From: an uncultured Spartobacteria bacterium | GTDB lineage: Bacteria; Verrucomicrobiota; Verrucomicrobiia; Chthoniobacterales; Chthoniobacteraceae | Reading direction: 5' to 3' | NCBI GenBank assembly: GCA_903919125.1 | Contig: CAIXGS010000052.1 | Location: 62,001 to 126,000, forward strand | DNA: 64,000 bases | In this document: in pieces, positions 1 through 64,000 of the stretch | How positions within the stretch are numbered: position 1 is the stretch's first letter | Layout of the letters: every line of letters begins with the position of its first letter | The notes under the pieces: generated by a model | What the model was told of the DNA's origin: nothing | What the model saw: only the letters and a program-made list of their open reading frames with translations | Databases searched by the model: none | Position numbers and translations under genes: made by a program

Positions 1-12
1 AGTTCCATAAAA

Positions 13-1125
13 TTAGTATAAAGAAAAAGTGAAGGGAATTTCCAAAAGCTCGTCTTTCATCAAGGGAATAGCCTCTGGCGGGGGTGGATCGAGGTCTGCT
101 TGGCGGACGACTTCCAGACAGAGGTCGGCAAACTCGGCGTTAGCGGTGCAGTTTTCAAGCACGACTTGTCTCACCGTGCCATCAAGGGCAACTCGGAACC
201 GCACTTTGGCTGAGCCCGTATCCAGCGCGTCCATCCGAGATTTCACAAGCATGTTCCAGCGCGCGCCAATGGCACGGCTCACCGACTTCATGTACACGGC
301 CATCGGCGCGCGGGACGCATTCACCCCAGGTTTACCGTTCTCGGCCAAGCCGCCGTTAATCTTGCTCTGCTGCTTTCCCTCCTGAGGCACCTCGTCCGGC
401 ACGTCCTCGACGTTTTTCTGCCGTTTGCCCGTGCCCACCTTCTCACTCACTTTCACCGGCGCAGACACACTGGAGGCCACTTTCCGGAACACCATCTCTC
501 CACCCAGATCTTCAATTTCATCAATGCGCTCCACCTCGGCACCGGGCTGCGGTTGTGGTGTCTTCTTCTTCGCAGGCACACTCGCCTTGGAGTTCGCACT
601 CTTCGCCCCCATGCGGCTCACCTGCGGCTCAGACGATGCCGCTTTCGAACCCTGCGTGCCCACTCGCGCTTCACGTTGCACAGCAGATTTATCCACGCTC
701 GACTGCCGCCCATTGGATTGTGGTAGCGGCGCACTCCCCTTGGGCCGCTCTTTGCTGCCCGCCTCCAAGTCCCGATCGGATTGTACGTCCTGAGGCGACT
801 GAGGCTTCTTCGCCTCCCGCATTCCATCGGAATCCACGCGTTGCTTTTCTTGAAGCTGATCCAGCGGAGCAATGATGCGCGGACTGGGTTCCGGCGCGGT
901 CTGGATCACTATTTCGATGGTCGGCTGGCGCGAGGACAAGGCCTGCGTCAACTTCGGAAACCACGCATTCTGAAAGACTAGCCACAAAATAAAGAGCAGG
1001 AAATGCACCGCCAGCGAGCAAAGCACCGAGACGCTCCATTGCACGCCCTCAGGCTGCCCGCTCATATCGGGCAACGCATTGATCGCGCGCCTTACAGTTG
1101 GAGGCCATTCCCAGTTCATGCGCAC
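13..1125 (-). CDS. TonB/TolA-like energy-transducing protein
   Basis: This 370-aa protein has the TonB/TolA layout: a short cytoplasmic N-terminus, one membrane segment at about residues 30-52, a long Gln/Lys/Ser/Pro-rich low-complexity linker to about 265, and a compact C-terminal domain of about 100 residues. That last domain contains the typical pattern of a basic helix, then 'KVRFRVALDGTVRQVVLE', then an Ala/Cys-rich helix. By family knowledge such proteins span the periplasm and carry inner-membrane proton-motive energy to the outer membrane. No exbB/exbD or tolQ/tolR lies beside it inside the window, although the window ends just downstream. Its start overlaps the 3' end of comB by 10 bp, so they are probably co-transcribed. 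TonB versus TolA cannot be decided from this sequence. Confidence 0.6.
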   Translation of the reverse strand: MRMNWEWPPTVRRAINALPDMSGQPEGVQWSVSVLCSLAVHFLLFILWLVFQNAWFPKLTQALSSRQPTIEIVIQTAPEPSPRIIAPLDQLQEKQRVDSDGMREAKKPQSPQDVQSDRDLEAGSKERPKGSAPLPQSNGRQSSVDKSAVQREARVGTQGSKAASSEPQVSRMGAKSANSKASVPAKKKTPQPQPGAEVERIDEIEDLGGEMVFRKVASSVSAPVKVSEKVGTGKRQKNVEDVPDEVPQEGKQQSKINGGLAENGKPGVNASRAPMAVYMKSVSRAIGARWNMLVKSRMDALDTGSAKVRFRVALDGTVRQVVLENCTANAEFADLCLEVVRQADLDPPPPEAIPLMKDELLEIPFTFSLY

Positions 1126-1841
1126 AACCTAGCAACGTGCCACTTGCGCACCACTCCCGCCTCCATGCAGCCGACCGTTTCCAAACGGTCCCGCATCGCA
1201 CACCATTCTACGTCGGCCTCGCGACCATTCCTCAAAAGAGCGCGCCCGTTTTCCGATTCGCGCAACGCCGCCCCAGCATCAGACCACGCGCCATACACCG
1301 CGACTGCCGTGCGGGCCGCGTCACTCCAACTCGCTCCCGCAAAATGTTTCACCAGCGCGCCCGCCGCCCAAACGTCCTCCAGCGCAAGGCCATTCCCCGT
1401 CCCCGCGCAGACCACCACGAGGCGCTCCGGTCGCAGGGCTTCCACCGCTCCCGCCAAGGCAGCCAAATTCACCACCGCCCCAACCAAAACTTGGGAAGCG
1501 CCCGCGCAAGCCTGCAATGCCACAGTCCCGTTCGTCGTCGTCGTAATAATGCTCTTCCCCTTCTGATCCTGATACTCGAATGGCGAGTTCCCCAAATCAA
1601 ACCCCTCGATGCGCTCGCCTCCCCGCTCCCCGCCCAACAATGCCGAAGGGCGCTGTGCCCGCAGCTGCAGCGCCGCCTCAATCGTGGCCACTGGATAAAA
1701 CTCGCTCACTCCCCAAGCCAGCCCCGCCAGCATGCTCGAGGTCGCCCGCAACACATCGAAAACAACGCACAGCGCCCCCGCACTCTCGCTTTGGGCGAAA
1801 GCCGCGATGGCACAAGGCTGCAACAAAACGTCTATCTTCAT
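1116..1841 (-). CDS. comB: ComB-family 2-phosphosulfolactate phosphatase
   Basis: A 241-aa protein of normal ComB length. It shows the two signature stretches of the family: an N-terminal 'VFDVLRATSSML' (Asp-x-x-Arg-Ala-Thr/Ser) and a central 'TTTTNGTVAL', followed by 'VVCAGTGNG' near residue 145. ComB is a Mg-dependent acid phosphatase that hydrolyses 2-phosphosulfolactate to sulfolactate. It was defined in coenzyme M synthesis of methanogens but is widespread in bacteria, where its role is less clear. No other coenzyme M or sulfolactate gene is visible nearby. It lies 65 bp after the DNA glycosylase gene and overlaps the TonB-like gene, so it is probably in the rex-led operon. The family call is solid; the physiological substrate is inferred. 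Confidence 0.82.
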   Translation of the reverse strand: MKIDVLLQPCAIAAFAQSESAGALCVVFDVLRATSSMLAGLAWGVSEFYPVATIEAALQLRAQRPSALLGGERGGERIEGFDLGNSPFEYQDQKGKSIITTTTNGTVALQACAGASQVLVGAVVNLAALAGAVEALRPERLVVVCAGTGNGLALEDVWAAGALVKHFAGASWSDAARTAVAVYGAWSDAGAALRESENGRALLRNGREADVEWCAMRDRLETVGCMEAGVVRKWHVARLCA

Positions 1842-1906
1842 GGGGTGGTCAGCTAGATGAGTCTGAAATTTATAAAGTTAAAATCCGCCCCGTACAATGC
1901 ACTGCG

Positions 1907-2749
1907 CTAGCCCTTCTTCCATGTCAAACGCGCGTGATGAAACAGGTATTGCTGCATATATCCTCCATAAGGCCCAAATGCGCTCGCGCAAAACTCACGG
2001 ATCGAGTTTTTTGTGACTTTTGCTGAACCTTCAAAATACTTCTCCCGAATCACCCGCTCTATCCAAACATCCACCGGAAATGCACGGAGCCGCTCGAATC
2101 CAAACAACAGCGCACAGTTGGCAACTTTTTCGCCCACACCGGGCAGGCGCATCAATTCTTTTTGCGCTTCACAATCCTCCAGCCGCGCAACTCCCTCGAG
2201 ATCGACTTCCCCAGCGGCAACCAAACGGGCCGCCGCGAGAAGGTTCTTTGCGCGGTAACCCAGCGCACAAGCCCGCAAATCCGCCTCCTCCAAACCAGCA
2301 AAAGCAGTAGGCGTCGGGTACGCATAAACAGCCTTAGAACTCCACTCTAACGCTTCTCCAAACTTCCGGCGCAAAGTGTGAGAAATCTGGGCGATGTGAG
2401 CCACCTGTTTCATCGACGAGGTGATGAAGGTTCCAACGGCCTCCCACTTCGGTTGCCTTAAAATGCGCATCCCTCGGCAAAACTCTAGCGCCGATTGGCT
2501 AACCGCATCACTCGGAAACGTGCCGCAGATTTCCTCAAGTGGATGATCCAAAGCTAGATAATTCGTAGCCGCCGATGCCGCCCCTGCGTTGACAAACAAC
2601 TCCCCGTCGCGCTGCTCCAAATACGTGGCCTGCGTTCCAATCGCCCCCATCCAGCCCTCGCCCTCGCGCACCCAGTGGAAAGTCTGACCACTATTCAACG
2701 TCAATTCTAGATCTAGCAGCGGCCTCCCAAGCGAAACGAGCTTCATCAA
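1907..2749 (-). CDS. OGG1-type 8-oxoguanine DNA glycosylase/lyase
   Basis: This 280-aa protein has the eukaryotic-type OGG1 arrangement: an N-terminal OGG_N beta domain starting near 'LELTLNSGQTFHW', then the helix-hairpin-helix glycosylase domain. The HhH-GPD motif 'LPGVGEKVANCALLFGF' carries the catalytic lysine (K208), and 'AFPVDVW' supplies the aspartate (D227), matching K249 and D268 of human OGG1. The enzyme removes 8-oxoguanine opposite C and can cleave the abasic site, which suits an aerobic organism. It starts 13 bp after the rex stop codon on the same strand, so rex and this gene probably share a transcript, linking a redox sensor with oxidative DNA repair. The start has two consecutive Met codons; either may be used. 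Confidence 0.88.
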   Translation of the reverse strand: MMKLVSLGRPLLDLELTLNSGQTFHWVREGEGWMGAIGTQATYLEQRDGELFVNAGAASAATNYLALDHPLEEICGTFPSDAVSQSALEFCRGMRILRQPKWEAVGTFITSSMKQVAHIAQISHTLRRKFGEALEWSSKAVYAYPTPTAFAGLEEADLRACALGYRAKNLLAAARLVAAGEVDLEGVARLEDCEAQKELMRLPGVGEKVANCALLFGFERLRAFPVDVWIERVIREKYFEGSAKVTKNSIREFCASAFGPYGGYMQQYLFHHARLTWKKG

Positions 2750-2762
2750 AATCTCCAGTTTC

Positions 2763-3416
2763 TTAGCGAATGAAATAACTTAAATTCTCCAATTCAGCCG
2801 CCAAATTCACCGAACTCACCACGGCGCGCTCCGAGACCTGCAAGACCGCCGGCGCAAAGTTTAAAATCGCCTGTATCCCACTTGAAACAAGATTATTAGC
2901 GACTTCCTGCGCGACGTGTCCCGGAACACTTAAAATCGCGATTTTAATCCCGCGCTCCTGCACAAACCCAGCGAGCGCTTCCATTGGCTGAATCGGGAGA
3001 TTCAACGCCCCAGAACGACTGCGCTCAGGGTCCGCATCAAAGGCACCCACAATTTCAAACCCCTCGCGCTGAAAACCGTCATACCCCAGAAGTGCGCTTC
3101 CGAGCTGTCCGACGCCCACCAGAATAACCGGCTGCAAACTTGCCACACCCATTACCTGCAACAACTTAGCCACCAAGGCGTCAACCCCGTATCCCAAGCC
3201 GCGGGTTCCAAAGTGCCCGAGATACGCAAGATCTTTGCGCAACTGCGCTGGCTTCACCCCAGTCACGTTCGCGAGAGTGGCGGAAGACACAGTCTGTATC
3301 TTGTTGGCTTGAAGTCGCTGTAGAACACGGCAATAAAGCGAGAGTCGGTATACGGTCTTACGGGGGATTACACCTCTGTTCATACTGGGCTGGGGGGCAG
3401 GCGGATTGGGGAACAT
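2763..3416 (-). CDS. rex: Redox-sensing transcriptional repressor Rex
   Basis: Rex binds NAD(H) and releases its operator when the NADH/NAD+ ratio is high, so it de-represses respiratory and fermentative genes. The sequence has the N-terminal winged helix (about residues 15-85, with 'GVKPAQLRKDLAYLG' and 'FGTRGLGYGVDAL') followed by a Rossmann NAD(H) domain beginning 'VILVGVGQLGSALLGYDGF'. The C-terminal helix used for dimer swapping is present. The call extends to the Met at 3416, but Met12 at 3383 would put the start six residues before the conserved Pro-x-x-Thr and fits the family better; neither has a clear ribosome binding site. A perfect consensus Rex operator is found at 50417-50434 upstream of actA. 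I saw no equally good operator before rex itself. Confidence 0.93.
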   Translation of the reverse strand: MFPNPPAPQPSMNRGVIPRKTVYRLSLYCRVLQRLQANKIQTVSSATLANVTGVKPAQLRKDLAYLGHFGTRGLGYGVDALVAKLLQVMGVASLQPVILVGVGQLGSALLGYDGFQREGFEIVGAFDADPERSRSGALNLPIQPMEALAGFVQERGIKIAILSVPGHVAQEVANNLVSSGIQAILNFAPAVLQVSERAVVSSVNLAAELENLSYFIR

Positions 3417-3599
3417 TTTGTTTGGGGAGCTCTGAGAGGGGGCTGAGGCGGTTAAGGCTTGAAACCTCCACCCCCAGAACCAGAACCTACCTCCAGAACC
3501 TCAAGGTGCGAATGCGTAAACTTACAAGCGCATAAGAGCATCCTATTGCTCCCTGAACCTAACTGAATGATAGTTGAGCGCTAACTGATTTGATTTTCC

Positions 3600-4364
3600 A
3601 TGCGTATTAACCGTTATCTAGCAGCAGCCGGCCTGGGCTCAAGGCGCAGTGTGGAGACCCTCATTCTGGAAGGCCGCGTCAAGATTAACGGTAGACCCGT
3701 CGAAACCATGGCAACCCTCGTGGCGCCCGGAGACGTCGTGAAGGTTGGCAGCAAAACCGTTGCTCCGCAGGAAATTGTACAAGCCGTTTTATACAAGCCG
3801 GCCGGCTTCCTATGCACCGCCTCAGACGAACTCAGCCGCCGTACCATCTTCGACCTGCTCCCCACGGACTGGCCCAGAGTTTACCATGTGGGACGTCTCG
3901 ATATGGAGAGCGAAGGCCTGCTCATTGTCACCAATGATGGCGATCTTTCTGAATCTATCGCTCATCCGCGCAACAAACTCGAAAAGGAGTACGAGGTGGT
4001 TTTGGACAAGTCTTTCGACCCAGCCCATGCGCAAAAGCTACTGCGCGGCTTTTACATAGAAGGTGGCCGGGCCAAGATGGAAGAACTCACTCAGCTCGGA
4101 GCGAATAAGCTTCGCGTCGTCCTTACGCAAGGCATCAAGCGTCAAATCCGCCTCATGCTTTACGATTGCGGCTACGAGGTGGAGTCGCTGAAGAGAACCC
4201 GCATCGGGACGTTGCGAATCGAAAAATTACGCGCAGGGATGTGGAGAATGCTCTCTCCCAAGGATATCGCTGACTTAAAGGCCGCCCGTGCACCGAAGAA
4301 GAGGGAACCGCAAGGGGTGCCGCGCATCGGCTCCGGGCCACGGCGTCCGCAGGAAAGGGAGTAG
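3600..4364 (+). CDS. RsuA/RluB/RluF-family rRNA pseudouridine synthase
   Basis: A 254-aa enzyme that isomerises a uridine in rRNA to pseudouridine. It has an N-terminal S4 RNA-binding domain (about residues 1-47, 'MRINRYLAAAGLGSRRSVE'), then the RsuA-type catalytic domain. The family motif 'GRLDMESEGLLIVTNDGDL' places the catalytic aspartate at D101. The C-terminal 30 residues are basic and Pro/Arg-rich, as is common in RluB. The gene is divergent from rex with a 183-bp gap. The S4 domain plus this motif identify the RsuA branch, but RluB (23S) and RsuA (16S) cannot be separated with confidence; the length and basic tail favour RluB. Confidence 0.88.
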   Translation: MRINRYLAAAGLGSRRSVETLILEGRVKINGRPVETMATLVAPGDVVKVGSKTVAPQEIVQAVLYKPAGFLCTASDELSRRTIFDLLPTDWPRVYHVGRLDMESEGLLIVTNDGDLSESIAHPRNKLEKEYEVVLDKSFDPAHAQKLLRGFYIEGGRAKMEELTQLGANKLRVVLTQGIKRQIRLMLYDCGYEVESLKRTRIGTLRIEKLRAGMWRMLSPKDIADLKAARAPKKREPQGVPRIGSGPRRPQERE

Positions 4365-4679
4365 CGTTTCCTACTGGGAGGCCGCTGGTGCGAACGACGT
4401 GCGCCTGCGCGCTAGCTCTCGTATTTAGTGCGGCGCGCTCCCCTTCTCTCCACTTCAAAGAGGCGCGGTTCCCTTGACGGAAAACCGTGTCGACAAACGT
4501 TTGCCACGGGCTGTGTCTGTCGTTTTTTAAGCAGTGAACTCGCGATCTGTCTTTATTTAGACGGGGTGAAAAGCATGCTGCAAGTAGGCATTCTTTAAAA
4601 AGTTACAATTTTTTATATAACTCATTATTATATAGTTACACATCTGCAATGAACGTTAATAAGACTCATTTTTGAGTGC
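4365..4679 (+). promoter_or_regulatory. AT-rich region upstream of the sigma-54 promoter
   Basis: This is the only gene-free stretch above 300 bp (4365-4754, including the promoter). No convincing ORF or RNA gene is visible. About 4593-4665 is strongly AT-rich. It contains AGTTACA twice in direct orientation (4601-4607 and 4634-4640, starts 33 bp apart) and an inverted TAACT between them (4618-4622), so AGTTA/TAACT half-sites alternate. Further upstream, ATGC-N9-GCAT forms an inverted repeat at about 4575-4591. In sigma-54 systems such DNA often holds activator and IHF-type bending sites. No clear NtrC consensus palindrome was found, so the activator is unknown. Confidence 0.4.
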
Positions 4680-4695
4680 TGGCATGGCCGTTGCT
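4680..4695 (+). promoter_or_regulatory. Sigma-54 (-24/-12) promoter of the urea locus
   Basis: The bases TGGCATGGCCGTTGCT match the sigma-54 consensus TGGCACG-N4-TTGCA at nearly every position. The invariant GG and GC dinucleotides sit with the required 12-bp periodicity. Transcription would begin near 4706, leaving a leader of about 50 nt before the first gene at 4755. That leader contains a small hairpin, AGCCG-TGATTG-CGGCT, at 4710-4725. Placement ahead of the outer-membrane gene and urtABCDE fits nitrogen control through an NtrC-like activator. The promoter match is seen directly; the regulator is inferred. Confidence 0.75.
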
Positions 4696-4754
4696 TAAGG
4701 GTTTCTCACAGCCGTGATTGCGGCTTTCAACGCTTAACCAAAAACAAGCACACC

Positions 4755-5564
4755 ATGACACACTCCTACCTAAAATCCACGCTGGCCCTCGCCACGCTCA
4801 TCGCCCTCCCCACCCTCTCTTGGGCGGGTACAACCTCCGCACCTGAAGCAGTTGCACCTGTGGAAAAGCCATCAATCACGGGCAACCTCAGCCTGAATCT
4901 AGACTCCCACTTTATTTCCTTCGGTGCGGATACTTGGGGCGGTGGTGATAGCATGAGACACATCCTCTTTCACCCCAGCCTAGAGTTAAACAAGGCCGTA
5001 ACAGACAACTTCAAGCTCATCTTGGGCACTTGGTGGGACGTCAACGACCAAAACACCTCCAGCATTGGGGATCGTGTTCAAGAAGTAGATGTGTGGTTTG
5101 GTGGTGCTTACACCACTGGTATTCTCACCACAACGGTCATGTACCAGCAGTGGATGTACGCCAACCTACACGAGCAAGCTGTTGAGCTAAAGCTTGCGGT
5201 TGACACATTCCTGAAGCCCTACGTCCTCATCCATGAGCGCTTGGCTACTGATTACAATGATGGAACCGTCGCGATTTTGGGCGCCTCTTACGACTTCAAG
5301 GCTGGTCCAGTCAGCTTTTCCGTTCCTGCAGCAGTAGAGGTCGAAAGCAGTGGCTACCACGGCGGGACGAAAGCCGGGTTCGGTTATGGTTCCTTGGGCC
5401 TTACTGGCTCAGTGCCCGTGGAGTTTATCTCTAAGGGCGCATCGTTTTCAGTCGGCGTCACTGGGTATACCACGAACAACAGACTCTTTGTGAAGGATGG
5501 TGCACCGTCAAACCCTGCGAAGTCTTTCCTCACCTACACCACAGGCTTGAGCATCCCATTCTAA
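4755..5564 (+). CDS. Putative outer-membrane beta-barrel protein
   Basis: A 269-aa secreted protein with a clear signal peptide (cleavage expected after the Ala of 'LPTLSWAG', near residue 24). The mature part is rich in alternating aromatic/polar strands ('LNLDSHFISFG', 'LILGTWWDVND', 'GASYDFKAGPVSFSV') and ends in a C-terminal Phe ('TGLSIPF'), as outer-membrane barrels do. It lies directly behind the sigma-54 promoter and before urtA, so it is probably induced with the urea transporter and may provide outer-membrane entry for urea or another nitrogen compound. I do not recognise a named family. It is much smaller than FmdC-type OprB or short-chain amide porins. Barrel topology and substrate are inferred. 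Confidence 0.6.
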   Translation: MTHSYLKSTLALATLIALPTLSWAGTTSAPEAVAPVEKPSITGNLSLNLDSHFISFGADTWGGGDSMRHILFHPSLELNKAVTDNFKLILGTWWDVNDQNTSSIGDRVQEVDVWFGGAYTTGILTTTVMYQQWMYANLHEQAVELKLAVDTFLKPYVLIHERLATDYNDGTVAILGASYDFKAGPVSFSVPAAVEVESSGYHGGTKAGFGYGSLGLTGSVPVEFISKGASFSVGVTGYTTNNRLFVKDGAPSNPAKSFLTYTTGLSIPF

Positions 5565-5597
5565 TTCAGACCGTGGTCTAAAATTTGGGTCATAGTA

Positions 5598-5631
5598 GAG
5601 AGAGAGGCGTTCGGGGGGGCGCCTCTCTCTC
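5598..5631 (+). terminator. Perfect 12-bp stem-loop after the porin-like gene
   Basis: GAGAGAGAGGCG (5598-5609) pairs perfectly with CGCCTCTCTCTC (5620-5631) around a 10-nt G-rich loop. No T-tract follows, so it is either a poor or factor-assisted terminator, or an mRNA 3'-end stabiliser between the outer-membrane gene and urtA. Confidence 0.55.
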
Positions 5632-5777
5632 AAATCTCAACAAATATTTGTCAGACCCCTTTCTCAGCAGATCCGCAGCGCCACCGCTTGCCCCGGATTT
5701 AACCGGTGCCGGACTTACGCCCGCACCTCCAAGCAGCAAACTTCCGTAACCCGCGATCCGTCTTCTCCTTCATCTTT

Positions 5778-7040
5778 ATGAAAATGGTCAACCAATCCGC
5801 CAAAGCCCTGCTCGCCCTCACCGGCATGGTCTTCACCCACACCGCCATCGCTGCCGACACCGTCAAAGTTGGCGTGCTCCACTCGCTTTCGGGCACCATG
5901 GCAATCTCCGAGACGTCCTTGCGCGACGTGCTCCTCTACACCTTTGACGAAATCAACGCCAAGGGCGGCGTCATGGGCAAGAAAATCGAGCCCGTCGTCG
6001 TCGATGGCGCCTCGAACTGGCCGCTCTTCGCGGAAAAGGCAAAGGAGCTCCTGGAAAAGGATAAGTGCTCCGTGGTGTTCGGTTGCTGGACTTCAGTATC
6101 CCGTAAATCTGTGCTGCCCGTGTTCGAGAAAAACAACGGTCTGCTCTTCTATCCCGTCCAGTACGAGGGCGAAGAAGAATCCAAGAACGTTTTCTACACC
6201 GCCGAAGCCGTCAACCAACAGGCCACGCCCGCAGTCGACTACATGCTCGATAAGAAGAAGGAAAAGTTCTACCTCATCGGGAGCGACTACGTTTATCCGC
6301 AAACCACCAATCTCGTTTTGCTCGAATATCTTCTGAGCAAAGGCGTTCCGCTCGAGAACATCGGTGGCGGCTTCAAAAAAGATGGCTCTGGTAAAATCAT
6401 TTCCGCTGGGAAGTACACTCCCTTCGGTCACACCGATTACCAACAAATCGTGGCGGAAATCAAACAGTTCACCGCAGGTGGAAAAGCGTGTGTCATCAAC
6501 ACGCTCAACGGCGACACTAACGTTCCTTTCTTCAAGGAATATGCTGCGGCCGGTCTGACAGCTGAGACCTGCCCAGTAGTGAGCTTCTCCATCTCCGAAG
6601 ACGAGTTTCGCGCTCTACCCGCCAAGCAGTTAGTGGGCCAGTTGGGGTGCTGGACGTACTTCCAAACCGTCAAGTCCGACGCAAACAAGGCATTCATCTC
6701 TGGATTCCAAAAGTGGCTTAAGGACACCAAGGTTGATGGCGTGAAAAAAGAAGGACGTGTAACCTGCTCCCCAATGGTGCTTTCCTACGACGGAGTGTAC
6801 CTCTGGAAACAGGCCGTCGAAAAGGCGGGTTCATTTGATGTCGATAAGGTGCGCACCGCTCTCCAGAGCGGCCTCTCCTTCGACGGCCCCGGCGGGAAGG
6901 TCACCACTCAGAAGAACATGCACTTGACCAAGAACGTGTTCATCGGGGAAACCAAGGCAGATGGCCAATTCAAGATCCTCAAAGAATACAAAGATGTATT
7001 CGGCGAGCCTTGGCTTAAGGGCACCTTCAAGGCCAAGTAA
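5778..7040 (+). CDS. urtA: Urea ABC transporter substrate-binding protein UrtA
   Basis: UrtA is the periplasmic receptor of the high-affinity urea importer and belongs to the type 1 periplasmic binding (branched-chain amino-acid) fold. From the ATG at 5778 the protein is 420 aa with a signal peptide ending 'HTAIAA'; the mature protein begins '[19 protein letters not shown]', the usual UrtA opening. '[15 protein letters not shown]' and the C-terminal '[10 protein letters not shown]' region are also typical. The frame is open upstream to 5706, but that extension would bury the signal peptide, so 5778 is preferred. No Shine-Dalgarno sequence is evident. A strong intrinsic terminator follows its stop codon, which would let the receptor be made in excess over the membrane and ATPase subunits. 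Confidence 0.95.
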
Positions 7041-7067
7041 ATCCGGATTTGGTGTGTAATGCAGTTC

Positions 7068-7102
7068 GGGCGGGTCCGGCAGTTGGACCCGCCCACTTTT
7101 TT
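7068..7102 (+). terminator. Intrinsic terminator/attenuator between urtA and urtB
   Basis: GGGCGGGTCC (7068-7077) pairs perfectly with GGACCCGCCC (7085-7094) around a 7-nt loop and is followed by AC and six Ts (7097-7102). This is a textbook Rho-independent terminator. Since urtB-E follow directly with no evident promoter, it probably acts as a partial terminator. Confidence 0.88.
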
Positions 7103-7134
7103 GCTCAGTGGATCTTTTCCATCCCTCCCTACGC

Positions 7135-8823
7135 ATGCGCCGCCTACTCGTATTCCTCGGCTTTCTCTGCACAGTGGCTCTGCCAGGATTGCGCGCAGAA
7201 ACCCCTGCAGAGGTCGTCGCCAAGGCAGTTGCCCTCGAGGACAAAACCGACGAACAGATCGCGCTCATCAAATCTCTTGCGCCGTCGCCCGAGCTCCTTT
7301 CCCTGCTCACGCTCTGGAAAGAGGGCGGCATCTTTCTGGTAGATTTGCCCGACAAATCCAAACTCCCCGTTCTCCTGGAAGAGGCCAAGGACGCTGATGG
7401 AAAACAAGCCGCCCTTCTCCTCCAATCCGGAAAACCTTACGCAGATGCCGACGGCAAGCCTCTACGCCTTTTGGCTTCCGATCTCAGCGCAGCAGAGACT
7501 GACTCCGAGTTGCGCTCCGCGATGAAGTCCATCCTCGATCTCGCCGGCCTCGCCGCTCCGGACGCGAAATCGCGGCTTCGTGCAATTGAAATCGTTGGTA
7601 TGGAACAGGATCTCGCGAAGCTGCCCGCGCTCAAAGAGAGAACCTCAAGCGAACTCGATGCTGAAGTGAAGCATGCTCTTTTAGAAGCAATAGCCCTCAC
7701 GGAGCTGAAATCAGCGGAACCCGAAACTGTGGTCGCCGCCTGCCGTGCCTTGGGCGAGCTTGGTTCCATCCGTAGCCAAGATGCGCTGCGCCTTCTGACC
7801 AAAGAATCCGGCCCGCAAGTCAAAGCCGCAGTGGAGGCACTCCAAAAAATTGAGCGGCATCTGGTCAACGTGAACTTCTGGGGAACGCTTTTTCGAGGGC
7901 TCTCGTTGGGGTCGGTTTTATTGGTGGCAGCACTTGGACTGGCGGTGACTTTTGGTCTGATGGGGGTGATCAACATGGCCCACGGCGAAATGATTGCGGT
8001 CGGCGCCTACACGACCTACGTGGTGCAATGCGTGTTTGGACCGGGGTTGGAACTGTCGCCATTTGGGCTGCACATCGCCCTTCCGAGCCTCAAAGCCACC
8101 GGCTGGCTGTACGACTGTTATTTTGTCGTGGCCATTCCCTTAGCTTTTATAACGGCTGCGCTGGCGGGAATCTTATTGGAGCGAACGGTGATCCGCTTTT
8201 TGTATCGGCGCCCATTGGAGTCGCTGCTAGCCACGTGGGGCGTTTCCCTGGTGGTGCAGCAACTATTCCGGCTGACCTTCGGGGCAAACAATGTGCAGGT
8301 CGCCTCGCCTTCTTGGCTGAGCGGAAATTGGACGATTCACGATGTTGGGATTGGTTGGAACCGATTGTTTGTCATTGGCTTTGCGGCGGTGATCGTCGTG
8401 GGAATATTCCAGCTCTTAGCGCGCACGCCGTTGGGACTGCTCATGCGGGCAGTGATGCAAAACCGCGCCATGGCGGCCTGCATGGGCGTGCGCACAGAGC
8501 GAGTCAACCTACTCACCTTCGGCCTTGGAAGCGGCCTGGCAGGGCTAGCAGGCGCTTTCCTGAGTCAGATCGGGAATGTCGGCCCGAGCCTCGGACAGAG
8601 TTACATCGTGGACGCTTTCATGACTGTCGTAGTGGGCGGGGTCGGCAGCATTTTCGGGACAATTTTTTCCGCGCTGGGCATCGGCATGCTCGACCAGACC
8701 CTGCAGCAAGTTCTGGGCAATCCCGTCCTCGGAAAAATCCTCGTGCTCGCGGGGATCATCCTGTTTCTACAATGGCGCCCGGCTGGACTCTTCGTCACGC
8801 GCAGCCGCAGTCTTGAAAACTAA
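7135..8823 (+). CDS. urtB: Urea ABC transporter permease UrtB
   Basis: UrtB is one of two membrane subunits of the urea importer (LivH-like). From the ATG at 7135 it is 562 aa: a signal peptide ('MRRLLVFLGFLCTVALPGLRA'), an exported helical domain of about 220 residues, then the LivH-type permease with roughly eight membrane helices, starting near 'FRGLSLGSVLLVAALGLAV'. It carries the LivH signature 'GVINMAHGEMIAVGAYTTY' and the ABC-facing loop around 'MRAVMQNRAMAACMGV'. The N-terminal exported domain is usual for UrtB and explains the length. A GTG at 7108 in the same frame would give a longer N-terminus, but the signal peptide fits 7135. Its stop overlaps the urtC start (TAATG). Confidence 0.94.
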   Translation: MRRLLVFLGFLCTVALPGLRAETPAEVVAKAVALEDKTDEQIALIKSLAPSPELLSLLTLWKEGGIFLVDLPDKSKLPVLLEEAKDADGKQAALLLQSGKPYADADGKPLRLLASDLSAAETDSELRSAMKSILDLAGLAAPDAKSRLRAIEIVGMEQDLAKLPALKERTSSELDAEVKHALLEAIALTELKSAEPETVVAACRALGELGSIRSQDALRLLTKESGPQVKAAVEALQKIERHLVNVNFWGTLFRGLSLGSVLLVAALGLAVTFGLMGVINMAHGEMIAVGAYTTYVVQCVFGPGLELSPFGLHIALPSLKATGWLYDCYFVVAIPLAFITAALAGILLERTVIRFLYRRPLESLLATWGVSLVVQQLFRLTFGANNVQVASPSWLSGNWTIHDVGIGWNRLFVIGFAAVIVVGIFQLLARTPLGLLMRAVMQNRAMAACMGVRTERVNLLTFGLGSGLAGLAGAFLSQIGNVGPSLGQSYIVDAFMTVVVGGVGSIFGTIFSALGIGMLDQTLQQVLGNPVLGKILVLAGIILFLQWRPAGLFVTRSRSLEN

Positions 8824-9959
8824 TGAGCGCCCAATCCCGCCGTGAAATCTGGATCGCAGCAACCGTGGCTCTCGTGCTGCTCGGCGTGATGCCGGCCCTC
8901 AACGCATGGGTGCCGGAAAGCTCGTTTTTCTTCATCAGCAACTTCACCATTAACGTGTGGGGCAAGTACCTCGCGTACGGGATTCTTGCCATCTCGGTGG
9001 ACTTGCTTTGGGGATACACGGGCTTGCTCAGCCTTGGTCAGGCGCTTTTCTTCAGCCTCGGGGGCTACATGCTAGGGATGCACCTCATGCTCATGATCGG
9101 AAAGCTCGGCCAATACAAATCCGACCTCCCCGACTTTCTTGTATTTTTGGGTCACACGTATTTACCCGCCTTCTGGAGGCCATTCTACAGCCTCACCTTC
9201 GCCGCCGTGATGGTCTTCCTGCTGCCAATGACCATCAGCGCCGTCTTCGGCCTGCTCGCGTTCCGCTCGAGAATCAAAGGCGTCTACTTCTCCATCTTGA
9301 CCCAGGCGCTCACTTACGGGGCATCTTTGATGTTCTTTCGTAACGACATGCTCATGGGTGGTAACAATGGCTTCACCGACTTCAAATTCATGTTGGGCTC
9401 CGACCTGCGCTCCGCCGCAACACAGCGCGTCCTCTACATCTTCACGGGAATCGTGCTGCTTGGGGTTTACTTTGGCTGCCGCTGGCTGACTCGGACAAAG
9501 TTCGGTCTCGTCCAGAGAGCCATACGCGACAGCGAAACACGCGTGCTTTTTTCGGGCTATTCCGCCGTGCAGTACAAGCTGTTTGTGTTCGTGATTTCCG
9601 CTGCCATCGCCGCAGTGGGAGGCGCGCTTTACGTGGCTCAGGTCGGGATCATAAACCCAAGTGAAATGACACCAGACAAGTCTCTGGAGGCAGTCGTTTG
9701 GGTCGCAGTCGGCGGGCGGGGCACGCTCGTCGGCCCGATCGTGGGAGCCGTGCTCGTTAACGCGCTCAAGAGTTGGGCAACGCACGCAATTCCAGATTTA
9801 TGGCTGATTCTGTTGGGCAGCCTCTTTCTGGTTGTGGTCCTCTTCCTTCCAAAAGGGATCATCAGCATCCCTTCAGTGCTGCTTGATTTTTACAAGCGGC
9901 GCATCAAACGCCCAGAGCCTGCTGAGCCAACGCCTGTCACAACTTCCTCCGCTCTATGA
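8823..9959 (+). CDS. urtC: Urea ABC transporter permease UrtC
   Basis: A 378-aa LivM-like permease, partner of UrtB in the inner membrane. It has about nine hydrophobic helices; 'LLWGYTGLLSLGQALFFSLGGYMLGMHL' is the diagnostic first region (quoted in part: 'GLLSLGQALFFSLGGYMLG'). The cytoplasmic coupling loop is near 'VQRAIRDSETRVLFSGY', and 'VVWVAVGGRGTLVGPIVGA' is the last conserved block. It is translationally coupled on both sides: the ATG overlaps the urtB stop, and its own stop overlaps the urtD start (ATGA). Length and gene order match known urtABCDE operons. Confidence 0.95.
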   Translation: MSAQSRREIWIAATVALVLLGVMPALNAWVPESSFFFISNFTINVWGKYLAYGILAISVDLLWGYTGLLSLGQALFFSLGGYMLGMHLMLMIGKLGQYKSDLPDFLVFLGHTYLPAFWRPFYSLTFAAVMVFLLPMTISAVFGLLAFRSRIKGVYFSILTQALTYGASLMFFRNDMLMGGNNGFTDFKFMLGSDLRSAATQRVLYIFTGIVLLGVYFGCRWLTRTKFGLVQRAIRDSETRVLFSGYSAVQYKLFVFVISAAIAAVGGALYVAQVGIINPSEMTPDKSLEAVVWVAVGGRGTLVGPIVGAVLVNALKSWATHAIPDLWLILLGSLFLVVVLFLPKGIISIPSVLLDFYKRRIKRPEPAEPTPVTTSSAL

Positions 9960-10720
9960 GTCAGCACCTGTTTCAGTTGGCGGCAGAAGGCGTCAGCAAA
10001 TCCTTCGACGGATTTAAAGCGATCAACGATCTCAACTTCTATCTGGAGGCCGGAGAACTTCGCACCGTCATTGGGCCCAACGGCGCAGGCAAAACAACCT
10101 TTCTGGATCTCATCACAGGCCGGACCCAGCCCGACTCCGGCAAAATCGAATTCGAAGGAAAACACGACCTGAGCGCCCTCTCGGAGCACGAGATTTACCG
10201 CCTCGGCATAGGACGCAAATTCCAAACCCCGACGGTTTACACGGACCACACAGTCCTTGAAAATCTTGTTCTCAGCCTCGCCGGTAGTCGCAGCGTATGG
10301 CGTTCTCTGTTCTTCAAACTAAATCGCTCACAGCGCGAACGCACTGAAGAAATTCTTACCACTATCAACCTCACCGAACATCGGGATCGAAAAGCGGGAA
10401 CCTTGGCGCACGGCCAAAAACAGTGGCTTGAGATCGGCATGCTTCTCGCGCAGGAAGCAAAGCTCCTACTCGTCGACGAACCAGCCGCTGGAATGACGGA
10501 TGAGGAAACCGCACGTACCGCAGAATTACTGCTGAGCCTCGCTGGCAAACACACCATCGTCGTCATCGAACATGACATGGTGTTCGTGCGTCAAATTTCC
10601 AAGGATCGAAAAGTCACCGTGCTGCACCAGGGTTCTGTTCTTTGCGAGGGGCCCGTGGACCGCGTGCAGGCCGATCCCAAAGTCATCGAAGTCTACCTCG
10701 GGCGCAAACACGTCCGCTGA
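9956..10720 (+). CDS. urtD: Urea ABC transporter ATPase UrtD
   Basis: A 254-aa LivG-type ABC ATPase that powers urea import. Walker A is 'GPNGAGKTT', Walker B is 'KLLLVDEPAAGM', and the signature loop is a divergent 'LAHGQKQWLEIG', as is usual for UrtD. The H-loop histidine is in 'VVIEHDM'. The start codon overlaps the urtC stop by 4 bp, and urtE begins 3 bp after the stop, so urtC-D-E are tightly coupled. Confidence 0.95.
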   Translation: MSQHLFQLAAEGVSKSFDGFKAINDLNFYLEAGELRTVIGPNGAGKTTFLDLITGRTQPDSGKIEFEGKHDLSALSEHEIYRLGIGRKFQTPTVYTDHTVLENLVLSLAGSRSVWRSLFFKLNRSQRERTEEILTTINLTEHRDRKAGTLAHGQKQWLEIGMLLAQEAKLLLVDEPAAGMTDEETARTAELLLSLAGKHTIVVIEHDMVFVRQISKDRKVTVLHQGSVLCEGPVDRVQADPKVIEVYLGRKHVR

Positions 10721-10723
10721 CCT

Positions 10724-11419
10724 ATGCTCTCACTCGAACACATTGAAGTCTCCATTGGTGGTTCGCAGATTCTCAGGGGCGTGAGCTTCCACGTCCCGCC
10801 CGGCAGTGTCACATGTTTAATGGGGCGCAATGGCGTGGGTAAAACAACGACGCTGCGAACCATCACCGGGTTGTTAAAACACTCGCGAGGCAACGTGCTG
10901 CTGGATGGAGTCAACATCTCCAAACTCCCACCAGAAGAGCGGGCCCGCGCCGGAATTGGCTACGTGCCACAGGGCCGCGAGATCTTCCCTCACTTGAGTG
11001 TGGAGGAAAATCTGCACATCGGCTGCGTTGCAAGGGGCAAGTCCGCGGCAACCGGCTTGGAGCGGGTCTTTGCGCTTTTCCCGATTCTTAAGGAGTTCCT
11101 ACCACGAAAGGGTGGAATGCTCTCTGGCGGTCAGCAGCAGCAGTTGGCGATTGGTCGGGCGCTCCTCACAAACCCTAAGTTGCTAATACTCGACGAACCT
11201 ACCGAGGGCATTCAACCCAACGTCATCGACCAAATCGGCGACACTATCCGTCTGCTCAGGAAGGAGGGCGCCATGAGCATCCTTTTAGTGGAACAATATT
11301 TGGATTTCGCGAAGGAACTGGCAGATCGCTTCTGCATCATGGACCGCGGAACCATCGTCTCAAGCGGGACCATTGAGGAGCTCTCGGAATCGATCATACA
11401 GCGGCACCTTGTCATGTAA
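10724..11419 (+). CDS. urtE: Urea ABC transporter ATPase UrtE
   Basis: A 231-aa LivF-type ABC ATPase, second nucleotide-binding subunit of the urea importer. Walker A is 'GRNGVGKTT', the signature is 'LSGGQQQQLAIGRAL', Walker B is 'LLILDEPTEGIQP', and 'LLVEQYLDFA' holds the region after the switch. The 'TEGIQPNVI' stretch is characteristic of UrtE/LivF. It ends the transporter set; a gap of about 100 bp separates it from the small HPGHD gene and the urease genes, with no convincing new promoter in the gap. Confidence 0.95.
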   Translation: MLSLEHIEVSIGGSQILRGVSFHVPPGSVTCLMGRNGVGKTTTLRTITGLLKHSRGNVLLDGVNISKLPPEERARAGIGYVPQGREIFPHLSVEENLHIGCVARGKSAATGLERVFALFPILKEFLPRKGGMLSGGQQQQLAIGRALLTNPKLLILDEPTEGIQPNVIDQIGDTIRLLRKEGAMSILLVEQYLDFAKELADRFCIMDRGTIVSSGTIEELSESIIQRHLVM

Positions 11420-11522
11420 GTCGCGTCGCTGTGGCACCGAGCTTCCCATCAAATTATTTTCATACAATCGCCACACCATCCCGCTTGCTCCGCCGCCCGC
11501 ATTTTCTCAATCTATAGTTCGA

Positions 11523-11723
11523 ATGAAACTCCGCTCACTTTTTTTCTCCACACTCGCCCTCGCTCCCATCGCCACCTTTGCGCATCCGGGGCACGACCTT
11601 AATGCGTTACACCTGCACATCGGAGTTCCTGCTCCTCAGAACGCGCTCGACTTGCGCTTGACCTTCGCCGCGCTCGTCCTAGGTCTGGTTTTCCACGCTA
11701 TGCGCACCTTCAAACGTCGCTAA
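11523..11723 (+). CDS. 66-aa HPGHD mini membrane protein in the urea cluster
   Basis: A 66-aa protein with a signal-like N-terminus whose mature end would begin at or near '[14 protein letters not shown]', followed by a second hydrophobic helix ('[15 protein letters not shown]') and a basic tail ('RTFKRR'). It sits between urtE and ureA, 7 bp before the ureA GTG. The exposed His-Pro-Gly-His resembles the start of mature HupE/UreJ nickel permeases, which are much longer. I infer a small His-containing periplasmic/membrane peptide possibly linked to nickel or urea handling; it could also be unrelated. The frame is open upstream to 11373 inside urtE, but the ATG at 11523 gives the signal peptide. 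Confidence 0.6.
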
Positions 11724-11730
11724 TTTTAAA

Positions 11731-12033
11731 GTGCACCTCACTCCTCGCGAACAAGAAAAGCTACTCGTCGTCGTCGCGGCTGACCTTGCCCGCCGGAGGC
11801 AGTCTCGTGGCCTCAAGCTCAATCACCCAGAGTCCGTCGCCATCCTCACCTACGAGATTCTTGAGGGCGCGCGTGATGGACGTTCCGTTTCGGATTTGAT
11901 GAGCTACGGGACCACCATCTTATCACGAAACGACGTCATGGAGGGCGTCCCTGAAATGATCCACGACGTCCAAGTGGAAGGCACATTCCCAGACGGGACA
12001 AAACTAGTCACCGTCCATCACCCGATCCGATGA
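11731..12033 (+). CDS. ureA: Urease subunit gamma
   Basis: UreA is the 100-aa small subunit of the nickel urease (urea + H2O to 2 NH3 + CO2). The protein starts at a GTG with '[19 protein letters not shown]' and contains '[23 protein letters not shown]' (shown in part: '[17 protein letters not shown]') and '[20 protein letters not shown]', all hallmarks of UreA. Length is exactly normal. Its stop overlaps the ureB start (ATGA). Confidence 0.96.
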
Positions 12034-12350
12034 TCCCCGGAGAATACATCCTGTCTCAAAGCGGCCCCATTGAGGCGAACACAGGTCTGCTCACCCGGAC
12101 TTTGCGTGTCGCAAACACAGGAGATAGGCCCATCCAAATCGGGAGTCATTTTCACTTCTTCGAGGTCAATACGTTTTTGAACTTTGAGCGTCAGGCGGCC
12201 CTTGGATTTCGCCTCAACATCCCTGCGGGTACCGCAATTCGCTTCGAGCCGGGCGACACGCGCGACGTAGAGATCGTTGCGCTCGCCGGCACCCGAACCG
12301 TCTACGGACTCAACGGCAAAGTGAACGGCCCATTACCTTTGTTAACCTAA
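12030..12350 (+). CDS. ureB: Urease subunit beta
   Basis: A 106-aa beta subunit of urease, of usual length. Diagnostic motifs are '[19 protein letters not shown]', '[19 protein letters not shown]' and '[20 protein letters not shown]'. It assembles with UreA and UreC into the (abc)3 cytoplasmic holoenzyme. It is separate from ureA rather than fused, as in Klebsiella-type operons. It overlaps ureA by 4 bp and precedes ureC by 7 bp. Confidence 0.96.
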
Positions 12351-12357
12351 TAACTGT

Positions 12358-14130
12358 ATGGCGCTGCACCTCTCCCGTTCACAATACGCAGACATGTTCG
12401 GCCCAACGGTTGGCGATCGCGTACGCCTCGCCGATACCGAGCTTTTCGTCGAAGTGGAGCGCGATCTCATCGCCGAAGGCGGAGGTTACGGCAACGAGGT
12501 GAAGTTCGGCGGGGGCAAAGTCATCCGCGACGGCATGGGTCAATGCTCCCTCGCGCTGGACGCTGATTGTCTCGATTTAGTAATCACCAACGCGCTGCTG
12601 ATTGATCCTGTGCTTGGAATTATCAAGGCGGACATCGGAATCAAGCATGGGAGAATCGTGGGAATTGGGCACGCGGGGAACCCTGGGATTCAATCAGGAC
12701 TAGGATCCGCATTCGTCGATGCGACTACTGGAAAGCGCCACTCCATGACCATCGGGGCGGCAACCGAAGTTCTTGCGGGCGAAGGAAAAATTGTGACGGC
12801 AGGCGGAGTGGACACTCACATTCACTTTATTTGTCCGCAGCAAATCGACCATGCGCTGGCGAGCGGTATCACCACGATGATTGGTGGAGGCACAGGCCCA
12901 GCGACTGGGACTAATGCAACAACCTGCACCCCAGGGCAGTGGAATATACACCGCATGTTGGAAGCAGCCGACGCGTTCCCGATGAACCTCGGCTTTCTCG
13001 GAAAGGGCAACTGCTCCACTCCCGAACCGTTGCGCGAGCAAATCCTCGCTGGCGCCATGGGACTAAAGTTGCACGAGGATTGGGGCACCACGCCCGCCGC
13101 CATCGACTGCTGCCTTGGCGTCGCAGATGAACTGGACGTGCAGGTCGCGATTCACACTGACACGCTCAATGAATCTGGTTACTTGGAGGACACTCTGCGC
13201 GCCTTCAAGGGGAGGACAATTCACACCTACCATTCAGAAGGCGCGGGAGGCGGTCACGCGCCAGACATCATCCGCGTTTGTGGAGAGGCCAACGTTCTGC
13301 CCTCGTCCACAAACCCCACGCGTCCCTACACGGTCAACACAATCGAGGAGCACCTCGATATGCTGATGGTTTGCCACCACCTTGATTCACGAATCCCGGA
13401 AGACGTGGCTTTTGCTGAGTCACGCATTCGCCCAGAGACCATTGCAGCCGAGGATCTTCTGCACGACCTTGGCGCCTTCTCGATGATGTCCAGCGATTCA
13501 CAGGCCATGGGTCGCGTGGGTGAAGTCATTCTGCGCACCTGGCAGACCGCCCACAAAATGCGGGCACAATTTGGCAAGCTGGACTCCCCGCTCCAAGCTC
13601 ACGCCGCCGCTGATAATTTTCGCGCGATGCGCTACATCGCGAAGTACACGATCAATCCAGCGCTCACGCATGGGATAGCCCACGAAGTCGGCTCCTTGGA
13701 ACCAGGAAAGCTCGCCGACATGGTGGTTTGGAGTCCCGCGTTTTTCGGCGTGAAGCCCGAGCTTGTTTTTAAAGGTGGCCTCACCGCCTTGGCGAACATG
13801 GGCGACCCTAACGCGAGTATCCCCACTCCGCAGCCGACTTTTTACCGTCCTCAATTTGCCTCGTTTGGACGGGCCCGATTTTCCACGTCTCTCACATTCG
13901 TGAGTGAGGTCGCGCTGCGTGAAGGGACTCTCGCTCCCCTTCAATTACAAAAGCGTCTCTCAGCCGTCCGAAACACACGCCACATCACCAAGCGGGACCT
14001 TCTGTGGAACAATGCGTTACCGCATATCGAGGTGGATCCCGAAACTTACGTGGTGAAGGCCGATGGCCGCGAATTGCGTTGCGAACCTGCGGCGACTTTG
14101 CCCATGGCACAGCGTTATTTCCTTTTCTAA
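12358..14130 (+). CDS. ureC: Urease catalytic subunit alpha
   Basis: UreC carries the dinuclear nickel site. Every catalytic residue is in place, with a constant offset of +20 from Klebsiella numbering: nickel ligands H154, H156 ('DTHIHF'), carbamylated K237 ('GLKLHEDWG'), H266, H292 and D380, and flap residues C339-H340 ('[19 protein letters not shown]', shown within limits) plus H239. The protein is 590 aa rather than about 570. The excess comes from an insertion at about residues 111-130 between 'GHAGNPG' and '[19 protein letters not shown]', where most ureases have a short loop before 'MVIGAATEVI'. The enzyme looks fully competent if nickel is delivered. Confidence 0.97.
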
Positions 14131-14140
14131 TTTGAATGCG

Positions 14141-14578
14141 ATGCGGCTCATTCACGCCCCGCTCCCTGCCCACGAACTCCTCGGTTCCCGCTCCCTCATT
14201 TTTTTGCACACCGACCGCCTCCGTCTCGCGAAAAGCAGATGGCGTGGCACCGCTGAAGATGGTAGCGAATTCGGGTTCGTTCTTGAAAAACCGATGCGTC
14301 ATGGAGCCTTCTTTTTTCAAACCGATGCGGCTCTTTATCAAGTCGTACAATTACCTGAGCCGGTCATTGAGTTCACACTACCCACAGCGCCCGGGGACTC
14401 GACTCGTCTGGGTTGGCTGTTAGGCAACCTGCATTTTCCTGTGGAAATACTACCCACCATAGTGCGGGTAAGCGACGACCCAGCCATCCGTCAAATGCTT
14501 CTTCGCGAGGGTATTCCACATCACCTCTCAGAAGCCTTATTCCAGCCGTTGGCAGGAGCGCATTCACATGGAAACTGA
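14141..14578 (+). CDS. ureE: Urease accessory protein UreE (nickel chaperone)
   Basis: UreE is a cytosolic nickel-binding chaperone that feeds the UreG/UreF/UreD activation complex. From the ATG at 14141 the protein is 145 aa. It contains 'DRLRLAKSRWRGTAEDGSEF' in the N-terminal domain, 'GWLLGNLHFPVEI' with the conserved GNxH dimer-interface nickel site, and a short His tail ('AHSHGN'), poorer in histidine than Klebsiella UreE. The frame is open upstream to 14063 inside ureC; the ATG 10 bp after ureC is chosen. It overlaps ureF by 11 bp. Confidence 0.9.
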   Translation: MRLIHAPLPAHELLGSRSLIFLHTDRLRLAKSRWRGTAEDGSEFGFVLEKPMRHGAFFFQTDAALYQVVQLPEPVIEFTLPTAPGDSTRLGWLLGNLHFPVEILPTIVRVSDDPAIRQMLLREGIPHHLSEALFQPLAGAHSHGN

Positions 14579-15269
14579 CTCTCTACCTACGCTCGACTGG
14601 CTGCCAACTTTGCTGCAATGCGCCGATCCACTTTTCCCAACAGGATCCTACGCGCACTCCTTTGGACTGGAGGAATTGGTGCGACTCGGAGTAGTTCACG
14701 ACGAGAATTCCCTCGCAGACTTCCTCTGCAGGCAGCTGCTTCCAGGGATGGAAAAGCTCGAGCTACCCTATCTTCGCTTTGGACTCACCTGCACTCCTGA
14801 TGTTGCCACCTTATCAGAGCTAGACCGAGAGATTCACGCTTGGAAACTGGCTTCAGAAGCACGTCTGGCAAGTATTCAAACAGGCAACCGACGCCTTGCT
14901 GCGCTGCACAAGAATTGGCCAAGCGAGTTGACCAGCGATTTCCTCAGCAACCTCCGGGAGGGACATACCTTTGGCCATCACCTGATCGCCTGTGCACTGC
15001 AATCTCGTTTGCAACACATCCCACTGCAAGCCGCCCTTTTGTGGTATGGGTATCAGAGTCTCGCTGGGGCCTGCACTGCTGCGCTGAAATTAATCCGTAT
15101 TGGTCAGGATGGCTGTCAGCGCGTTCTCACACTCGCCCTCAAAGAACTTCCAAATGTGGTGACCCGTTCGCTCACCATTCAGCGCAATGAGGCGGGTTGC
15201 TTTTCACCACTTTTGGAAATCGCCACAATGCGTCACTTGCTGGCGGAGGAGCGGCTTTTTATGTCCTAA
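14568..15269 (+). CDS. ureF: Urease accessory protein UreF
   Basis: A 233-aa all-helical protein that acts as a fidelity checkpoint for UreG-driven nickel insertion. Typical motifs are 'LLQCADPLFPTGSYAHSFGLE' (shown in part: 'ADPLFPTGSYAHSFGLE') near the N-terminus, 'TFGHHLIACALQS' in the middle and a C-terminal 'LEIATMRHLLAEERLFMS'. The gene is complete. It is the last gene of the urea cluster: the expected partners ureG and ureD/ureH do not follow, since a convergent DUF4912 gene ends 37 bp downstream. Confidence 0.93.
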   Translation: METDSLPTLDWLPTLLQCADPLFPTGSYAHSFGLEELVRLGVVHDENSLADFLCRQLLPGMEKLELPYLRFGLTCTPDVATLSELDREIHAWKLASEARLASIQTGNRRLAALHKNWPSELTSDFLSNLREGHTFGHHLIACALQSRLQHIPLQAALLWYGYQSLAGACTAALKLIRIGQDGCQRVLTLALKELPNVVTRSLTIQRNEAGCFSPLLEIATMRHLLAEERLFMS

Positions 15270-15306
15270 AAGGGCAGGCAAATCTAACTACCCCCATGCA
15301 GCATAA

Positions 15307-16635
15307 TTACGCGTGGCGCCGCCCCATTAAAGGCTCCAAATGAACTGGTTGAGCCGTGGCGTCGACCAATCCCACACGTTGTGTTTGCCGGCGAAAACTC
15401 AGCGTCCCCGAACGCTCCTCTTTGCCATCAGGCGAAATGGCCACCACGGGGATTTCGAATTCGCCATCTTGCAACGTAAAATGATACTGAAACGAGCCGT
15501 CCGGTTGGAGTTTAATCGGCGTGCCGTTGACGCTCACGGAAGCCTCAGGATGGGTGCCGCCGTAGAAGATAATCTCGGCGTTAAGATGCATGAAGAAGCC
15601 GCGCTGTTGGGCCACGCCGAAGGGCTGAGCGCTCCAACTGGCTCCCATCGGGCTGAACAAACTAGAACTGGCCGGCCCGAAGGCCGCTGCGAGTCGGGCG
15701 GTCAGGCCACTTGCGGCTTCACTGTGAAGCTTCTCTTGTAAAGCCCGACGCAGAAGACGGTCAATTTCATCAGAGCCCAGACCTACAATATCTATCAGGG
15801 ATTCACCTAACAACATTGCCAGCAAGCGCTTCTGCTCCTCAGTCCAAGAAGGCGGAGACCCCGCACGCAAATGAATGTGGCCCTCGCCAGTAATACGCGA
15901 GATGGCTTCTAAAAGCGATTCCCCACCTTCCATGTGTTGCTGCACAAGCGTTTGAAGCCTCTCAAAGGTAAGCGTTTGGGGCACGGTTGCAAAGACTTCG
16001 TTGTGCGCTTCCGCAGCCAACGCATCCGCAGGAGTCCTCGCCTCTTTGGATCGCACCAGCGAATGCCATGCACCACGGCGACCGAAGTGACCCAACTCCG
16101 CAACGTAAGACGTATTAGCATCTCTTACAGGAACATACCAATTTTTAGCTCCAGGATGAATTTCCACCAGCGTTTCTACTTCTCCCGATAAACGCAACAC
16201 GCGCAAGTAGTAAGCTCGCCGCGCATCTCTCATTTCAGACTCCGGTACACGCGACCAATTGAAGTCCCAATAAGAAAACAACCAGCGTGGATCGCGCGCG
16301 ATTAAAAACAGGGTGTCTTCGTGATAGGTGGCGGGCAGAGTCCCGAAGCTTTCGTGATAAGTAGGCAACGAATCAGCGAGCCCTGAAAGGTGAGTGAGTC
16401 GCCCGCCCGCAGGAAAAGAAGAGCCCGAGGCTGAAGATGCGATTTCCGCGACACGGTTGGAATGAGTGCCATTTCCACCTCCATCTGAGAAGCTTCCATC
16501 ATTATCTACCACCACGGCGGCTTCCATCACGGGTTCTTGAGACACCTTAAATTTGGCCGCTTTACGCACGGGTTTTTTCGACGAGGTTGATAAAGGAATC
16601 TGGAGATTAGCGAGTGGGTTGCCCATAAGTTTCAA
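15307..16635 (-). CDS. DUF4912-domain protein
   Basis: A 442-aa protein with a low-complexity N-terminus (about residues 1-100, Lys/Ala/Ser/Gly-rich) and a DUF4912 core beginning near 'DTLFLIARDPRWLFSYWDFNW', where 'RDPRWLFSYWD' is the family signature. A second conserved part holds 'FFMHLNAEIIFYGGTHPEASVSVNG', read here as a sugar-binding-like beta domain around residues 345-430 with 'LQPDGSFQYHFTLQDGEFEIP'-type strands. DUF4912 proteins commonly lie beside GH57/DUF1957 alpha-glucan branching enzymes, and such a gene lies 1.0 kb away here. Biochemical function is unknown; a role in alpha-glucan metabolism is inferred only from context. Confidence 0.82.
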   Translation of the reverse strand: MKLMGNPLANLQIPLSTSSKKPVRKAAKFKVSQEPVMEAAVVVDNDGSFSDGGGNGTHSNRVAEIASSASGSSFPAGGRLTHLSGLADSLPTYHESFGTLPATYHEDTLFLIARDPRWLFSYWDFNWSRVPESEMRDARRAYYLRVLRLSGEVETLVEIHPGAKNWYVPVRDANTSYVAELGHFGRRGAWHSLVRSKEARTPADALAAEAHNEVFATVPQTLTFERLQTLVQQHMEGGESLLEAISRITGEGHIHLRAGSPPSWTEEQKRLLAMLLGESLIDIVGLGSDEIDRLLRRALQEKLHSEAASGLTARLAAAFGPASSSLFSPMGASWSAQPFGVAQQRGFFMHLNAEIIFYGGTHPEASVSVNGTPIKLQPDGSFQYHFTLQDGEFEIPVVAISPDGKEERSGTLSFRRQTQRVGLVDATAQPVHLEPLMGRRHA

Positions 16636-16819
16636 TACCCGTCTTCGTTTTGAGAGTAGGCATTGGCCCTACTAGAACTCAGGAATTAAAGCGAAATTGC
16701 ATTTTGGCTGCGAAATGGGGGGCTACACGCGGTCAACGTAAGAAAAAGAGGCTTAAAAAGGCAACTTCAAAGAATTTGCTCCCCAAGAGGCCCTTTCGCG
16801 CCTCATTTTCCGAGGACTC

Positions 16820-17611
16820 ATGCTCACCAAGCGCGTTATTCCCTGTCTCGACGTCCATGACGGCAAAGTTACCCGCGGCGTGCAATTCGGCCGCGCCGAA
16901 GAGGGCGGGCTGCGCAACGTCGGCGATCCGGTGGAACTGGCTTTGCGATATAACGCCCAAGGCGCGGACGAAATGGTCTTTTTCGATATCACCGCCAGCG
17001 CCCACGGCCGAGAATCCATGATTGGAGTGATCGAACGCACCGCCGCGAAATGCTTCATGCCGCTTACCGTGGGAGGGGGAATTCGAACCGTTGAGGATAT
17101 GCGAGCCATGCTTCAAGCTGGGGCCGACAAAATCAGCATCAACTCCAGCGCAATTTCCACTCCAGAACTGATCTCCCAAGGTGCCGCGCGCTTCGGCTCC
17201 CAATGCATTGTAGTGTCCATCGATGCCAAAAAAACAGGACTGGATTTTTGGGAGGTACATTCTCACGGAGGCCGCAAGGAAACTGGCTGGGACGCTGTGG
17301 CGTGGGCCGTCCGCGCTTGGGAACTTGGAGCGGGAGAAATCGTGCTTAACTCGATAGACGCCGACGGCACCAAGACGGGCTTCGACTGCGAGATCACACG
17401 ACGCATCAGCGAGTCTGTGGGGGTTCCCGTAGTGGCCAGTGGCGGGGCGGGAAAGCTTGAGCACCTCGCCGAAGTCCTGCTCGCGGGGAAAGCGGACGCG
17501 GTGCTGGCGGCGAGCATTTTTCATTTTGGAGAATACACCGTGAGTGATGCTAAACGCCACCTTGCCAGCCACGGCATAGCGGTACGCCCCGAGCAATGCG
17601 TGTTACAATAA
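16820..17611 (+). CDS. hisF: Imidazole glycerol phosphate synthase subunit HisF
   Basis: HisF is the cyclase half of IGP synthase: it uses ammonia from HisH to convert PRFAR into imidazole glycerol phosphate and AICAR in histidine synthesis. The 263-aa TIM barrel has the catalytic aspartates in '[18 protein letters not shown]' (D11) and 'VVSIDAKK' (D135), plus both phosphate-binding loops ('LTVGGGIRT' and '[13 protein letters not shown]'). Length is normal for HisF. No other his gene is in the window. It stands alone between the divergent DUF4912 gene and the co-directional GH57 gene 46 bp downstream. Confidence 0.96.
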
Positions 17612-17657
17612 GCGGGCCCGGAAAAGAAATTTTAGCGTCGCATCCTTCCACTCCTGA

Positions 17658-19241
17658 ATGGCTCCCAACGGATATCTAGCGCTGGTTTTACACGCGCACC
17701 TGCCCTACGTGCGGCATCCGGAGCATCCTCATTTTTTGGAGGAAGACTGGCTATATGAGGCAATTACAGAGACCTATATCCCGCTGCTAACGCTTCTTGA
17801 CGGCTTGGTGCGCGACTCCGTTCCCGCGTGTTTTAGTCTCACTCTCACACCGACTCTCTGCCACATGCTGAGGGATCCCCTTTTGACACAGCGTTACGGC
17901 GCCCACCTCAATCGCTTGGTGGACCTTACCCGCAGTGAAGTCGAACGCACCGCAAAAGACGGACAACTCAACCAGATCGCCCGCTTCTATCTCGCCCGTC
18001 TAGAGCACGCCCAAAGCGACTGGAATGATCGCTGGAAACAGGATCTCGTCTCTGCCTTTAACTCGTTTTCCGAGCGTGGGGTTCTGGAGATAATTACGTG
18101 CGCTGCGACGCACGGTTTTCTACCGCTGATGGAAGTCTGTCCCGAGGCGATGCGGGCGCAAGTGCTCATCGGCCGAGACCATTACCAGGAAACCTTCGGC
18201 CGCGCCCCAGCCGGAATATGGTTGCCCGAATGCGCCTATGTGCCAGCGCTTGATCCCATTTTAAAGGAAGCGAATTTGCGCTGGTTCGTCATCGACTCAC
18301 ACGGTCTGATGTTTGGCAGTCCGCGCCCTAGGTACGCCATTTATTCGCCGTGTTTCACTCCCTCGGGACCAGCAGCATTCGGACGGGACAGGGATTCGAG
18401 CCGACAAGTGTGGAGTGCAGAGGAAGGCTACCCAGGGGATCCAGCGTACCGGGATTTCTACAGAGACATTGGTTACGATGCACCCATCGAACATCTTAAG
18501 TCTTTTTTTGGAGATCAACAGCGCCGCTTCACTGGGCTGAAGTACCACCGGATCACGGGTAATACTAGCGACAAAGAACTCTACCAAAGGGATTGGGCGC
18601 TGGGCGCAGCGGATCATCATGCGGCGCATTTTCTAGAAGCCCGCCGTTCGCAAATCGCGAAGCTGCGCGAACATATGAACACTGCTCCCGTGGTGCTCAG
18701 CCCGTTTGATGCAGAACTCTTTGGGCATTGGTGGTTTGAAGGACCCGAGTGGCTGAATAGTTTTCTGCGTAAAGCCGCCTACGACCAAAACGATTTCCAG
18801 CTCACCACGCCGACGCGTTACCTCGCGGAAAATGCGACGCACCAAATGGTCGCTCCAGCGGCGTCCAGTTGGGGGCACAAAGGTTACTGGGAAGTGTGGC
18901 TGGAAGAATCCAATGCGTGGATCTACCCACACCTTCACGCCGCCGCCCGCCGGATGACAGAGCTCGCGCGCAAACACATTTCAACAGACTCCCCGCTCCT
19001 CCTGCGCGCCCTTGCCCAAGCTGCCCGCGAACTCCTTCTCGCACAGTCCAGCGATTGGGCCTTCCTGATGAAAACCGGCACCGCGCGCGAATACGCCACT
19101 GCCCGCACGGAAACCCACCTGCACCGATTCACACGATTGTTCGAGCAAATCTCCAGCGACGCGATTGAAGAACCGTTTCTGGCACACTGCGAATTTAGGG
19201 ACAATATTTTCCCAAATCTGAACTGGCGCTACTACGCTTAA
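17658..19241 (+). CDS. GH57 1,4-alpha-glucan branching enzyme (DUF1957 type)
   Basis: A 527-aa cytoplasmic glycoside hydrolase of family 57. It opens with 'GYLALVLHAHLPYVRHPEH', typical of GH57 branching enzymes, and carries the nucleophile glutamate in 'GIWLPECAY' (E191) and the acid/base aspartate in 'SPFDAELFGHWWFEG' (D351). A C-terminal helical DUF1957 region follows (about 415-527). It would create alpha-1,6 branches in glycogen-like glucan. A DUF4912 gene nearby supports an alpha-glucan role. The family call is strong; branching rather than amylase activity is inferred from the DUF1957 layout. Confidence 0.88.
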   Translation: MAPNGYLALVLHAHLPYVRHPEHPHFLEEDWLYEAITETYIPLLTLLDGLVRDSVPACFSLTLTPTLCHMLRDPLLTQRYGAHLNRLVDLTRSEVERTAKDGQLNQIARFYLARLEHAQSDWNDRWKQDLVSAFNSFSERGVLEIITCAATHGFLPLMEVCPEAMRAQVLIGRDHYQETFGRAPAGIWLPECAYVPALDPILKEANLRWFVIDSHGLMFGSPRPRYAIYSPCFTPSGPAAFGRDRDSSRQVWSAEEGYPGDPAYRDFYRDIGYDAPIEHLKSFFGDQQRRFTGLKYHRITGNTSDKELYQRDWALGAADHHAAHFLEARRSQIAKLREHMNTAPVVLSPFDAELFGHWWFEGPEWLNSFLRKAAYDQNDFQLTTPTRYLAENATHQMVAPAASSWGHKGYWEVWLEESNAWIYPHLHAAARRMTELARKHISTDSPLLLRALAQAARELLLAQSSDWAFLMKTGTAREYATARTETHLHRFTRLFEQISSDAIEEPFLAHCEFRDNIFPNLNWRYYA

Positions 19242-19262
19242 CTGCGATTCGCGAGTGGGATG

Positions 19263-19694
19263 CTACGCCGGTAAACGCGCCAACAGTAAACTGCGCAACT
19301 CCTCTGGAATCGGTGCCGCCTCCAACCTTCCTGCGGAAGGATCCAGCGCAGCGTGAACGGCCACGGCCTCACCTGTGGCCACAACTTCATGCGACTCCGC
19401 CCTGCGAAACTCAAAGCCATAACGAACGGAACGATTCCGTACTTCACGGACCACCAACACGACGTCCACCAACTCCTCGAAGCGCAACGGCTTCTGATAC
19501 TCGCAACCGACCTTCAATCTCGGCCAACCCGTGGCTTGCCCCGCGGTCGCAGTGTGTACGGAAAATCCGATGGAGCGCAGAAACGCGTGCTCGGCGGATT
19601 CCATCCAGCGGAAAAAATTAGCGAAATGAACGATCCCAGCCATGTCGGTTTCAGCAAATTCGACGCGCCGTTGCTGCACAAATTCAAAGCTCAT
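19263..19694 (-). CDS. YbgC/FadM-type acyl-CoA thioesterase
   Basis: A 143-aa hot-dog-fold thioesterase. The 4HBT signature 'VEFAETDMAGIVHFANFFRW' puts the catalytic aspartate at D17, with 'EHAFLRSIGF' following as in YbgC/FadM-like enzymes. It hydrolyses acyl-CoA thioesters in the cytoplasm; the chain-length preference cannot be predicted. It is convergent with the GH57 gene (21-bp gap) and lies 30 bp downstream of the glycosyltransferase gene on the same strand, so it may share that transcript. It is not next to tolQRAB genes, so a Tol-linked role is not supported here. Confidence 0.85.
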   Translation of the reverse strand: MSFEFVQQRRVEFAETDMAGIVHFANFFRWMESAEHAFLRSIGFSVHTATAGQATGWPRLKVGCEYQKPLRFEELVDVVLVVREVRNRSVRYGFEFRRAESHEVVATGEAVAVHAALDPSAGRLEAAPIPEELRSLLLARLPA

Positions 19695-19724
19695 ACACGG
19701 ATCAACTCTACTCTGGGCTAAGGG

Positions 19725-21020
19725 TCAAACTTGTTTATAAAGCGAACGTTGAGAAACCTCCAAAAACCGCTCGGCCATTCGCTCCATGGAAAATGCTTCT
19801 TGGACTTTTTGCATCCCAGCGAGGCCCAGTGACCGCGCGCGCTCCGGTTCCAAAAGCAGCGCTTCCCACGCCAAAGCCAGAGCCGATGCCGAGCCCGCTT
19901 CGACCAAGACTCCTCCACCCGTTGCCTCGACAATTTCTGGAAACGCCGCCGTACGCGGCTGCACCACCGGCACGCCGCATGCCATCGCCTCCAACAAGTA
20001 TAACCCAAACGCCTCGCCGTATGTCGCAGGCACCGAGAGCAGGCTCAGTCCCCGTAAAAAACGCTCCTTTTCTTCGCGGGTGATATTCGTTGAAAACTCC
20101 GAAGCCCCCGCCAAACCCGCCGCCTTAAGACGCGCCTTTTGTGCCTCCACAAACGCCACGTCACCCTCGATCAGCGTCCCTGCGCAATGCAGACGCGCCG
20201 TTGGCACACGCCCGCGCCGATGTAGTTCGATAAATGCTTCCACTACAAGACCAAGCCCTTTGCCAGGAATCAACCGCGCGAGGAAACCCACCGTCGGGTT
20301 CTCCGGAGCCTCTTTCGCAGCTACAAACCCCTCCAAACCAAGTCCATTCGGAATTACTTCAATACTGCCCACAGCCAATCCAAGGCGCCGTTCCATCAAC
20401 TCCCCAAAAAAACGACTGGGCGCTATAACCCCATCCAACTCTCCAAGCCGCGCTCCCATCTCTTTCCAAGAGCGCGCGCTCCATGGCTCCGGCAAACCGT
20501 CTAAAAAACTGTCTTCTCCCTGGAGCGAGGCAAACACCGGCACGCCCGTCTCACGCCGAATCCGCCTTGCCACGCCTGCAAGCAACCCCGTGGAAAGCCA
20601 GATCACGTCCGGACGGTCGATCTGACGAATCCATTCGATCAACTTATCGAGCTCGCGATTTTGCGCTCCCTGCTCTCCCTGAAGCATCGAGAGCGTGATC
20701 TGGCCGGTATCGGCGCCCTGGGTCATCCCAGAAAAACGACCCAGCCATTTCAGAATCACGGGATGATCCAACCACCGGTCTAACCAACGCGGGGCGTGCC
20801 GAAACCACGAGAACTTCTGTTGCAGATACACGTTCAGTCCGCCAAAGAAAACAGGTGCCTTGGGTGATGCCGCACTTTCATCCAAAGTCAGCGGAAGATA
20901 GAGCGGCAACAAAATGGCATCGTGCCCCATCGCACAAAGCTGTTTGGCAAGCGCATTATCGCGCATACAAACTCCACAATAATAACTACCTGTGCCTGGA
21001 GTTAAAAAGAGCAGCTTCAT
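19725..21020 (-). CDS. Family 4 glycosyltransferase (GT-B)
   Basis: From the ATG at 21020 the protein is 431 aa and begins 'MKLLFLTPGTGSYYCGVCMR'; an upstream in-frame Met at 21125 would add 35 atypical residues overlapping mazG. The C-terminal GT1 domain is clear: 'IEVIPNGLGLEGF', 'GFLARLIPGKGLGLVVEAF' and 'PATYGEAFGLYLLEAMACG' with the E-x7-E nucleotide-sugar motif. It would transfer a sugar from an activated donor in the cytoplasm, possibly for envelope glycans. Donor and acceptor are unknown. The Cys-containing N-terminal loop 'SYYCGVCMRD' recurs in some PVC relatives as far as I recall. Confidence 0.82.
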   Translation of the reverse strand: MKLLFLTPGTGSYYCGVCMRDNALAKQLCAMGHDAILLPLYLPLTLDESAASPKAPVFFGGLNVYLQQKFSWFRHAPRWLDRWLDHPVILKWLGRFSGMTQGADTGQITLSMLQGEQGAQNRELDKLIEWIRQIDRPDVIWLSTGLLAGVARRIRRETGVPVFASLQGEDSFLDGLPEPWSARSWKEMGARLGELDGVIAPSRFFGELMERRLGLAVGSIEVIPNGLGLEGFVAAKEAPENPTVGFLARLIPGKGLGLVVEAFIELHRRGRVPTARLHCAGTLIEGDVAFVEAQKARLKAAGLAGASEFSTNITREEKERFLRGLSLLSVPATYGEAFGLYLLEAMACGVPVVQPRTAAFPEIVEATGGGVLVEAGSASALALAWEALLLEPERARSLGLAGMQKVQEAFSMERMAERFLEVSQRSLYKQV

Positions 21021-21051
21021 TCGGGGATTATTTCTTAAGCCTCTGTTTGGA

Positions 21052-21867
21052 CTAAACCTTACCGGCACGCTCCATCGCCTTAACCTCGTCCCACAGCAGA
21101 TCCAACGCCTCCAAAGACATTCCATCGCCAGAAAACTCCCGACGGCGCATCAGGTCCTCGACTCCTCGAAAACGCCGCGCAAACTTCCGCGTCGCGCCAC
21201 TCAGTGCAACCTCGGGATCCAACTTGAGTTTACGCGTCAAATTCACCACCGAAAACAACAAGTCGCCCAGTTCTTCCTCCAACCGGAGTTCGCCCTCGTA
21301 CATCGCGCCCTCCACCTCGGCAAGTTCCTCCCTAATCTTCGCCAAAACCGGCGCCGCTTCCGCCCAGTCAAAGCCGATCTTCGCCGCCCGTTTTTGCACT
21401 TTAGCCGCGTACTGCAAAGCCGGCATACCTTCTGAAATGCCATCCAGAGCCGATTCCGTGGGCACACCCCCTTTTTCTTGCCGCTTGATTTCCTCCCACC
21501 GCACGAGCACAGCAGCGGAATCCTCGACGTTCTCCGACCCAAACACGTGAGGATGTCGGCGCACGAGTTTCTCCGCAATCCCAAGCGCGATTTGATCAAA
21601 ATTAAAGCGGCCCTGCTCCGTGGCAATCTGACCATGGAAAACGACTTGGAGCAGCAAGTCGCCAAGTTCTTCACAAAGGTTAACGTCATCCGAAGCATCG
21701 ATTGCCGCGACCACTTCGTAAGCCTCTTCCAACAGACCGCCCCGAAGAGTGAGGTGGCTTTGTTCACGATCCCACGGGCAACCGTCCGGCGCGCGAAGGG
21801 CGGCTACCACGGCGCGGAGCTGTTCGATGGGGGGCAAAGTCGGATCAGGCGGAAGCTGAGCGGGCAT
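21052..21867 (-). CDS. mazG: Nucleoside triphosphate pyrophosphohydrolase MazG
   Basis: A 271-aa protein with two MazG-like halves. The first has 'APDGCPWDREQSHLTLRGGL', 'EEAYEVVAAID' and 'EELGDLLLQVVFHG' with the metal-binding EExxE...ExxD set, and the second has 'AEVEGAMYEGELRLEEELGD', a similar helix pair. It hydrolyses NTPs to NMP and PPi and is thought to clear abnormal nucleotides. Length and internal duplication match E. coli MazG. The glycosyltransferase gene follows after 31 bp on the same strand. Confidence 0.93.
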   Translation of the reverse strand: MPAQLPPDPTLPPIEQLRAVVAALRAPDGCPWDREQSHLTLRGGLLEEAYEVVAAIDASDDVNLCEELGDLLLQVVFHGQIATEQGRFNFDQIALGIAEKLVRRHPHVFGSENVEDSAAVLVRWEEIKRQEKGGVPTESALDGISEGMPALQYAAKVQKRAAKIGFDWAEAAPVLAKIREELAEVEGAMYEGELRLEEELGDLLFSVVNLTRKLKLDPEVALSGATRKFARRFRGVEDLMRRREFSGDGMSLEALDLLWDEVKAMERAGKV

Positions 21868-22053
21868 AGGCCTTCAGTTTATAGCGAAGTTCCCACATTT
21901 TTGGATAATTAGTTGCAGCGGTTTTGGAATGATTAGCCGGCGGGACTGAATGGCTCATCGCGCGTTCGTCTCAGCCGAAGTTCAATGCGGGCTCGGGCCG
22001 CTAGCTTTTTGACGTGCCACAGCATGGCGAACCGTTTATCCAAAGGCACCCTC

Positions 22054-23061
22054 ATGAACGTTCCCGTTTACCGACTCATTTGCACTTCGGCGGTCACTAT
22101 TTTTGCCGTTGGTTGCGCCTCGCATCCAAACTCCCCGATTACGATTGGCACCAAGCCGCAGCTCGTGCCCTCGGCGAAGCACGCTGGAGAAGGCCCGGCC
22201 TGGAATGCGGCAACCCGCACCCTTTATTATGTCGGCGACGACCGCATCTCCAAGATGGTCGACGGCCATGCCTCGCGGGATTTTCGCAATCCAGTGGCAG
22301 GCGCCAATGGCCTTTTAATTGACCGCCAAGGGCGTCTGCTGGCCTGTGAAGCGGGCAATCGACGCGTTACTCGGACGGACACTAAGGGCACCGTGACTTT
22401 CCTTGCCGGTACCTTCGAGGGGAAAAAATTTAACTCCCCAAATGACTTGAGCATCGACTCGCAAGACCGCATCTACTTCACCGACCCACGTTACGGCCCG
22501 CGGGATACCATGGAAATTCGCGACACCAAAGGTGAGCTCGTCGAGGGCGTTTACCGGATCGATGTGTCTGGTAAAATCACCCAAATCTTGGGCCGTGATT
22601 CCGTAGACCGTCCCAACGGGTTACTGGTCTCCCGAGACGACAAATTCCTTTTCGTCGCGGACAACAACAGCACCGTGGGTGGAGCCCGCAAATTATGGCG
22701 CTTCGACCTGCGCCCGGACGGTTCTGCCGACGCTGGAAGCCGCAAACTGATTTTTGACTGGAAGACCAGTCGCGGGCCCGACGGACTTAAAATGGATACG
22801 CAGAACCGGCTGTTTGTCACTGCAGGCAGGAGCCAAGCCAATCTCCCTCACGAGACGGTAAAACCTTATTCTGGAGGCGTGTACGTACTTTCAATTGAGG
22901 GACGGCTTCTCGACTTCATTCCGATCCCCAACGATGAGGTGACCAACTGCGCCTTCGGTGGAGATGATTTCAAGACCCTTTACATCACAGCGGGTGGGAC
23001 ACTCTGGACGATTCCCGTCAATACACCTGGCCGGTTGACGTACGAGCCGAAAAAGCGATAA
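22054..23061 (+). CDS. SMP-30/gluconolactonase-like lipoprotein
   Basis: From the ATG at 22054 the protein is 335 aa with a lipoprotein signal peptide and lipobox 'FAVGC' (Cys21). The mature part is a six-bladed propeller of the SMP-30/gluconolactonase/LRE family, with 'GEGPAWNAATRTLYYVGDD', 'FNSPNDLSIDSQDRIYFTDP' (conserved Asn-Asp metal ligands) and 'RPNGLLVSRDDKFLFVAD'. Such enzymes are Ca-dependent lactonases. Here it would be membrane-anchored and face the periplasm. The substrate is unknown. Earlier in-frame Met codons exist at 21985 and 22024 but would disrupt the lipoprotein signal. Confidence 0.85.
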   Translation: MNVPVYRLICTSAVTIFAVGCASHPNSPITIGTKPQLVPSAKHAGEGPAWNAATRTLYYVGDDRISKMVDGHASRDFRNPVAGANGLLIDRQGRLLACEAGNRRVTRTDTKGTVTFLAGTFEGKKFNSPNDLSIDSQDRIYFTDPRYGPRDTMEIRDTKGELVEGVYRIDVSGKITQILGRDSVDRPNGLLVSRDDKFLFVADNNSTVGGARKLWRFDLRPDGSADAGSRKLIFDWKTSRGPDGLKMDTQNRLFVTAGRSQANLPHETVKPYSGGVYVLSIEGRLLDFIPIPNDEVTNCAFGGDDFKTLYITAGGTLWTIPVNTPGRLTYEPKKR

Positions 23062-23288
23062 CGGCGCGTTAGATACGCTTCCCCACATAAACGCGAGTGC
23101 GCTGGAAACGCGTACGAATTTCTCAGCTCCGTTTCCATTGATTGTTCGCAAGCGAGTGCGTTTAGAGACAAGCGCATTGCTTCGAAAAGACGCCTAAAGA
23201 CCGGCAGAGTTTTGGCACCCAAATCTCAATCCAAACAGCTTTGGTTCGTGAAACCGAAATTCAGTAAACCATACAACGAAAAATAATA

Positions 23289-25427
23289 GTGGCAACAGCG
23301 ACCCTCTTCCCAAATTCTCATGTCAACCGATTGCGGTTGACCATTAGTTGCGCTCTTCTGTTTTTTTGTCTTCTTCTCGGCGTTGGGCACGGCGCAGATC
23401 TGCGTGCGGCCTCAAACCAGTTAAGCGTTGCTGTGACGCCGGATGAGATTCAATTCCGCTGGGCGGCCGAGGTTCGCGGGACAGTCTCCATCACACGCCT
23501 TCCTCTCGCCACAAACCAGATGACAACAAATGCCGCGGAGGCGCCATACTCGGACAGCGTCGTGGTATGGCGTGGTGAGGCTTCTCAACGTCGCGCGAGT
23601 ATTCCACGGTTCGAAGGTGCGAGTGACCGACTCTTTGCGAGATACCAGATGGGATCAGTCAACGGAAAAGAAACTATCGGCTCCCCCCAGTACGTCACGG
23701 ACTTCAGCACTCTACCGCGCCGGAAAAACGCTCTGGGCGCGGGCGTTTCAAAAAAGGGGATTACTTGTCTTCTCGATGAAGCCGATGGAGTGGCGCTTGG
23801 ATGTGCCCAAGTGAATGAGAATATCGATATTGCTGGACTGCTGGATCTTCAAAGCCCAGCTCCCAAAGCTCATTTTATTTATGAGGGCAGGTCCATCGGG
23901 CTGCGTCCGGCGAGCGTGGCGCTTTTGGACAAACACTTAAAAGTCGCACATGAAAACGGACAACGCGTCACCGGAATTCTTCTCAATAACGTGCGCGCTA
24001 ACACGCCGGCTTCGTCGCCTTTAGTGCATCCGCTTACCGATCCCTCGCGCGTTCCAATCGGTCCTAGCGCGTTTAACACAGCAACAGAAGACGGAGTTCT
24101 TCTTTACCGCGCAATTATTCACTGGTTGGTGGAACGCTACACTCGGGAAGATGCCGCCTTCGGAATGCTCAGCGGGTTGGTCATCGGAAATGAAATGCAG
24201 AGTCACTGGTCCTGGTACCACCTTGGCAATGTGGATCAAAGGATCGTAATCCGCGAGTATTCAGCGGCCCTTAGAATTGCGGATTTGGCGACTCGTTCGA
24301 TGCACGAGCATTTTAGTATCTACGTGTCACTCGAACACCACTGGAAAATGTCCGCTTCCGAAGATCCAACAAAGGGTTTTTCGGGTCTGGAGGCGATCTC
24401 AGGAATTCAAAGAATCTCGACGGAGGGTGGAAATTTTCCGTGGTTGCTCGCTTTTCATCCCTATCCGCAAAATCTATTTAAATCTGAATTCTGGAACGAC
24501 CGCTCGGCTCCTCTGCGGTTTGATGCACCTCGGATAACTTTTCACAATCTTGAGGTGCTCCCCGCATTTCTCGGACAACCCGAATTTCTCTTCGAGGGAA
24601 AGGTTCGGACGATCGCACTTACAGAACAGGGATTTCACTGTGACGCAGGAGAGAACGGAGAAGCACAACAGGCAGCGGCATTTGCACTTGCCTGGAAAAA
24701 GATTCAGGCAATCCCCTCGATCGAATCCTTCCTTTATCACCGACACGTGGATCACCCCGGAGAAGGCGGTCTACTCTTGGGGTTGCGTGCACACGATGGC
24801 AGCAGCAACGTGAACGGCATCGGAAAGAAACGCGCGATTTGGAGCGTGTTCCAAAGTGCAGGAACGGAGGGGGAGGACGCCGCGTTTGCTTTTGCTCTTC
24901 CAATTGTGGGACGCGCGGATTGGAGCAACTTGATCTCCTCGAAGTTTGAGCCGCCAAGGACGCCGTTTCACGAAGCTGAAAACGTCGTTTATGATTTTGT
25001 ACAAAAACGCCAATCCGCGCTGAAAGAGAATGTTCAAAATGTCGCTAAAAAAATGGTTGGACCTGAGGACGAAATCCAGCGCCCCGGATTGTTAGAGCAT
25101 CCGACGCCGAAAGGCCTCGGGCGTCTTTCTTTCAACGTCGAACTCCCTGCCGAAAAAGACGGGGATTGTTTGCTCTTATTCGATGCCTTACTGAATCACG
25201 AAAAAAGTTCAGGAGCGGCTTTCTCCGTCGAAGTCGAAGGAAAAGAGGTTTTCGCCAAGAGTCTGAAGGCTCTCGAAAAAGTGCCTGCGGAAATTTCACT
25301 CAACGCCTGGCGGGGACAGAATGTGACGGTCTGCTGGCTTGTGGATGCTTTGAAAGATCCCAGTTACGATTGGACGACTTGGGTCGCGCCTCGGATCGTC
25401 GTGAGAAAGAACGCGCCCCATCAGTGA
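23289..25427 (+). CDS. Secreted DUF5722-like (glycosidase-fold) protein
   Basis: A 712-aa secreted protein from a GTG start, with a hydrophobic signal segment at about residues 15-38. An N-terminal beta-rich region (about 40-150) precedes a large TIM-barrel-like part (about 155-520) and a C-terminal beta region (about 590-712). 'SGLVIGNEMQSHWSWYHLG' contains an Asn-Glu pair (E302), and 'RTIALTEQGFHC' contains a second Glu (E446). The 144-residue spacing and contexts resemble acid/base and nucleophile of clan GH-A glycosidases. I match it to DUF5722 by overall pattern; substrate is unknown. It stands alone, 227 bp after the SMP-30 gene. Confidence 0.65.
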   Translation: MATATLFPNSHVNRLRLTISCALLFFCLLLGVGHGADLRAASNQLSVAVTPDEIQFRWAAEVRGTVSITRLPLATNQMTTNAAEAPYSDSVVVWRGEASQRRASIPRFEGASDRLFARYQMGSVNGKETIGSPQYVTDFSTLPRRKNALGAGVSKKGITCLLDEADGVALGCAQVNENIDIAGLLDLQSPAPKAHFIYEGRSIGLRPASVALLDKHLKVAHENGQRVTGILLNNVRANTPASSPLVHPLTDPSRVPIGPSAFNTATEDGVLLYRAIIHWLVERYTREDAAFGMLSGLVIGNEMQSHWSWYHLGNVDQRIVIREYSAALRIADLATRSMHEHFSIYVSLEHHWKMSASEDPTKGFSGLEAISGIQRISTEGGNFPWLLAFHPYPQNLFKSEFWNDRSAPLRFDAPRITFHNLEVLPAFLGQPEFLFEGKVRTIALTEQGFHCDAGENGEAQQAAAFALAWKKIQAIPSIESFLYHRHVDHPGEGGLLLGLRAHDGSSNVNGIGKKRAIWSVFQSAGTEGEDAAFAFALPIVGRADWSNLISSKFEPPRTPFHEAENVVYDFVQKRQSALKENVQNVAKKMVGPEDEIQRPGLLEHPTPKGLGRLSFNVELPAEKDGDCLLLFDALLNHEKSSGAAFSVEVEGKEVFAKSLKALEKVPAEISLNAWRGQNVTVCWLVDALKDPSYDWTTWVAPRIVVRKNAPHQ

Positions 25428-25505
25428 GGAAATAAAATACGCCTCGAAAGCCGTGATCGACTGACGGCGTTCTGAAATTGAAAGGACAACACCTACGGAT
25501 TGTTC

Positions 25506-26411
25506 CTACGACTTGCGACCAGCACCGAGTTCGTGCGGCTTGTAATCAGCAGCATGGTAGGAACTTCGTACTAGCGGGCCCGAAGCCACGTACTCAAAAC
25601 CTTTGCGATATGCCGTTTCCTTGTGCTGCTCAAAGACCTCTGGGCGAATGTATTCCACCACCGGAAGATGCTGCGGACTGGGCCGAAGATACTGGCCTAG
25701 CGTGAGGACCTGAACACCGGCTTCGCGCAGATCGTCCATCGCCTGAAAGAGCTCCAACTCCGTCTCACCCAAGCCGAGCATCAGGCCGCTCTTGGTCACC
25801 ATAGAAGGCGCCATCTTCTTCACAAGCGCAAGCACTTCCAGTGAGCGTTTGTATTTAGCTCTGGAACGCACCAACGGGGTCAGACGTTCGACCGTTTCGA
25901 GATTGTGATTAAAGATTTCGGGTGCGGCATCCACCACCAAACGCAGGCATTCTTCCTTCGCATGAAAATCCGGGGTGAGCACCTCGATGGTAATCCCCGC
26001 GTTGACGCTGCGAATAGCAGTGATCGTATGGGCAAAGTGCAGCGCTCCGCCATCCTTCAGGTCGTCGCGCGCGACAGCAGTCACCACGACGTGCTTCAAC
26101 TTCATACGCCTGACGGCTTCCGCGACCCGTTCGGGTTCATCGACTTCCAGCGCAAACGGTTTCGCTGTTGTGACCGCGCAAAAGCCGCAGGCCCGCGTGC
26201 AGCGATCGCCCGCAATCATAAATGTCGCGGTTCCTTGGCTCCAACATTCCCAGCGGTTGGGGCACTGCGCCTCTTCGCAAACCGTGTGCAGCTTCAAATC
26301 TGACACCAACGCTTTGGTCGAAAAAAACACGGGATTCGAGGGCAAGCGCACACGGATCCAATCCGGCTTACGGGTTTGATGCAGTGCGGGATCAATCTTC
26401 GAACAGGACAT
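25506..26411 (-). CDS. lipA: Lipoyl synthase LipA
   Basis: LipA is a radical SAM enzyme that inserts two sulfurs into protein-bound octanoate. From the ATG at 26411 it is 301 aa. The auxiliary cluster motif is C45-x4-C50-x5-C56 ('CEEAQCPNRWEC'), the radical SAM motif is C71-x3-C75-x2-C78 ('CTRACGFC'), and the conserved C-terminal 'RSSYHA' serine ligand is present. An upstream in-frame Met at 26447 would add 12 residues. Its product is needed by GcvH, encoded at 52.5 kb. It is divergent from the HEAT-like gene, and no lipB is adjacent. Confidence 0.96.
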   Translation of the reverse strand: MSCSKIDPALHQTRKPDWIRVRLPSNPVFFSTKALVSDLKLHTVCEEAQCPNRWECWSQGTATFMIAGDRCTRACGFCAVTTAKPFALEVDEPERVAEAVRRMKLKHVVVTAVARDDLKDGGALHFAHTITAIRSVNAGITIEVLTPDFHAKEECLRLVVDAAPEIFNHNLETVERLTPLVRSRAKYKRSLEVLALVKKMAPSMVTKSGLMLGLGETELELFQAMDDLREAGVQVLTLGQYLRPSPQHLPVVEYIRPEVFEQHKETAYRKGFEYVASGPLVRSSYHAADYKPHELGAGRKS

Positions 26412-26560
26412 GCGCGATGATGCTACCGACTCGGCCGGGGAAATCAACCGCCGCGCTGCAAACGGAATGCCTCACAGTAAGAGTTCCAACCAGAAAGTCC
26501 GTACATGAGGGGCGCTCAGTAGCTACGAAACCAAGGGTCCGTAGTTTCAAAGTGTGTGGA

Positions 26561-27058
26561 ATGTGGCATGCTCCGTCCGTGGCACGTTTCCTTTTTCTAT
26601 CGCTTCTCTTCATATTTTGCGTTTTCCAATCACCGTCTGCTTTTGGGCAACAGTCAGAGCCTACGCGACAAGCTACTCTAAAGACGCTGAATACGGATTT
26701 ATCTGAAGCCGCTCGTTTAGAAGCATTTGTGTTGCTTGAAAAAACAGGAGCGCTGGATTCCAAGCAGATTTCCCGTTCCCTTTGCGATACCGCGCCTGCC
26801 CTTCGTGCGGCAGCTTTGCGCGTGGGAGAAGGCCTTGTAAACGGAGACACAGAGCTTGAATTACGGCTCATTGCCCTCAACCACGACCGCTCGGCGCTGG
26901 TGCAGCTACAACTCCTCAAATCACTGCCGAATTTCTCTCATCCCACCGCTGCAATTGCTCTGAAAAAGGTTATCCAGACGCTGCTTAAATCATCCGACCC
27001 CGCCCACCGTTCCGCCGCTGAAGCCGCAGCAAAAGCACTTCAGCCCGTCGCCCCTTAA
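26561..27058 (+). CDS. Small secreted HEAT-like repeat protein
   Basis: From the ATG at 26561 the product is 165 aa with a signal peptide ('FLFLSLLFIFCVFQSPSAFG'). The mature part is wholly alpha-helical and resembles HEAT/PBS-lyase repeats ('LEAFVLLEKTGALDSK', 'APALRAAALRVGEGLVNGD', 'RSALVQLQLLKSLPNF'). Similar helical segments occur in secreted PVC cytochrome and dehydrogenase proteins, but no heme motif is present here. The function is unknown; a protein-binding role is the usual inference for HEAT repeats. It lies 18 bp before nadC on the same strand. A GTG at 26579 is an alternative start. Confidence 0.55.
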   Translation: MWHAPSVARFLFLSLLFIFCVFQSPSAFGQQSEPTRQATLKTLNTDLSEAARLEAFVLLEKTGALDSKQISRSLCDTAPALRAAALRVGEGLVNGDTELELRLIALNHDRSALVQLQLLKSLPNFSHPTAAIALKKVIQTLLKSSDPAHRSAAEAAAKALQPVAP

Positions 27059-27076
27059 TCTCTAGCCTCACTTCAG

Positions 27077-27910
27077 ATGCACGATCCAATCGCCCTCGCC
27101 CTCGCCGAAGACCTCGGCAGCGGAGACGTCACCGCAGCGTTTTTTGTCGAAAAGCGCCCAGGCAAAGCACGGCTTTTCGCGAAAGAAAACGCCATCGCGG
27201 CGGGAGTCGAAACAGCAGCAGAAGTTTTTTGCCGCGTCGATGCCACCACAAGGTCGAACATCATACGCCCGAGCGGCAGTCGCCTTAAAACGGGTGACAC
27301 CGTGCTGGAAATCGAGGGTTCCCTTCCCTCGCTGCTCTCCGCCGAACGCGTGGCGCTGAACTTTCTCCAGCACCTCTCCGGCATCGCGACGCTTACCGCT
27401 CGTTTCGTCGCTGCCGTTTCCGGAACAAAGGCGCGTATTTTGGATACACGCAAGACGGTTCCATGCCTACGTTTACTAGAAAAAGCCGCCGTCCTTTCCG
27501 GAGGAGGAACGAACCACCGGATGGGTCTTTACGACATGGCCATGGTTAAAGATAACCACCTCGCGGCAGGGACGACTCCGCAACAATTGCAAGCAGCGAT
27601 CGGCCGATTACGCAGCGAACGTCCCGGCGTGCGCGTCGAGTTGGAGGCAGACACCCTTGCACAGGTTGCCCAGTTTTTGGAACTGCGCGGCGTGGACGTC
27701 ATCCTACTGGACAACATGCCGCCAGAGGTCATGCGCACGGCGGTGGACATGACCGCAAAACGCTCGCCGCACGTGCTGCTGGAGGCTTCCGGCGGGGTGT
27801 CATTGGAGACGGTTGCCGCCATTGCAGAGACGGGAGTCGATTTTATTTCAGTCGGAGCGCTGACGCATTCGGCCCGTGCAATTGATTTCTCGATGGAATT
27901 GCTGGGATGA
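27077..27910 (+). CDS. nadC: Nicotinate-nucleotide pyrophosphorylase NadC
   Basis: NadC (quinolinate phosphoribosyltransferase) makes nicotinate mononucleotide from quinolinate and PRPP in de novo NAD synthesis. The 277-aa protein starts 'MHDPIALALAEDLGSGDVTA' and shows the family motifs 'AERVALNFLQHLSGIATLT', 'ILDTRKTVPCLRLLEKAAV', 'GGGTNHRMGLYDMAMVKDNH', 'LEASGGVSLETV' and 'DFISVGALTHSA'. Length is normal. It follows the HEAT-like gene by 18 bp and precedes the DUF155-like gene by 30 bp. nadA and nadB are not in the window. Confidence 0.96.
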   Translation: MHDPIALALAEDLGSGDVTAAFFVEKRPGKARLFAKENAIAAGVETAAEVFCRVDATTRSNIIRPSGSRLKTGDTVLEIEGSLPSLLSAERVALNFLQHLSGIATLTARFVAAVSGTKARILDTRKTVPCLRLLEKAAVLSGGGTNHRMGLYDMAMVKDNHLAAGTTPQQLQAAIGRLRSERPGVRVELEADTLAQVAQFLELRGVDVILLDNMPPEVMRTAVDMTAKRSPHVLLEASGGVSLETVAAIAETGVDFISVGALTHSARAIDFSMELLG

Positions 27911-27940
27911 ACTTGCACAGCGTTCCCCTTTTAAAACCTC

Positions 27941-29020
27941 ATGCTCACTGGTCATGTCACATGGCTTTACGCCTTCGATATCGCCCACGACATGCGACGT
28001 GAGCCCCTAAAAACGGTTCTTGGACGCCCAGTCGAACCGTGGTTGCTGGCCACCGACCATCGCGTGCCTCGCCAGTCTTTCTTCCACCGCCCCCAAACCA
28101 TAAGACTCCCGCCTTTGGAAAGCGCCTTGCCAGGGGGCGGCAGCGGCAACTTGGAGCGCACGCTCAAAATACTCCCGGTCGGCGGTTTGTCTCTCGCGAT
28201 CACTGCGCCGGTGTGCGTGGATTCTTTGAGCCAACTTGTCCCATGGCACGAACCGCCCTCATTGGCAGCGGCGTCCGCGATGCGCAATTTAGCGCAAATG
28301 GTGGTGCAAGATATTCGCGAACACCTCATTCAACCCATTGATTTTCCAGAAGAAACGGAGGCCTATACCGTGTTCCGTCTTGATCCTCCGTGCGATCAGG
28401 ACGCGATGGCCTGGCTCGCGCAGCACCGCCGCGAAGTTGCCGCTCTGCTGACGCAGGAGTTAGATGCGGAGCGACTCTGTGCCGAGGAGGTTGCAGAAAC
28501 CACTTCTCGATATTTAGGTTACTACAAGGACGACCTCCTCGTGGTGGACTGGGACGCGGCCCTTTTGCTGGATCGACCTGGCCCAGCCAGAGAAATTCTA
28601 CATGTGCTGGAGCTCGCCAACCTCCAGTTGTGCGAGTTGGAAGCGTACGATCGCCTTCTCGACTCGGCGATGGAGCGGTCCTACACGGACTTAAGTCGCC
28701 GGCGACAGCGAAACGGAGCTTTGTTGCGGAAATTAGGAGAGCTGCGAATCGACCTCTCGCGGCTTTCAGATGAACTGACCCACGCAGGTAAATTTCTGGG
28801 TGATTGGCATTTGGCTCGCGTATACGAGGCAGCCTCTTCCCGCTTCCACTTGAGCGACTGGCAACGCGTAGTGGACGACAAATTGAAGACGCTGGATGAC
28901 CTCTACCAGACGTTGAAACACGATCAGTTCAACCGCTGGCTTCTTATCTTGGAGTTGGTGGTCATTGTCATCCTCGTGCTGGAGGCGACCCTCGTCATCT
29001 ACCCGCTTTTGCACCGGTAG
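27941..29020 (+). CDS. RMD1/DUF155-like membrane-anchored protein
   Basis: A 359-aa protein without signal peptide. The N-terminal half is mixed alpha/beta ('YAFDIAHDMRREPLKTVLG', 'SLAITAPVCVDS'), the middle is helical with probable coiled coil ('SYTDLSRRRQRNGALLRKLGELRIDLS', seen around residues 245-275), and the C-terminus ends in a membrane helix ('WLLILELVVIVILVLEATLV'). That final helix preceded by 'LKTLDDLYQTLKHDQFNR' is the pattern of the RMD1/YagE (DUF155) family, whose bacterial role is not established. I regard the match as probable, not certain. It lies 30 bp after nadC. Confidence 0.5.
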   Translation: MLTGHVTWLYAFDIAHDMRREPLKTVLGRPVEPWLLATDHRVPRQSFFHRPQTIRLPPLESALPGGGSGNLERTLKILPVGGLSLAITAPVCVDSLSQLVPWHEPPSLAAASAMRNLAQMVVQDIREHLIQPIDFPEETEAYTVFRLDPPCDQDAMAWLAQHRREVAALLTQELDAERLCAEEVAETTSRYLGYYKDDLLVVDWDAALLLDRPGPAREILHVLELANLQLCELEAYDRLLDSAMERSYTDLSRRRQRNGALLRKLGELRIDLSRLSDELTHAGKFLGDWHLARVYEAASSRFHLSDWQRVVDDKLKTLDDLYQTLKHDQFNRWLLILELVVIVILVLEATLVIYPLLHR

Positions 29021-29055
29021 CGCATACGGCTCAGTTTTTGCCGCTGTCCAACCAC

Positions 29056-30258
29056 CTACCCGAGCGCCGTCGCAAAGCTAGACGAAGCAACCTGCTTTGC
29101 AGCATTACTGCGCGCGATCCAACCACCACCGAGAACAGCGTCACCCGCGTAGCACACGGCTGCCTGCCCCGGAGTGACTGCGCGCTGCGGAATCCTGAGG
29201 CGCACAGTTGCGCAGCCGTTTGACTGGGGATGAATCGTCGCCTCGGAAGCAGGGTGCGCGTAGCGTATTTTGACGCTGCACTCGAACGGAGCACCGCCTT
29301 CAGCGAGCGGCGTGTTCCAGTGGCAGTGATCCATCTCGAACGATTCAACCACCAAGTCTTCCGCCTCCCCGACAATCACACTCCGGCTTTCGGGATCGAT
29401 GTCTATAACGTACATCGGTTTAGGCGAGCCACCTGGCAATCCCTTGCGCTGGCCAATAGTGAACATTTCAATCCCCTCATGGTCGGCCAGTCGGTTGCCC
29501 GCCTTATCAAAGATTCCGCCAGACTGAAACTGCACATCTCCTAAATGACTTTTTAGAAAAGCCTTATAATCATTGCCGGGGACAAAACAGATTTCCTGGC
29601 TGTCGACTTTATCCGCCGTCTTGAGCCCGAGTTTGCGCGCAATAGCACGAATTTCATGCTTTTCCATCCCGCCCAGCGGAAATAAGGAGCGACTCAACTG
29701 CTCCTGACGGAGACTAAACAGAAAGTAACTTTGATCCTTACGGGGATCCTTTCCTTTGCGCAGTACGGAGCGGTCTGGGTGATGGTCTACAATCGCGTAA
29801 TGACCTGTGGCAATGTACTCGGCTCCAATGGCCTTTGCCTTGGTCCAAAGATTGCCAAACTTGACCTTCTCATTGCACATAACACACGGGTTAGGCGTAC
29901 GTCCCGCCTGATATTCAGCGGTGAAATAGTCAATGACCTGCCTCTCAAAAGCCTCCGCCTCGTCGACCACATAATGGGCCACTCCCAAAGCATGCGCCAC
30001 TCCACGCGCATCCGCGATCGCCTGCGGGCCGCAACACTTGTCCTCAGCCCGCGACATGCAGTCCTGCGGCCAGACCTTCATGGTCACACCCACGACTTCG
30101 TACCCCTGCTCTTTGAGCAACCAAACCGCCACAGAAGAATCCACCCCACCACTCATTCCCACCAGAACGCGCGGACGGCGTGCCTCATGACCGGAGGAAG
30201 AAGGCACAACACCGTCAACGGTTGAAATTGGGTATAAAGGCTCTGACGAATCGTTCAT
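29056..30258 (-). CDS. mnmA: tRNA-specific 2-thiouridylase MnmA
   Basis: MnmA activates U34 of Lys/Glu/Gln tRNAs with ATP and inserts sulfur to give s2U34. The 400-aa protein has the PP-loop 'VGMSGGVDSSVAVWLL' (SGGVDSS at residues 36-42), the first catalytic cysteine in 'TPNPCVMCNEKVKF', the 'GKDPRKDQSYFLF' block and the second cysteine in 'SQEICFVPGNDY'. A 28-residue N-terminal extension precedes the core. It has normal length apart from that. It lies 55 bp after the DUF420 gene and may be read through from the ctaA operon. Confidence 0.95.
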   Translation of the reverse strand: MNDSSEPLYPISTVDGVVPSSSGHEARRPRVLVGMSGGVDSSVAVWLLKEQGYEVVGVTMKVWPQDCMSRAEDKCCGPQAIADARGVAHALGVAHYVVDEAEAFERQVIDYFTAEYQAGRTPNPCVMCNEKVKFGNLWTKAKAIGAEYIATGHYAIVDHHPDRSVLRKGKDPRKDQSYFLFSLRQEQLSRSLFPLGGMEKHEIRAIARKLGLKTADKVDSQEICFVPGNDYKAFLKSHLGDVQFQSGGIFDKAGNRLADHEGIEMFTIGQRKGLPGGSPKPMYVIDIDPESRSVIVGEAEDLVVESFEMDHCHWNTPLAEGGAPFECSVKIRYAHPASEATIHPQSNGCATVRLRIPQRAVTPGQAAVCYAGDAVLGGGWIARSNAAKQVASSSFATALG

Positions 30259-30313
30259 CTCACAATAGGCATTAGCCGGTTCAATTCAGGTCGCTCAATT
30301 AAAGTGGTTCCTT

Positions 30314-30751
30314 TCACACTACAGGAACAGGCGGGTACCACACATACAGCATTAAATACACTAAAACACCGGTTACCGATACATACAACCAAACCGGAGC
30401 GGTAATTCTCGCCCACCGCTTGTGGACATCATAACGCCCCTTTATGGCAGGAATCACCGTGAGCACTACGAGCGGCAAAACCAATATAGCAAGAGGCACG
30501 TGAGTGAGCAGGATCGCAAAATAAATTATCTTGGGCCACCCTGGATACGTAAACTTGGTTACCGCGACCACATTAAAATGGTAAACCAAATAACAGGCGA
30601 GAAACGCAGCAGAGACAGCGAGTGCGCCCATCATTAAAACTCGGTGCAAGCTTTTGTATCCTGCCTTAATTGCAATTAAACCACTCACAATCAAAATTGT
30701 AGCGGCAGAATTTAGTGTGGCATTAACAATGGGTAAGCCTTGGACATTCAT
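30314..30751 (-). CDS. DUF420 membrane protein (oxidase-associated)
   Basis: A 145-aa integral membrane protein with four to five hydrophobic helices and conserved histidines in 'GYKSLHRVLM', 'CYLVYHFNVV', 'LLTHVPLAIL' and 'RYDVHKRWARIT'. These match the DUF420 family, whose members lie in cytochrome oxidase operons and include CtaM, required for heme-copper oxidase function in some Firmicutes. It follows the Sco gene after 6 bp and ends the ctaA-ctaB-sco-DUF420 set. A role in oxidase maturation is inferred from family and context. Confidence 0.85.
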   Translation of the reverse strand: MNVQGLPIVNATLNSAATILIVSGLIAIKAGYKSLHRVLMMGALAVSAAFLACYLVYHFNVVAVTKFTYPGWPKIIYFAILLTHVPLAILVLPLVVLTVIPAIKGRYDVHKRWARITAPVWLYVSVTGVLVYLMLYVWYPPVPVV

Positions 30752-30757
30752 TACGGA

Positions 30758-31387
30758 TTATTCTTTTAACAACGAACGGATCGCTTCCTCCAAACGTTTT
30801 CCAGCTTCGGCGCTTTCTTCTCCCACGCCTTCAAAAAAACCACGCACCCACCCCTGAGCATCCACGAGAACCAGACGCGTACTGTGTGTGACAGGTTCCG
30901 CAGGATTTTCCGAGCGTGTCAGAGAGAGTTTGAAACCGTGATTGGCCAGCGAAAACACCGAATTCACAGGACCAGTCAAGAAAGACCAGCGTTTATCAGC
31001 ACCAAACTTTTGAGCATACTTCTGAAGCACCTCAGGTTTATCTTTTTCTGGATCGCTGGAAATGGAGAGAAAAGCCACTCGACTTTCACCAACGAAAGCC
31101 TTGTGTAAATCACTCAAGCGACTGGTAAGCGCGGGACACGGGCCCGGACAAGTGGTGTAAAAGAAATCGACCACCCACACTTTCCCCAACATCCCACCAG
31201 AGTTAAACGACTTTCCGTCTTGGTCCGTCAATTCAAACGCGGGAACCTGCCAATACTTTTGAAGAGTACCATTTGAAGGTTCCAGAGGAGCCACAATCGC
31301 AGCAGTAGAGGAAGGCGAAGGCTTGCATCCCGCTAGGATTAAAAACAATGCGGCGATCCAATGAAAACCATGAAACGGAGACTTCAT
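30758..31387 (-). CDS. Sco1/SenC copper chaperone lipoprotein
   Basis: A 209-aa thioredoxin-fold protein that delivers copper to the CuA site of CoxB. It has a lipobox 'LILAGC' (Cys21), the copper-binding C80-x3-C84 in 'YTTCPGPCP', and the distal histidine ligand H168 in 'VTHSTRLVLVD'. All three ligands of the Sco family are present. It would face the periplasm, anchored in the inner membrane. It lies between ctaB (13 bp upstream) and the DUF420 gene (6 bp downstream). Confidence 0.93.
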   Translation of the reverse strand: MKSPFHGFHWIAALFLILAGCKPSPSSTAAIVAPLEPSNGTLQKYWQVPAFELTDQDGKSFNSGGMLGKVWVVDFFYTTCPGPCPALTSRLSDLHKAFVGESRVAFLSISSDPEKDKPEVLQKYAQKFGADKRWSFLTGPVNSVFSLANHGFKLSLTRSENPAEPVTHSTRLVLVDAQGWVRGFFEGVGEESAEAGKRLEEAIRSLLKE

Positions 31388-31400
31388 ATTCCTTCAAATT

Positions 31401-32315
31401 TTAGAAACGGGAAAATGCCAAAAGACCCAGCATCAGTGGAAGGTAAATAATTGACATGAAAAACAGACGTCTGGCGCTGACTCTCGAGCGCTCCATTAAA
31501 AACACCAGTGCTGCACCGCTAAAACAAATATTCAAAAGAGTGGCGATGACTTTATAAAGAACCCCCACTTTACCCAACCAAACGGGCGCAAAAGTGACCG
31601 CTGAAAGTAGTATGGCAAAGATCAACGCCTGAGATGCAGTGAGAAGCCCTTCTTCATCGTTCGGAGGCAACATCACAAAACCCGCGTCCCGATATTCGTC
31701 TCGATACATCCACGCAATCGCGAGGAAATGGGGCATTTGCCAACAAAACAAGATGCCAAAAGGAACCCACGCAGCCCACGCTTCCTGAGAGCCGGAAGCA
31801 GCCCAACCGATCACCGGAGGCAGCGCCCCCGAAACAGCCCCCACCAGCACGCAAAAAGAACTGCGCCGCTTGAGCGGCGTGTAAACCAGTAAGTAAACAA
31901 AGAGAGTGGCCACGGCGAGCAAGGCGGTTAAAGGAGGCAAAGTCGCCCACAAAAGTACAACTCCCCCGAACCCGAGGAAAAGCCCGAGAGCCAACACACT
32001 GGGACGGCGCCAGCGACCAACTGGGAGTGGCCGACTCCGCGTGCGCTCCATGAGGCCGTCTACGTCTGCCTCCATCCACTGATTGAGTGCACCGGCTGAT
32101 GCCGCGACAAGTGAGGTTCCTAAAACGGCGAAAAGTAACGCAAACTGTGCGGGGCCATTGTGGTTGCCAACGCAGTAACCCACCGCAGTGGTAAACACCA
32201 CGAGTAGGCTAAGACGCGCCTTGGTAAGGGTCGAAAGATCCGCCAATAGCCGCGGCCCCTCTTTTGTGGCAATCGCTCCCCCGCCCTTGCCAGCGCCATC
32301 CAGGCGCGGGTTCAT
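31401..32315 (-). CDS. ctaB: Protoheme IX farnesyltransferase (heme O synthase)
   Basis: CtaB adds a farnesyl group to protoheme IX, the first step to heme A. The 304-aa polytopic protein carries the prenyltransferase motif 'NQWMEADVDGLMERTRSRPL', the second loop 'YTPLKRRSSFCVLVGA', and 'PVIGWAASG'. About nine membrane helices are visible. Its start overlaps the ctaA stop (ATGA), so heme O and heme A synthases are coupled. Confidence 0.95.
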   Translation of the reverse strand: MNPRLDGAGKGGGAIATKEGPRLLADLSTLTKARLSLLVVFTTAVGYCVGNHNGPAQFALLFAVLGTSLVAASAGALNQWMEADVDGLMERTRSRPLPVGRWRRPSVLALGLFLGFGGVVLLWATLPPLTALLAVATLFVYLLVYTPLKRRSSFCVLVGAVSGALPPVIGWAASGSQEAWAAWVPFGILFCWQMPHFLAIAWMYRDEYRDAGFVMLPPNDEEGLLTASQALIFAILLSAVTFAPVWLGKVGVLYKVIATLLNICFSGAALVFLMERSRVSARRLFFMSIIYLPLMLGLLAFSRF

Positions 32316-33466
32316 TGAACAACCTCCGCCTGCTGCGTGTGCTTCGCCAAGCTAAAACGCGTATGCAAATGCACAAGCAACGAGCTCAGACTAGCCAGAA
32401 GGCCCGCCCCCAACACCACGTGAAGCGTCGCCAACGTCTTCGGCTTTTGATGTATAACGACAAAAATTCCCAGCGCCGCCTGACAGACGACAAAAAACGA
32501 AGTGCGCCACGCCACCAACCAAATGGGCCGGCCCGGTTTTGAGGCGCGCATGGCTCGAAAATCCGCGTACAAAACCACGCAGAGCACAAACAGAGCCCCG
32601 ATCCGCGTGTGCCCAAAATTGAGGTCTGTGTAAAGATTGTGAACCGACGGCAGCCACCCTCCTTGGGGATTCGCTGCAGGAAACGTCGGGATTGCGAGCC
32701 CAGCTCCCAAATGCCGCATCGTCGCGCCGAGAATCAGCTGTCCGAACACCACAGCCAAGGCAAACCACACCAAAGGGATCGGATTAGTATCAAAACGCGG
32801 TTCGTAAAGAGGTCTGGGTTTGACTAGTAGGGAAAGCCGCACAGCTAGGGCCGCGAGCACTACCAAAAACGTTTGCGCCACGCACCCGTGGATAATTCGC
32901 AAGCGCACCGCCAGATCTACGAGCCCAGCGGTTTCCTGAGTGACGCGCAATCCGCCCAATGTCGCCTGAGAGCACACCAACACAAAGGCTGCGAACGCCA
33001 GCAACCGTTCCGTGCGGCCGATACCGCCCACAGAAAGCTTCGATCGCGCTCCCATCGCTAGAGCGACGGCGAAAGCGACTGCCGCTGGCCAAACACCAAG
33101 GTGCGCGCGTATAGACGGTTCCAGCGCAAGCCAAGAACCCAACCCACCCGCGACAGCCGACACGATCGCCGCCACCCACAGCGCCCGAAGATTACCCCAA
33201 ACCATCGCACAAAGCACCCCGACGCCCAGTCCGACCAAGGCCGCCAAAAGACGATGACCATGCTCCAAGCGCACCGGAAAATTCGCCCACCACCCCTCTG
33301 GATTCAGACTTCCAAAACTTAGTGGCCAGTCCGGCACCGCCATCCCCGCTTGCCAACTGGTTACAAGCCCCCCTACGAAAATTAAACCAAATACAAGCGT
33401 CACCACTAATCTGGCGGTCCAACTAATTTGTTTAATATTCAAAGCTAATTTAACAACACCTCTCAA
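32312..33466 (-). CDS. ctaA: Heme A synthase CtaA
   Basis: CtaA oxidises heme O to heme A in the membrane. The 384-aa protein has about eight helices and conserved histidines in 'VRLEHGHRLLA' (H69/H71), 'RIIHGCVAQTF', 'NFGHTRIGALF' and 'TLHVVLGAG', matching the heme ligands of the family. It also has the GMAVPDWPLSFG block (residues 41-52). It is the first gene of ctaA-ctaB-sco-DUF420. A 157-bp gap separates it from the coxB stop codon, so it may have its own promoter; only a Rex half-site (TTGTGA) is visible there. Confidence 0.92.
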   Translation of the reverse strand: MRGVVKLALNIKQISWTARLVVTLVFGLIFVGGLVTSWQAGMAVPDWPLSFGSLNPEGWWANFPVRLEHGHRLLAALVGLGVGVLCAMVWGNLRALWVAAIVSAVAGGLGSWLALEPSIRAHLGVWPAAVAFAVALAMGARSKLSVGGIGRTERLLAFAAFVLVCSQATLGGLRVTQETAGLVDLAVRLRIIHGCVAQTFLVVLAALAVRLSLLVKPRPLYEPRFDTNPIPLVWFALAVVFGQLILGATMRHLGAGLAIPTFPAANPQGGWLPSVHNLYTDLNFGHTRIGALFVLCVVLYADFRAMRASKPGRPIWLVAWRTSFFVVCQAALGIFVVIHQKPKTLATLHVVLGAGLLASLSSLLVHLHTRFSLAKHTQQAEVVQ

Positions 33467-33623
33467 GCACTCCGCTTACAGTCCAACTGGAATCAGGACA
33501 ACGGACACTCTGACAATTAAAGTTCCGTTCATGCTTTTCGATATCTTTACACGAGAACGAGTGCTTTTTAATTTATCACAAACTGAACAAGCAACGCCCC
33601 AGATTCTCAAACGGCGAACCGCC

Positions 33624-34388
33624 TCAATTCACAGAAGCAGTCGCAGGATGCTGCATAGACATGGTTTCCTTTTGGAACGCGTCGAATGCTTCTTGTTTTT
33701 CCACTAAAATTAACGAGCGCATCGCAAAGTGACCTGCGCCGCACAACTGAGCGCACACAATCTCAAACTTCCCGACCCGAATCGGACGGAACCAAAGGGG
33801 AACACGAGTCCCAGGAATCGCATCCTGCGCGACGCGCATGTGGGGAATCGAGACTGCGTGAATCACGTCCTTTGAGCTAACCTCCAAAACCACAGGACGC
33901 TGGTTAATGACGTGCAACTCATTCTTGGACACAATATCGTCACCGCCAGCTGGGTCAGTTGGATCCAGTCCAAGAGGATTGCTCGGAGTAACAAAAATTG
34001 CGTTTTGGCGACCGAACACACCGTCAGGCCCCGCATAATGAAAATTCCAAGCGTACTGTTCGCCAATGGCGCGGATTCGCATCGCCTCTGATTGATCAGG
34101 CACATCGACGACGCGTTTATTCCAAAGCGGAACCGCAAAACCTAGAAGCAGCGTTGCCTCAATCAAGATCACCGCTACTTCCGCGTGGGACGAAGCGCTG
34201 CCGCGCACGCCGTGATAATCAGCCTTGGGATGCCGAGATTTGCGGAATTTGTAAACAGAGATCAGAAAAAAGGTCCCCCAACATACAAACAACAGCAACA
34301 TAAACCAGTGGCACACTTCGAGCATATGCTCGACAGACCTACCATGCTCAGAGGCGTTGGGAACAATTCCCATCCATTTGTTTAACAT
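33624..34388 (-). CDS. coxB: Cytochrome c oxidase subunit II (CuA)
   Basis: A 254-aa subunit with two membrane helices (about 25-47 and 70-90) and a periplasmic cupredoxin domain. The CuA ligands are H177 ('KDVIHAVSIP'), C212, C216, H220 and M223 in 'CAQLCGAGHFAM'; the usual Glu between the cysteines is Gln214, which can still ligate through its backbone carbonyl. There is no fused cytochrome c domain, so this is aa3- rather than caa3-like, and external cytochromes must donate electrons. Unusually it is the last cox gene rather than the first. No cleavable signal is evident. Confidence 0.94.
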   Translation of the reverse strand: MLNKWMGIVPNASEHGRSVEHMLEVCHWFMLLLFVCWGTFFLISVYKFRKSRHPKADYHGVRGSASSHAEVAVILIEATLLLGFAVPLWNKRVVDVPDQSEAMRIRAIGEQYAWNFHYAGPDGVFGRQNAIFVTPSNPLGLDPTDPAGGDDIVSKNELHVINQRPVVLEVSSKDVIHAVSIPHMRVAQDAIPGTRVPLWFRPIRVGKFEIVCAQLCGAGHFAMRSLILVEKQEAFDAFQKETMSMQHPATASVN

Positions 34389-34392
34389 ATAA

Positions 34393-34662
34393 TTAGCTTA
34401 CGTTAGGGGTGGAAATTCCACTGCCAAATTCCGCATGTGCAGGAAGCGGCGCCTGTCCTTTCTTAACCAAGGAATAGCCGACTAAAGAAATCAACCCGAG
34501 CACAAGAAAAAGGACTCCGAGCATGACAAAGATCGCTCCATTCGCGGCCTCTCCGAGCGGTCCATTAGCGCCCATACACACCGTGCAGGCTGCTGCGGCC
34601 TGATCCAAAGATTGCAAGAGCGTAATGCTCAAAATCCCAAGACTTAGAGTGGAGTGTTTCAT
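34393..34662 (-). CDS. 89-aa CXXC mini membrane protein of the cox operon
   Basis: An 89-aa protein with a signal peptide ending 'DQAAAA', so the mature N-terminus would be 'CTVCMGANGPLGEAANG', followed by one membrane helix ('AIFVMLGVLFLVLGLISLVG') and a short tail. The exposed Cys-x-x-Cys resembles small 'CPVC'-type proteins that I recall from oxidase operons of other phyla; none has an established role known to me. Position between the 61-aa gene (4-bp overlap) and coxB, with GAGGT ahead of its start, suggests a CuA-site assembly or copper-handling role. That role is inferred. Confidence 0.7.
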   Translation of the reverse strand: MKHSTLSLGILSITLLQSLDQAAAACTVCMGANGPLGEAANGAIFVMLGVLFLVLGLISLVGYSLVKKGQAPLPAHAEFGSGISTPNVS

Positions 34663-34844
34663 ATAATGATAGACCTCGCTTTGCGAATAAATCCGATCCC
34701 GTAAATCAACATCGCGAGAGAAGCCGCCGCACAGCCCCAGCCCAACCCATCAGATGCCCCAGTGACGAACGCCCAAGCGGACATTGCACCGCAGAACAAA
34801 ATCGAAACTAAGATAAAGAAGATGTGGAAGGCTTTAAGAGACAT
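34659..34844 (-). CDS. 61-aa two-helix membrane protein of the cox operon
   Basis: A 61-aa protein with two hydrophobic helices ('AFHIFFILVSILFCGAMSAW' and 'CAAASLAMLIYGIGFI') and a basic tail. The opening 'MSLKAFHIFFI' recalls other small proteins encoded in oxidase operons of several phyla, though I cannot name a family. It overlaps the 89-aa gene by 4 bp, so the two are translationally coupled, between the subunit IV gene and coxB. It may be a small oxidase subunit or assembly factor; that is inference from location. Confidence 0.7.
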   Translation of the reverse strand: MSLKAFHIFFILVSILFCGAMSAWAFVTGASDGLGWGCAAASLAMLIYGIGFIRKARSIII

Positions 34845-34933
34845 AATTCGGAGTGGGTACTCAAATAAACTCAGTCTGTAAAATTCGGCAAAAACGCTAA
34901 TTCAAGACGGCTAAGGGCGAGCTGCACCCGGCA

Positions 34934-35317
34934 TTAATGCGTGGCGTGAAACGTTCCACTAATCGGATCGCTATGCGCCAAGTAAGTCAGGAAAAATAGT
35001 CCTGCCGCGAAGATACCAGTCATCACGAGGAACCGCCAGATCGTGATTTTCTCTCCCTTTAAATGCATGAAAATAGCAGCGACTAGGCCGGCTTTGATGG
35101 TCGCCACAATCATACCCACCACGATATTCATGTTTCGGGAACCGAAATCCACATAAGACAGCCCCACAGTGACGCCAGTCAGCACCAATAAAGCGGCGCC
35201 TACCTTTAAATACTCAACAGCGTGCGAAGCAATCTCGGCCGCATTAGCCGGCACATCATGGATAGAAGAGGAATCCAGAACGGGTTGAGAACTATGATCT
35301 GTGTGTGGTGCGCTCAT
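34934..35317 (-). CDS. Cytochrome c oxidase subunit IV-like protein
   Basis: From the ATG at 35317 the product is 127 aa: a hydrophilic N-terminus of about 35 residues, then three membrane helices ('VGAALLVLTGVTVGLSYV', 'MNIVVGMIVATIKAGLVAA', 'FLVMTGIFAAGLFFLTYL') and the loop 'IFMHLKGEKITIWR'. This is the pattern of bacterial subunit IV / CoxD (COX4_pro-like) proteins, which stabilise the heme-copper oxidase. The open frame continues upstream to 35473, inside coxC, and is not used. It lies 14 bp after the coxC stop codon. Confidence 0.85.
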   Translation of the reverse strand: MSAPHTDHSSQPVLDSSSIHDVPANAAEIASHAVEYLKVGAALLVLTGVTVGLSYVDFGSRNMNIVVGMIVATIKAGLVAAIFMHLKGEKITIWRFLVMTGIFAAGLFFLTYLAHSDPISGTFHATH

Positions 35318-35331
35318 CGCTAGAGGAATTA

Positions 35332-36324
35332 TTAAAGGAGATAGAAGATTGGAAACACAAAGATCCAGACAAGATCCACGAAATGCCAGAAGAGACCCGC
35401 GATTTCCACGCGGTTGGCCAGATGTTCTGGGTTGGTCTTGTAAAGTCCAGTTCCCCCTGGAAACGGAAGCCAAAGATAAAGAAACACAAGGATTCCACCC
35501 AGAACGTGTAATCCGTGCAGACCGGTGATGAGGAAATACGTGGCAAAGTAAGTACTGTGTCTTGGAGCGAACACGCTGGCGGACTCGACGTCTTTTGCAT
35601 TGATCACGGCGAGGGTGGTGCTGGTCTCACGAGGCCAGAAGTGGGGCCGATCATTATCCTTGTCTGAAGGATTGGCATTCACTGCATCCACTTGAATTAC
35701 GTAATCATCTTCGGCTGGGGTCACTGCATCATGCCGGCCCGTTTCGTGGGCGAAATGTTCGGCATTGTGTTCCGCCTGATGGGCGTAAGACGAACCCTTA
35801 GGAGCGTCGAGAAGATGTCCCGTGATCTCCCAGCGTGGATTTTGGCCTGTTACTTCAAGATGCTTGTTCCCTAGGAAAGCTTCATATTTTGAGGCTGATT
35901 CCTTCTTAATAAACACACCAAAATGATTGAACTTCGCTGGCCACTCGTAACTGAGTTTGACCGTCAAAAAGATCGCTCCGCACAAAATCGTTATCAACAT
36001 GTACAAACGATACTTTCCTAGCTGCCTCATCTTTAATGCAGCCCACGCGAAAACTACGGTCACTGATGATATAATCAATATCGCCGTGTTCATGGTTCCC
36101 ACTGGAACATTCAATAAACCAGAAGGCCAATAACCTGGCTCCGCGCCAATCCGTAGGAAAATGTAGGCGGAAAACAAACCACCGAACAACATCACTTCGG
36201 AAGCGAGAAACAACCAAATCCCTAACTTTGCACTATACAATCCAGTATCCGGACGAGCCTGCACGGTGTGCGGAACCTCTTTGTCCGTAAAAAGCGGGAA
36301 GTATTTGGAAATCAGATTCGACAT
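35332..36324 (-). CDS. coxC: Cytochrome c oxidase subunit III with large insertion
   Basis: From the ATG at 36324 the protein is 330 aa. N-terminal helices ('LGIWLFLASEVMLFGGLFSA') and C-terminal helices ('ATYFLITGLHGLHVLGGILV', 'EIAGLFWHFVDLVWIFVFPI') are clearly subunit III. Between the fourth and fifth helices lies a hydrophilic insertion of roughly 110 residues (about 137-250), rich in His, Asp, Glu and Asn ('QAEHNAEHFAHETGRHDA'), which ordinary subunit III of about 200-260 aa lacks. It is likely a periplasmic or cytoplasmic loop domain. The upstream Met at 36369 is in the same frame but less likely; 'ATTATATG' is the start context. Confidence 0.92.
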   Translation of the reverse strand: MSNLISKYFPLFTDKEVPHTVQARPDTGLYSAKLGIWLFLASEVMLFGGLFSAYIFLRIGAEPGYWPSGLLNVPVGTMNTAILIISSVTVVFAWAALKMRQLGKYRLYMLITILCGAIFLTVKLSYEWPAKFNHFGVFIKKESASKYEAFLGNKHLEVTGQNPRWEITGHLLDAPKGSSYAHQAEHNAEHFAHETGRHDAVTPAEDDYVIQVDAVNANPSDKDNDRPHFWPRETSTTLAVINAKDVESASVFAPRHSTYFATYFLITGLHGLHVLGGILVFLYLWLPFPGGTGLYKTNPEHLANRVEIAGLFWHFVDLVWIFVFPIFYLL

Positions 36325-36386
36325 ATAATCTCTTAAAACAGGCTCAACCCCAAACTCTCGACGCTGCACCTCGTGGCTAAAACTCT

Positions 36387-38213
36387 CTACACCTTTTCCG
36401 TCTGCGGAATAAAGTCTGTCGGATGCCCCGGAACACTATACTCGTAAGGGCCACGATACACCATCAAGGGCTTATCAAAGTTTCCGTGCGGGGGCGGGGT
36501 CGGTGTGTCCCAATCTAAAGTGGTAGCATCCCATGGATTGCGTCCCACTTTTTGACCAAGCTTCCAGCTGGTGAAGAAGTTCCAAATGAAGACAAGCTGA
36601 AACAGCGCAAGCAGGCCGGCCGAAACAGTCATCACCATGTTCCAGTGCAGCACGGGACCAGCAAGTTGTTCGTAAGTAACGCCGCCATCATACCAGCGAC
36701 GGTGAACGCCCGCCATACCCTGCAAGAACATCGGGAAAAATATTCCATTGATTGTGATCAGCGATCCCCAGAAGTGAACGTGCCCCAGGAACTCGCTCAT
36801 CTTACGACCAGTCACCTTAGGATACCAGAAATACACCCCCGCAAAGAGGCCGAAAATGGTTCCGGGAGCGACCACGTAGTGAAAATGGCCGATCACGTAA
36901 TAAGTATCGTGCAGAAAAAGATCGACAGCGTTGAACGCTAGAGGAATACCCGTCAGACCTCCCAAGCCGAACATCGGCAGGAACGCGGTTGCAAACAACA
37001 TTGGCGTGTTAAACCGAATGGAGCCGCCCCAAAGCGACATCAATAAGGAGGTCAGCAAAATCACGGATGGAACCGAGATCATGATGGTAGTCACTTGGAA
37101 GAAAGCTGCGACCTTGGCGCCCATTCCTGTCATATACATGTGGTGGGCCCAAACGATGAAGGACAGGAAACCCAGCACAAACACTGAGTAAACCATTGCC
37201 TTGTACCCGTGCAACGGCTTGCGAGTGTTGTTCGCGACGACCTCGGAGACGATCCCGATAGCTGGTAAAATCAACACATAGACTTCGGGATGCGCCAAGA
37301 ACCAGAACAAATGCTGCCAAAGGATTGGACTACCTCCGCCGGACCAGGTCTGAGCGACACTTTGGCCGATCATCAAGCCTGTGGGCATGAAGAAACTAGT
37401 GCCAAGTACTCGGTCCGTCAGCTGCATAAAGCCGGCGGCTTCAAGCGGAGGAAAGGCAAGCACGAGGAGGAACGCGGTCACAAACTGAGCCCAAACAAAG
37501 AAAGGAAGTCGCATCCAAGTAAGTCCTGGGGCTCGCAACTGAATGATCGTGGTAATGAAGTTAATGGATCCCAACAGCGAACCGGTGATGTTAAACACCA
37601 TCGCAATCAACCAAATCGTCTGCCCATTCAGCCAAATATTCCCGCCTTCAAGATCCGCAATTCCAGCCAGCGGAGGATATGCAGTCCAGCCGGACTTCGC
37701 AGCGCTACCCGGAACAAAAAAGCTACCGGTCATAATGACGCAGCTCGTAAAAAAGCACCAAAAGCTGGCCATGTTTAACTTGGGGAACGCCATGTCCGGA
37801 GCCCCGATTTGTAGAGGCACCACGAAATTTCCGAAGCCCGCAACCGCCACCGGCACAATTCCAAAGAAAACCATGATGGTTCCGTGCATGGCACCAAAGA
37901 CGTTGTAACCCGCAGCGGTGAGGGCTCCTGCGTCGGTCATCACGGTTTGACCAAACACCGAACGCAGAAAGGCACCTACCATCGGTACGGGCTGTCCCGG
38001 GCTCGCCAACTGCCAGCGCATCACCAACATCAGGAGAAAGCCGAAGAACAGAAAACTCAGTCCTGTCACAGCGTACTGCAGCCCGATGACCTTATGGTCC
38101 GTAGAGAAGACCCACCGCTGAAGGAACCCAAGCTCTGGGTGATGATGCTCGCCGTGCCCATGCTCTTTAGTGGCGTCGTGATGGCCGGTGTCTGCGGTAG
38201 CGATAGTAGACAT
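36387..38213 (-). CDS. coxA: Cytochrome c oxidase subunit I
   Basis: The catalytic oxygen-reducing subunit, 608 aa, with twelve membrane helices. Ligands by family alignment: low-spin heme a H110 and H445, CuB H308, H357, H358, high-spin heme a3 H443 ('IGHFHYV'), and the cross-linked tyrosine Y312 in 'AHPEVYVLILP' with E310 of the D-channel. D140 and N147 at the D-channel entrance ('GAPDMAFPKLN') are kept. The K-channel lysine expected in helix VIII ('P-T-G-I-K') appears to be Leu386 ('VPSVILLTSL'). The N-terminus is His-rich ('HGHGEHHHPE'). It is clearly an A-type heme-copper oxidase. Confidence 0.97.
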   Translation of the reverse strand: MSTIATADTGHHDATKEHGHGEHHHPELGFLQRWVFSTDHKVIGLQYAVTGLSFLFFGFLLMLVMRWQLASPGQPVPMVGAFLRSVFGQTVMTDAGALTAAGYNVFGAMHGTIMVFFGIVPVAVAGFGNFVVPLQIGAPDMAFPKLNMASFWCFFTSCVIMTGSFFVPGSAAKSGWTAYPPLAGIADLEGGNIWLNGQTIWLIAMVFNITGSLLGSINFITTIIQLRAPGLTWMRLPFFVWAQFVTAFLLVLAFPPLEAAGFMQLTDRVLGTSFFMPTGLMIGQSVAQTWSGGGSPILWQHLFWFLAHPEVYVLILPAIGIVSEVVANNTRKPLHGYKAMVYSVFVLGFLSFIVWAHHMYMTGMGAKVAAFFQVTTIMISVPSVILLTSLLMSLWGGSIRFNTPMLFATAFLPMFGLGGLTGIPLAFNAVDLFLHDTYYVIGHFHYVVAPGTIFGLFAGVYFWYPKVTGRKMSEFLGHVHFWGSLITINGIFFPMFLQGMAGVHRRWYDGGVTYEQLAGPVLHWNMVMTVSAGLLALFQLVFIWNFFTSWKLGQKVGRNPWDATTLDWDTPTPPPHGNFDKPLMVYRGPYEYSVPGHPTDFIPQTEKV

Positions 38214-38341
38214 AAATAGTTTGCCAGTTGTTAATTGCGACTTTCGACTAAATTCTATGAGTGACGAACTGAGAAGTAACGAGTACTGAGCGTCTTAACT
38301 GTATGATTAAATCACCCGAAAGTCTGGTGAAATTTTGACCT

Positions 38342-38812
38342 TTACTTAGAGGCCTGTGCATCTGGCCAAGCCTTAAGTTCCGCCTCCGTCCAAGACGTCT
38401 TGCGGTCTGCAAACTTGGAGCGAGCCGAAGTGACAACCGCCGCAGGCACAGCGGGATAGGTATTGCCAAAACTCGCGCGCACGTAGGTGATAGCCGCCGC
38501 GATTTTTTCGTCTGTGAGCAAGGCTTCCTGAGGCGGCATCATATTGTTAAAGACCATATCCTTCACAGTGATCGGGCCCATGACACCTTTGAGAATCATT
38601 GCGGCAAAACGCTCTGTAGAACCACTCACGTACTCAGTTTGGACCAAAGTTGGAAATACCGGAGGCAACCCCGCGCCAGTGGGTTGATGACACGCCACGC
38701 ACAAAGTCATATAAACCGTTTTCCCAAGGTCCAGTTGCTCATCGGCAAGCAGAGGTGTAGCGCTGACAGCCGAAAGAAGAACAAATGCGCAGTGTAAGAG
38801 ACGAGTTTTCAT
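38342..38812 (-). CDS. Monoheme cytochrome c (repeat-module type)
   Basis: A 156-aa periplasmic protein with a signal peptide (cleavage after 'TPLLA') and one class I heme motif C38-V-A-C41-H42, with a Met ligand in 'FNNMMPPQ'. After the heme domain it has an extra C-terminal helix ending 'TSWTEAELKAWP'. The whole domain is homologous to both domains of the upstream diheme protein, sharing 'ILKGVMGPITV', 'GNTYP' and the Trp-x-Glu-Ala-Glu-Leu end. It probably shuttles electrons between the Act complex and the oxidase. It lies 6 bp after the diheme gene. Confidence 0.88.
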   Translation of the reverse strand: MKTRLLHCAFVLLSAVSATPLLADEQLDLGKTVYMTLCVACHQPTGAGLPPVFPTLVQTEYVSGSTERFAAMILKGVMGPITVKDMVFNNMMPPQEALLTDEKIAAAITYVRASFGNTYPAVPAAVVTSARSKFADRKTSWTEAELKAWPDAQASK

Positions 38813-38818
38813 GGGATT

Positions 38819-39892
38819 TTAGTTTGCTGCAGGAAAGGCAAGCAATTCAGCTTCGGACCAACTTGTGGCGCGCGTGCCGTACTTTTTACGGGCCTCGGCC
38901 ACCTGCTCAGGCGTGATGGGCGACGCGCCTTCACCGAACGCTTTTCTCACGTAAGAGGTGACTTGAGATATCTTCACGTCGGTCAAAACAGCTCCCTGTG
39001 CTGGCATCATGTTTGTGTAAGCCTTCCCATCAACTGTTATTGGGCCAATCACTCCGTTTAGAACGATCGCGATCAACCGTTCTGGATTCCCTTTCACATA
39101 ATCAGAATTCACCAACGGAGGAAAAACTGGAAAGAGACCTAGGCCGGTAGGTTGATGACAAGCGATACAAATGGCCTGGTACTGGGCTTTTCCCGCCTCT
39201 AAATCGACGGCTACGGTGGGTGCTGCGCCTTGAGTAGTTGGAGTTACCGCCGCTGCAATGGTGGCATTCTCTGGGATGGCAAGCAAATCAGCCTCATTCC
39301 AAGCGTCCGCCTTAGCGGCGAATTCGGCCTTTACAGCGGCAATCTTGTCTTCGGTGATTTCTGGGTAAGTATTCCCCCAATTAGATCGAATATAGGTTAA
39401 AACGGCGGCGATCTTTTTGTTTGAGAGTGTTTTCTCCCACCCAGGCATCGCTCCGTTGTAAGTAACTCCAGCAACCTTGACCGGCCCACTAAGTCCCTTT
39501 AGCAAGATGGCAATCAGACGTTTTTCAGATCCTGAAACCCATTCAGCGCCCACAAGCGTTGGAAACTGACCCGCGATGCCCAAGCCGCTCGCTTGGTGGC
39601 AAGGTTGACAGTTCGCATAAACACTTTTTCCCAACTCCGCCAAAGTCGGCTCGGCGGGAGCCTGCTCAACAGACGCCGTACCGCTTCCCTTGGTGCCGGC
39701 ATTTGCACCATCTTGATACATTTGAAAATACACTAATCCAAAGGAGAGAACGGCTCCTACGAGAATCAAAACGAAGGAGGGCAAAGGGTGGTTCTCCTCA
39801 ACGGGATCAGGAAACTCTCGCTTAGTGGCTGCCGTGACCTTCAATGAGTCATCGGAGTCCCCGGAGTTTTTGGGCTCTAAGTGGTTTGACAT
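38819..39892 (-). CDS. Membrane-anchored diheme cytochrome c
   Basis: A 357-aa protein with an acidic N-terminus, one membrane helix (about residues 38-58, 'PSFVLILVGAVLSFGLVYF'), an Ala/Pro-rich linker, then two homologous cytochrome c domains. Heme 1 is C95-Q-P-C98-H99 and heme 2 is C242-I-A-C245-H246, with Met ligands in 'YNGAMPGW' and 'YTNMMPAQ'. Each domain ends in a similar helix ('AWNEADLLAIP', 'SWSEAELLAFP'). It is anchored in the inner membrane and faces the periplasm, a plausible wire between complexes. Cytochrome c and oxidase genes flank it closely. Confidence 0.88.
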   Translation of the reverse strand: MSNHLEPKNSGDSDDSLKVTAATKREFPDPVEENHPLPSFVLILVGAVLSFGLVYFQMYQDGANAGTKGSGTASVEQAPAEPTLAELGKSVYANCQPCHQASGLGIAGQFPTLVGAEWVSGSEKRLIAILLKGLSGPVKVAGVTYNGAMPGWEKTLSNKKIAAVLTYIRSNWGNTYPEITEDKIAAVKAEFAAKADAWNEADLLAIPENATIAAAVTPTTQGAAPTVAVDLEAGKAQYQAICIACHQPTGLGLFPVFPPLVNSDYVKGNPERLIAIVLNGVIGPITVDGKAYTNMMPAQGAVLTDVKISQVTSYVRKAFGEGASPITPEQVAEARKKYGTRATSWSEAELLAFPAAN

Positions 39893-39922
39893 CGGCGTAC
39901 GTTGTTTGGCTAAGGCAAATGT

Positions 39923-40615
39923 CTACTTGCCGGCCGGCGCAGTGGCGGCGACCGCAGGAGCTTCCTTTAGCGAATGAGAACGATCAAGGGAGAGAAGGTA
40001 GGCCACCAAAGCTTTCGCATCGGCACTTGGAATAATCTCAAAACCCTCTTGGGGGAGAAGCGATTTTGGGAGACCTTTCAGAGCGTCTTTATCACCCGAA
40101 CCGGCAATACGATGCGTCTTAAACAGGAACGAATAAGAAGGCATGTTTGAGAGCTTCGATACGGCCGTGGGGTGGTAAAGATGGAGCATCTGCCAATCAG
40201 CGTCCCTTTTTTCCGGCTTATACGGGTCATCGGCTGGCTCATTGCGCCAAGACTTGGATCCGATATTTGCTAGGTCTGGGCCGAGACGTCCGGCCCCGAT
40301 GACGGGTGGATTCTCAAAAATATAGTCCCGCGGGACCGTTTTTCTAGCACCCCAACCTCTCTCGACATCGGCTGTATCGCTTCCGCGGACAACCTGAGTG
40401 TGACACGACTGACAGCCTTGAGAGACGTAGACTTCCTTTCCACGGGCTGCCAAACTCACATCGGCAACAGGATACGAGTCCACGACGCGTCCGTCCTCCT
40501 CCTTAAATTCAGGAGAAAGACTTCCCAGCTGCGCGTTGGGAACAATCACCGTGGCCGTAAGAGAGACAGCAAAGCAGGCAATTATACCGGGAAAAATGAT
40601 TCCAGAATGACTCAT
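39923..40615 (-). CDS. CcoO-like membrane monoheme cytochrome c
   Basis: From the ATG at 40615 the product is 230 aa with an N-terminal membrane anchor ('GIIFPGIIACFAVSLTATVI') and a CcoO/FixO-type heme domain: 'ARGKEVYVSQGCQSCHTQVV' (C68, C71, H72), 'GRLGPDLANIGSKSW', and the axial Met in 'SNMPSYSFLF'. These are the landmarks of cbb3 oxidase subunit II. The heme site is intact, unlike the metal sites of the CcoN-like protein encoded directly upstream. It probably receives electrons from the Act complex. No CcoP, CcoQ or CcoG-type gene is nearby, so it is not part of a complete cbb3 oxidase here. Confidence 0.85.
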   Translation of the reverse strand: MSHSGIIFPGIIACFAVSLTATVIVPNAQLGSLSPEFKEEDGRVVDSYPVADVSLAARGKEVYVSQGCQSCHTQVVRGSDTADVERGWGARKTVPRDYIFENPPVIGAGRLGPDLANIGSKSWRNEPADDPYKPEKRDADWQMLHLYHPTAVSKLSNMPSYSFLFKTHRIAGSGDKDALKGLPKSLLPQEGFEIIPSADAKALVAYLLSLDRSHSLKEAPAVAATAPAGK

Positions 40616-40631
40616 AGAAATTGAATTAACC

Positions 40632-42092
40632 TCAGTGTTCGCTTCCAGCGCGTAGCAAAGTGGGCTCCCCAGCTGGCTGGCCAATTTTGAGAGCCATTAA
40701 AAGAAAATGGAGTCCAAAGGCGGCGTGAGCGGCCAAGACAAAGACAAACGAAATGGAATTTCCCCAGAAGTAAGAGGAACCCACTTCCATGACCTGTTGG
40801 AAAGAAGACGCTCCCTCGGATATCGCCTCACCAGCGGCCAGACCGCTCAGCAGCAACATTCCCACCGCCATGGAAGATCCGTAAGCGGCACCTAGGAAGT
40901 GAAAACTAATCAGGCTAGATGAGAGCCATTCACATTCAGATAGCCTAGGCATCATGTAATAGATTGCTCCAAAAAGCACCATCGTGACTGACACATGAAC
41001 CAGAAGACTCTGAATACCAGCATCAAATAGGGTGAATCGCACAACCGAATCCACGGAACGCAGCGAGGCAAGGGCGATCAGCAGTGACGATAAGACCAGT
41101 CCACCGCAGCCGAAAATTGTAAACCGCAGCGATGGAGAACCAGCCCCGTGGTGGCTAGCACCCGCAGAGGCAAGCAGAATGTAGACCAAGGCTGCCACTG
41201 GAACGACAATGAGAATGGAGGCACTTGCAGCGGTGGCCCCCAACCACAAGGGAAGCAGATCCCCGGGTACTTTTGCAGCCAAAGACAGGCCCGCGCAGAA
41301 AAAGTACATCCAGAACATCACCCTCGCGAAAGAGCCCGCTATAATTGGAGCACCGGTCACTTTTGGAACTACGTAGCAGGCCGCACCAAGAGCCAATGGC
41401 ACAAGAAAGAGACGGGTAACAGCCCCAGCGGTCCAGGCGGCCACGATCTGCTGAACCACGCCAGTGACACTGTTGGTGACAATCAAAAGATTACCCGTGA
41501 GCAAACTCAATCCCAGCCACACAAAAGCCGCGATGATAAACATAGCCGCTAAAGAATGATGTTCGTCATCGTGAAATGTGAGAAGCACCCACATCGAAAA
41601 CAGTGCCAAGCCTGCGAAGAACATCAGATACGACGCGATTGGTGACTCCAAGCCATTTAAGGGACGCATCCATCCGCCGAGGGTTGCCACAAGCCCCACC
41701 AATACTCCACCGTTCCAAAGAACCGCTCCAAAAGCCGCCAAGGTGTGTCCTGGCGAAACGCGCCCTGATGTACGCGCAATGATCCACGCGCCCACTCCCA
41801 AAGCAGCGGCGCCACACCACCCGAAGACGAACGTATTTTCAGCCGCCGGAGCGAGACGTCCGTAAGTAAGAAACGAAAAATTGAGGAAATCAGGATGATG
41901 TAATTTAACGGCAGCCAAAGCGCCGAGAATGGTGGACACCAGCAACCAAACCGTGGCCGTGAGGAAAAGACCAATCACCACTGGCCGCACCGAGGCGTCG
42001 ATAGCGGAACGCGAGGGAGCCAGCACGCTTGCTGCTGCGGCATCGAGTGGCGAATGAGAAGGGGTTGCCTCTAGGGCGGCGGCTTCAGTCAT
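40632..42092 (-). CDS. CcoN-like protein lacking heme and CuB ligands
   Basis: A 486-aa, roughly twelve-helix protein recognisable as cbb3 subunit I by 'FLTYGRLAPAAENTFVFGW', 'YVVPKVTGAPI' and 'MVLFGAIYYMMPRL'. By manual alignment from memory of CcoN, the ligands are gone: the heme b His is A84; CuB His are G223, S270 and L271; heme b3 and second heme b His are I360 and S362. The fold and flanking motifs remain, so this is a coherent gene, not a decaying one. It lies 16 bp before the CcoO-like gene. It is likely a non-catalytic scaffold for CcoO-like or other cytochromes. Catalysis as an oxidase is very unlikely. Confidence 0.85.
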   Translation of the reverse strand: MTEAAALEATPSHSPLDAAAASVLAPSRSAIDASVRPVVIGLFLTATVWLLVSTILGALAAVKLHHPDFLNFSFLTYGRLAPAAENTFVFGWCGAAALGVGAWIIARTSGRVSPGHTLAAFGAVLWNGGVLVGLVATLGGWMRPLNGLESPIASYLMFFAGLALFSMWVLLTFHDDEHHSLAAMFIIAAFVWLGLSLLTGNLLIVTNSVTGVVQQIVAAWTAGAVTRLFLVPLALGAACYVVPKVTGAPIIAGSFARVMFWMYFFCAGLSLAAKVPGDLLPLWLGATAASASILIVVPVAALVYILLASAGASHHGAGSPSLRFTIFGCGGLVLSSLLIALASLRSVDSVVRFTLFDAGIQSLLVHVSVTMVLFGAIYYMMPRLSECEWLSSSLISFHFLGAAYGSSMAVGMLLLSGLAAGEAISEGASSFQQVMEVGSSYFWGNSISFVFVLAAHAAFGLHFLLMALKIGQPAGEPTLLRAGSEH

Positions 42093-42135
42093 GGTATATT
42101 ATGGCTTCTCGTTGCGTGAAAATTGAGTGAAGAGA

Positions 42136-42627
42136 CTACTGTCCGGGCGTCGGTGCGGGAACCGGGACTGGAGGGGGTACTGGAGGGGGTGCCACTGGAG
42201 CTGGAGCTGCTGGAGCGGCGGCGGGAGGTTCGGGTGCTGGGGCTGGGGGCGTGGGCGTAACCAACTTTGGGAAGGTAACGTTCATGGCACCGGATGGCGC
42301 GGACGGGAGGCTCGGCGCATCGCCAGCGGGAAGCGGGAGTGCCGGCTCTACCTTGATGGAAGAGGGCGCTGGCTTTGTGCTTCCGAGTAAGGTCACAAAC
42401 TCCGCTTTGCGTTCACTAAATTTCACCGAATCCAATTTCGAACTTTCTTCGGCTTGGATTTTCTTGCGGGTCTCACTCCGGAGGGCTCCGCGCTTGGCGT
42501 CGACGTCAGTCTCAGGGTGAACAGGTACAGTTGAAACAAAACCAATAACGAGCACCGCCCCCAAGGCAAGGAGGGCCCAAAGGAGATTACCTGGAGAAAA
42601 TCCGGAAGGAGCTTGAGACTGGGACAT
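42136..42627 (-). CDS. Single-pass membrane protein with Pro/Ala-rich tail
   Basis: A 163-aa protein with one N-terminal membrane helix ('LLWALLALGAVLVIGFV', about residues 15-35), a charged helical part (about 40-80, 'AKRGALRSETRKKIQAEESS') and a long tail of Pro, Ala and Val (about 85-163). It sits 1 bp after the actF stop codon and before the CcoN-like gene. It may be an accessory subunit of the Act complex or a spacer tether for cytochromes. I do not recognise a family. The tail is low complexity, so a database match would rest on the first 80 residues. Confidence 0.7.
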   Translation of the reverse strand: MSQSQAPSGFSPGNLLWALLALGAVLVIGFVSTVPVHPETDVDAKRGALRSETRKKIQAEESSKLDSVKFSERKAEFVTLLGSTKPAPSSIKVEPALPLPAGDAPSLPSAPSGAMNVTFPKLVTPTPPAPAPEPPAAAPAAPAPVAPPPVPPPVPVPAPTPGQ

Positions 42628-42628
42628 G

Positions 42629-43828
42629 TTAGTTATGAAGGTTCACGGATCCTACCAGACGCGGGTCACGGGTGGGAAAGGTGTTAGAAGAGACGAGCCT
42701 CCGGAAATAGAGACCGCCCGCGGCGCCTCCCACGGCCACCAGAGAGGCTAAATCGTAGATGCTCGGAGAAATTCCAGTTTGATGTAGCGAAGGCAAAACG
42801 ATCACGTAGATATCGAGAATCTCCATTAAGATCATCCATCCAGCTACTGCACAAATGATCCGAGGATTCTTTTTTACGAATTGGAACAAGAGAAGTGCAA
42901 ACGGTATAAAAAAGCGCCCTATTACCAGTATGGTGCTTAAGAAATGCCAGCTTTCAGTGTTTCTAACTTTAAAATAAATGGTCTCTTCTGGGATGTTCGC
43001 GTACCAGATTAGCATGTACTGACTGTAGCCAATGTACGCCCAGAAAACGGTGAAGGTTAACATGAACTTACCCATAATATGGTAATGTTCTGAGTTCACT
43101 GCTTTCAGATAACCTGCGTTTTTAAGACCGGTAATCACCAGTACCAAAAGCGCCATTGAACTGCCCAGCGCTCCAGCGAAAATATAAACACCCCACATGG
43201 TGGAAAACCAATGGTAATCCAGCCCCATGAGCCAATCGACGGCGGCGAATGTGAGACACACTCCTAAAATTGGGAGACCGGCAATCGCGGCCGTACGCAT
43301 CGCATGAGTGTGCGAACTGGCGCCGTCTGTATCTTGTGCGATGGAGCGGTTTCTCAGCACAAGCGCCACACCTCCCAAGCCAGCGAAGTAAATCACATAG
43401 CGAATGATAAAAAAGGTGTGGTTCAAAAAGGGTGTCTTTGAATCCAATAAAGGGTCAACTCCGGGTGCCATATTCCACCACTTCCATAATATCGGTGCGC
43501 AGAACACCAGTAATGGCAGAAAGAACAGAGAAAGCATTGGAATCCCACCCGCGATGTTCTCCATTTGGCGCCGGACTAACACGCTCCACTCAGAATCCGT
43601 CGCGTGATGAAGGATGGTCCAAAATAAAGCTCCAACGCTTATCGCGAAGATCACGAAAAAACCGAAAAGCCACGAGAAGGCAAACTGCTCGCGAGAGTTG
43701 AGAAGTCCAATAGCGCTCACCAAAATTCCGAGCGCAGACAAACCGAAGCAAATCGAGGACCATTTTTTGCCGATGGTCGGCTCGAAATTTTCAGCGATTA
43801 AAGTAGAAGAATCCGTCGGGTGGCTCAT
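42629..43828 (-). CDS. actF: Alternative Complex III subunit ActF
   Basis: ActF is one of two large polytopic quinol-interacting subunits of Alternative Complex III. The 399-aa protein has about ten helices and the signature 'FSWLFGFFVIFAISVGALFW', 'AAVDWLMGLDYHWFSTMWG' and 'FWAYIGYSQYMLIWYANIPE'. All are highly typical of ActF. The complex oxidises menaquinol or ubiquinol and reduces periplasmic cytochrome c, or donates directly to the oxidase. It lies between actE (33 bp) and the Pro-rich protein gene (1 bp). Confidence 0.95.
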   Translation of the reverse strand: MSHPTDSSTLIAENFEPTIGKKWSSICFGLSALGILVSAIGLLNSREQFAFSWLFGFFVIFAISVGALFWTILHHATDSEWSVLVRRQMENIAGGIPMLSLFFLPLLVFCAPILWKWWNMAPGVDPLLDSKTPFLNHTFFIIRYVIYFAGLGGVALVLRNRSIAQDTDGASSHTHAMRTAAIAGLPILGVCLTFAAVDWLMGLDYHWFSTMWGVYIFAGALGSSMALLVLVITGLKNAGYLKAVNSEHYHIMGKFMLTFTVFWAYIGYSQYMLIWYANIPEETIYFKVRNTESWHFLSTILVIGRFFIPFALLLFQFVKKNPRIICAVAGWMILMEILDIYVIVLPSLHQTGISPSIYDLASLVAVGGAAGGLYFRRLVSSNTFPTRDPRLVGSVNLHN

Positions 43829-43861
43829 CGGAAATATAAACTCAGGCCTTGGTGATACGAG

Positions 43862-44497
43862 TTACTGAACTTTCCCAGACTGGCTGGCTTGCAGTGCGCG
43901 GATGTGAGCGATGATCGCCCAACGGTCCTCGACAGCGATGCTGGAACCGTAAGCACCCATCGTGTTTTTACCGTTCGTGATGGTAGAAAATATCTGGCCA
44001 TCGGGCTGCCCCTTGATTCGATCATCCATTAATGTGGCGATGGTTACCAACCCGTAAGCCTTGGCAATCCCGTTACCATTCCCAGTGCGATCGTGGCAAA
44101 CGGAGCAGAAAATTTCATACCGCTGGCGTCCCCGATCCAGAAAAGCTTCGTTCACAGTAAACGGAATCCCGCTTCCATAAACGTCTCCCATAGCCCCCGT
44201 ATCCTTGTAATCAGGCCGACTGGTGAAGGCTGAATCTTTAGTGAGATTGTTCACGCCAGTCTGATAGTAGCGGCCAGACAGATTGTAACCCACAGGGATA
44301 GTTCCCTTCACAGGCACATGATCTGCGCGCCCATCGGCAAAGAAGGTTGAGCTATGCTGAGTGATCACCTTGGGCTGGTGCTTCATGTCAGGCGTAATCT
44401 GAAGCGGCGTGTTGGAAAACTTTTGCCCGCGGAAGCCCGCCATAGCGACAACCGCCAAAGCAACAGTCAAAAACAGAAAGAGAAAGGTACGCACCAT
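43862..44497 (-). CDS. actE: Alternative Complex III cytochrome c subunit ActE
   Basis: A 211-aa monoheme cytochrome c with an N-terminal signal or anchor helix ('TFLFLFLTVALAVVAMAGF'). The heme motif is C131-S-V-C134-H135 in 'YEIFCSVCHDRTGNGNG', with 'NTMGAYGS' supplying the Met ligand. Upstream blocks 'ADHVPVKGTIPVGYN' and 'GIPFTVNEAFLDRGRQRY' are diagnostic of ActE. It hands electrons from the pentaheme ActA to the oxidase or to mobile cytochromes. It is 4 bp after actD. Confidence 0.94.
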   Translation of the reverse strand: MVRTFLFLFLTVALAVVAMAGFRGQKFSNTPLQITPDMKHQPKVITQHSSTFFADGRADHVPVKGTIPVGYNLSGRYYQTGVNNLTKDSAFTSRPDYKDTGAMGDVYGSGIPFTVNEAFLDRGRQRYEIFCSVCHDRTGNGNGIAKAYGLVTIATLMDDRIKGQPDGQIFSTITNGKNTMGAYGSSIAVEDRWAIIAHIRALQASQSGKVQ

Positions 44498-44501
44498 AAC
44501 G

Positions 44502-45047
44502 TTAGTCGTGAATGAGGGTGACGTGTTTCCCGCCGATCTCTTCTAAAAGAGCCTTTGTGCGAGTTTCGGAAAACTTTGCATCCCGCGCCTCGATGACCAT
44601 CATAAAACCGTCGTCTGTGAAACGAGAAAAGCGATCCCAGTTAAACACTGGGTGATGGAAGCGAAAAAGGTTATTGAACAGAAACATCGTCCCAACGGCT
44701 GTGAATGCGGAAAAAAGCACCGTCAATTCAAAAATGATTGGGAAGAAGGCGGGTCCCGTTCGCCAATCATACGGTTTGCCGTTCACGATGATAGGATACA
44801 GAACAAAAGAAGGAATTGAAACAAGTGCTACGCCTATGAGCAAACCCAGTAGTCCCCCCACAAAGACCACCGCGCTCAGCTTTGATTTCCCCAATCCCAT
44901 CGCAGCATCCATCCCATGAACTGGAAATGGAGTGTGAACATCCCAATGAGAGAAGCCTTGTTCGCGAATTTTTTCGGCTGCACTCAAAAGCGCCCCTGCG
45001 CTCTCAAATTCAGCTCCCAGACCGTACACTTTGCGTGACTGCGACAT
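44502..45047 (-). CDS. actD: Alternative Complex III subunit ActD (DUF3341)
   Basis: A 181-aa protein of the DUF3341 family. It has a soluble N-terminus ('YGLGAEFESAGALLSAAEKI'), the typical 'GFSHWDVHTPFPVHGMDAAM' block, two membrane helices ('VVFVGGLLGLLIGVALV' and a second from 'FFPIIFELTVLFSAFTAVGT'), and a cytoplasmic end with 'DGFMMVIEARDAKF'. ActD is a structural subunit without cofactors. It lies 6 bp after actC and 4 bp before actE. Confidence 0.94.
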   Translation of the reverse strand: MSQSRKVYGLGAEFESAGALLSAAEKIREQGFSHWDVHTPFPVHGMDAAMGLGKSKLSAVVFVGGLLGLLIGVALVSIPSFVLYPIIVNGKPYDWRTGPAFFPIIFELTVLFSAFTAVGTMFLFNNLFRFHHPVFNWDRFSRFTDDGFMMVIEARDAKFSETRTKALLEEIGGKHVTLIHD

Positions 45048-45053
45048 GAGCGA

Positions 45054-46466
45054 CTAGTGTTTAGGGTGATGGTGATGAGGATCAGCCTCGGGAAGGACGC
45101 CCTTGACTTCAGAGATGGCTATCATCGGAAGGAAGCGCATGAAGAGAAGGAACAGACTCAGGAATATCCCGAACGTACCCACAAAGGTTAGAATTTCTGT
45201 AGTCGACGGCGCGTAATGCCCCCAAGAACTCGGAAGGAAGTCCTGCGCCAAAGAAGTGACGATAATGGTGAAGCGTTCGAACCACATCCCCACGTTCACA
45301 AACTGACAGACAATAAAGACCACGATATAATTGGTTCGCATCTTCTTGAACCAGAAAATCTGGGGAGAAATGACGTTACAAAACATCATAATCCAGTAGG
45401 CCCACTGATACCATCCTTCGCCATTCACATTGGCTCTTGCAGTAAAGAATGTGAAGCTTTCGAACTTATTCGCCCCATACCAAGCCACGAACAACTCCAT
45501 CAAATAAGCGTATCCAACGATTGAACCCGTGAGCAAAATAATCTTTGCCATCTTATCGACGTGATTTTCCGTAATCATGTCGTTTAATTGAGGGAAGATT
45601 TTCGCCGCAGGTAACATGATGGTCAGAACCATCGCGAAACCGCCGAAAATTGCGCCCGCGACGAAGTAGGGCGGGAAAATGGTAGTGTGCCACCCAGGCA
45701 TGATCGAAGTTGCGAAGTCAAACGATACAATCGAGTGAACGGACAACACCAAAGGGGTGGATAATCCAGCCAACAATAAGTAGGCCATCTCGTAGTGCCG
45801 CCACTGACGGTTCCCTCCACGCCATCCGAGTGCGCCTATTCCGTACAGGGTACGGGCGAGCTTGGACTTCGAGCGATCCCGCAGGGTGGCCAAGTCGGGG
45901 ATCAAACCGACAAACCAGAAGAGTACGGAGACGGAGAAATAAGTGGAAACGGCGAAGACGTCCCAGAGTAGCGGCGAACGAAAATTGGGCCAGATTGCGT
46001 TTGTGTTGGGAATCGGGGCCAAGAACCAAGCGTACCAGACTCGTCCCACGTGGATCGCAGGGAAAATCCCCGCGCACACTACCGCAAACAACGTCATCGC
46101 CTCGGCCGCCCGGTTGATCGAGGTCCGCCACTTTTGGCGCGTAAGGAACAAAACGGCGGAAATGAGCGTGCCGGCGTGACCGATGCCGATCCAAAACACG
46201 AAGTTTGTGATGTCCCACGCCCATCCATTGGGATGGTTTTCACCCCAGACACCGACCCCGTTTGAGATCTGGTAAATGATACAGATCAAGCCCATGAGGG
46301 CGATGGGTGAAGTGATGCACATGGCAAGCCACCACCACTTGGGAGTGGGTGCCTCCACGATGTCGCACACGTTGTGCGACACCCAACTGATCGAACGATC
46401 GTGCGACACCAGCGCCGGGCGCTTTAAGTCCGCCGGCGTTTCGAGTGATAGAGCGTTTTTAGACAT
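45054..46466 (-). CDS. actC: Alternative Complex III subunit ActC (NrfD family)
   Basis: A 470-aa NrfD/PsrC-type membrane protein with about ten helices, forming the main quinol-binding site. Marker segments are '[19 protein letters not shown]', '[20 protein letters not shown]', '[20 protein letters not shown]' and '[20 protein letters not shown]', which are strongly conserved in ActC. The C-terminus is His-rich ('DPHHHHPKH'). Its first base overlaps the last base of actB, so translation is coupled. Confidence 0.96.
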
Positions 46467-49400
46467 TACGCGTGTCCTCCGGTTGGCGTTTGAGCCGATT
46501 CATGCTTCTCAGAGTGGCCGTGACCGCCTTTCGAAGCGGAACCTGCGCGCGCTGCATCGGGCATCTTGGGATTGGGATTGCGAATGCGGGCTAGGTACCA
46601 GACGCGATTTTCAGTGTTTAGGTATTCCAGCAAGCGATAGCCGCGTTGGTCATCTTTAAGTTTTGAGATTTTGCTCTCCGGATTACGGATATCTCCAAAA
46701 GTGATGGCGTCGGTGGGACAAACCTGAGCGCAAGCCGAAGTGAAAGCGTCTGCCGGGACGCGTGGCTGAGCAGTCTGACCCTGAGAGTCACTGGCGTGCA
46801 CTTTCGCTGTGATCTTCGCTTCCTGGATGCGTTGCACGCAGAAGGTACATTTCTCCATCACCCCACGCATACGCACCGTGACGTTCGGATTTTTCTGCAT
46901 TTGCAGAGAATCAGCCATTCCCTTTTCAGTGATCAAATTCCAGCGGTAGAGGCTGGTGATGGAACGCTCGTTGTAATCAAAGAAATTAAAGCGCCGGACC
47001 TTGAACGGACAGTTGTTGGCGCAATAACGGGTCCCGATACAACGGTTGTACGCCATCACGTTGAGGCCGTCCTCTGAGTGAACCGTGGCATTTACAGGAC
47101 ATACCGTTTCGCAAGGTGCGTTCTCGCATTGCTGGCACATCAAGGGCTGACTAACCATTTCTGGTTCATCGACGTCGCCGCCTTCGCTCGCGAAATATCG
47201 ATCCGTACGCATCCAATGCATTTCACGGCCATTAATCACCTGCTCCTTGCCGACAATTGGAATATTATTTTCCGCCTGACACGCCGTCATACAAGCCGCA
47301 CATCCGATGCAGCTATTCAAATCGACCGTCATTCCCCAAGCGTGAATGTCATCCAAAGGAGGATGCGCGTAGAGCGAGAAGTTTTCAGGGGCATGGGCGT
47401 CGATGCCCATTTTCTTGAAGAACGTCTTGTCATCTGCCTTTTCAGTCCATTCGGCTACGGTAGCCTGGCGGGTGAGATCAGCGCCACGCCCTTCGAGTGC
47501 GCCGTGTTCCTGAGTCACAGCCAGCGCATACTTGCGGCCAGTCTTGACGGCGGTCACACCCACGCGGAACCGGCTTTCGGTCGAAGTCAGCAATGGGAAA
47601 ACGTCGACACCGACATTGCGGCCGAGACTGCCCACCTCGGTTCGACCGTAGCCAACCGCGACGGAGATAGAAGCGTCAGCATGGCCGGGAAGAATCAGCG
47701 CGGCGATTTCCAAAGATTTGTCGCCAACGGTCAACTTGAGAACGTCGCCAGTGTGAACACCAAGCTTCTTTGCGGCGGCTAGGCTAATGAGCGCAGCGTT
47801 GTCCCAAGTGAGCTTCGTCACGGGATCTGGCAGTTCTTGGAGCCATCCGTTGTTAGCGTAACGGCCATCGTCCACCTTGGAATCGGTGATGAAAACGAGT
47901 TCAAAATCTTTGTCAGCGCCTGTGAGAACCGGAGCCTCGGCCAGCGCCTTTGCAACAGAAGCTGTCTGTAGAGTGGCAGCCACAGGCTTGGGCGCAGAGC
48001 CTTTCCTGAACCCAGATTTCAAAGTATCCACCCAATCCGCGGTGATATCACCCTTTTTAGGGGATGAGGCGAGGAAGGTGTCACGCACCAGATCCATAGG
48101 ATCGGCCTCGAGACCTGCGATCTTCGCCAACAACTCATTGACGCTTACCCCATTGTAAAGCGGAAGAATGACAGGCTGAACCACCATGTAACTGCCATCA
48201 GAAGCTCTAGCATCATCCCACTGTTCGAGATAATGAGCTGCGGGAACATGCCAATGCGATTTTGCGGCGGTCTCGTTCACTTCCATCCCGAGATGAATGA
48301 CGTTCTTGGCCGCAGCTTGAGCCTCAGACCAACGGATGTCGGCCGGAGCGTTGAAAACAGGATTGGCGCCCAAAATGAACAGCGCGTTGGTCTGCCCTTT
48401 TTTGAGCGTCTCAGCGAGTGCAGCGATGCCCACCGTTGGGGCGGTGGCGGATTTGCGCAATTCGAGCGTCTTTCCAACAGCCCCCAACGCCGCGTTTATC
48501 GCAAAAGCAAGCGCCTGAACTGCGACCGGTTGACGACGCCCGGCCAAAACCAGAGCCCCGCCCTTGTGCGCCCATAGATCCGCGGCCGTTTCCTCGACCC
48601 ACTTGTCCTTGAACTTGGTTTCCGGCGCCTTGAAGCTGCTCGCCAAGGATGCAAGACCCGCGTCTCCGGAAAGCTTGGCCAATTCCGTCGCCAAAGCCTT
48701 TAGGAAAGCACCCGCACGACTGGCCGGCAAACGCAGCCTGTGGTCCGACATCCCGCCGGTAAGCGTGTAGCGGTTTTCCACCACGTACAGACGGTTCATC
48801 TTCGACTTCGGGCCGTCCACTTTGCGCTTAGCCGCGAAACCGCGAACCGAAGCAATTTCGCCTTCGACACCCAAAATATCGCGATCCACCGTCAAAACAA
48901 TGTCCGCACGGTCCAAACGCGGTACCGCCTCAAGATCCGGACCGAAAGCGGCGGCGACAGCGGCGTTTTCCAGTTCATGGCCATTTGGTTCGTAGGAAGC
49001 CCAAACGGCTTTTGGGTATTTCGCGAGAATCAGATGACGCAGACGCTCGGCGGTGGGCGAGACCGCACCGTCCGTGAGGAAAGCAAGATCGGCTCCATCC
49101 CCAGCGGATTTCAAAAGGGCCGCAAGTTCGGCATGGAAGGCTGCGAGATCGGACTTTTTCCCGCTCGAAAGCACAGACTGAGAACGTTGCGGATCGTAAA
49201 GATCGAGAACGGAAGACTGCGCCCAGATGTCCGTAGCCCCTTTGTTTACAGGGTGCATCGGGTTACCTTCGACCTTGGTCGGACGTCCATCAAAGGTCGT
49301 CACCACAAGAGGCATCGCCCCCGTGCGGGACGGCATGGCGGATGTAAAGAACAACGCTTTACCCGGAACAGACCACTCGACCCCTTTGGTGAAGGGGACT

Positions 49401-49642
49401 AAATACTTCATCGGACGGCGACAAGCCGAGAGGCTCAGGCCCGCTAGGGCAACCGAGGCGCCCATGAATTGGAGAAAACCACGGCGAGAAACCTCATTTC
49501 CCTCCACTTCGGAAGCTCCTTGGGGAAATTCACGATGCAACCAACTCCGAAATTCGGTCGTATCCTGTAGCTGGCCTAGCGAGCGCCAATAACGCTTGCC
49601 GGTCTGAGCTTCCGCTGGGTGTTGAAAAACGCGCTTGCTCAT
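46466..49642 (-). CDS. actB: Alternative Complex III Fe-S/MopB subunit ActB
   Basis: A 1058-aa fusion typical of ActB: a Tat-like N-terminal signal ('[20 protein letters not shown]', near residues 50-75), a molybdopterin-oxidoreductase-like domain without evident cofactor-binding cysteines (about 85-730), and a C-terminal iron-sulfur domain (about 770-960). The cluster motifs are '[12 protein letters not shown]', '[14 protein letters not shown]', '[13 protein letters not shown]', and 'CTFCVQRI' with '[10 protein letters not shown]', enough for three [4Fe-4S] and one [3Fe-4S] as known in ActB. It passes electrons from ActC to ActA. It follows actA by 6 bp. Confidence 0.97.
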
Positions 49643-49648
49643 TTTTGA

Positions 49649-50305
49649 TTAACGGTGGCAACCGGCACAATTCTTCACCGGAGGGTTAACGTGCCAATCT
49701 TTGACTAATGCCGCGCCGATTTCGCGCTGCGTCTTGTCGCCCTCAGGCTTCCAGTCCAAATTTGTCACCTCGGCAACTGGGCGCAAATAATCAGCTGGAT
49801 TGCGGTGACAGTCCAAACACCAAGCCATGGAGTGCGACTCCGCATGGTAAACCACGTCCATTTCGTTGACCTTCCCGTGACAGCTCACGCAACTCACCCC
49901 ACGGTTCACGTGCACCGAGTGATGGAAATAAGCGTGCTCAGGAGTCTTGTGAATCTGCACCCACTCTACTGGCTTGCCGGTCTGCCAAGAATCCCGCACC
50001 ACCTGCAACTTTGGACTAGTGCCCTGGATCTGCGAGTGGCAGTTCATGCACACTTGGGTTGTCGGGATGTTAGAATAAGCCGACGTCTCCACATAGGAAT
50101 GGCAGTAGCGGCAATCCATGTTGAGCTGCCCTGCGTGGATTTTGTGCGAAAAAGGAACGGGCTGTGCAGGTTGGTAACCCACACGCATGTACTCGGGGTT
50201 CAAATAGTACCACACCCCCGCACTCACTCCCCCTCCGAGGGTAAGTAAGCAAAAGATGATTTTGAGAGGGAGCCAGTTACTCCAACGTGGAAAAATATTC
50301 GCCAT
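49649..50305 (-). CDS. actA: Alternative Complex III pentaheme cytochrome ActA
   Basis: A 218-aa cytochrome with one N-terminal membrane helix ('IIFCLLTLGGGVSAGVWYY') and five CxxCH motifs: CRYCH, CMNCH, CVSCH, CLDCH and CAGCH, the exact number in ActA. 'PVPFSHKIHAGQLNMDCRYC' and 'EHAYFHHSVHVNRGVSCVSC' are characteristic. It is the first gene of the Act-cox locus, and a perfect Rex operator lies about 110 bp upstream at 50417-50434. Confidence 0.96.
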   Translation of the reverse strand: MANIFPRWSNWLPLKIIFCLLTLGGGVSAGVWYYLNPEYMRVGYQPAQPVPFSHKIHAGQLNMDCRYCHSYVETSAYSNIPTTQVCMNCHSQIQGTSPKLQVVRDSWQTGKPVEWVQIHKTPEHAYFHHSVHVNRGVSCVSCHGKVNEMDVVYHAESHSMAWCLDCHRNPADYLRPVAEVTNLDWKPEGDKTQREIGAALVKDWHVNPPVKNCAGCHR

Positions 50306-50381
50306 GCGACGAGAAGGTTCTAAGCGTTAAAATGAACGAACAAAGTGGTGCGACATACAGCCTGTGGCGAGGAGCAGGACG

Positions 50382-50410
50382 ATTTAAGGCGCGCCGGATT
50401 GGGGAATCAA
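50382..50410 (-). promoter_or_regulatory. Possible sigma-70-like promoter of the act operon
   Basis: On the minus strand, TTGATT (50405-50410) and TTAAAT (50382-50387) are separated by 17 bp, matching four of six bases in each consensus box. It lies just downstream (in the direction of transcription) of the Rex operator, six bases from it. The match is modest and the assignment is tentative. Confidence 0.35.
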
Positions 50411-50416
50411 GTGAGA

Positions 50417-50434
50417 TTGTGAAATTTTTCACAA
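50417..50434. promoter_or_regulatory. Rex operator (ROP) upstream of actA
   Basis: TTGTGAAATTTTTCACAA fits the published Rex consensus TTGTGAA-WWWW-TTCACAA at every position. It lies in the 179-bp gap between the rhomboid-like gene and actA, about 110 bp upstream of the actA start. The rex gene is at 2763-3416. It predicts NADH/NAD+-responsive control of the Act-cox locus. Confidence 0.88.
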
Positions 50435-50484
50435 GCGAGGCAAACGGCAAATCGCAAACTTCTATTCCAAAAAAATTTACGTCG

Positions 50485-51267
50485 TCACCGCCCCACTGCG
50501 CTCCGGATGTGCTCCACGCAGTACTCATTGCCGTCCCGAGCCACACGGAACTCCAAGTGCGGGGCGCTCACCTCCGTGCGCCCACAAATGTGACAGCAAT
50601 GAAGAGTCTGCTGGTCTTCGGGATCAAGGAAGGCGGTTTGCCTAAGGATCTGGTCTTTGCGTTCACGTCTGGCGCGCAACAAGGCAGGGCCAAAGAAGAC
50701 ACCAAAGTTTGCTAACGCAGCGAGAACCCCGATGCGATAGCCCCAGTCTGAAAAGAGGAGAGACGGCAGCAGAAGAAAGGCATCCAACCACGCAAGCCAC
50801 TTAATCTTCATGGGGATGACAAAGAAAAATAGGATGCGCAGGTCTGGGTAAAAACAAGCGAAAGCGAATACGAGCGAGTTGTTTAGCAAGATGCCGCCTA
50901 TGTCGTGACCGGTGAGGAACGCCGCCGTGGTGGTACCCAGCATTCCGAGCGCGTAGTAAAGGTTGAGCTTGAAGGCACCCATGGCCCGTTCCAAGCCGTC
51001 GCCCAGCCAGATTAAAAACAACACATAAAAGGCGGCGCTCAACCATGAAAGAAAAACGCCACCTACCACTGGCACAAACACATGGGACAAAAGCCGCCAG
51101 ACCTGCCCGGCCATAACCGCCTGTGGGTCTAGGTTTAAAACGTTTTCAAACCCCGGCCTAATCTGACAGAGCACAAAAGCCAGTCCATTGAGCGCCGCCA
51201 CGTACCGCAAGAGATGCGGAATAGCGAAGTGCCCAAACCGGCGTTCGAGAGAATCAATCAAACTCAT
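50485..51267 (-). CDS. Rhomboid-fold membrane protein with C-terminal zinc ribbon
   Basis: From the ATG at 51267 the protein is 260 aa with about six helices in a rhomboid/derlin-like order ('VMAGQVWRLLSHVFVP', 'LFLIWLGDGLERAMGAFKLN', 'LGTTTAAFLTGHDIGGI'). The protease dyad looks broken: the expected Gly-x-Ser-Gly is 'LLNNSLVFAF', and the helix-6 His is replaced by Asn ('ALANFGVFFG'). The cytoplasmic tail has a Cys4/His-type ribbon, 'CCHICG' and 'YCVEHI'. It is likely a non-proteolytic rhomboid relative with unknown cargo. The frame is open to 51360, but 51267 gives the best start. Confidence 0.75.
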   Translation of the reverse strand: MSLIDSLERRFGHFAIPHLLRYVAALNGLAFVLCQIRPGFENVLNLDPQAVMAGQVWRLLSHVFVPVVGGVFLSWLSAAFYVLFLIWLGDGLERAMGAFKLNLYYALGMLGTTTAAFLTGHDIGGILLNNSLVFAFACFYPDLRILFFFVIPMKIKWLAWLDAFLLLPSLLFSDWGYRIGVLAALANFGVFFGPALLRARRERKDQILRQTAFLDPEDQQTLHCCHICGRTEVSAPHLEFRVARDGNEYCVEHIRSAVGR

Positions 51268-51377
51268 ACAGATAACTCTCATGCGACAAAGGGAGGCTGT
51301 GAAGTCAAACCCGCCAACGCCCCCAAAATTGCACACCGCATTGACAGCGCCACTGCGCAACTTAGCTTTTCTCGGTC

Positions 51378-52475
51378 ATGGAGACCCAACTCAAACGCAC
51401 GCCACTCGCTACGGTTCACGAAAACCTCGGCGCTCGAATGATGGAGTTCGGGGGCTGGTGGATGCCCGTGCAGTACTCGGGGATTTTGGAAGAACACAAG
51501 GCAGTGCGCACGGCCGCAGGGCTTTTTGACATCTCCCACATGGGGGAATTAGTGGTCAGCGGCCTCGGTGCGGAGGCTTACTTGAACGGACTTTTCACCA
51601 ACGACGTCCGTTTGCTCTCCCCGGGTAAGGGCCAATATTCCCTGATGCTCAACGATAACGGTGGGGTGATTGACGACCTGATTTTATACAAGCGTGAGGA
51701 CGGGAGCTTTTTCCTCATCGTGAACGCATCCAAGATCGAGGAAGACTTCGCGTGGATGCAGAGTCGGCTTCCGGCAGATGTGACGTTGGAAAACCAGAGC
51801 GGGCATTGGGCAGGATTAGCGCTTCAGGGGCCGCGCGCCGCAGAACTGCTTCAGCAAATGCTCGGTGCGGAGTGTCTGTTGCCAAGCCGCAACCATTTGA
51901 TCGAATTGCAGATCGCTAATGGACCGGCGCTTCTCGCTCGGACCGGCTACACGGGCGAGGATGGCTTCGAGTGGTTTTGTCCTGCGCAGGTCGCAACATT
52001 TTGGTGGGAGCGAATTTTAGAAGCGGGCCGCGACTTAGGCGTAACGCCTTGCGGGCTTGGGGCAAGGGACACGCTGCGCCTAGAGGCGTGTTATCCGCTC
52101 AACGGCTCGGATTTGTCGCCGACACTCACGCCTTTGGAGGCAGGATTGGCGCAATTCGTAAAATTTGAAAAGGGCGACTTCGCCGGACGTGCGGCTTTGG
52201 AAACTCAGCGCACTGAGGGAGTCAAAAAGAAGCTTTCAGCGCTGCTTATGCAGGGCAAAACACCGCCGCCGCGCCCACATCACCCAGTCCTCCACGAAGG
52301 AAAGCTCGTCGCAGAAACTACCAGCGGCACACTGTCCCCGACGTTAGGACTGGGAATCGCACTCGCCTATTTACCAACCGACCTCTCCGTGCCAGGAACG
52401 GAACTCGCCGTGGAAATCCGAGGCCGTCCATTCCCTGCCATCGTCGCCCCTCGGCCACTATACCGCCGCTCCTAG
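51378..52475 (+). CDS. gcvT: Glycine cleavage T protein (aminomethyltransferase)
   Basis: GcvT takes the aminomethyl group from lipoylated GcvH and forms 5,10-methylene-THF and ammonia. The 365-aa protein contains '[18 protein letters not shown]', '[16 protein letters not shown]', '[18 protein letters not shown]', '[10 protein letters not shown]' and '[18 protein letters not shown]', all GcvT motifs, at the normal length. gcvH follows after 34 bp and maf after that. No gcvP is in the window. It is divergent from the rhomboid-like gene (110-bp gap). Confidence 0.96.
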
Positions 52476-52509
52476 ACGCCTGCTCCAACCCTTCCAACCC
52501 AATCATCAT

Positions 52510-52893
52510 ATGAACGTTCCAAATGACTTATTGTACGCCGCATCACACGAATGGCTCCGCCACGAGGCTGACCACGCTACGGTCGGAATCACCGATCATG
52601 CCCAACATGAGCTCACGGATGTCGTCTACGTGGAACTTCCCGCAGTTGGGGCGCACTTTGAAGCTGGCGCACAAATCTGTGTGGTAGAATCTGTTAAGGC
52701 GGCAAGCGACATCTATTCTCCAGCAGCGGGGACCGTCGAAGCCGTTAATGAAGCACTTGTCAGCGATCCAGCACTCGTCAACACGGATCCTTACGGTAAC
52801 GGTTGGATTTTCAAGCTGCGCCTAGATTCTACGAGCAGCCCTTCCTCGCTGAAGACGCCCGAAGAGTACAGCGAGCTGCTTGGTCAACTGTAA
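52510..52893 (+). CDS. gcvH: Glycine cleavage H protein
   Basis: A 127-aa lipoyl carrier protein. The lipoylated lysine is K63 in 'VVESVKAASDIYSP', and 'HEWLRHEADHATVGITDHAQ' and 'NTDPYGNGWIFKLRL' are standard H-protein blocks. It shuttles the aminomethyl group between GcvP, GcvT and dihydrolipoamide dehydrogenase. Lipoate for it would be made by LipA, encoded at 25.5 kb. It lies 34 bp after gcvT, and maf starts 16 bp after its stop. Confidence 0.95.
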   Translation: MNVPNDLLYAASHEWLRHEADHATVGITDHAQHELTDVVYVELPAVGAHFEAGAQICVVESVKAASDIYSPAAGTVEAVNEALVSDPALVNTDPYGNGWIFKLRLDSTSSPSSLKTPEEYSELLGQL

Positions 52894-52909
52894 GCCCCTG
52901 CCCCAGCAA

Positions 52910-53503
52910 ATGTCCGCCACAGGCACGCGCCTCTTTCTGGCGTCCACCTCGCCAAGGCGCAAAGACCTCCTGAGCGCCCACGGGTACGCCTTCACGGTGA
53001 GCAGCGTTGCGGTGGAGGAAATTGCGGATCCAGCTCTAGGGCCGGAGCGTTTGGTGCGTGAAAATGCCCGCCTCAAAGCCCATTCCATCAAGCACCTGCA
53101 CTCTGACGGCGTAATTCTTGCGGCGGACACTGTCGTCGCGCTGGATGAGCGTATTTTCGGGAAGCCAGCGGACATGCAGGACGCTGCCGCGATGCTCGCT
53201 GAGTTGAACGGTCGCGCGCACGTCGTACATTCGGGAGTGTGTCTGCTGGCGACAGAAACGCTGGAGGAACGCGTGTTTGTGGTGAGTACAACGGTACGAT
53301 TCCGCACGCTGACCCGAGCTGAACAGGCGGCGTATCTCTCTCGGATTAAACCGCTAGATAAAGCAGGCGCTTATGCTGCCCAAGACGACGACGGCGCACT
53401 GATCGCGGGTTACGAAGGCTCGTTTAGCAATGTGGTCGGGCTTCCCATGGAAGCGCTGGCGCTCCAACTCGCGGAATTTGGAGTTCATCCCCAAGCGCGA
53501 TAG
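52910..53503 (+). CDS. maf: Maf-like nucleotide pyrophosphatase
   Basis: From the ATG at 52910 the protein is 197 aa. 'LFLASTSPRRKDLLSAHGY' is the Maf signature, 'GVILAADTVVALDERIFGKP' contains the catalytic Asp region, and 'AYAAQDDDGALIAGYEGSFSN' (shown in part: 'AAQDDDGALI') and 'NVVGLPMEAL' complete the fold. Maf proteins hydrolyse non-canonical or modified nucleoside triphosphates, typically dTTP/UTP. Upstream in-frame extension to 52880 overlaps gcvH and is not used. It is convergent with the PQQ-propeller gene, 5 bp apart. Confidence 0.93.
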   Translation: MSATGTRLFLASTSPRRKDLLSAHGYAFTVSSVAVEEIADPALGPERLVRENARLKAHSIKHLHSDGVILAADTVVALDERIFGKPADMQDAAAMLAELNGRAHVVHSGVCLLATETLEERVFVVSTTVRFRTLTRAEQAAYLSRIKPLDKAGAYAAQDDDGALIAGYEGSFSNVVGLPMEALALQLAEFGVHPQAR

Positions 53504-53508
53504 TGCGG

Positions 53509-54975
53509 CTACCGAGCCGATTCTTTTGCCGTTTCTGCGGCGAGGATCAGCGGCCAATTTGGATCTTTAAACAGTTCAGGCCGGGTCTGACGCGCCGCTC
53601 GGACGCGCTCAACAAAGGCCTGATTAAACGCAGACCCCGCCACCGCTAGATCCGGAAACTGTTTTAATGCAGCTTGTTCTGCTTGTTTCGGATCTTGGAA
53701 CCGTCCGGCATCGACCGAAGTAGATTTCGCCGAGGACGCCGCTGGATCTTTCACGTCGAAGCAAAAGAGCAACTCCTGATCGCGCAAATAAAGTCGTCCG
53801 TCCGCTACCACCGGATGCGTCCAAATCCGACCATCTGGTTTGCGCTGAGTTGTTTGAGGATCTAATTTGAAGCGCGAATGCTCCTTCCACCCGTCCGGAG
53901 ATGCATCCGCAAGAACCACATTTCCAGTACTTTCCTCCAGCAAATAAAGCATTCCGTCAGCGCAGTGAACCGCTCCCTTACCCAAATTTTTTGAAACCCA
54001 CTTCACATCGCCCGTGGCCCAATCCTGACAAGTCCAGCCGCCTTTGTCCGAGTAACCGTACAGAAAACCTCCGTGTAACAACACACCGCCGTGGTGGTTA
54101 ACCATATTAGTATTCGTCCAACCATCCGAGACCGCGTTGCCCGCACCGATATGAACCAGCTTGCAACCCACTCCATAGCCGCTACTCACGTACACGTCGC
54201 CCTTGGAAAAAATTGGGGTCGGAATCACGGCCGTACGACCATTCCATTCGACCATCCAAAGCTTGTGCCCGTCCTTTGCGTCGATGCCCGCAAAATGCTG
54301 CATCGTCAGCCCAATGTACTGTCGTGCACCGTTGTAGGTTGTCGCAATAATGGACGCGTATTGCGCGCCATCCGTCCATTCTGCAGTCTGCCACAACCGC
54401 TTTCCTGTCAGCTTGTCCAAGGCGATCATCGCTCCCTGAGCGCCCCCGGGCATACAAACCACTTTGTCGCCATCCACGAGCACGCTCTCCGTGTAGCCCC
54501 AGCCCGGAGTCTTGCCTCCGAAATCCTTCATAGAAGTCGTCCACAAAGTTTTACCATCCAGTACATTGGCGCAGATCAGAAAACCCTGGCCGCTTAGAGC
54601 GTAAACACGATTCCCGTCCACGGTGGGAGTTCCACGCGGTCCGTCTCCCCATTTATTCACAAGCATCGGGCCCACGGGCGTCGCCCACTTTTGCTTTCCA
54701 GTGGCAGCATCAAAGGCGAGAAGATGCTCTGTGTCATCCTTAAGGCCTTGCGTGTATAGAGTTCCAGCAACGATTGAAAATCCAGAATACCCGAGTCCAG
54801 CCTGATCGCTCATCCACAGCTTGCTCGGTCCAGTTTGAGGCCAAGACTTTAGCAGTCCGGTTTCCTTGGAGACGTCATCGAAGTCGGCACCTCTCCAGCG
54901 CGGCCAGTCCGCCGCCTGCAAAGAGTGAAGACCGCCGGTTACAAACAAACACAATAGAGAGATCGTAGTTTTCAT
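53509..54975 (-). CDS. Exported PQQ-type beta-propeller protein
   Basis: From the ATG at 54975 the protein is 488 aa with a signal peptide ('TTISLLCLFVTGGLHSLQAA') and mature start 'DWPRWRGADFDDVSKETG'. It has repeated blades with 'LLAFDAATGKQKWATPVG', 'DGKTLWTTSMKDFG', 'ALDKLTGKRLWQTAEW' and 'AKDGHKLWMVEW', the PQQ/BamB-like propeller pattern. 'WPRWRG' is the usual opening of such proteins in PVC bacteria. No PQQ-dehydrogenase catalytic residues are obvious, so it may be a structural or ligand-binding propeller. An upstream start at 55083 is unlikely. Confidence 0.82.
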   Translation of the reverse strand: MKTTISLLCLFVTGGLHSLQAADWPRWRGADFDDVSKETGLLKSWPQTGPSKLWMSDQAGLGYSGFSIVAGTLYTQGLKDDTEHLLAFDAATGKQKWATPVGPMLVNKWGDGPRGTPTVDGNRVYALSGQGFLICANVLDGKTLWTTSMKDFGGKTPGWGYTESVLVDGDKVVCMPGGAQGAMIALDKLTGKRLWQTAEWTDGAQYASIIATTYNGARQYIGLTMQHFAGIDAKDGHKLWMVEWNGRTAVIPTPIFSKGDVYVSSGYGVGCKLVHIGAGNAVSDGWTNTNMVNHHGGVLLHGGFLYGYSDKGGWTCQDWATGDVKWVSKNLGKGAVHCADGMLYLLEESTGNVVLADASPDGWKEHSRFKLDPQTTQRKPDGRIWTHPVVADGRLYLRDQELLFCFDVKDPAASSAKSTSVDAGRFQDPKQAEQAALKQFPDLAVAGSAFNQAFVERVRAARQTRPELFKDPNWPLILAAETAKESAR

Positions 54976-55021
54976 TGGGGAGAGCTGCCTCCCCAGCGTT
55001 TTGGCATATCCCCCGCCAGAC

Positions 55022-55501
55022 TCAAGTAGCGTATGCGTCAAAATAACCTTCTGGAGAACAAAGCCCAAATGGACCCGGTGCAAGGGCGCACTCCAAACCG
55101 GGATGCCTCGGGTTTAAACGAAACAGTGCCTTTATCCGATTGCCAACTTTTCGAGTGCCGCCCAGCTCGATGATTCGGGCGGCGCGCAGGTCTAGAAAAA
55201 GGGCCTCCATTAAAGAGAGCGTCTGCCCAAGCTGAGAAGCGGCCTCGGCCACGGTGAGTAATTGTTCGACCTGAAATAATTTGACGCATTGCAAGCGAAG
55301 GTCACAGAAGTTGTATTCGACTTCACCTTTAGATCTTTCCACCAGAAGCAGTTGTGTCTCATCATTCAAAACATCCATCGCGGGGGCTTTAGCGATCTCC
55401 GGTGTGAACTCAGGCGTGTTGCTGCGAACCATCCGGTTGCGGATAGAGGAAGCAAGCGTTTTGATGGATTGGAACAGTGGGAAGTGATGGACGGGTTGCA
55501 T
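55022..55501 (-). CDS. 159-aa hypothetical protein
   Basis: From the ATG at 55501 a 159-aa frame encodes a mainly helical protein with amphipathic segments ('LQCVKLFQVEQLLTVAEAAS', 'QLGQTLSLMEALFLDLRAAR', 'HPGLECALAPGPFGLCSPEG'). No family is recognised, and no signal peptide or membrane helix is seen. It lies 46 bp upstream of the PQQ-propeller gene on the same strand and is divergent from thrS (141-bp gap). The long in-frame extension to 55897 runs antisense through thrS and is not coding. The composition looks protein-like, but this gene needs support from homologues. Confidence 0.42.
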   Translation of the reverse strand: MQPVHHFPLFQSIKTLASSIRNRMVRSNTPEFTPEIAKAPAMDVLNDETQLLLVERSKGEVEYNFCDLRLQCVKLFQVEQLLTVAEAASQLGQTLSLMEALFLDLRAARIIELGGTRKVGNRIKALFRLNPRHPGLECALAPGPFGLCSPEGYFDAYAT

Positions 55502-55642
55502 TGGAGAAGCCTCACTCGAAGCATCGCACGCCACAGCCTTGCGAGACGCCGGCCGTTTGGCTCTATGAGTCGTCTTTTTCTGCTCCGTGCCTCCGTCTGT
55601 GTGTTGCCAGCAGCCAATCCCTCCCTTAGAAAACACCTTCCG

Positions 55643-57478
55643 ATGAAAGCTCCCATTCAAATGTCCGACCTCGAGCGGATCCGCCACTCTGCAGCGCACG
55701 TGCTTGCCACAGCCATTTCCAGAATCTGGCCAGATGCGCAGTTCGCCGCAGGACCGCCTGTGGACACTGGTTTCTACTACGATGTGGAGCTTTCGCATCG
55801 CATTTCTCCCGAGGACTTTGCGCGGATTGAGGAGGAGATGCGCAAGGAGACCAAGGCGAATAACGTCTTTGAACGAAGAGTGGTCGCTCGCGAGCAAGCG
55901 CTACTCATGGCGCAGCAGGGACGTTTGGGTGCGCTGGGTGAACGCGAGGTGGTGAGCAAATTCAAATTGGACATCCTCACCAACATCCCTGAAGGCGAGG
56001 AAATTTCACTCTACGTTAACGGCGAGTTCACCGACCTTTGCGCCGGCCCGCACGTCATGCGCACCGGAAACATCGGCGCATTCAAGCTCACCCATGTGGC
56101 CAGCGCTTATTACAAAGGCGACGAGCGCAATCCCCAATTGCAGCGCATTTACGGGACGGCGTTTAAAAACAAAACCGAGATGGAAGCGCACTTCGCGATG
56201 CTCGAGGAGGCCAAACGCCGAGACCATCGTAAGCTCGGCAAAGAGATGGAGCTCTTCACTTTCGACGAGGACGTCGGCCCCGGTTTGCCACTGTGGTTGC
56301 CCAACGGTACCGTGCTCATCGAGGAACTGGAAAAGCTCGCAAAGGAGAGCGAGTTTGCCGCCGATTACCACCGCGTCAGAACCCCGCATCTCGCCCGCGA
56401 GAACATGTACCTCACCAGCGGCCACCTTCCTTACTACGAGGAAAGCATGTTCCCGCCCATGGAACTCGCGGAGAAAAACGCCGATGGCACCGTCGCAGAG
56501 ATCTCCGACCGGTACTACCTAAAGGCGATGAATTGCCCGCATCACCACAAGATTTTCAAAGCCGTTCCGCGTAGTTACCGAGACCTGCCGCTGCGCCTCG
56601 CTGAGTATGGAACGTGCTACCGCTACGAGCAGTCCGGCGAACTCCTCGGACTCATGCGAGTGCGTTCCATGCAGATGAATGACGCTCACATTTATTGCAC
56701 CACGGAACAGTTCGAGTCTGAGTTCATGGCGGTGAACGAGATGTACCTTAAGTACTTCAAAGTGTTCGGCCTCACCAATTATCTGATGCGCTTCTCGACT
56801 CACGATCCAGCGCGTCTGGGTGAAAAGTTCGTCGACGATCCCGTCCTCTGGAAACAGACCGAGGACATGGTGCGAGGCGTCCTCGTGAAGTCTGGGATTA
56901 ACTTCGTGGAAGTCCCCAACGAAGCCGCGTTTTACGGTCCGAAAATCGACGTCCAAGTCTGGAGCGCGATTGGCAAAGAATTCACCATCGCAACAAACCA
57001 AGTCGACTTTGCAGTCCCCGCGCGCTTCGGGCTGGCGTACAAGGATCGCGATAACACGGACAAAACGCCGCTTTGCATTCACCGTGCACCGCTGGGCACG
57101 CACGAGCGCTTCATTGGTTTTTTGGTCGAGCATTACGCCGGAAACTTCCCGCTGTGGCTCGCGCCCGAACAGGTTCGCATTCTGCCAATCGGCGATGAGG
57201 ACGTGCTGGTAGATGCCGCTATGGCGTTGCGCGCTGAACTCCGCAGCCACGGGGTGCGGACGGAAGTTGACGCGAGCTCGAACAAAATCAACGGCAAGGT
57301 GCTCCGCGCTGAAGAGGCCAAGGTGCACACCATGTTGGTTTTAGGCAAACGTGATTTGGAGGAAGGCAACCTTAGCGTACGCGTCCACGGAAAGGGTAAT
57401 CTCGGCGCAAAGCCGCGTGGAGACGTCATCGCCGACATCCTCTCCGCAATTCAAGAACGCCGCGCCAACGCCGTGTAA
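55643..57478 (+). CDS. thrS: Threonyl-tRNA synthetase lacking the TGS domain
   Basis: From the ATG at 55643 the protein is 611 aa. It begins directly with the N2 editing domain ('ERIRHSAAHVLATAISRIWP', 'ISLYVNGEFTDLCAGPHVM'), so the TGS/N1 domain of about 60 residues found in E. coli is missing. The class II catalytic domain is complete, with zinc ligands in 'KAMNCPHHHKIF', 'NDAHIYC' and 'GTHERFIGFLVEHYAG' (H), and the anticodon-binding domain at the C-terminus. The in-frame extension to 55289 does not resemble TGS. It is followed by serS (36 bp). Confidence 0.95.
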   Translation: MKAPIQMSDLERIRHSAAHVLATAISRIWPDAQFAAGPPVDTGFYYDVELSHRISPEDFARIEEEMRKETKANNVFERRVVAREQALLMAQQGRLGALGEREVVSKFKLDILTNIPEGEEISLYVNGEFTDLCAGPHVMRTGNIGAFKLTHVASAYYKGDERNPQLQRIYGTAFKNKTEMEAHFAMLEEAKRRDHRKLGKEMELFTFDEDVGPGLPLWLPNGTVLIEELEKLAKESEFAADYHRVRTPHLARENMYLTSGHLPYYEESMFPPMELAEKNADGTVAEISDRYYLKAMNCPHHHKIFKAVPRSYRDLPLRLAEYGTCYRYEQSGELLGLMRVRSMQMNDAHIYCTTEQFESEFMAVNEMYLKYFKVFGLTNYLMRFSTHDPARLGEKFVDDPVLWKQTEDMVRGVLVKSGINFVEVPNEAAFYGPKIDVQVWSAIGKEFTIATNQVDFAVPARFGLAYKDRDNTDKTPLCIHRAPLGTHERFIGFLVEHYAGNFPLWLAPEQVRILPIGDEDVLVDAAMALRAELRSHGVRTEVDASSNKINGKVLRAEEAKVHTMLVLGKRDLEEGNLSVRVHGKGNLGAKPRGDVIADILSAIQERRANAV

Positions 57479-57514
57479 AAGCCCTTTGCGACCAACCTAA
57501 ATCACCCCGCTCCC

Positions 57515-58786
57515 ATGCTCGACATCCGCCTGATTCGTGAACACGCCGACCAAGTTAAAGCTCGCCTCAGTGCGCGCGGCGGCGATTCCCACCTACAAAT
57601 CGACCGCATTTTAGAATGCGACCGCGACCGACGCGCAGCTGAAACCCAGTTGCAAACGCTTCAATCCGAACGCAAACGGATGAGCAAGGAAATTGGCGCG
57701 CGAAAGTCTAAGGGCGAAGACACAGCCGCAGTGGAGGCGGATGTGCGAGGCATGGGCGAGCAGATTACAAATTTAAACGAAGAAAGCGCCGCGCTCGACG
57801 AACGCCAACGCGAACTGCTCCTGCACCTACCAAACCTCCCGCACGAAGGCTGCCCAATCGGCCCGGATGCCGCAGCCAATCCCGAGGTGCGGGTGTGGGG
57901 CGAGGCGCCTGCGTTCGGTTTTTCGCCAAAGAGTCATGTCGAACTAGGTGAGGCGCTTGGCTTGTTTGATTTCGAGCGCGCTGCAAAAATCAGCGGGAGC
58001 GCATTCGTGGTTTTCACCGGAGCGGGCGCGCGTTTGGAGCGAGCGCTGCTCAACTTTTTATTAGACCTGCACACGAGGGAGCACGGGTACACCGAGGTCA
58101 GCCCACCGGTGGTGGTGCGGCCTGAGGCGCTGGTCGGCACTTCGCAACTGCCCAAGTTTGAAGAGCAGCTTTACCGCTGCGAACGGGACGACCTATATCT
58201 CACGCCCACGGCAGAAGTGCCTGTGACCAACCTGCATCGGGAAGAAATCTTGCCTCTCGAACAGCTACCGATTTGCTACGCTGCGTACACCCCATGCTTC
58301 CGGCGGGAGGCGGGTTCTGCCGGACTTGGAACGCGCGGCCTTATTCGGATGCACCAGTTCGACAAGGTCGAGCTTGTTAAAATCACCACCCCGGAGACAG
58401 CCGCCGCCGAGCTCGAAATCCTCACGTCCCACGCAGAACGCGTACTGCAAATCCTCGGACTCCATTACCGCACGATCGAGCTTTGCACTGGCGATATCAG
58501 CTTCAGTTCGACACGCACTTACGACATCGAAGTTTGGGCGCCCGGCCAAAACGGTTATCTGGAAGTATCGAGCTGTTCGCACTTTGGAGACTTTCAAGCG
58601 CGCCGCATGAACTTGCGATTCAAGGATTCGGAAGGTAAAAATCGCTTCTGTCACACGCTCAACGGTTCCGGCACCGCCCTGCCTCGTTTGATGGTCGCAT
58701 TGCTGGAAACTTACCAACAGCAAGACGGCACGGTGCTGCTGCCCGAGGTTCTTTGGCCGTACTTTGGTTCCGAGCGCATCCAGTAA
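57515..58786 (+). CDS. serS: Seryl-tRNA synthetase
   Basis: A 423-aa class II aminoacyl-tRNA synthetase that charges tRNA-Ser. The N-terminal coiled-coil arm is visible ('LDIRLIREHADQVKARLSAR' and 'ERKRMSKEIGARKSKGED'). The catalytic core has 'TPTAEVPVTNLHREEILPLE' (serine/ATP motif 2 region), 'CFRREAGSAGLGTRGLIRMH' and 'NGSGTALPRLMVALLETYQQ'. Length is normal. It follows thrS by 36 bp and precedes tilS by about 20 bp, giving a thrS-serS-tilS translation group. Confidence 0.96.
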   Translation: MLDIRLIREHADQVKARLSARGGDSHLQIDRILECDRDRRAAETQLQTLQSERKRMSKEIGARKSKGEDTAAVEADVRGMGEQITNLNEESAALDERQRELLLHLPNLPHEGCPIGPDAAANPEVRVWGEAPAFGFSPKSHVELGEALGLFDFERAAKISGSAFVVFTGAGARLERALLNFLLDLHTREHGYTEVSPPVVVRPEALVGTSQLPKFEEQLYRCERDDLYLTPTAEVPVTNLHREEILPLEQLPICYAAYTPCFRREAGSAGLGTRGLIRMHQFDKVELVKITTPETAAAELEILTSHAERVLQILGLHYRTIELCTGDISFSSTRTYDIEVWAPGQNGYLEVSSCSHFGDFQARRMNLRFKDSEGKNRFCHTLNGSGTALPRLMVALLETYQQQDGTVLLPEVLWPYFGSERIQ

Positions 58787-58805
58787 AAATGGCCGCCACG
58801 CTTTT

Positions 58806-59810
58806 GTGTTGTTCCAAAAACTTGCACGTTCGGTTCGAGATCATCTCGCAGAGGTCAGTGTTCACACCGATACCCCGCTGCTTCTCGCCTGTTCAGGGGG
58901 GCGCGACTCGGTGTTCCTCACCGAATTACTAAGAGAGGCGAGCTTCTCCGCACTAACGCTGGTTCACTTGGATCACGGCCTGCGAGCGGACAGCGCAGCG
59001 GACTCAGCTTGGGTGCAACAATTTGGTGCAGAGCGCAATCTAAAGACCATCGTGGAGCGTCTGGATGTCCGAGAGTTGGCCAAGAAAAATAGCTGCGGAG
59101 TGGAAGAAGCTGGGAGAGAAGCGCGATACGCCTTTTTCGCTAGAATCGGTCAGACACTAAATTGCGGGCGTGTGCTGTTAGCGCACCATGCCGATGATCA
59201 GGTGGAGACGTTCTTGTTCCGGCTGCTGCGGGGCGCGGGCTCAAACGGTTTGCGAGGAATGACGATGCGCAGCGAGCGCAGGGAGGGCGATTTTACCCTC
59301 GAGGTTCTACGGCCCATGCTTCACATATGGCGCGAAGAAATCGACCGATGCGTGGCGGCCGTTGGCATAGAATTTCGGGAGGATTCCTCCAACACCGATT
59401 CCCAGTGGACGAGGAATCGCATTCGCCACGAGCTCATTCCATTTTTAGCGCAAGTGATGCAACGTCCTGTAAGGAGCCAGTTAGCGCACGCTGCGGAACT
59501 GCTTCGTGCGGAAGCAGAGTTTGTAGAGGCGGCTGAATCGGCACTTGGACCGCTTCCCGAACAACTCGAGGTGGAGGCGATGCGAGCTCTGCCGCTGGCC
59601 CTGCAACGGCGTCGCATGTTTCGGTGGCTCTCGGAGCGAGGCATTCCTGAGCTCAGCTTTGAGCTGGTGGACGCCGCGCTGAGTTTGCTGACGCGGCGGC
59701 AACCAGCCAAACACAACTTACCGGGTGGTTCGCATGTACGCCGCCGCAATGGCGTGATTTTCTGCGAACCTCCTCTGCTACGGCGCGGAATTCAAAAGGA
59801 CGCTTCCTGA
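58806..59810 (+). CDS. tilS: tRNA(Ile)-lysidine synthase TilS
   Basis: TilS converts C34 of the tRNA-Ile CAU anticodon to lysidine. The PP-loop is 'ACSGGRDSVFLTELL', followed by 'LVHLDHGLRADSAADSAWVQ', 'GREARYAFFARIG', 'LLAHHADDQVETFLFRLLRG' and 'REDSSNTDSQWTRNRIRHEL', all standard. A GTG at 58806 is chosen, giving 334 aa; a TTG at 58764 in the same frame would overlap serS. The ATG at 58789 is out of frame. The C-terminal substrate-binding region is short. It ends 14 bp before the convergent DUF1552 gene. Confidence 0.9.
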   Translation: MLFQKLARSVRDHLAEVSVHTDTPLLLACSGGRDSVFLTELLREASFSALTLVHLDHGLRADSAADSAWVQQFGAERNLKTIVERLDVRELAKKNSCGVEEAGREARYAFFARIGQTLNCGRVLLAHHADDQVETFLFRLLRGAGSNGLRGMTMRSERREGDFTLEVLRPMLHIWREEIDRCVAAVGIEFREDSSNTDSQWTRNRIRHELIPFLAQVMQRPVRSQLAHAAELLRAEAEFVEAAESALGPLPEQLEVEAMRALPLALQRRRMFRWLSERGIPELSFELVDAALSLLTRRQPAKHNLPGGSHVRRRNGVIFCEPPLLRRGIQKDAS

Positions 59811-59824
59811 GAATTTTGAATCCT

Positions 59825-61186
59825 TTACACCCCCTGGAGCGCACCGGTGGAGTCCCCCAAACGCTCCGCTTCGATGCCCATACGCCCCAATAAGCTCATG
59901 TACAAGTTCGTCATCGGCAACGGACTGCTCAGGGCAAGGTGTTTCCCGGGCTGCAGCGCACCGCCGCCGTGTCCCGCCAAAATGACAGGCAAATTGTTGT
60001 GCGCATGACGGTTGGCATCAGACAAGCCGCTGCAATAAACAACCATCGAGTTTTCCAGAAGCGACTTTCCGTTAGCTTCCTTCGTGTCGCGCAGACGTTT
60101 GAGGAAGTACGCGAAATGATCCATGTACACCCTATCGATGCGCCCAATCTGCTCGAGTTTTCCAGCGTCGTTTTGATGGTGCGACAATTCGTGGTGCCCA
60201 GAGGTGACTCCGATCTCACTGAAATTACGGTTACTGCCATCGTGAGCTAGCATGAAGGTCGCCACCCGCGTGGAGTCGGTTTGAAATGCGAGCGTCATCA
60301 TGTCCAACATGAGGCGAACATGTTCGGAATAGCTTTCCGGAATACCAGACGGCGCGGCGTGGGAAGGCGCCTTGGGAAGGCCGAACTTTTCCGCCTGCTG
60401 AATGCGCCGCTCCAGTTCACGAACCCCCGTGAGATATTCATCCAACTTACGTTGATCGTTTCGCCCCAACTGCTTCTGGAGCGTCGACGCATCCTCCATA
60501 AGAAAGTCCAACAAGGATCGCTCCCGCGCATTACTACGCTCCACCGCTACGTCCCGCGCGCCACCTGTGCCCCGACCAAACAAACGTTCAAACACAAGGC
60601 GTGGATTAGACTCCGGTGCCACAGGCTGCGTTTCAGAACGCCATGAGACGTTGAATTGATACGCGCAGGAATAACCTGAATCACAATTCCCCGCCTGCCG
60701 GACGCCGTCGCAAGAAAGTTCCAGCGAGGCAAAACGTGTGCGTCCTTCCAACTGCCTCGCAGCCACTTGGTCTACCGATATCCCAGCGCGAATGTCCGTT
60801 CCAGCCGTCTTCTTAGGACGAGCTCCAGTAAAAATCGTCGCACTCGCACGCGCATGATCGCCACCCCCGTCGCCGTTCGCCCAACCGTGGTGATGCTCAA
60901 GCCCAGACACAACCTGCACATCACGCTGAAACTCACCCAGCGGCAGCATCGTCTCGTTGAGCGAGAAATCAGCACCTTGCCCGCGCGGAGTCCAGCGCTC
61001 GACATTCACGCCGTTGGGCACATAGAGCAGCGCGAGACGCAACGGGTCACCACTCGCCGTCACCCCCGCAGAAAGCGTCGCAGCCGCACTTGCCTTCACT
61101 CGCGCCAAAGACTCAAAAGCCGGAAGTCCCAATAAAAAACCCGCGCTCCGGAGAAAACTGCGTCTGGAAAGATATTCGGCGTTCAT
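59825..61186 (-). CDS. DUF1552 exported protein (Tat substrate)
   Basis: A 453-aa protein with a twin-arginine-like signal ('EYLSRRSFLRSAGFLLGLPA') and the DUF1552 core: 'LALLYVPNGVNVERWTPRG', 'DVQVVSGLEHHHGWANGDGG', 'HARASATIFTGARPKKTAG', 'SYSEHVRLMLDMMTLAFQTD' and 'VVYCSGLSDANRHAHNNLPV'. It belongs to the alkaline-phosphatase-like superfamily with uncertain function. DUF1552 genes pair with DUF1592/DUF1585 cytochrome genes in Planctomycetes and Verrucomicrobia, as here (36-bp gap). The pair is a strong PVC marker. Confidence 0.9.
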   Translation of the reverse strand: MNAEYLSRRSFLRSAGFLLGLPAFESLARVKASAAATLSAGVTASGDPLRLALLYVPNGVNVERWTPRGQGADFSLNETMLPLGEFQRDVQVVSGLEHHHGWANGDGGGDHARASATIFTGARPKKTAGTDIRAGISVDQVAARQLEGRTRFASLELSCDGVRQAGNCDSGYSCAYQFNVSWRSETQPVAPESNPRLVFERLFGRGTGGARDVAVERSNARERSLLDFLMEDASTLQKQLGRNDQRKLDEYLTGVRELERRIQQAEKFGLPKAPSHAAPSGIPESYSEHVRLMLDMMTLAFQTDSTRVATFMLAHDGSNRNFSEIGVTSGHHELSHHQNDAGKLEQIGRIDRVYMDHFAYFLKRLRDTKEANGKSLLENSMVVYCSGLSDANRHAHNNLPVILAGHGGGALQPGKHLALSSPLPMTNLYMSLLGRMGIEAERLGDSTGALQGV

Positions 61187-61222
61187 AGAAGAGAGCGATT
61201 TTTGGATCGCGAGAGATTGAGT

Positions 61223-63148
61223 TTAACGAGGCGCTGGGGCGTTGGCGATTGCACTTTGCATAGGCCGAGTGAACTGAAATGGAACCGATTCTGTAACCGC
61301 TTTAACCAGCGCCATCAGATTCCCACCGGGTTTTTCTTGGGCTTCCACCAAGCGTTTGATGTGGGGAATGTCGGTAGCGTCCAGACCGCGTCCCAGAGCG
61401 TAAGTGAGCATTTTCTCCGAAAGGCAGCGGTAAAAATCGTGCCTCCTCGAGGTGGCCAAAATCGTCACCAACTCGGGCAGAGTCTGGAACTTCTCGCCAG
61501 TCACAAGTTGGCCAGAAAGATCCAACGGCTTATCCGCGGCTGGTTCGTGATACTGCCCAATCGCGTTGAAGTTTTCCAGGGCGAGCCCCAATGGATCCAT
61601 CCTTGCATGACACGATGCGCAAAGAGCCTCGCTACGATGTAGCACCATCATTTCACGCATGCCCAGCTTCTTTCCCTCGGCGACTCCCTCCAGCGGCGGA
61701 ATGTTCGGTGGTGGCGGAGGCGCTGGCGTGCCTAACACGTTCTCCAGCAAAAACAAACCCCGCTTCACGGGCGAGGTGCGCGTCGGGTTGGACGTCAATA
61801 AAAGGAAACTTCCGTGTCCGAGAATCCCCTGCCGGTGGCTGCCTTCTGGCAACTGCACCTTCCTTACCTCAGACCCAGTTACACCCGCAAGCCCGTAAAA
61901 CTTCGCCAAACCCGACGTCAAAAACGAGTAGCGCGCAGTCAGTAATTCCTCCGAGGGAAGTCCCTGGCGCAGCACGTAAGAGAAAAGCATCTCGGTCTCC
62001 AAGCGCATGGCATGACGCAATTTAAATGGAAAAATCTTATCCTGCTCTTCCCTTTTCTTCACTCCAAGAATTGCATTCACTTGGATCGGAACCGCTTCTG
62101 TGTCCCGTGTCTGCAACCATTGCCCGACAAAATTCCGGCTGAAACGCTCAATCTTTGGATCCGCAAGCATCCGCTTCAACTGCGCCTCCCACTGACTGCG
62201 CAACTGACCCTTCTGCGCCAAATTCCACAACTCCATATCAGGCATCGAACTCCACAAAAAATAAGACAGCCGCGAAGCTAGCGCAAATTCGTCTACCTGC
62301 GCGTTTTCGCCAGGCTTGTCCTCCGCGGTTTGCACTTCTGCGCGAAACAAAAACCGGGGCGAGGCCAGCACTGCGGCGAAGGCATCGCGCAACCCCTGAT
62401 CAAAATCCCCGTCCGCCAGTGCACAAAGGCGACTCAAGGTGACGGCATCCACCGGCCGCCGCAGCGCCTTTTGCGCAAATGAACGAATGATGCTCTCCGT
62501 GTAGGCCGCCCTTTCCTTCGGATCCAGCGGCGGCGGACCTTCGGGCACCAAATGCACGCGCAGACTGTTCGCTGGAGTCAGAGCGCCGGCCACAATTTCC
62601 TTTGCTGCGGCCAAATATTTTTCGAGGTGAATAGGCGACAAGTTCAACACGTCGCCAATGGTGTCAAAACCGTAGCCTGTGTCGTCTGGAGGAAAGTGTT
62701 CTTGGACAGGATAATCTACGCCCGTAAGGTCACGAATGGTGTTACGGTATTCCTCACGATTTAGGCGCCGAATAGTAACGCGGCCTGGATCGGGTTGAGC
62801 GGAGTTTAGATGCAGGGGGTTAGCCTCCACCCATGCCTGGAGAGTTGCCCGCTGCTCTGTGGTGGGACGGGGCTTGTCCGAAGGTGGCATCAACTCGGCG
62901 TCAAGGTTGCGCCAGACATCGAACCAGAATTTGCGCTGATCCTCGGGCGAGGTAAAGGCAGTGTGGTCGAAGCTTACGCCCCCTTTTTTTGAGCCGTCCC
63001 CGTGGCAATCAAAGCAGAATTCTTGAAACAAAGGAGGAAGCTCCGGACTCAGTGCACTCAGCACCGGGGAACAAACGTTCCCTGAAAAAAGAACCCAATA
63101 AAAACCTAAGTTCTGCCAGCGCATTGCCCAAAGAAAAGCCAGTTGCAC
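61223..63148 (-). CDS. Planctomycete-type cytochrome (DUF1587/1592/1588/1585)
   Basis: A 641-aa exported protein. The N-terminus holds a cytochrome c motif 'FCFDCHGDGSKKGGVSFD' (C-x-x-C-H). Then 'RVTIRRLNREEYRNTIRDLT' (DUF1587), 'LASRLSYFLWSSMPDMELWN' (DUF1592), 'GILGHGSFLLLTSNPTRTSP' (DUF1588) and 'YALGRGLDATDIPHIKRLVE' (DUF1585) follow in the usual order. These multidomain cytochromes are abundant in Verrucomicrobia and Planctomycetes and are thought to act in periplasmic polysaccharide or aromatic oxidation, though the reaction is unknown. Its DUF1552 partner follows directly. Confidence 0.9.
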   Translation of the reverse strand: MQLAFLWAMRWQNLGFYWVLFSGNVCSPVLSALSPELPPLFQEFCFDCHGDGSKKGGVSFDHTAFTSPEDQRKFWFDVWRNLDAELMPPSDKPRPTTEQRATLQAWVEANPLHLNSAQPDPGRVTIRRLNREEYRNTIRDLTGVDYPVQEHFPPDDTGYGFDTIGDVLNLSPIHLEKYLAAAKEIVAGALTPANSLRVHLVPEGPPPLDPKERAAYTESIIRSFAQKALRRPVDAVTLSRLCALADGDFDQGLRDAFAAVLASPRFLFRAEVQTAEDKPGENAQVDEFALASRLSYFLWSSMPDMELWNLAQKGQLRSQWEAQLKRMLADPKIERFSRNFVGQWLQTRDTEAVPIQVNAILGVKKREEQDKIFPFKLRHAMRLETEMLFSYVLRQGLPSEELLTARYSFLTSGLAKFYGLAGVTGSEVRKVQLPEGSHRQGILGHGSFLLLTSNPTRTSPVKRGLFLLENVLGTPAPPPPPNIPPLEGVAEGKKLGMREMMVLHRSEALCASCHARMDPLGLALENFNAIGQYHEPAADKPLDLSGQLVTGEKFQTLPELVTILATSRRHDFYRCLSEKMLTYALGRGLDATDIPHIKRLVEAQEKPGGNLMALVKAVTESVPFQFTRPMQSAIANAPAPR

Positions 63149-63303
63149 TTGACATCTTAGAGCCTGTAAAGCGCGTCAACAACTCTCACGGCCGCTTTTA
63201 ATAGATAATTTAGCAGCTGATCCTATTGCTGATTCCATCACTGAAATCACCAAGGTTCAACGCACCGAATCTCGGCCAGAAATTTGGCCCCGTACGCTCT
63301 CCC

Positions 63304-63849
63304 TTATTCTCTCGCTAAATTACTGTGCCGGTACGCTGGTAAATCCGTAACTTCCCGCCGGAACCATGGTGGCGGAGTAAACGCTTCCGCAGTAGCGAGG
63401 TTTTTGAATTCGGCTTCCGCAATGCGCAGCCAGTTGAGTTGCCCCTCGTAAATATCCAAGGATACTGGAGTTTCAGCGATGCCGATCTGGTAGGTGACTT
63501 TACTCATCCGTCGCCCTTCGGTCAGAGGCCAAAGAACGTCGAGTTGTTCCTTGGTCAAAGGCACCTCAATCTCCACTTGGTTTTTTCCCGAACCCGAGCG
63601 CACGCAAAGCGCTCCACCGTCGGGCGACTGGCGGATGCGCACCTCCGAACCACCAGTTTCCACGGCAAGGTAGCCTTGAGAAATCTGTTTGCCATCGTTT
63701 AATCCCAATACTTTCGGGAGATCCCCTACCAAAAACTTCCGCTCCACCGTCGTCGGCGCCGCTACAGGAGGGAGCGCCTGAACTTCGTTGGAGTCCGAAA
63801 AAACAGCGGCAGAGTTAGAATGCACTTCTGTGCTCGATTGCATAGTCAA
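63304..63849 (-). CDS. CYTH-domain protein (triphosphate tunnel metalloenzyme)
   Basis: A 181-aa protein with a variable N-terminal extension (about residues 1-33) and a CYTH fold. The conserved charged pairs are visible: 'ERKFLVGDLPKVL' (ExExK-like start), 'ISQGYLAVE', 'SEVRIRQSPDG', 'NQVEIEVPLT', 'RRMSKVTYQIG', 'SLDIYEGQLNWLRIAEAEF'. Such bacterial enzymes hydrolyse inorganic triphosphate or related substrates. The call is a family-level one. Gene neighbours give no further hint. Beyond it the last 150 bases hold no gene. Confidence 0.82.
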   Translation of the reverse strand: MTMQSSTEVHSNSAAVFSDSNEVQALPPVAAPTTVERKFLVGDLPKVLGLNDGKQISQGYLAVETGGSEVRIRQSPDGGALCVRSGSGKNQVEIEVPLTKEQLDVLWPLTEGRRMSKVTYQIGIAETPVSLDIYEGQLNWLRIAEAEFKNLATAEAFTPPPWFRREVTDLPAYRHSNLARE

Positions 63850-64000
63850 CTATTCCTCTCCCCTATGCCATAGCACTCCGAGTGCCAGCCGACCAATTGA
63901 CAAGCGGCGGTCGCGATTTCACACGCGATTCTCTGTAATCTAAGCACTCGATTACGCTCCACCTACTCTGTAGAGTCATTCCAAATGACTTTACAAGAAC
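63850..64000. other. Gene-free window edge with inverted repeats
   Basis: No ORF of note is seen here. Three short inverted repeats lie close together: GTAATC-N9-GATTAC (63935-63955), ACTCT-GT-AGAGT (63965-63976) and AGTCATT-CCA-AATGACT (63974-63990). They could be operators for the CYTH gene or belong to a feature beyond the window. Confidence 0.3.

Follow-up and report, generated by a model that had tools for sequence, protein, structure and literature searches.

Sequence evidence for a Rex-type operator at the Alternative Complex III operon and for probable NADH-responsive control of respiration genes in Verrucomicrobiota

In Streptomyces avermitilis, Rex represses the nuo, atp and cyd genes through the same motif that we describe here, and the operators of nuo and atp cover the -35 element (PMC5355995). 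In Escherichia coli, the sites of FNR at -50.5 (ndh, pdhR) and at -53.5 (cydAB) are also listed as repressing (PMC3688515). The kind of system is, hence, already known, including the control of nuo, atp and cyd by Rex in Streptomyces. The main comparative study of Rex regulons reportedly dates from 2012. In a search of the literature, whose incomplete coverage leaves priority uncertain, we found no paper linking a Rex regulon with Alternative Complex III (ACIII) and no description of a Rex regulon in Verrucomicrobiota. Three things appear to be new: ACIII as a target, the occurrence in this phylum and an operator at a fixed upstream position. Judging from sequence comparisons, in many soil and water Verrucomicrobiota the NADH sensor Rex appears to control much of the respiratory chain, including ACIII.

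The window, which is the whole stretch of 64,000 nucleotides that was analysed, contains at positions 50417-50434 the palindrome TTGTGAAATTTTTCACAA (TTGTGAAAAATTTCACAA when read on the minus strand), a predicted Rex operator that matches the Rex consensus TTGTGAA-WWWW-TTCACAA with 0 mismatches. Both its coordinates and its agreement at all positions are exactly as claimed in the original prediction, and so is its location upstream of actA: it lies within a 179-bp gap between a co-directional gene, ending at 50485, and actA, whose ATG (50305, minus strand) is found 111 bp away. This is the sole match in the window at up to 3 mismatches, for which shuffled sequences yielded a mean of 0.14. Pattern searches for the operator over the 4.34-Mb genome retrieved three exact matches to TTGTGAANNNNTTCACAA, and one more with a single mismatch; the numbers expected from base composition for the whole genome are 0.0085 and, at up to one mismatch, 0.39. 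The three perfect sites precede nuoD (complex I), atpB (ATP synthase, with the site located after obgE) and actA (ACIII/aa3 oxidase), so that all of them stand before oxidative phosphorylation operons. The operators of nuoD and atpB had been missed in the original prediction and, being the same as that of actA, they suggest that the ACIII operon belongs, as one arm, to an oxidative phosphorylation regulon. Two genome matches with two mismatches were rejected as operators, as they are near or in unrelated genes and their count is within chance expectation.

The genes downstream of the operator, all on the minus strand, form a complete actA-F series, and their identification as ACIII was upheld by the Pfam family of ActD (PF11821) and by the match of ActB and ActF to the solved ACIII structures 6f0k, 6lod, 8k9e and 6btm. 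The series comprises actA, for a pentaheme cytochrome c (49649-50305), whose start, ATGGCGAATAT, is conserved in the genus; actB, for a fused molybdopterin-like and Fe-S subunit (46466-49642); actC, of the NrfD family (45054-46466); actD (44502-45047); actE, for a monoheme cytochrome c (43862-44497); and actF (42629-43828; 217 bits to ActF of 6f0k). After it come consecutive cytochrome genes and the genes for an aa3-type cytochrome c oxidase and its assembly factors: subunit I (36387-38213) is in the same gene run, followed by subunits III and IV (34934-36369), subunit II (33624-34388) and the assembly genes for CtaA/Cox15, a UbiA family protein and Sco1 (30758-33466). The name "Act-type quinol oxidase", under which the locus had been presented, needs correction, because ACIII belongs to the quinol:cytochrome c oxidoreductases, and the oxidase that follows it here is of the aa3 type and uses cytochrome c. 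Between the genes for subunits IV and II there is a 545-bp gap (34388-34934) that may hold a separate promoter, in which case the actA promoter may not drive subunit II and the assembly genes. The act gene run also includes a gene for a CcoN-like heme-copper oxidase subunit I (40632-42092, minus strand), adjoined by FixO-like and diheme cytochrome c genes. Aligned to PDB 9g6b, this subunit appears to have other residues in place of the heme and copper histidines, and 20 homologues from the order share only one invariant His column; the protein looks like a conserved relative of the oxidases that has no metal centres.

The original prediction would have been refuted if close relatives lacked the site before actA; instead, the site turned out to be conserved throughout the family, it also precedes actA in further orders of Verrucomicrobiota, and it tracks rex (see below). 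We searched 57 genomes, the own one and those of relatives, for ActB and examined the region ahead of actA in 41 order-level ACIII loci. A perfect operator was found in 29 of these 41, and in all 12 searched genomes of the genus. It stands 77-123 bp upstream of the start of actA in 27 loci, and about 300-320 bp upstream in two more. In the genus alignment the operator forms a block of nearly all invariant columns, and conservation is lacking in the DNA further upstream. In a wider sample of 80 ACIII loci from the named collection, allowing up to 2 mismatches, the actA operator occurs in Chthoniobacter flavus Ellin428, in subdivision-3/Pedosphaera-like genomes, in Verrucomicrobiales and in a few others, with perfect sites also in the second and third of these groups; among these 80 loci it was not found in Opitutae. 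Several records of the collection are doubtfully named, for instance a bin labelled 'Acidobacterium' with an ActB that falls among those of Kiritimatiellae, and they were therefore treated as groups of the ActB tree and not as taxonomy. In five subdivision-3/Pedosphaera-like actA operators, C replaces T at position 2, giving a variant half-site, TCGTGAA or ACGTGAA, that they share.

Relatives yielded 60 additional operator sites, a few of which, three in number, could not be assigned to a target gene. Most of the 60 precede atpB or nuoD, and others precede mqnE (menaquinone synthesis), a polyprenyl diphosphate synthase gene, sdhC, cydA (cytochrome bd), nuoB, nuoE and, in one case, pgk. With the exception of pgk, the assigned targets are thus further respiratory and quinone genes.

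The claim that rex itself is present in the window, at 2763-3416 (minus strand), was confirmed: the product scores 233 bits with NF003995 (cut-off 126), the family of the redox-sensing transcriptional repressor, and it matches PF06971 and PF02629, that is, the N-terminal DNA-binding and the C-terminal Rossmann domains, over its whole length, as well as PDB Rex chains over residues 14-217. Its Gly-rich nucleotide loop is conserved, and its DNA binding is predicted to depend on NADH/NAD+. We discarded the proximity of rex as evidence, since gene and operator are 47 kb apart in unrelated gene neighbourhoods and rex lacks an operator of its own. Autoregulation was likewise rejected: the window shows no operator close to rex, and in the rex loci of ten relatives even the best match has 4-5 mismatches. 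A search for Rex in viral contigs found none.

Sites and rex occur together across genomes. At the order level, considering genomes at least 90% complete, at least two sites were found in all 32 genomes with rex vs. one of 13 without it (p = 4.5e-10). In 47 further genomes, nearly all from Verrucomicrobiota, rex and the actA site are both present in 16 and both absent from 28, with rex alone in two and the site alone in one, so that they agree in 44 of 47; all these genome counts ignore shared ancestry. The ActB tree, with 76 rows, provided 11 well-supported independent pairs differing in rex; the site changes with rex in 5-6 of the 11 and in the opposite direction in none, which is only marginal in a sign test (p about 0.03). 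Five order-level genomes with rex and ACIII, G017, G037, G038, G039 and G048, have no actA operator, and they count against an explanation by Rex and its operator. The last four do carry operators at other genes for respiration or quinones (atpB, nuoD, mqnE, polyprenyl synthase, cydA). Conversely, an actA operator is present and rex was not found in L269 and G035; the latter is a draft that is 84% complete, and in both cases rex may be absent from the assembly rather than from the genome.

Co-occurrence by itself cannot name the binding protein, and the palindrome might owe its presence to chance or be a conserved element with some other function, such as the site of another regulator whose gains and losses parallel those of rex. 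We consider this very improbable, because the perfect sites outnumber the chance expectation so widely and all precede respiratory operons, because the consensus that they match is that of a regulator which the genomes themselves encode, and because the site was lost with rex in separate lineages. TGTGA-N6-TCACA is the CRP consensus, and the 18-mer contains it exactly; for this reason, a CRP/FNR-family protein was evaluated as a rival binder. No CRP-type helix-turn-helix scored above the cut-off in this genome, whose assembly is 95% complete: the two weak matches are GntR regulators, and cNMP-binding domains appear only in long frames devoid of such a helix-turn-helix. Moreover, sites are not associated with CRP genes (p = 1.0), three genomes contain CRP without the site, and the invariant flanking T/A and inner AA/TT are needed by Rex and not by CRP. 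We therefore rejected CRP/FNR as the binder, an identity that is extremely improbable given the lack of both a homologue in the genome and a gene-site association.

The position of the operator within the promoter bears on how it might work. On the minus strand, a predicted -35 element, TTGATT (50405-50410), starts 6 nt after the operator and is followed, with a 17-nt spacer, by a predicted -10 element, TTAAAT (50382-50387), which is conserved in the genus as TTNAAT; a generic promoter scan of the locus gave no more matches than shuffled sequences. A TTG is present 5-7 nt after the operator in 68 of 73 act, atp and nuo promoters, vs. 4 of 73 on the opposite side. Among the five exceptions it is found at 8 nt in one and at 16-17 nt in three, one helical turn further, and is missing from the last. 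Since a plausible -10 mostly occurs at 17-18 nt spacing, the operator centre is predicted to lie near -50 in these promoters. Other placements exist: several Verrucomicrobiales have their actA operator 21-52 nt upstream of the ATG with no TTG following, and the operators of mqnE and polyprenyl synthase are at or near the start codon. These are places suited to blocking and they argue for repression.

Taken together, the comparative evidence supports control of the ACIII operon by Rex, as originally predicted, and we think it likely that NAD+-bound Rex represses an oxidative phosphorylation regulon through functional operators and is released by NADH. At a low NADH/NAD+ ratio, Rex-NAD+ dimers would bind the operator, thereby covering the actA promoter from about -42 to -59, and would impede RNA polymerase, most likely because the alpha C-terminal domains and the upstream contacts of the polymerase would be shut out. 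Rising NADH would make Rex leave, and the ACIII/aa3 operon would be derepressed. The same would happen jointly at nuoD (complex I) and atpB (ATP synthase), where the operator and its position are the same, and this would let respiratory capacity rise with NADH supply.

The same geometry could be read with the opposite sign. Rex-NAD+ at about -50 or -61 might contact RNA polymerase and activate respiration genes in the oxidised cell, so that a build-up of NADH for want of an electron acceptor would switch these genes off. The fixed distance of 5-7 nt to the -35 element is in line with this, and the three offsets of 16-17 nt, which hint at a specific polymerase contact, would fit activation too. 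A usual position of activators is -61.5, and it would also be sensible for a strict aerobe to turn respiration off in anoxia. We nevertheless regard activation as improbable, because Rex represses the same operons in Streptomyces (PMC5355995), because in other verrucomicrobial targets operators belonging to this family coincide with or follow the likely transcription start, and because FNR sites at -50.5 are repressive in E. coli (PMC3688515). A broader proposal, which we find unlikely, is that verrucomicrobial Rex acts through polymerase contact, as activation or anti-activation, from a fixed, helically phased spot upstream of the -35 element, unlike the operator-over-promoter repression of Streptomyces, to tune complex I, ACIII/aa3 and ATP synthase jointly.

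Repression by Rex-NAD+, our preferred reading, would tie NADH sensing, by means of one operator, to the entry enzyme, to the complex that oxidises quinol, along with its oxidase, and to ATP synthase, in a large and poorly studied phylum. ACIII gains a candidate regulator, and the lineages that lack rex, and that lack the operator at the same promoter, offer a natural experiment.

Comparison with known systems places this putative regulon close to that of S. avermitilis, with which it shares the operator consensus, the regulator family and, as direct targets, nuo, atp and a terminal oxidase. They differ in that the oxidase arm is cyd in S. avermitilis and ACIII plus aa3 here, and in that the rex gene of S. 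avermitilis has its own operator, whereas none was found before rex here. The atp and nuo operators also lie over the -35 element in S. avermitilis and just upstream of it here, a difference in placement that counts against our preferred reading. A repressive dimer site upstream of the -35 element of respiration genes has a counterpart in E. coli FNR, although protein family, signal and DNA motif are different. The Rex protein aligns over residues 17-216 with that of Thermus aquaticus (3ikt, 1xcb), from another phylum, and both keep the Arg-Lys-Asp-Leu segment of the DNA-binding domain and the Gly-rich nucleotide loop. Finally, the arrangement actABCDEF followed by an aa3-type oxidase is also that of the ACIII clusters behind the solved structures.
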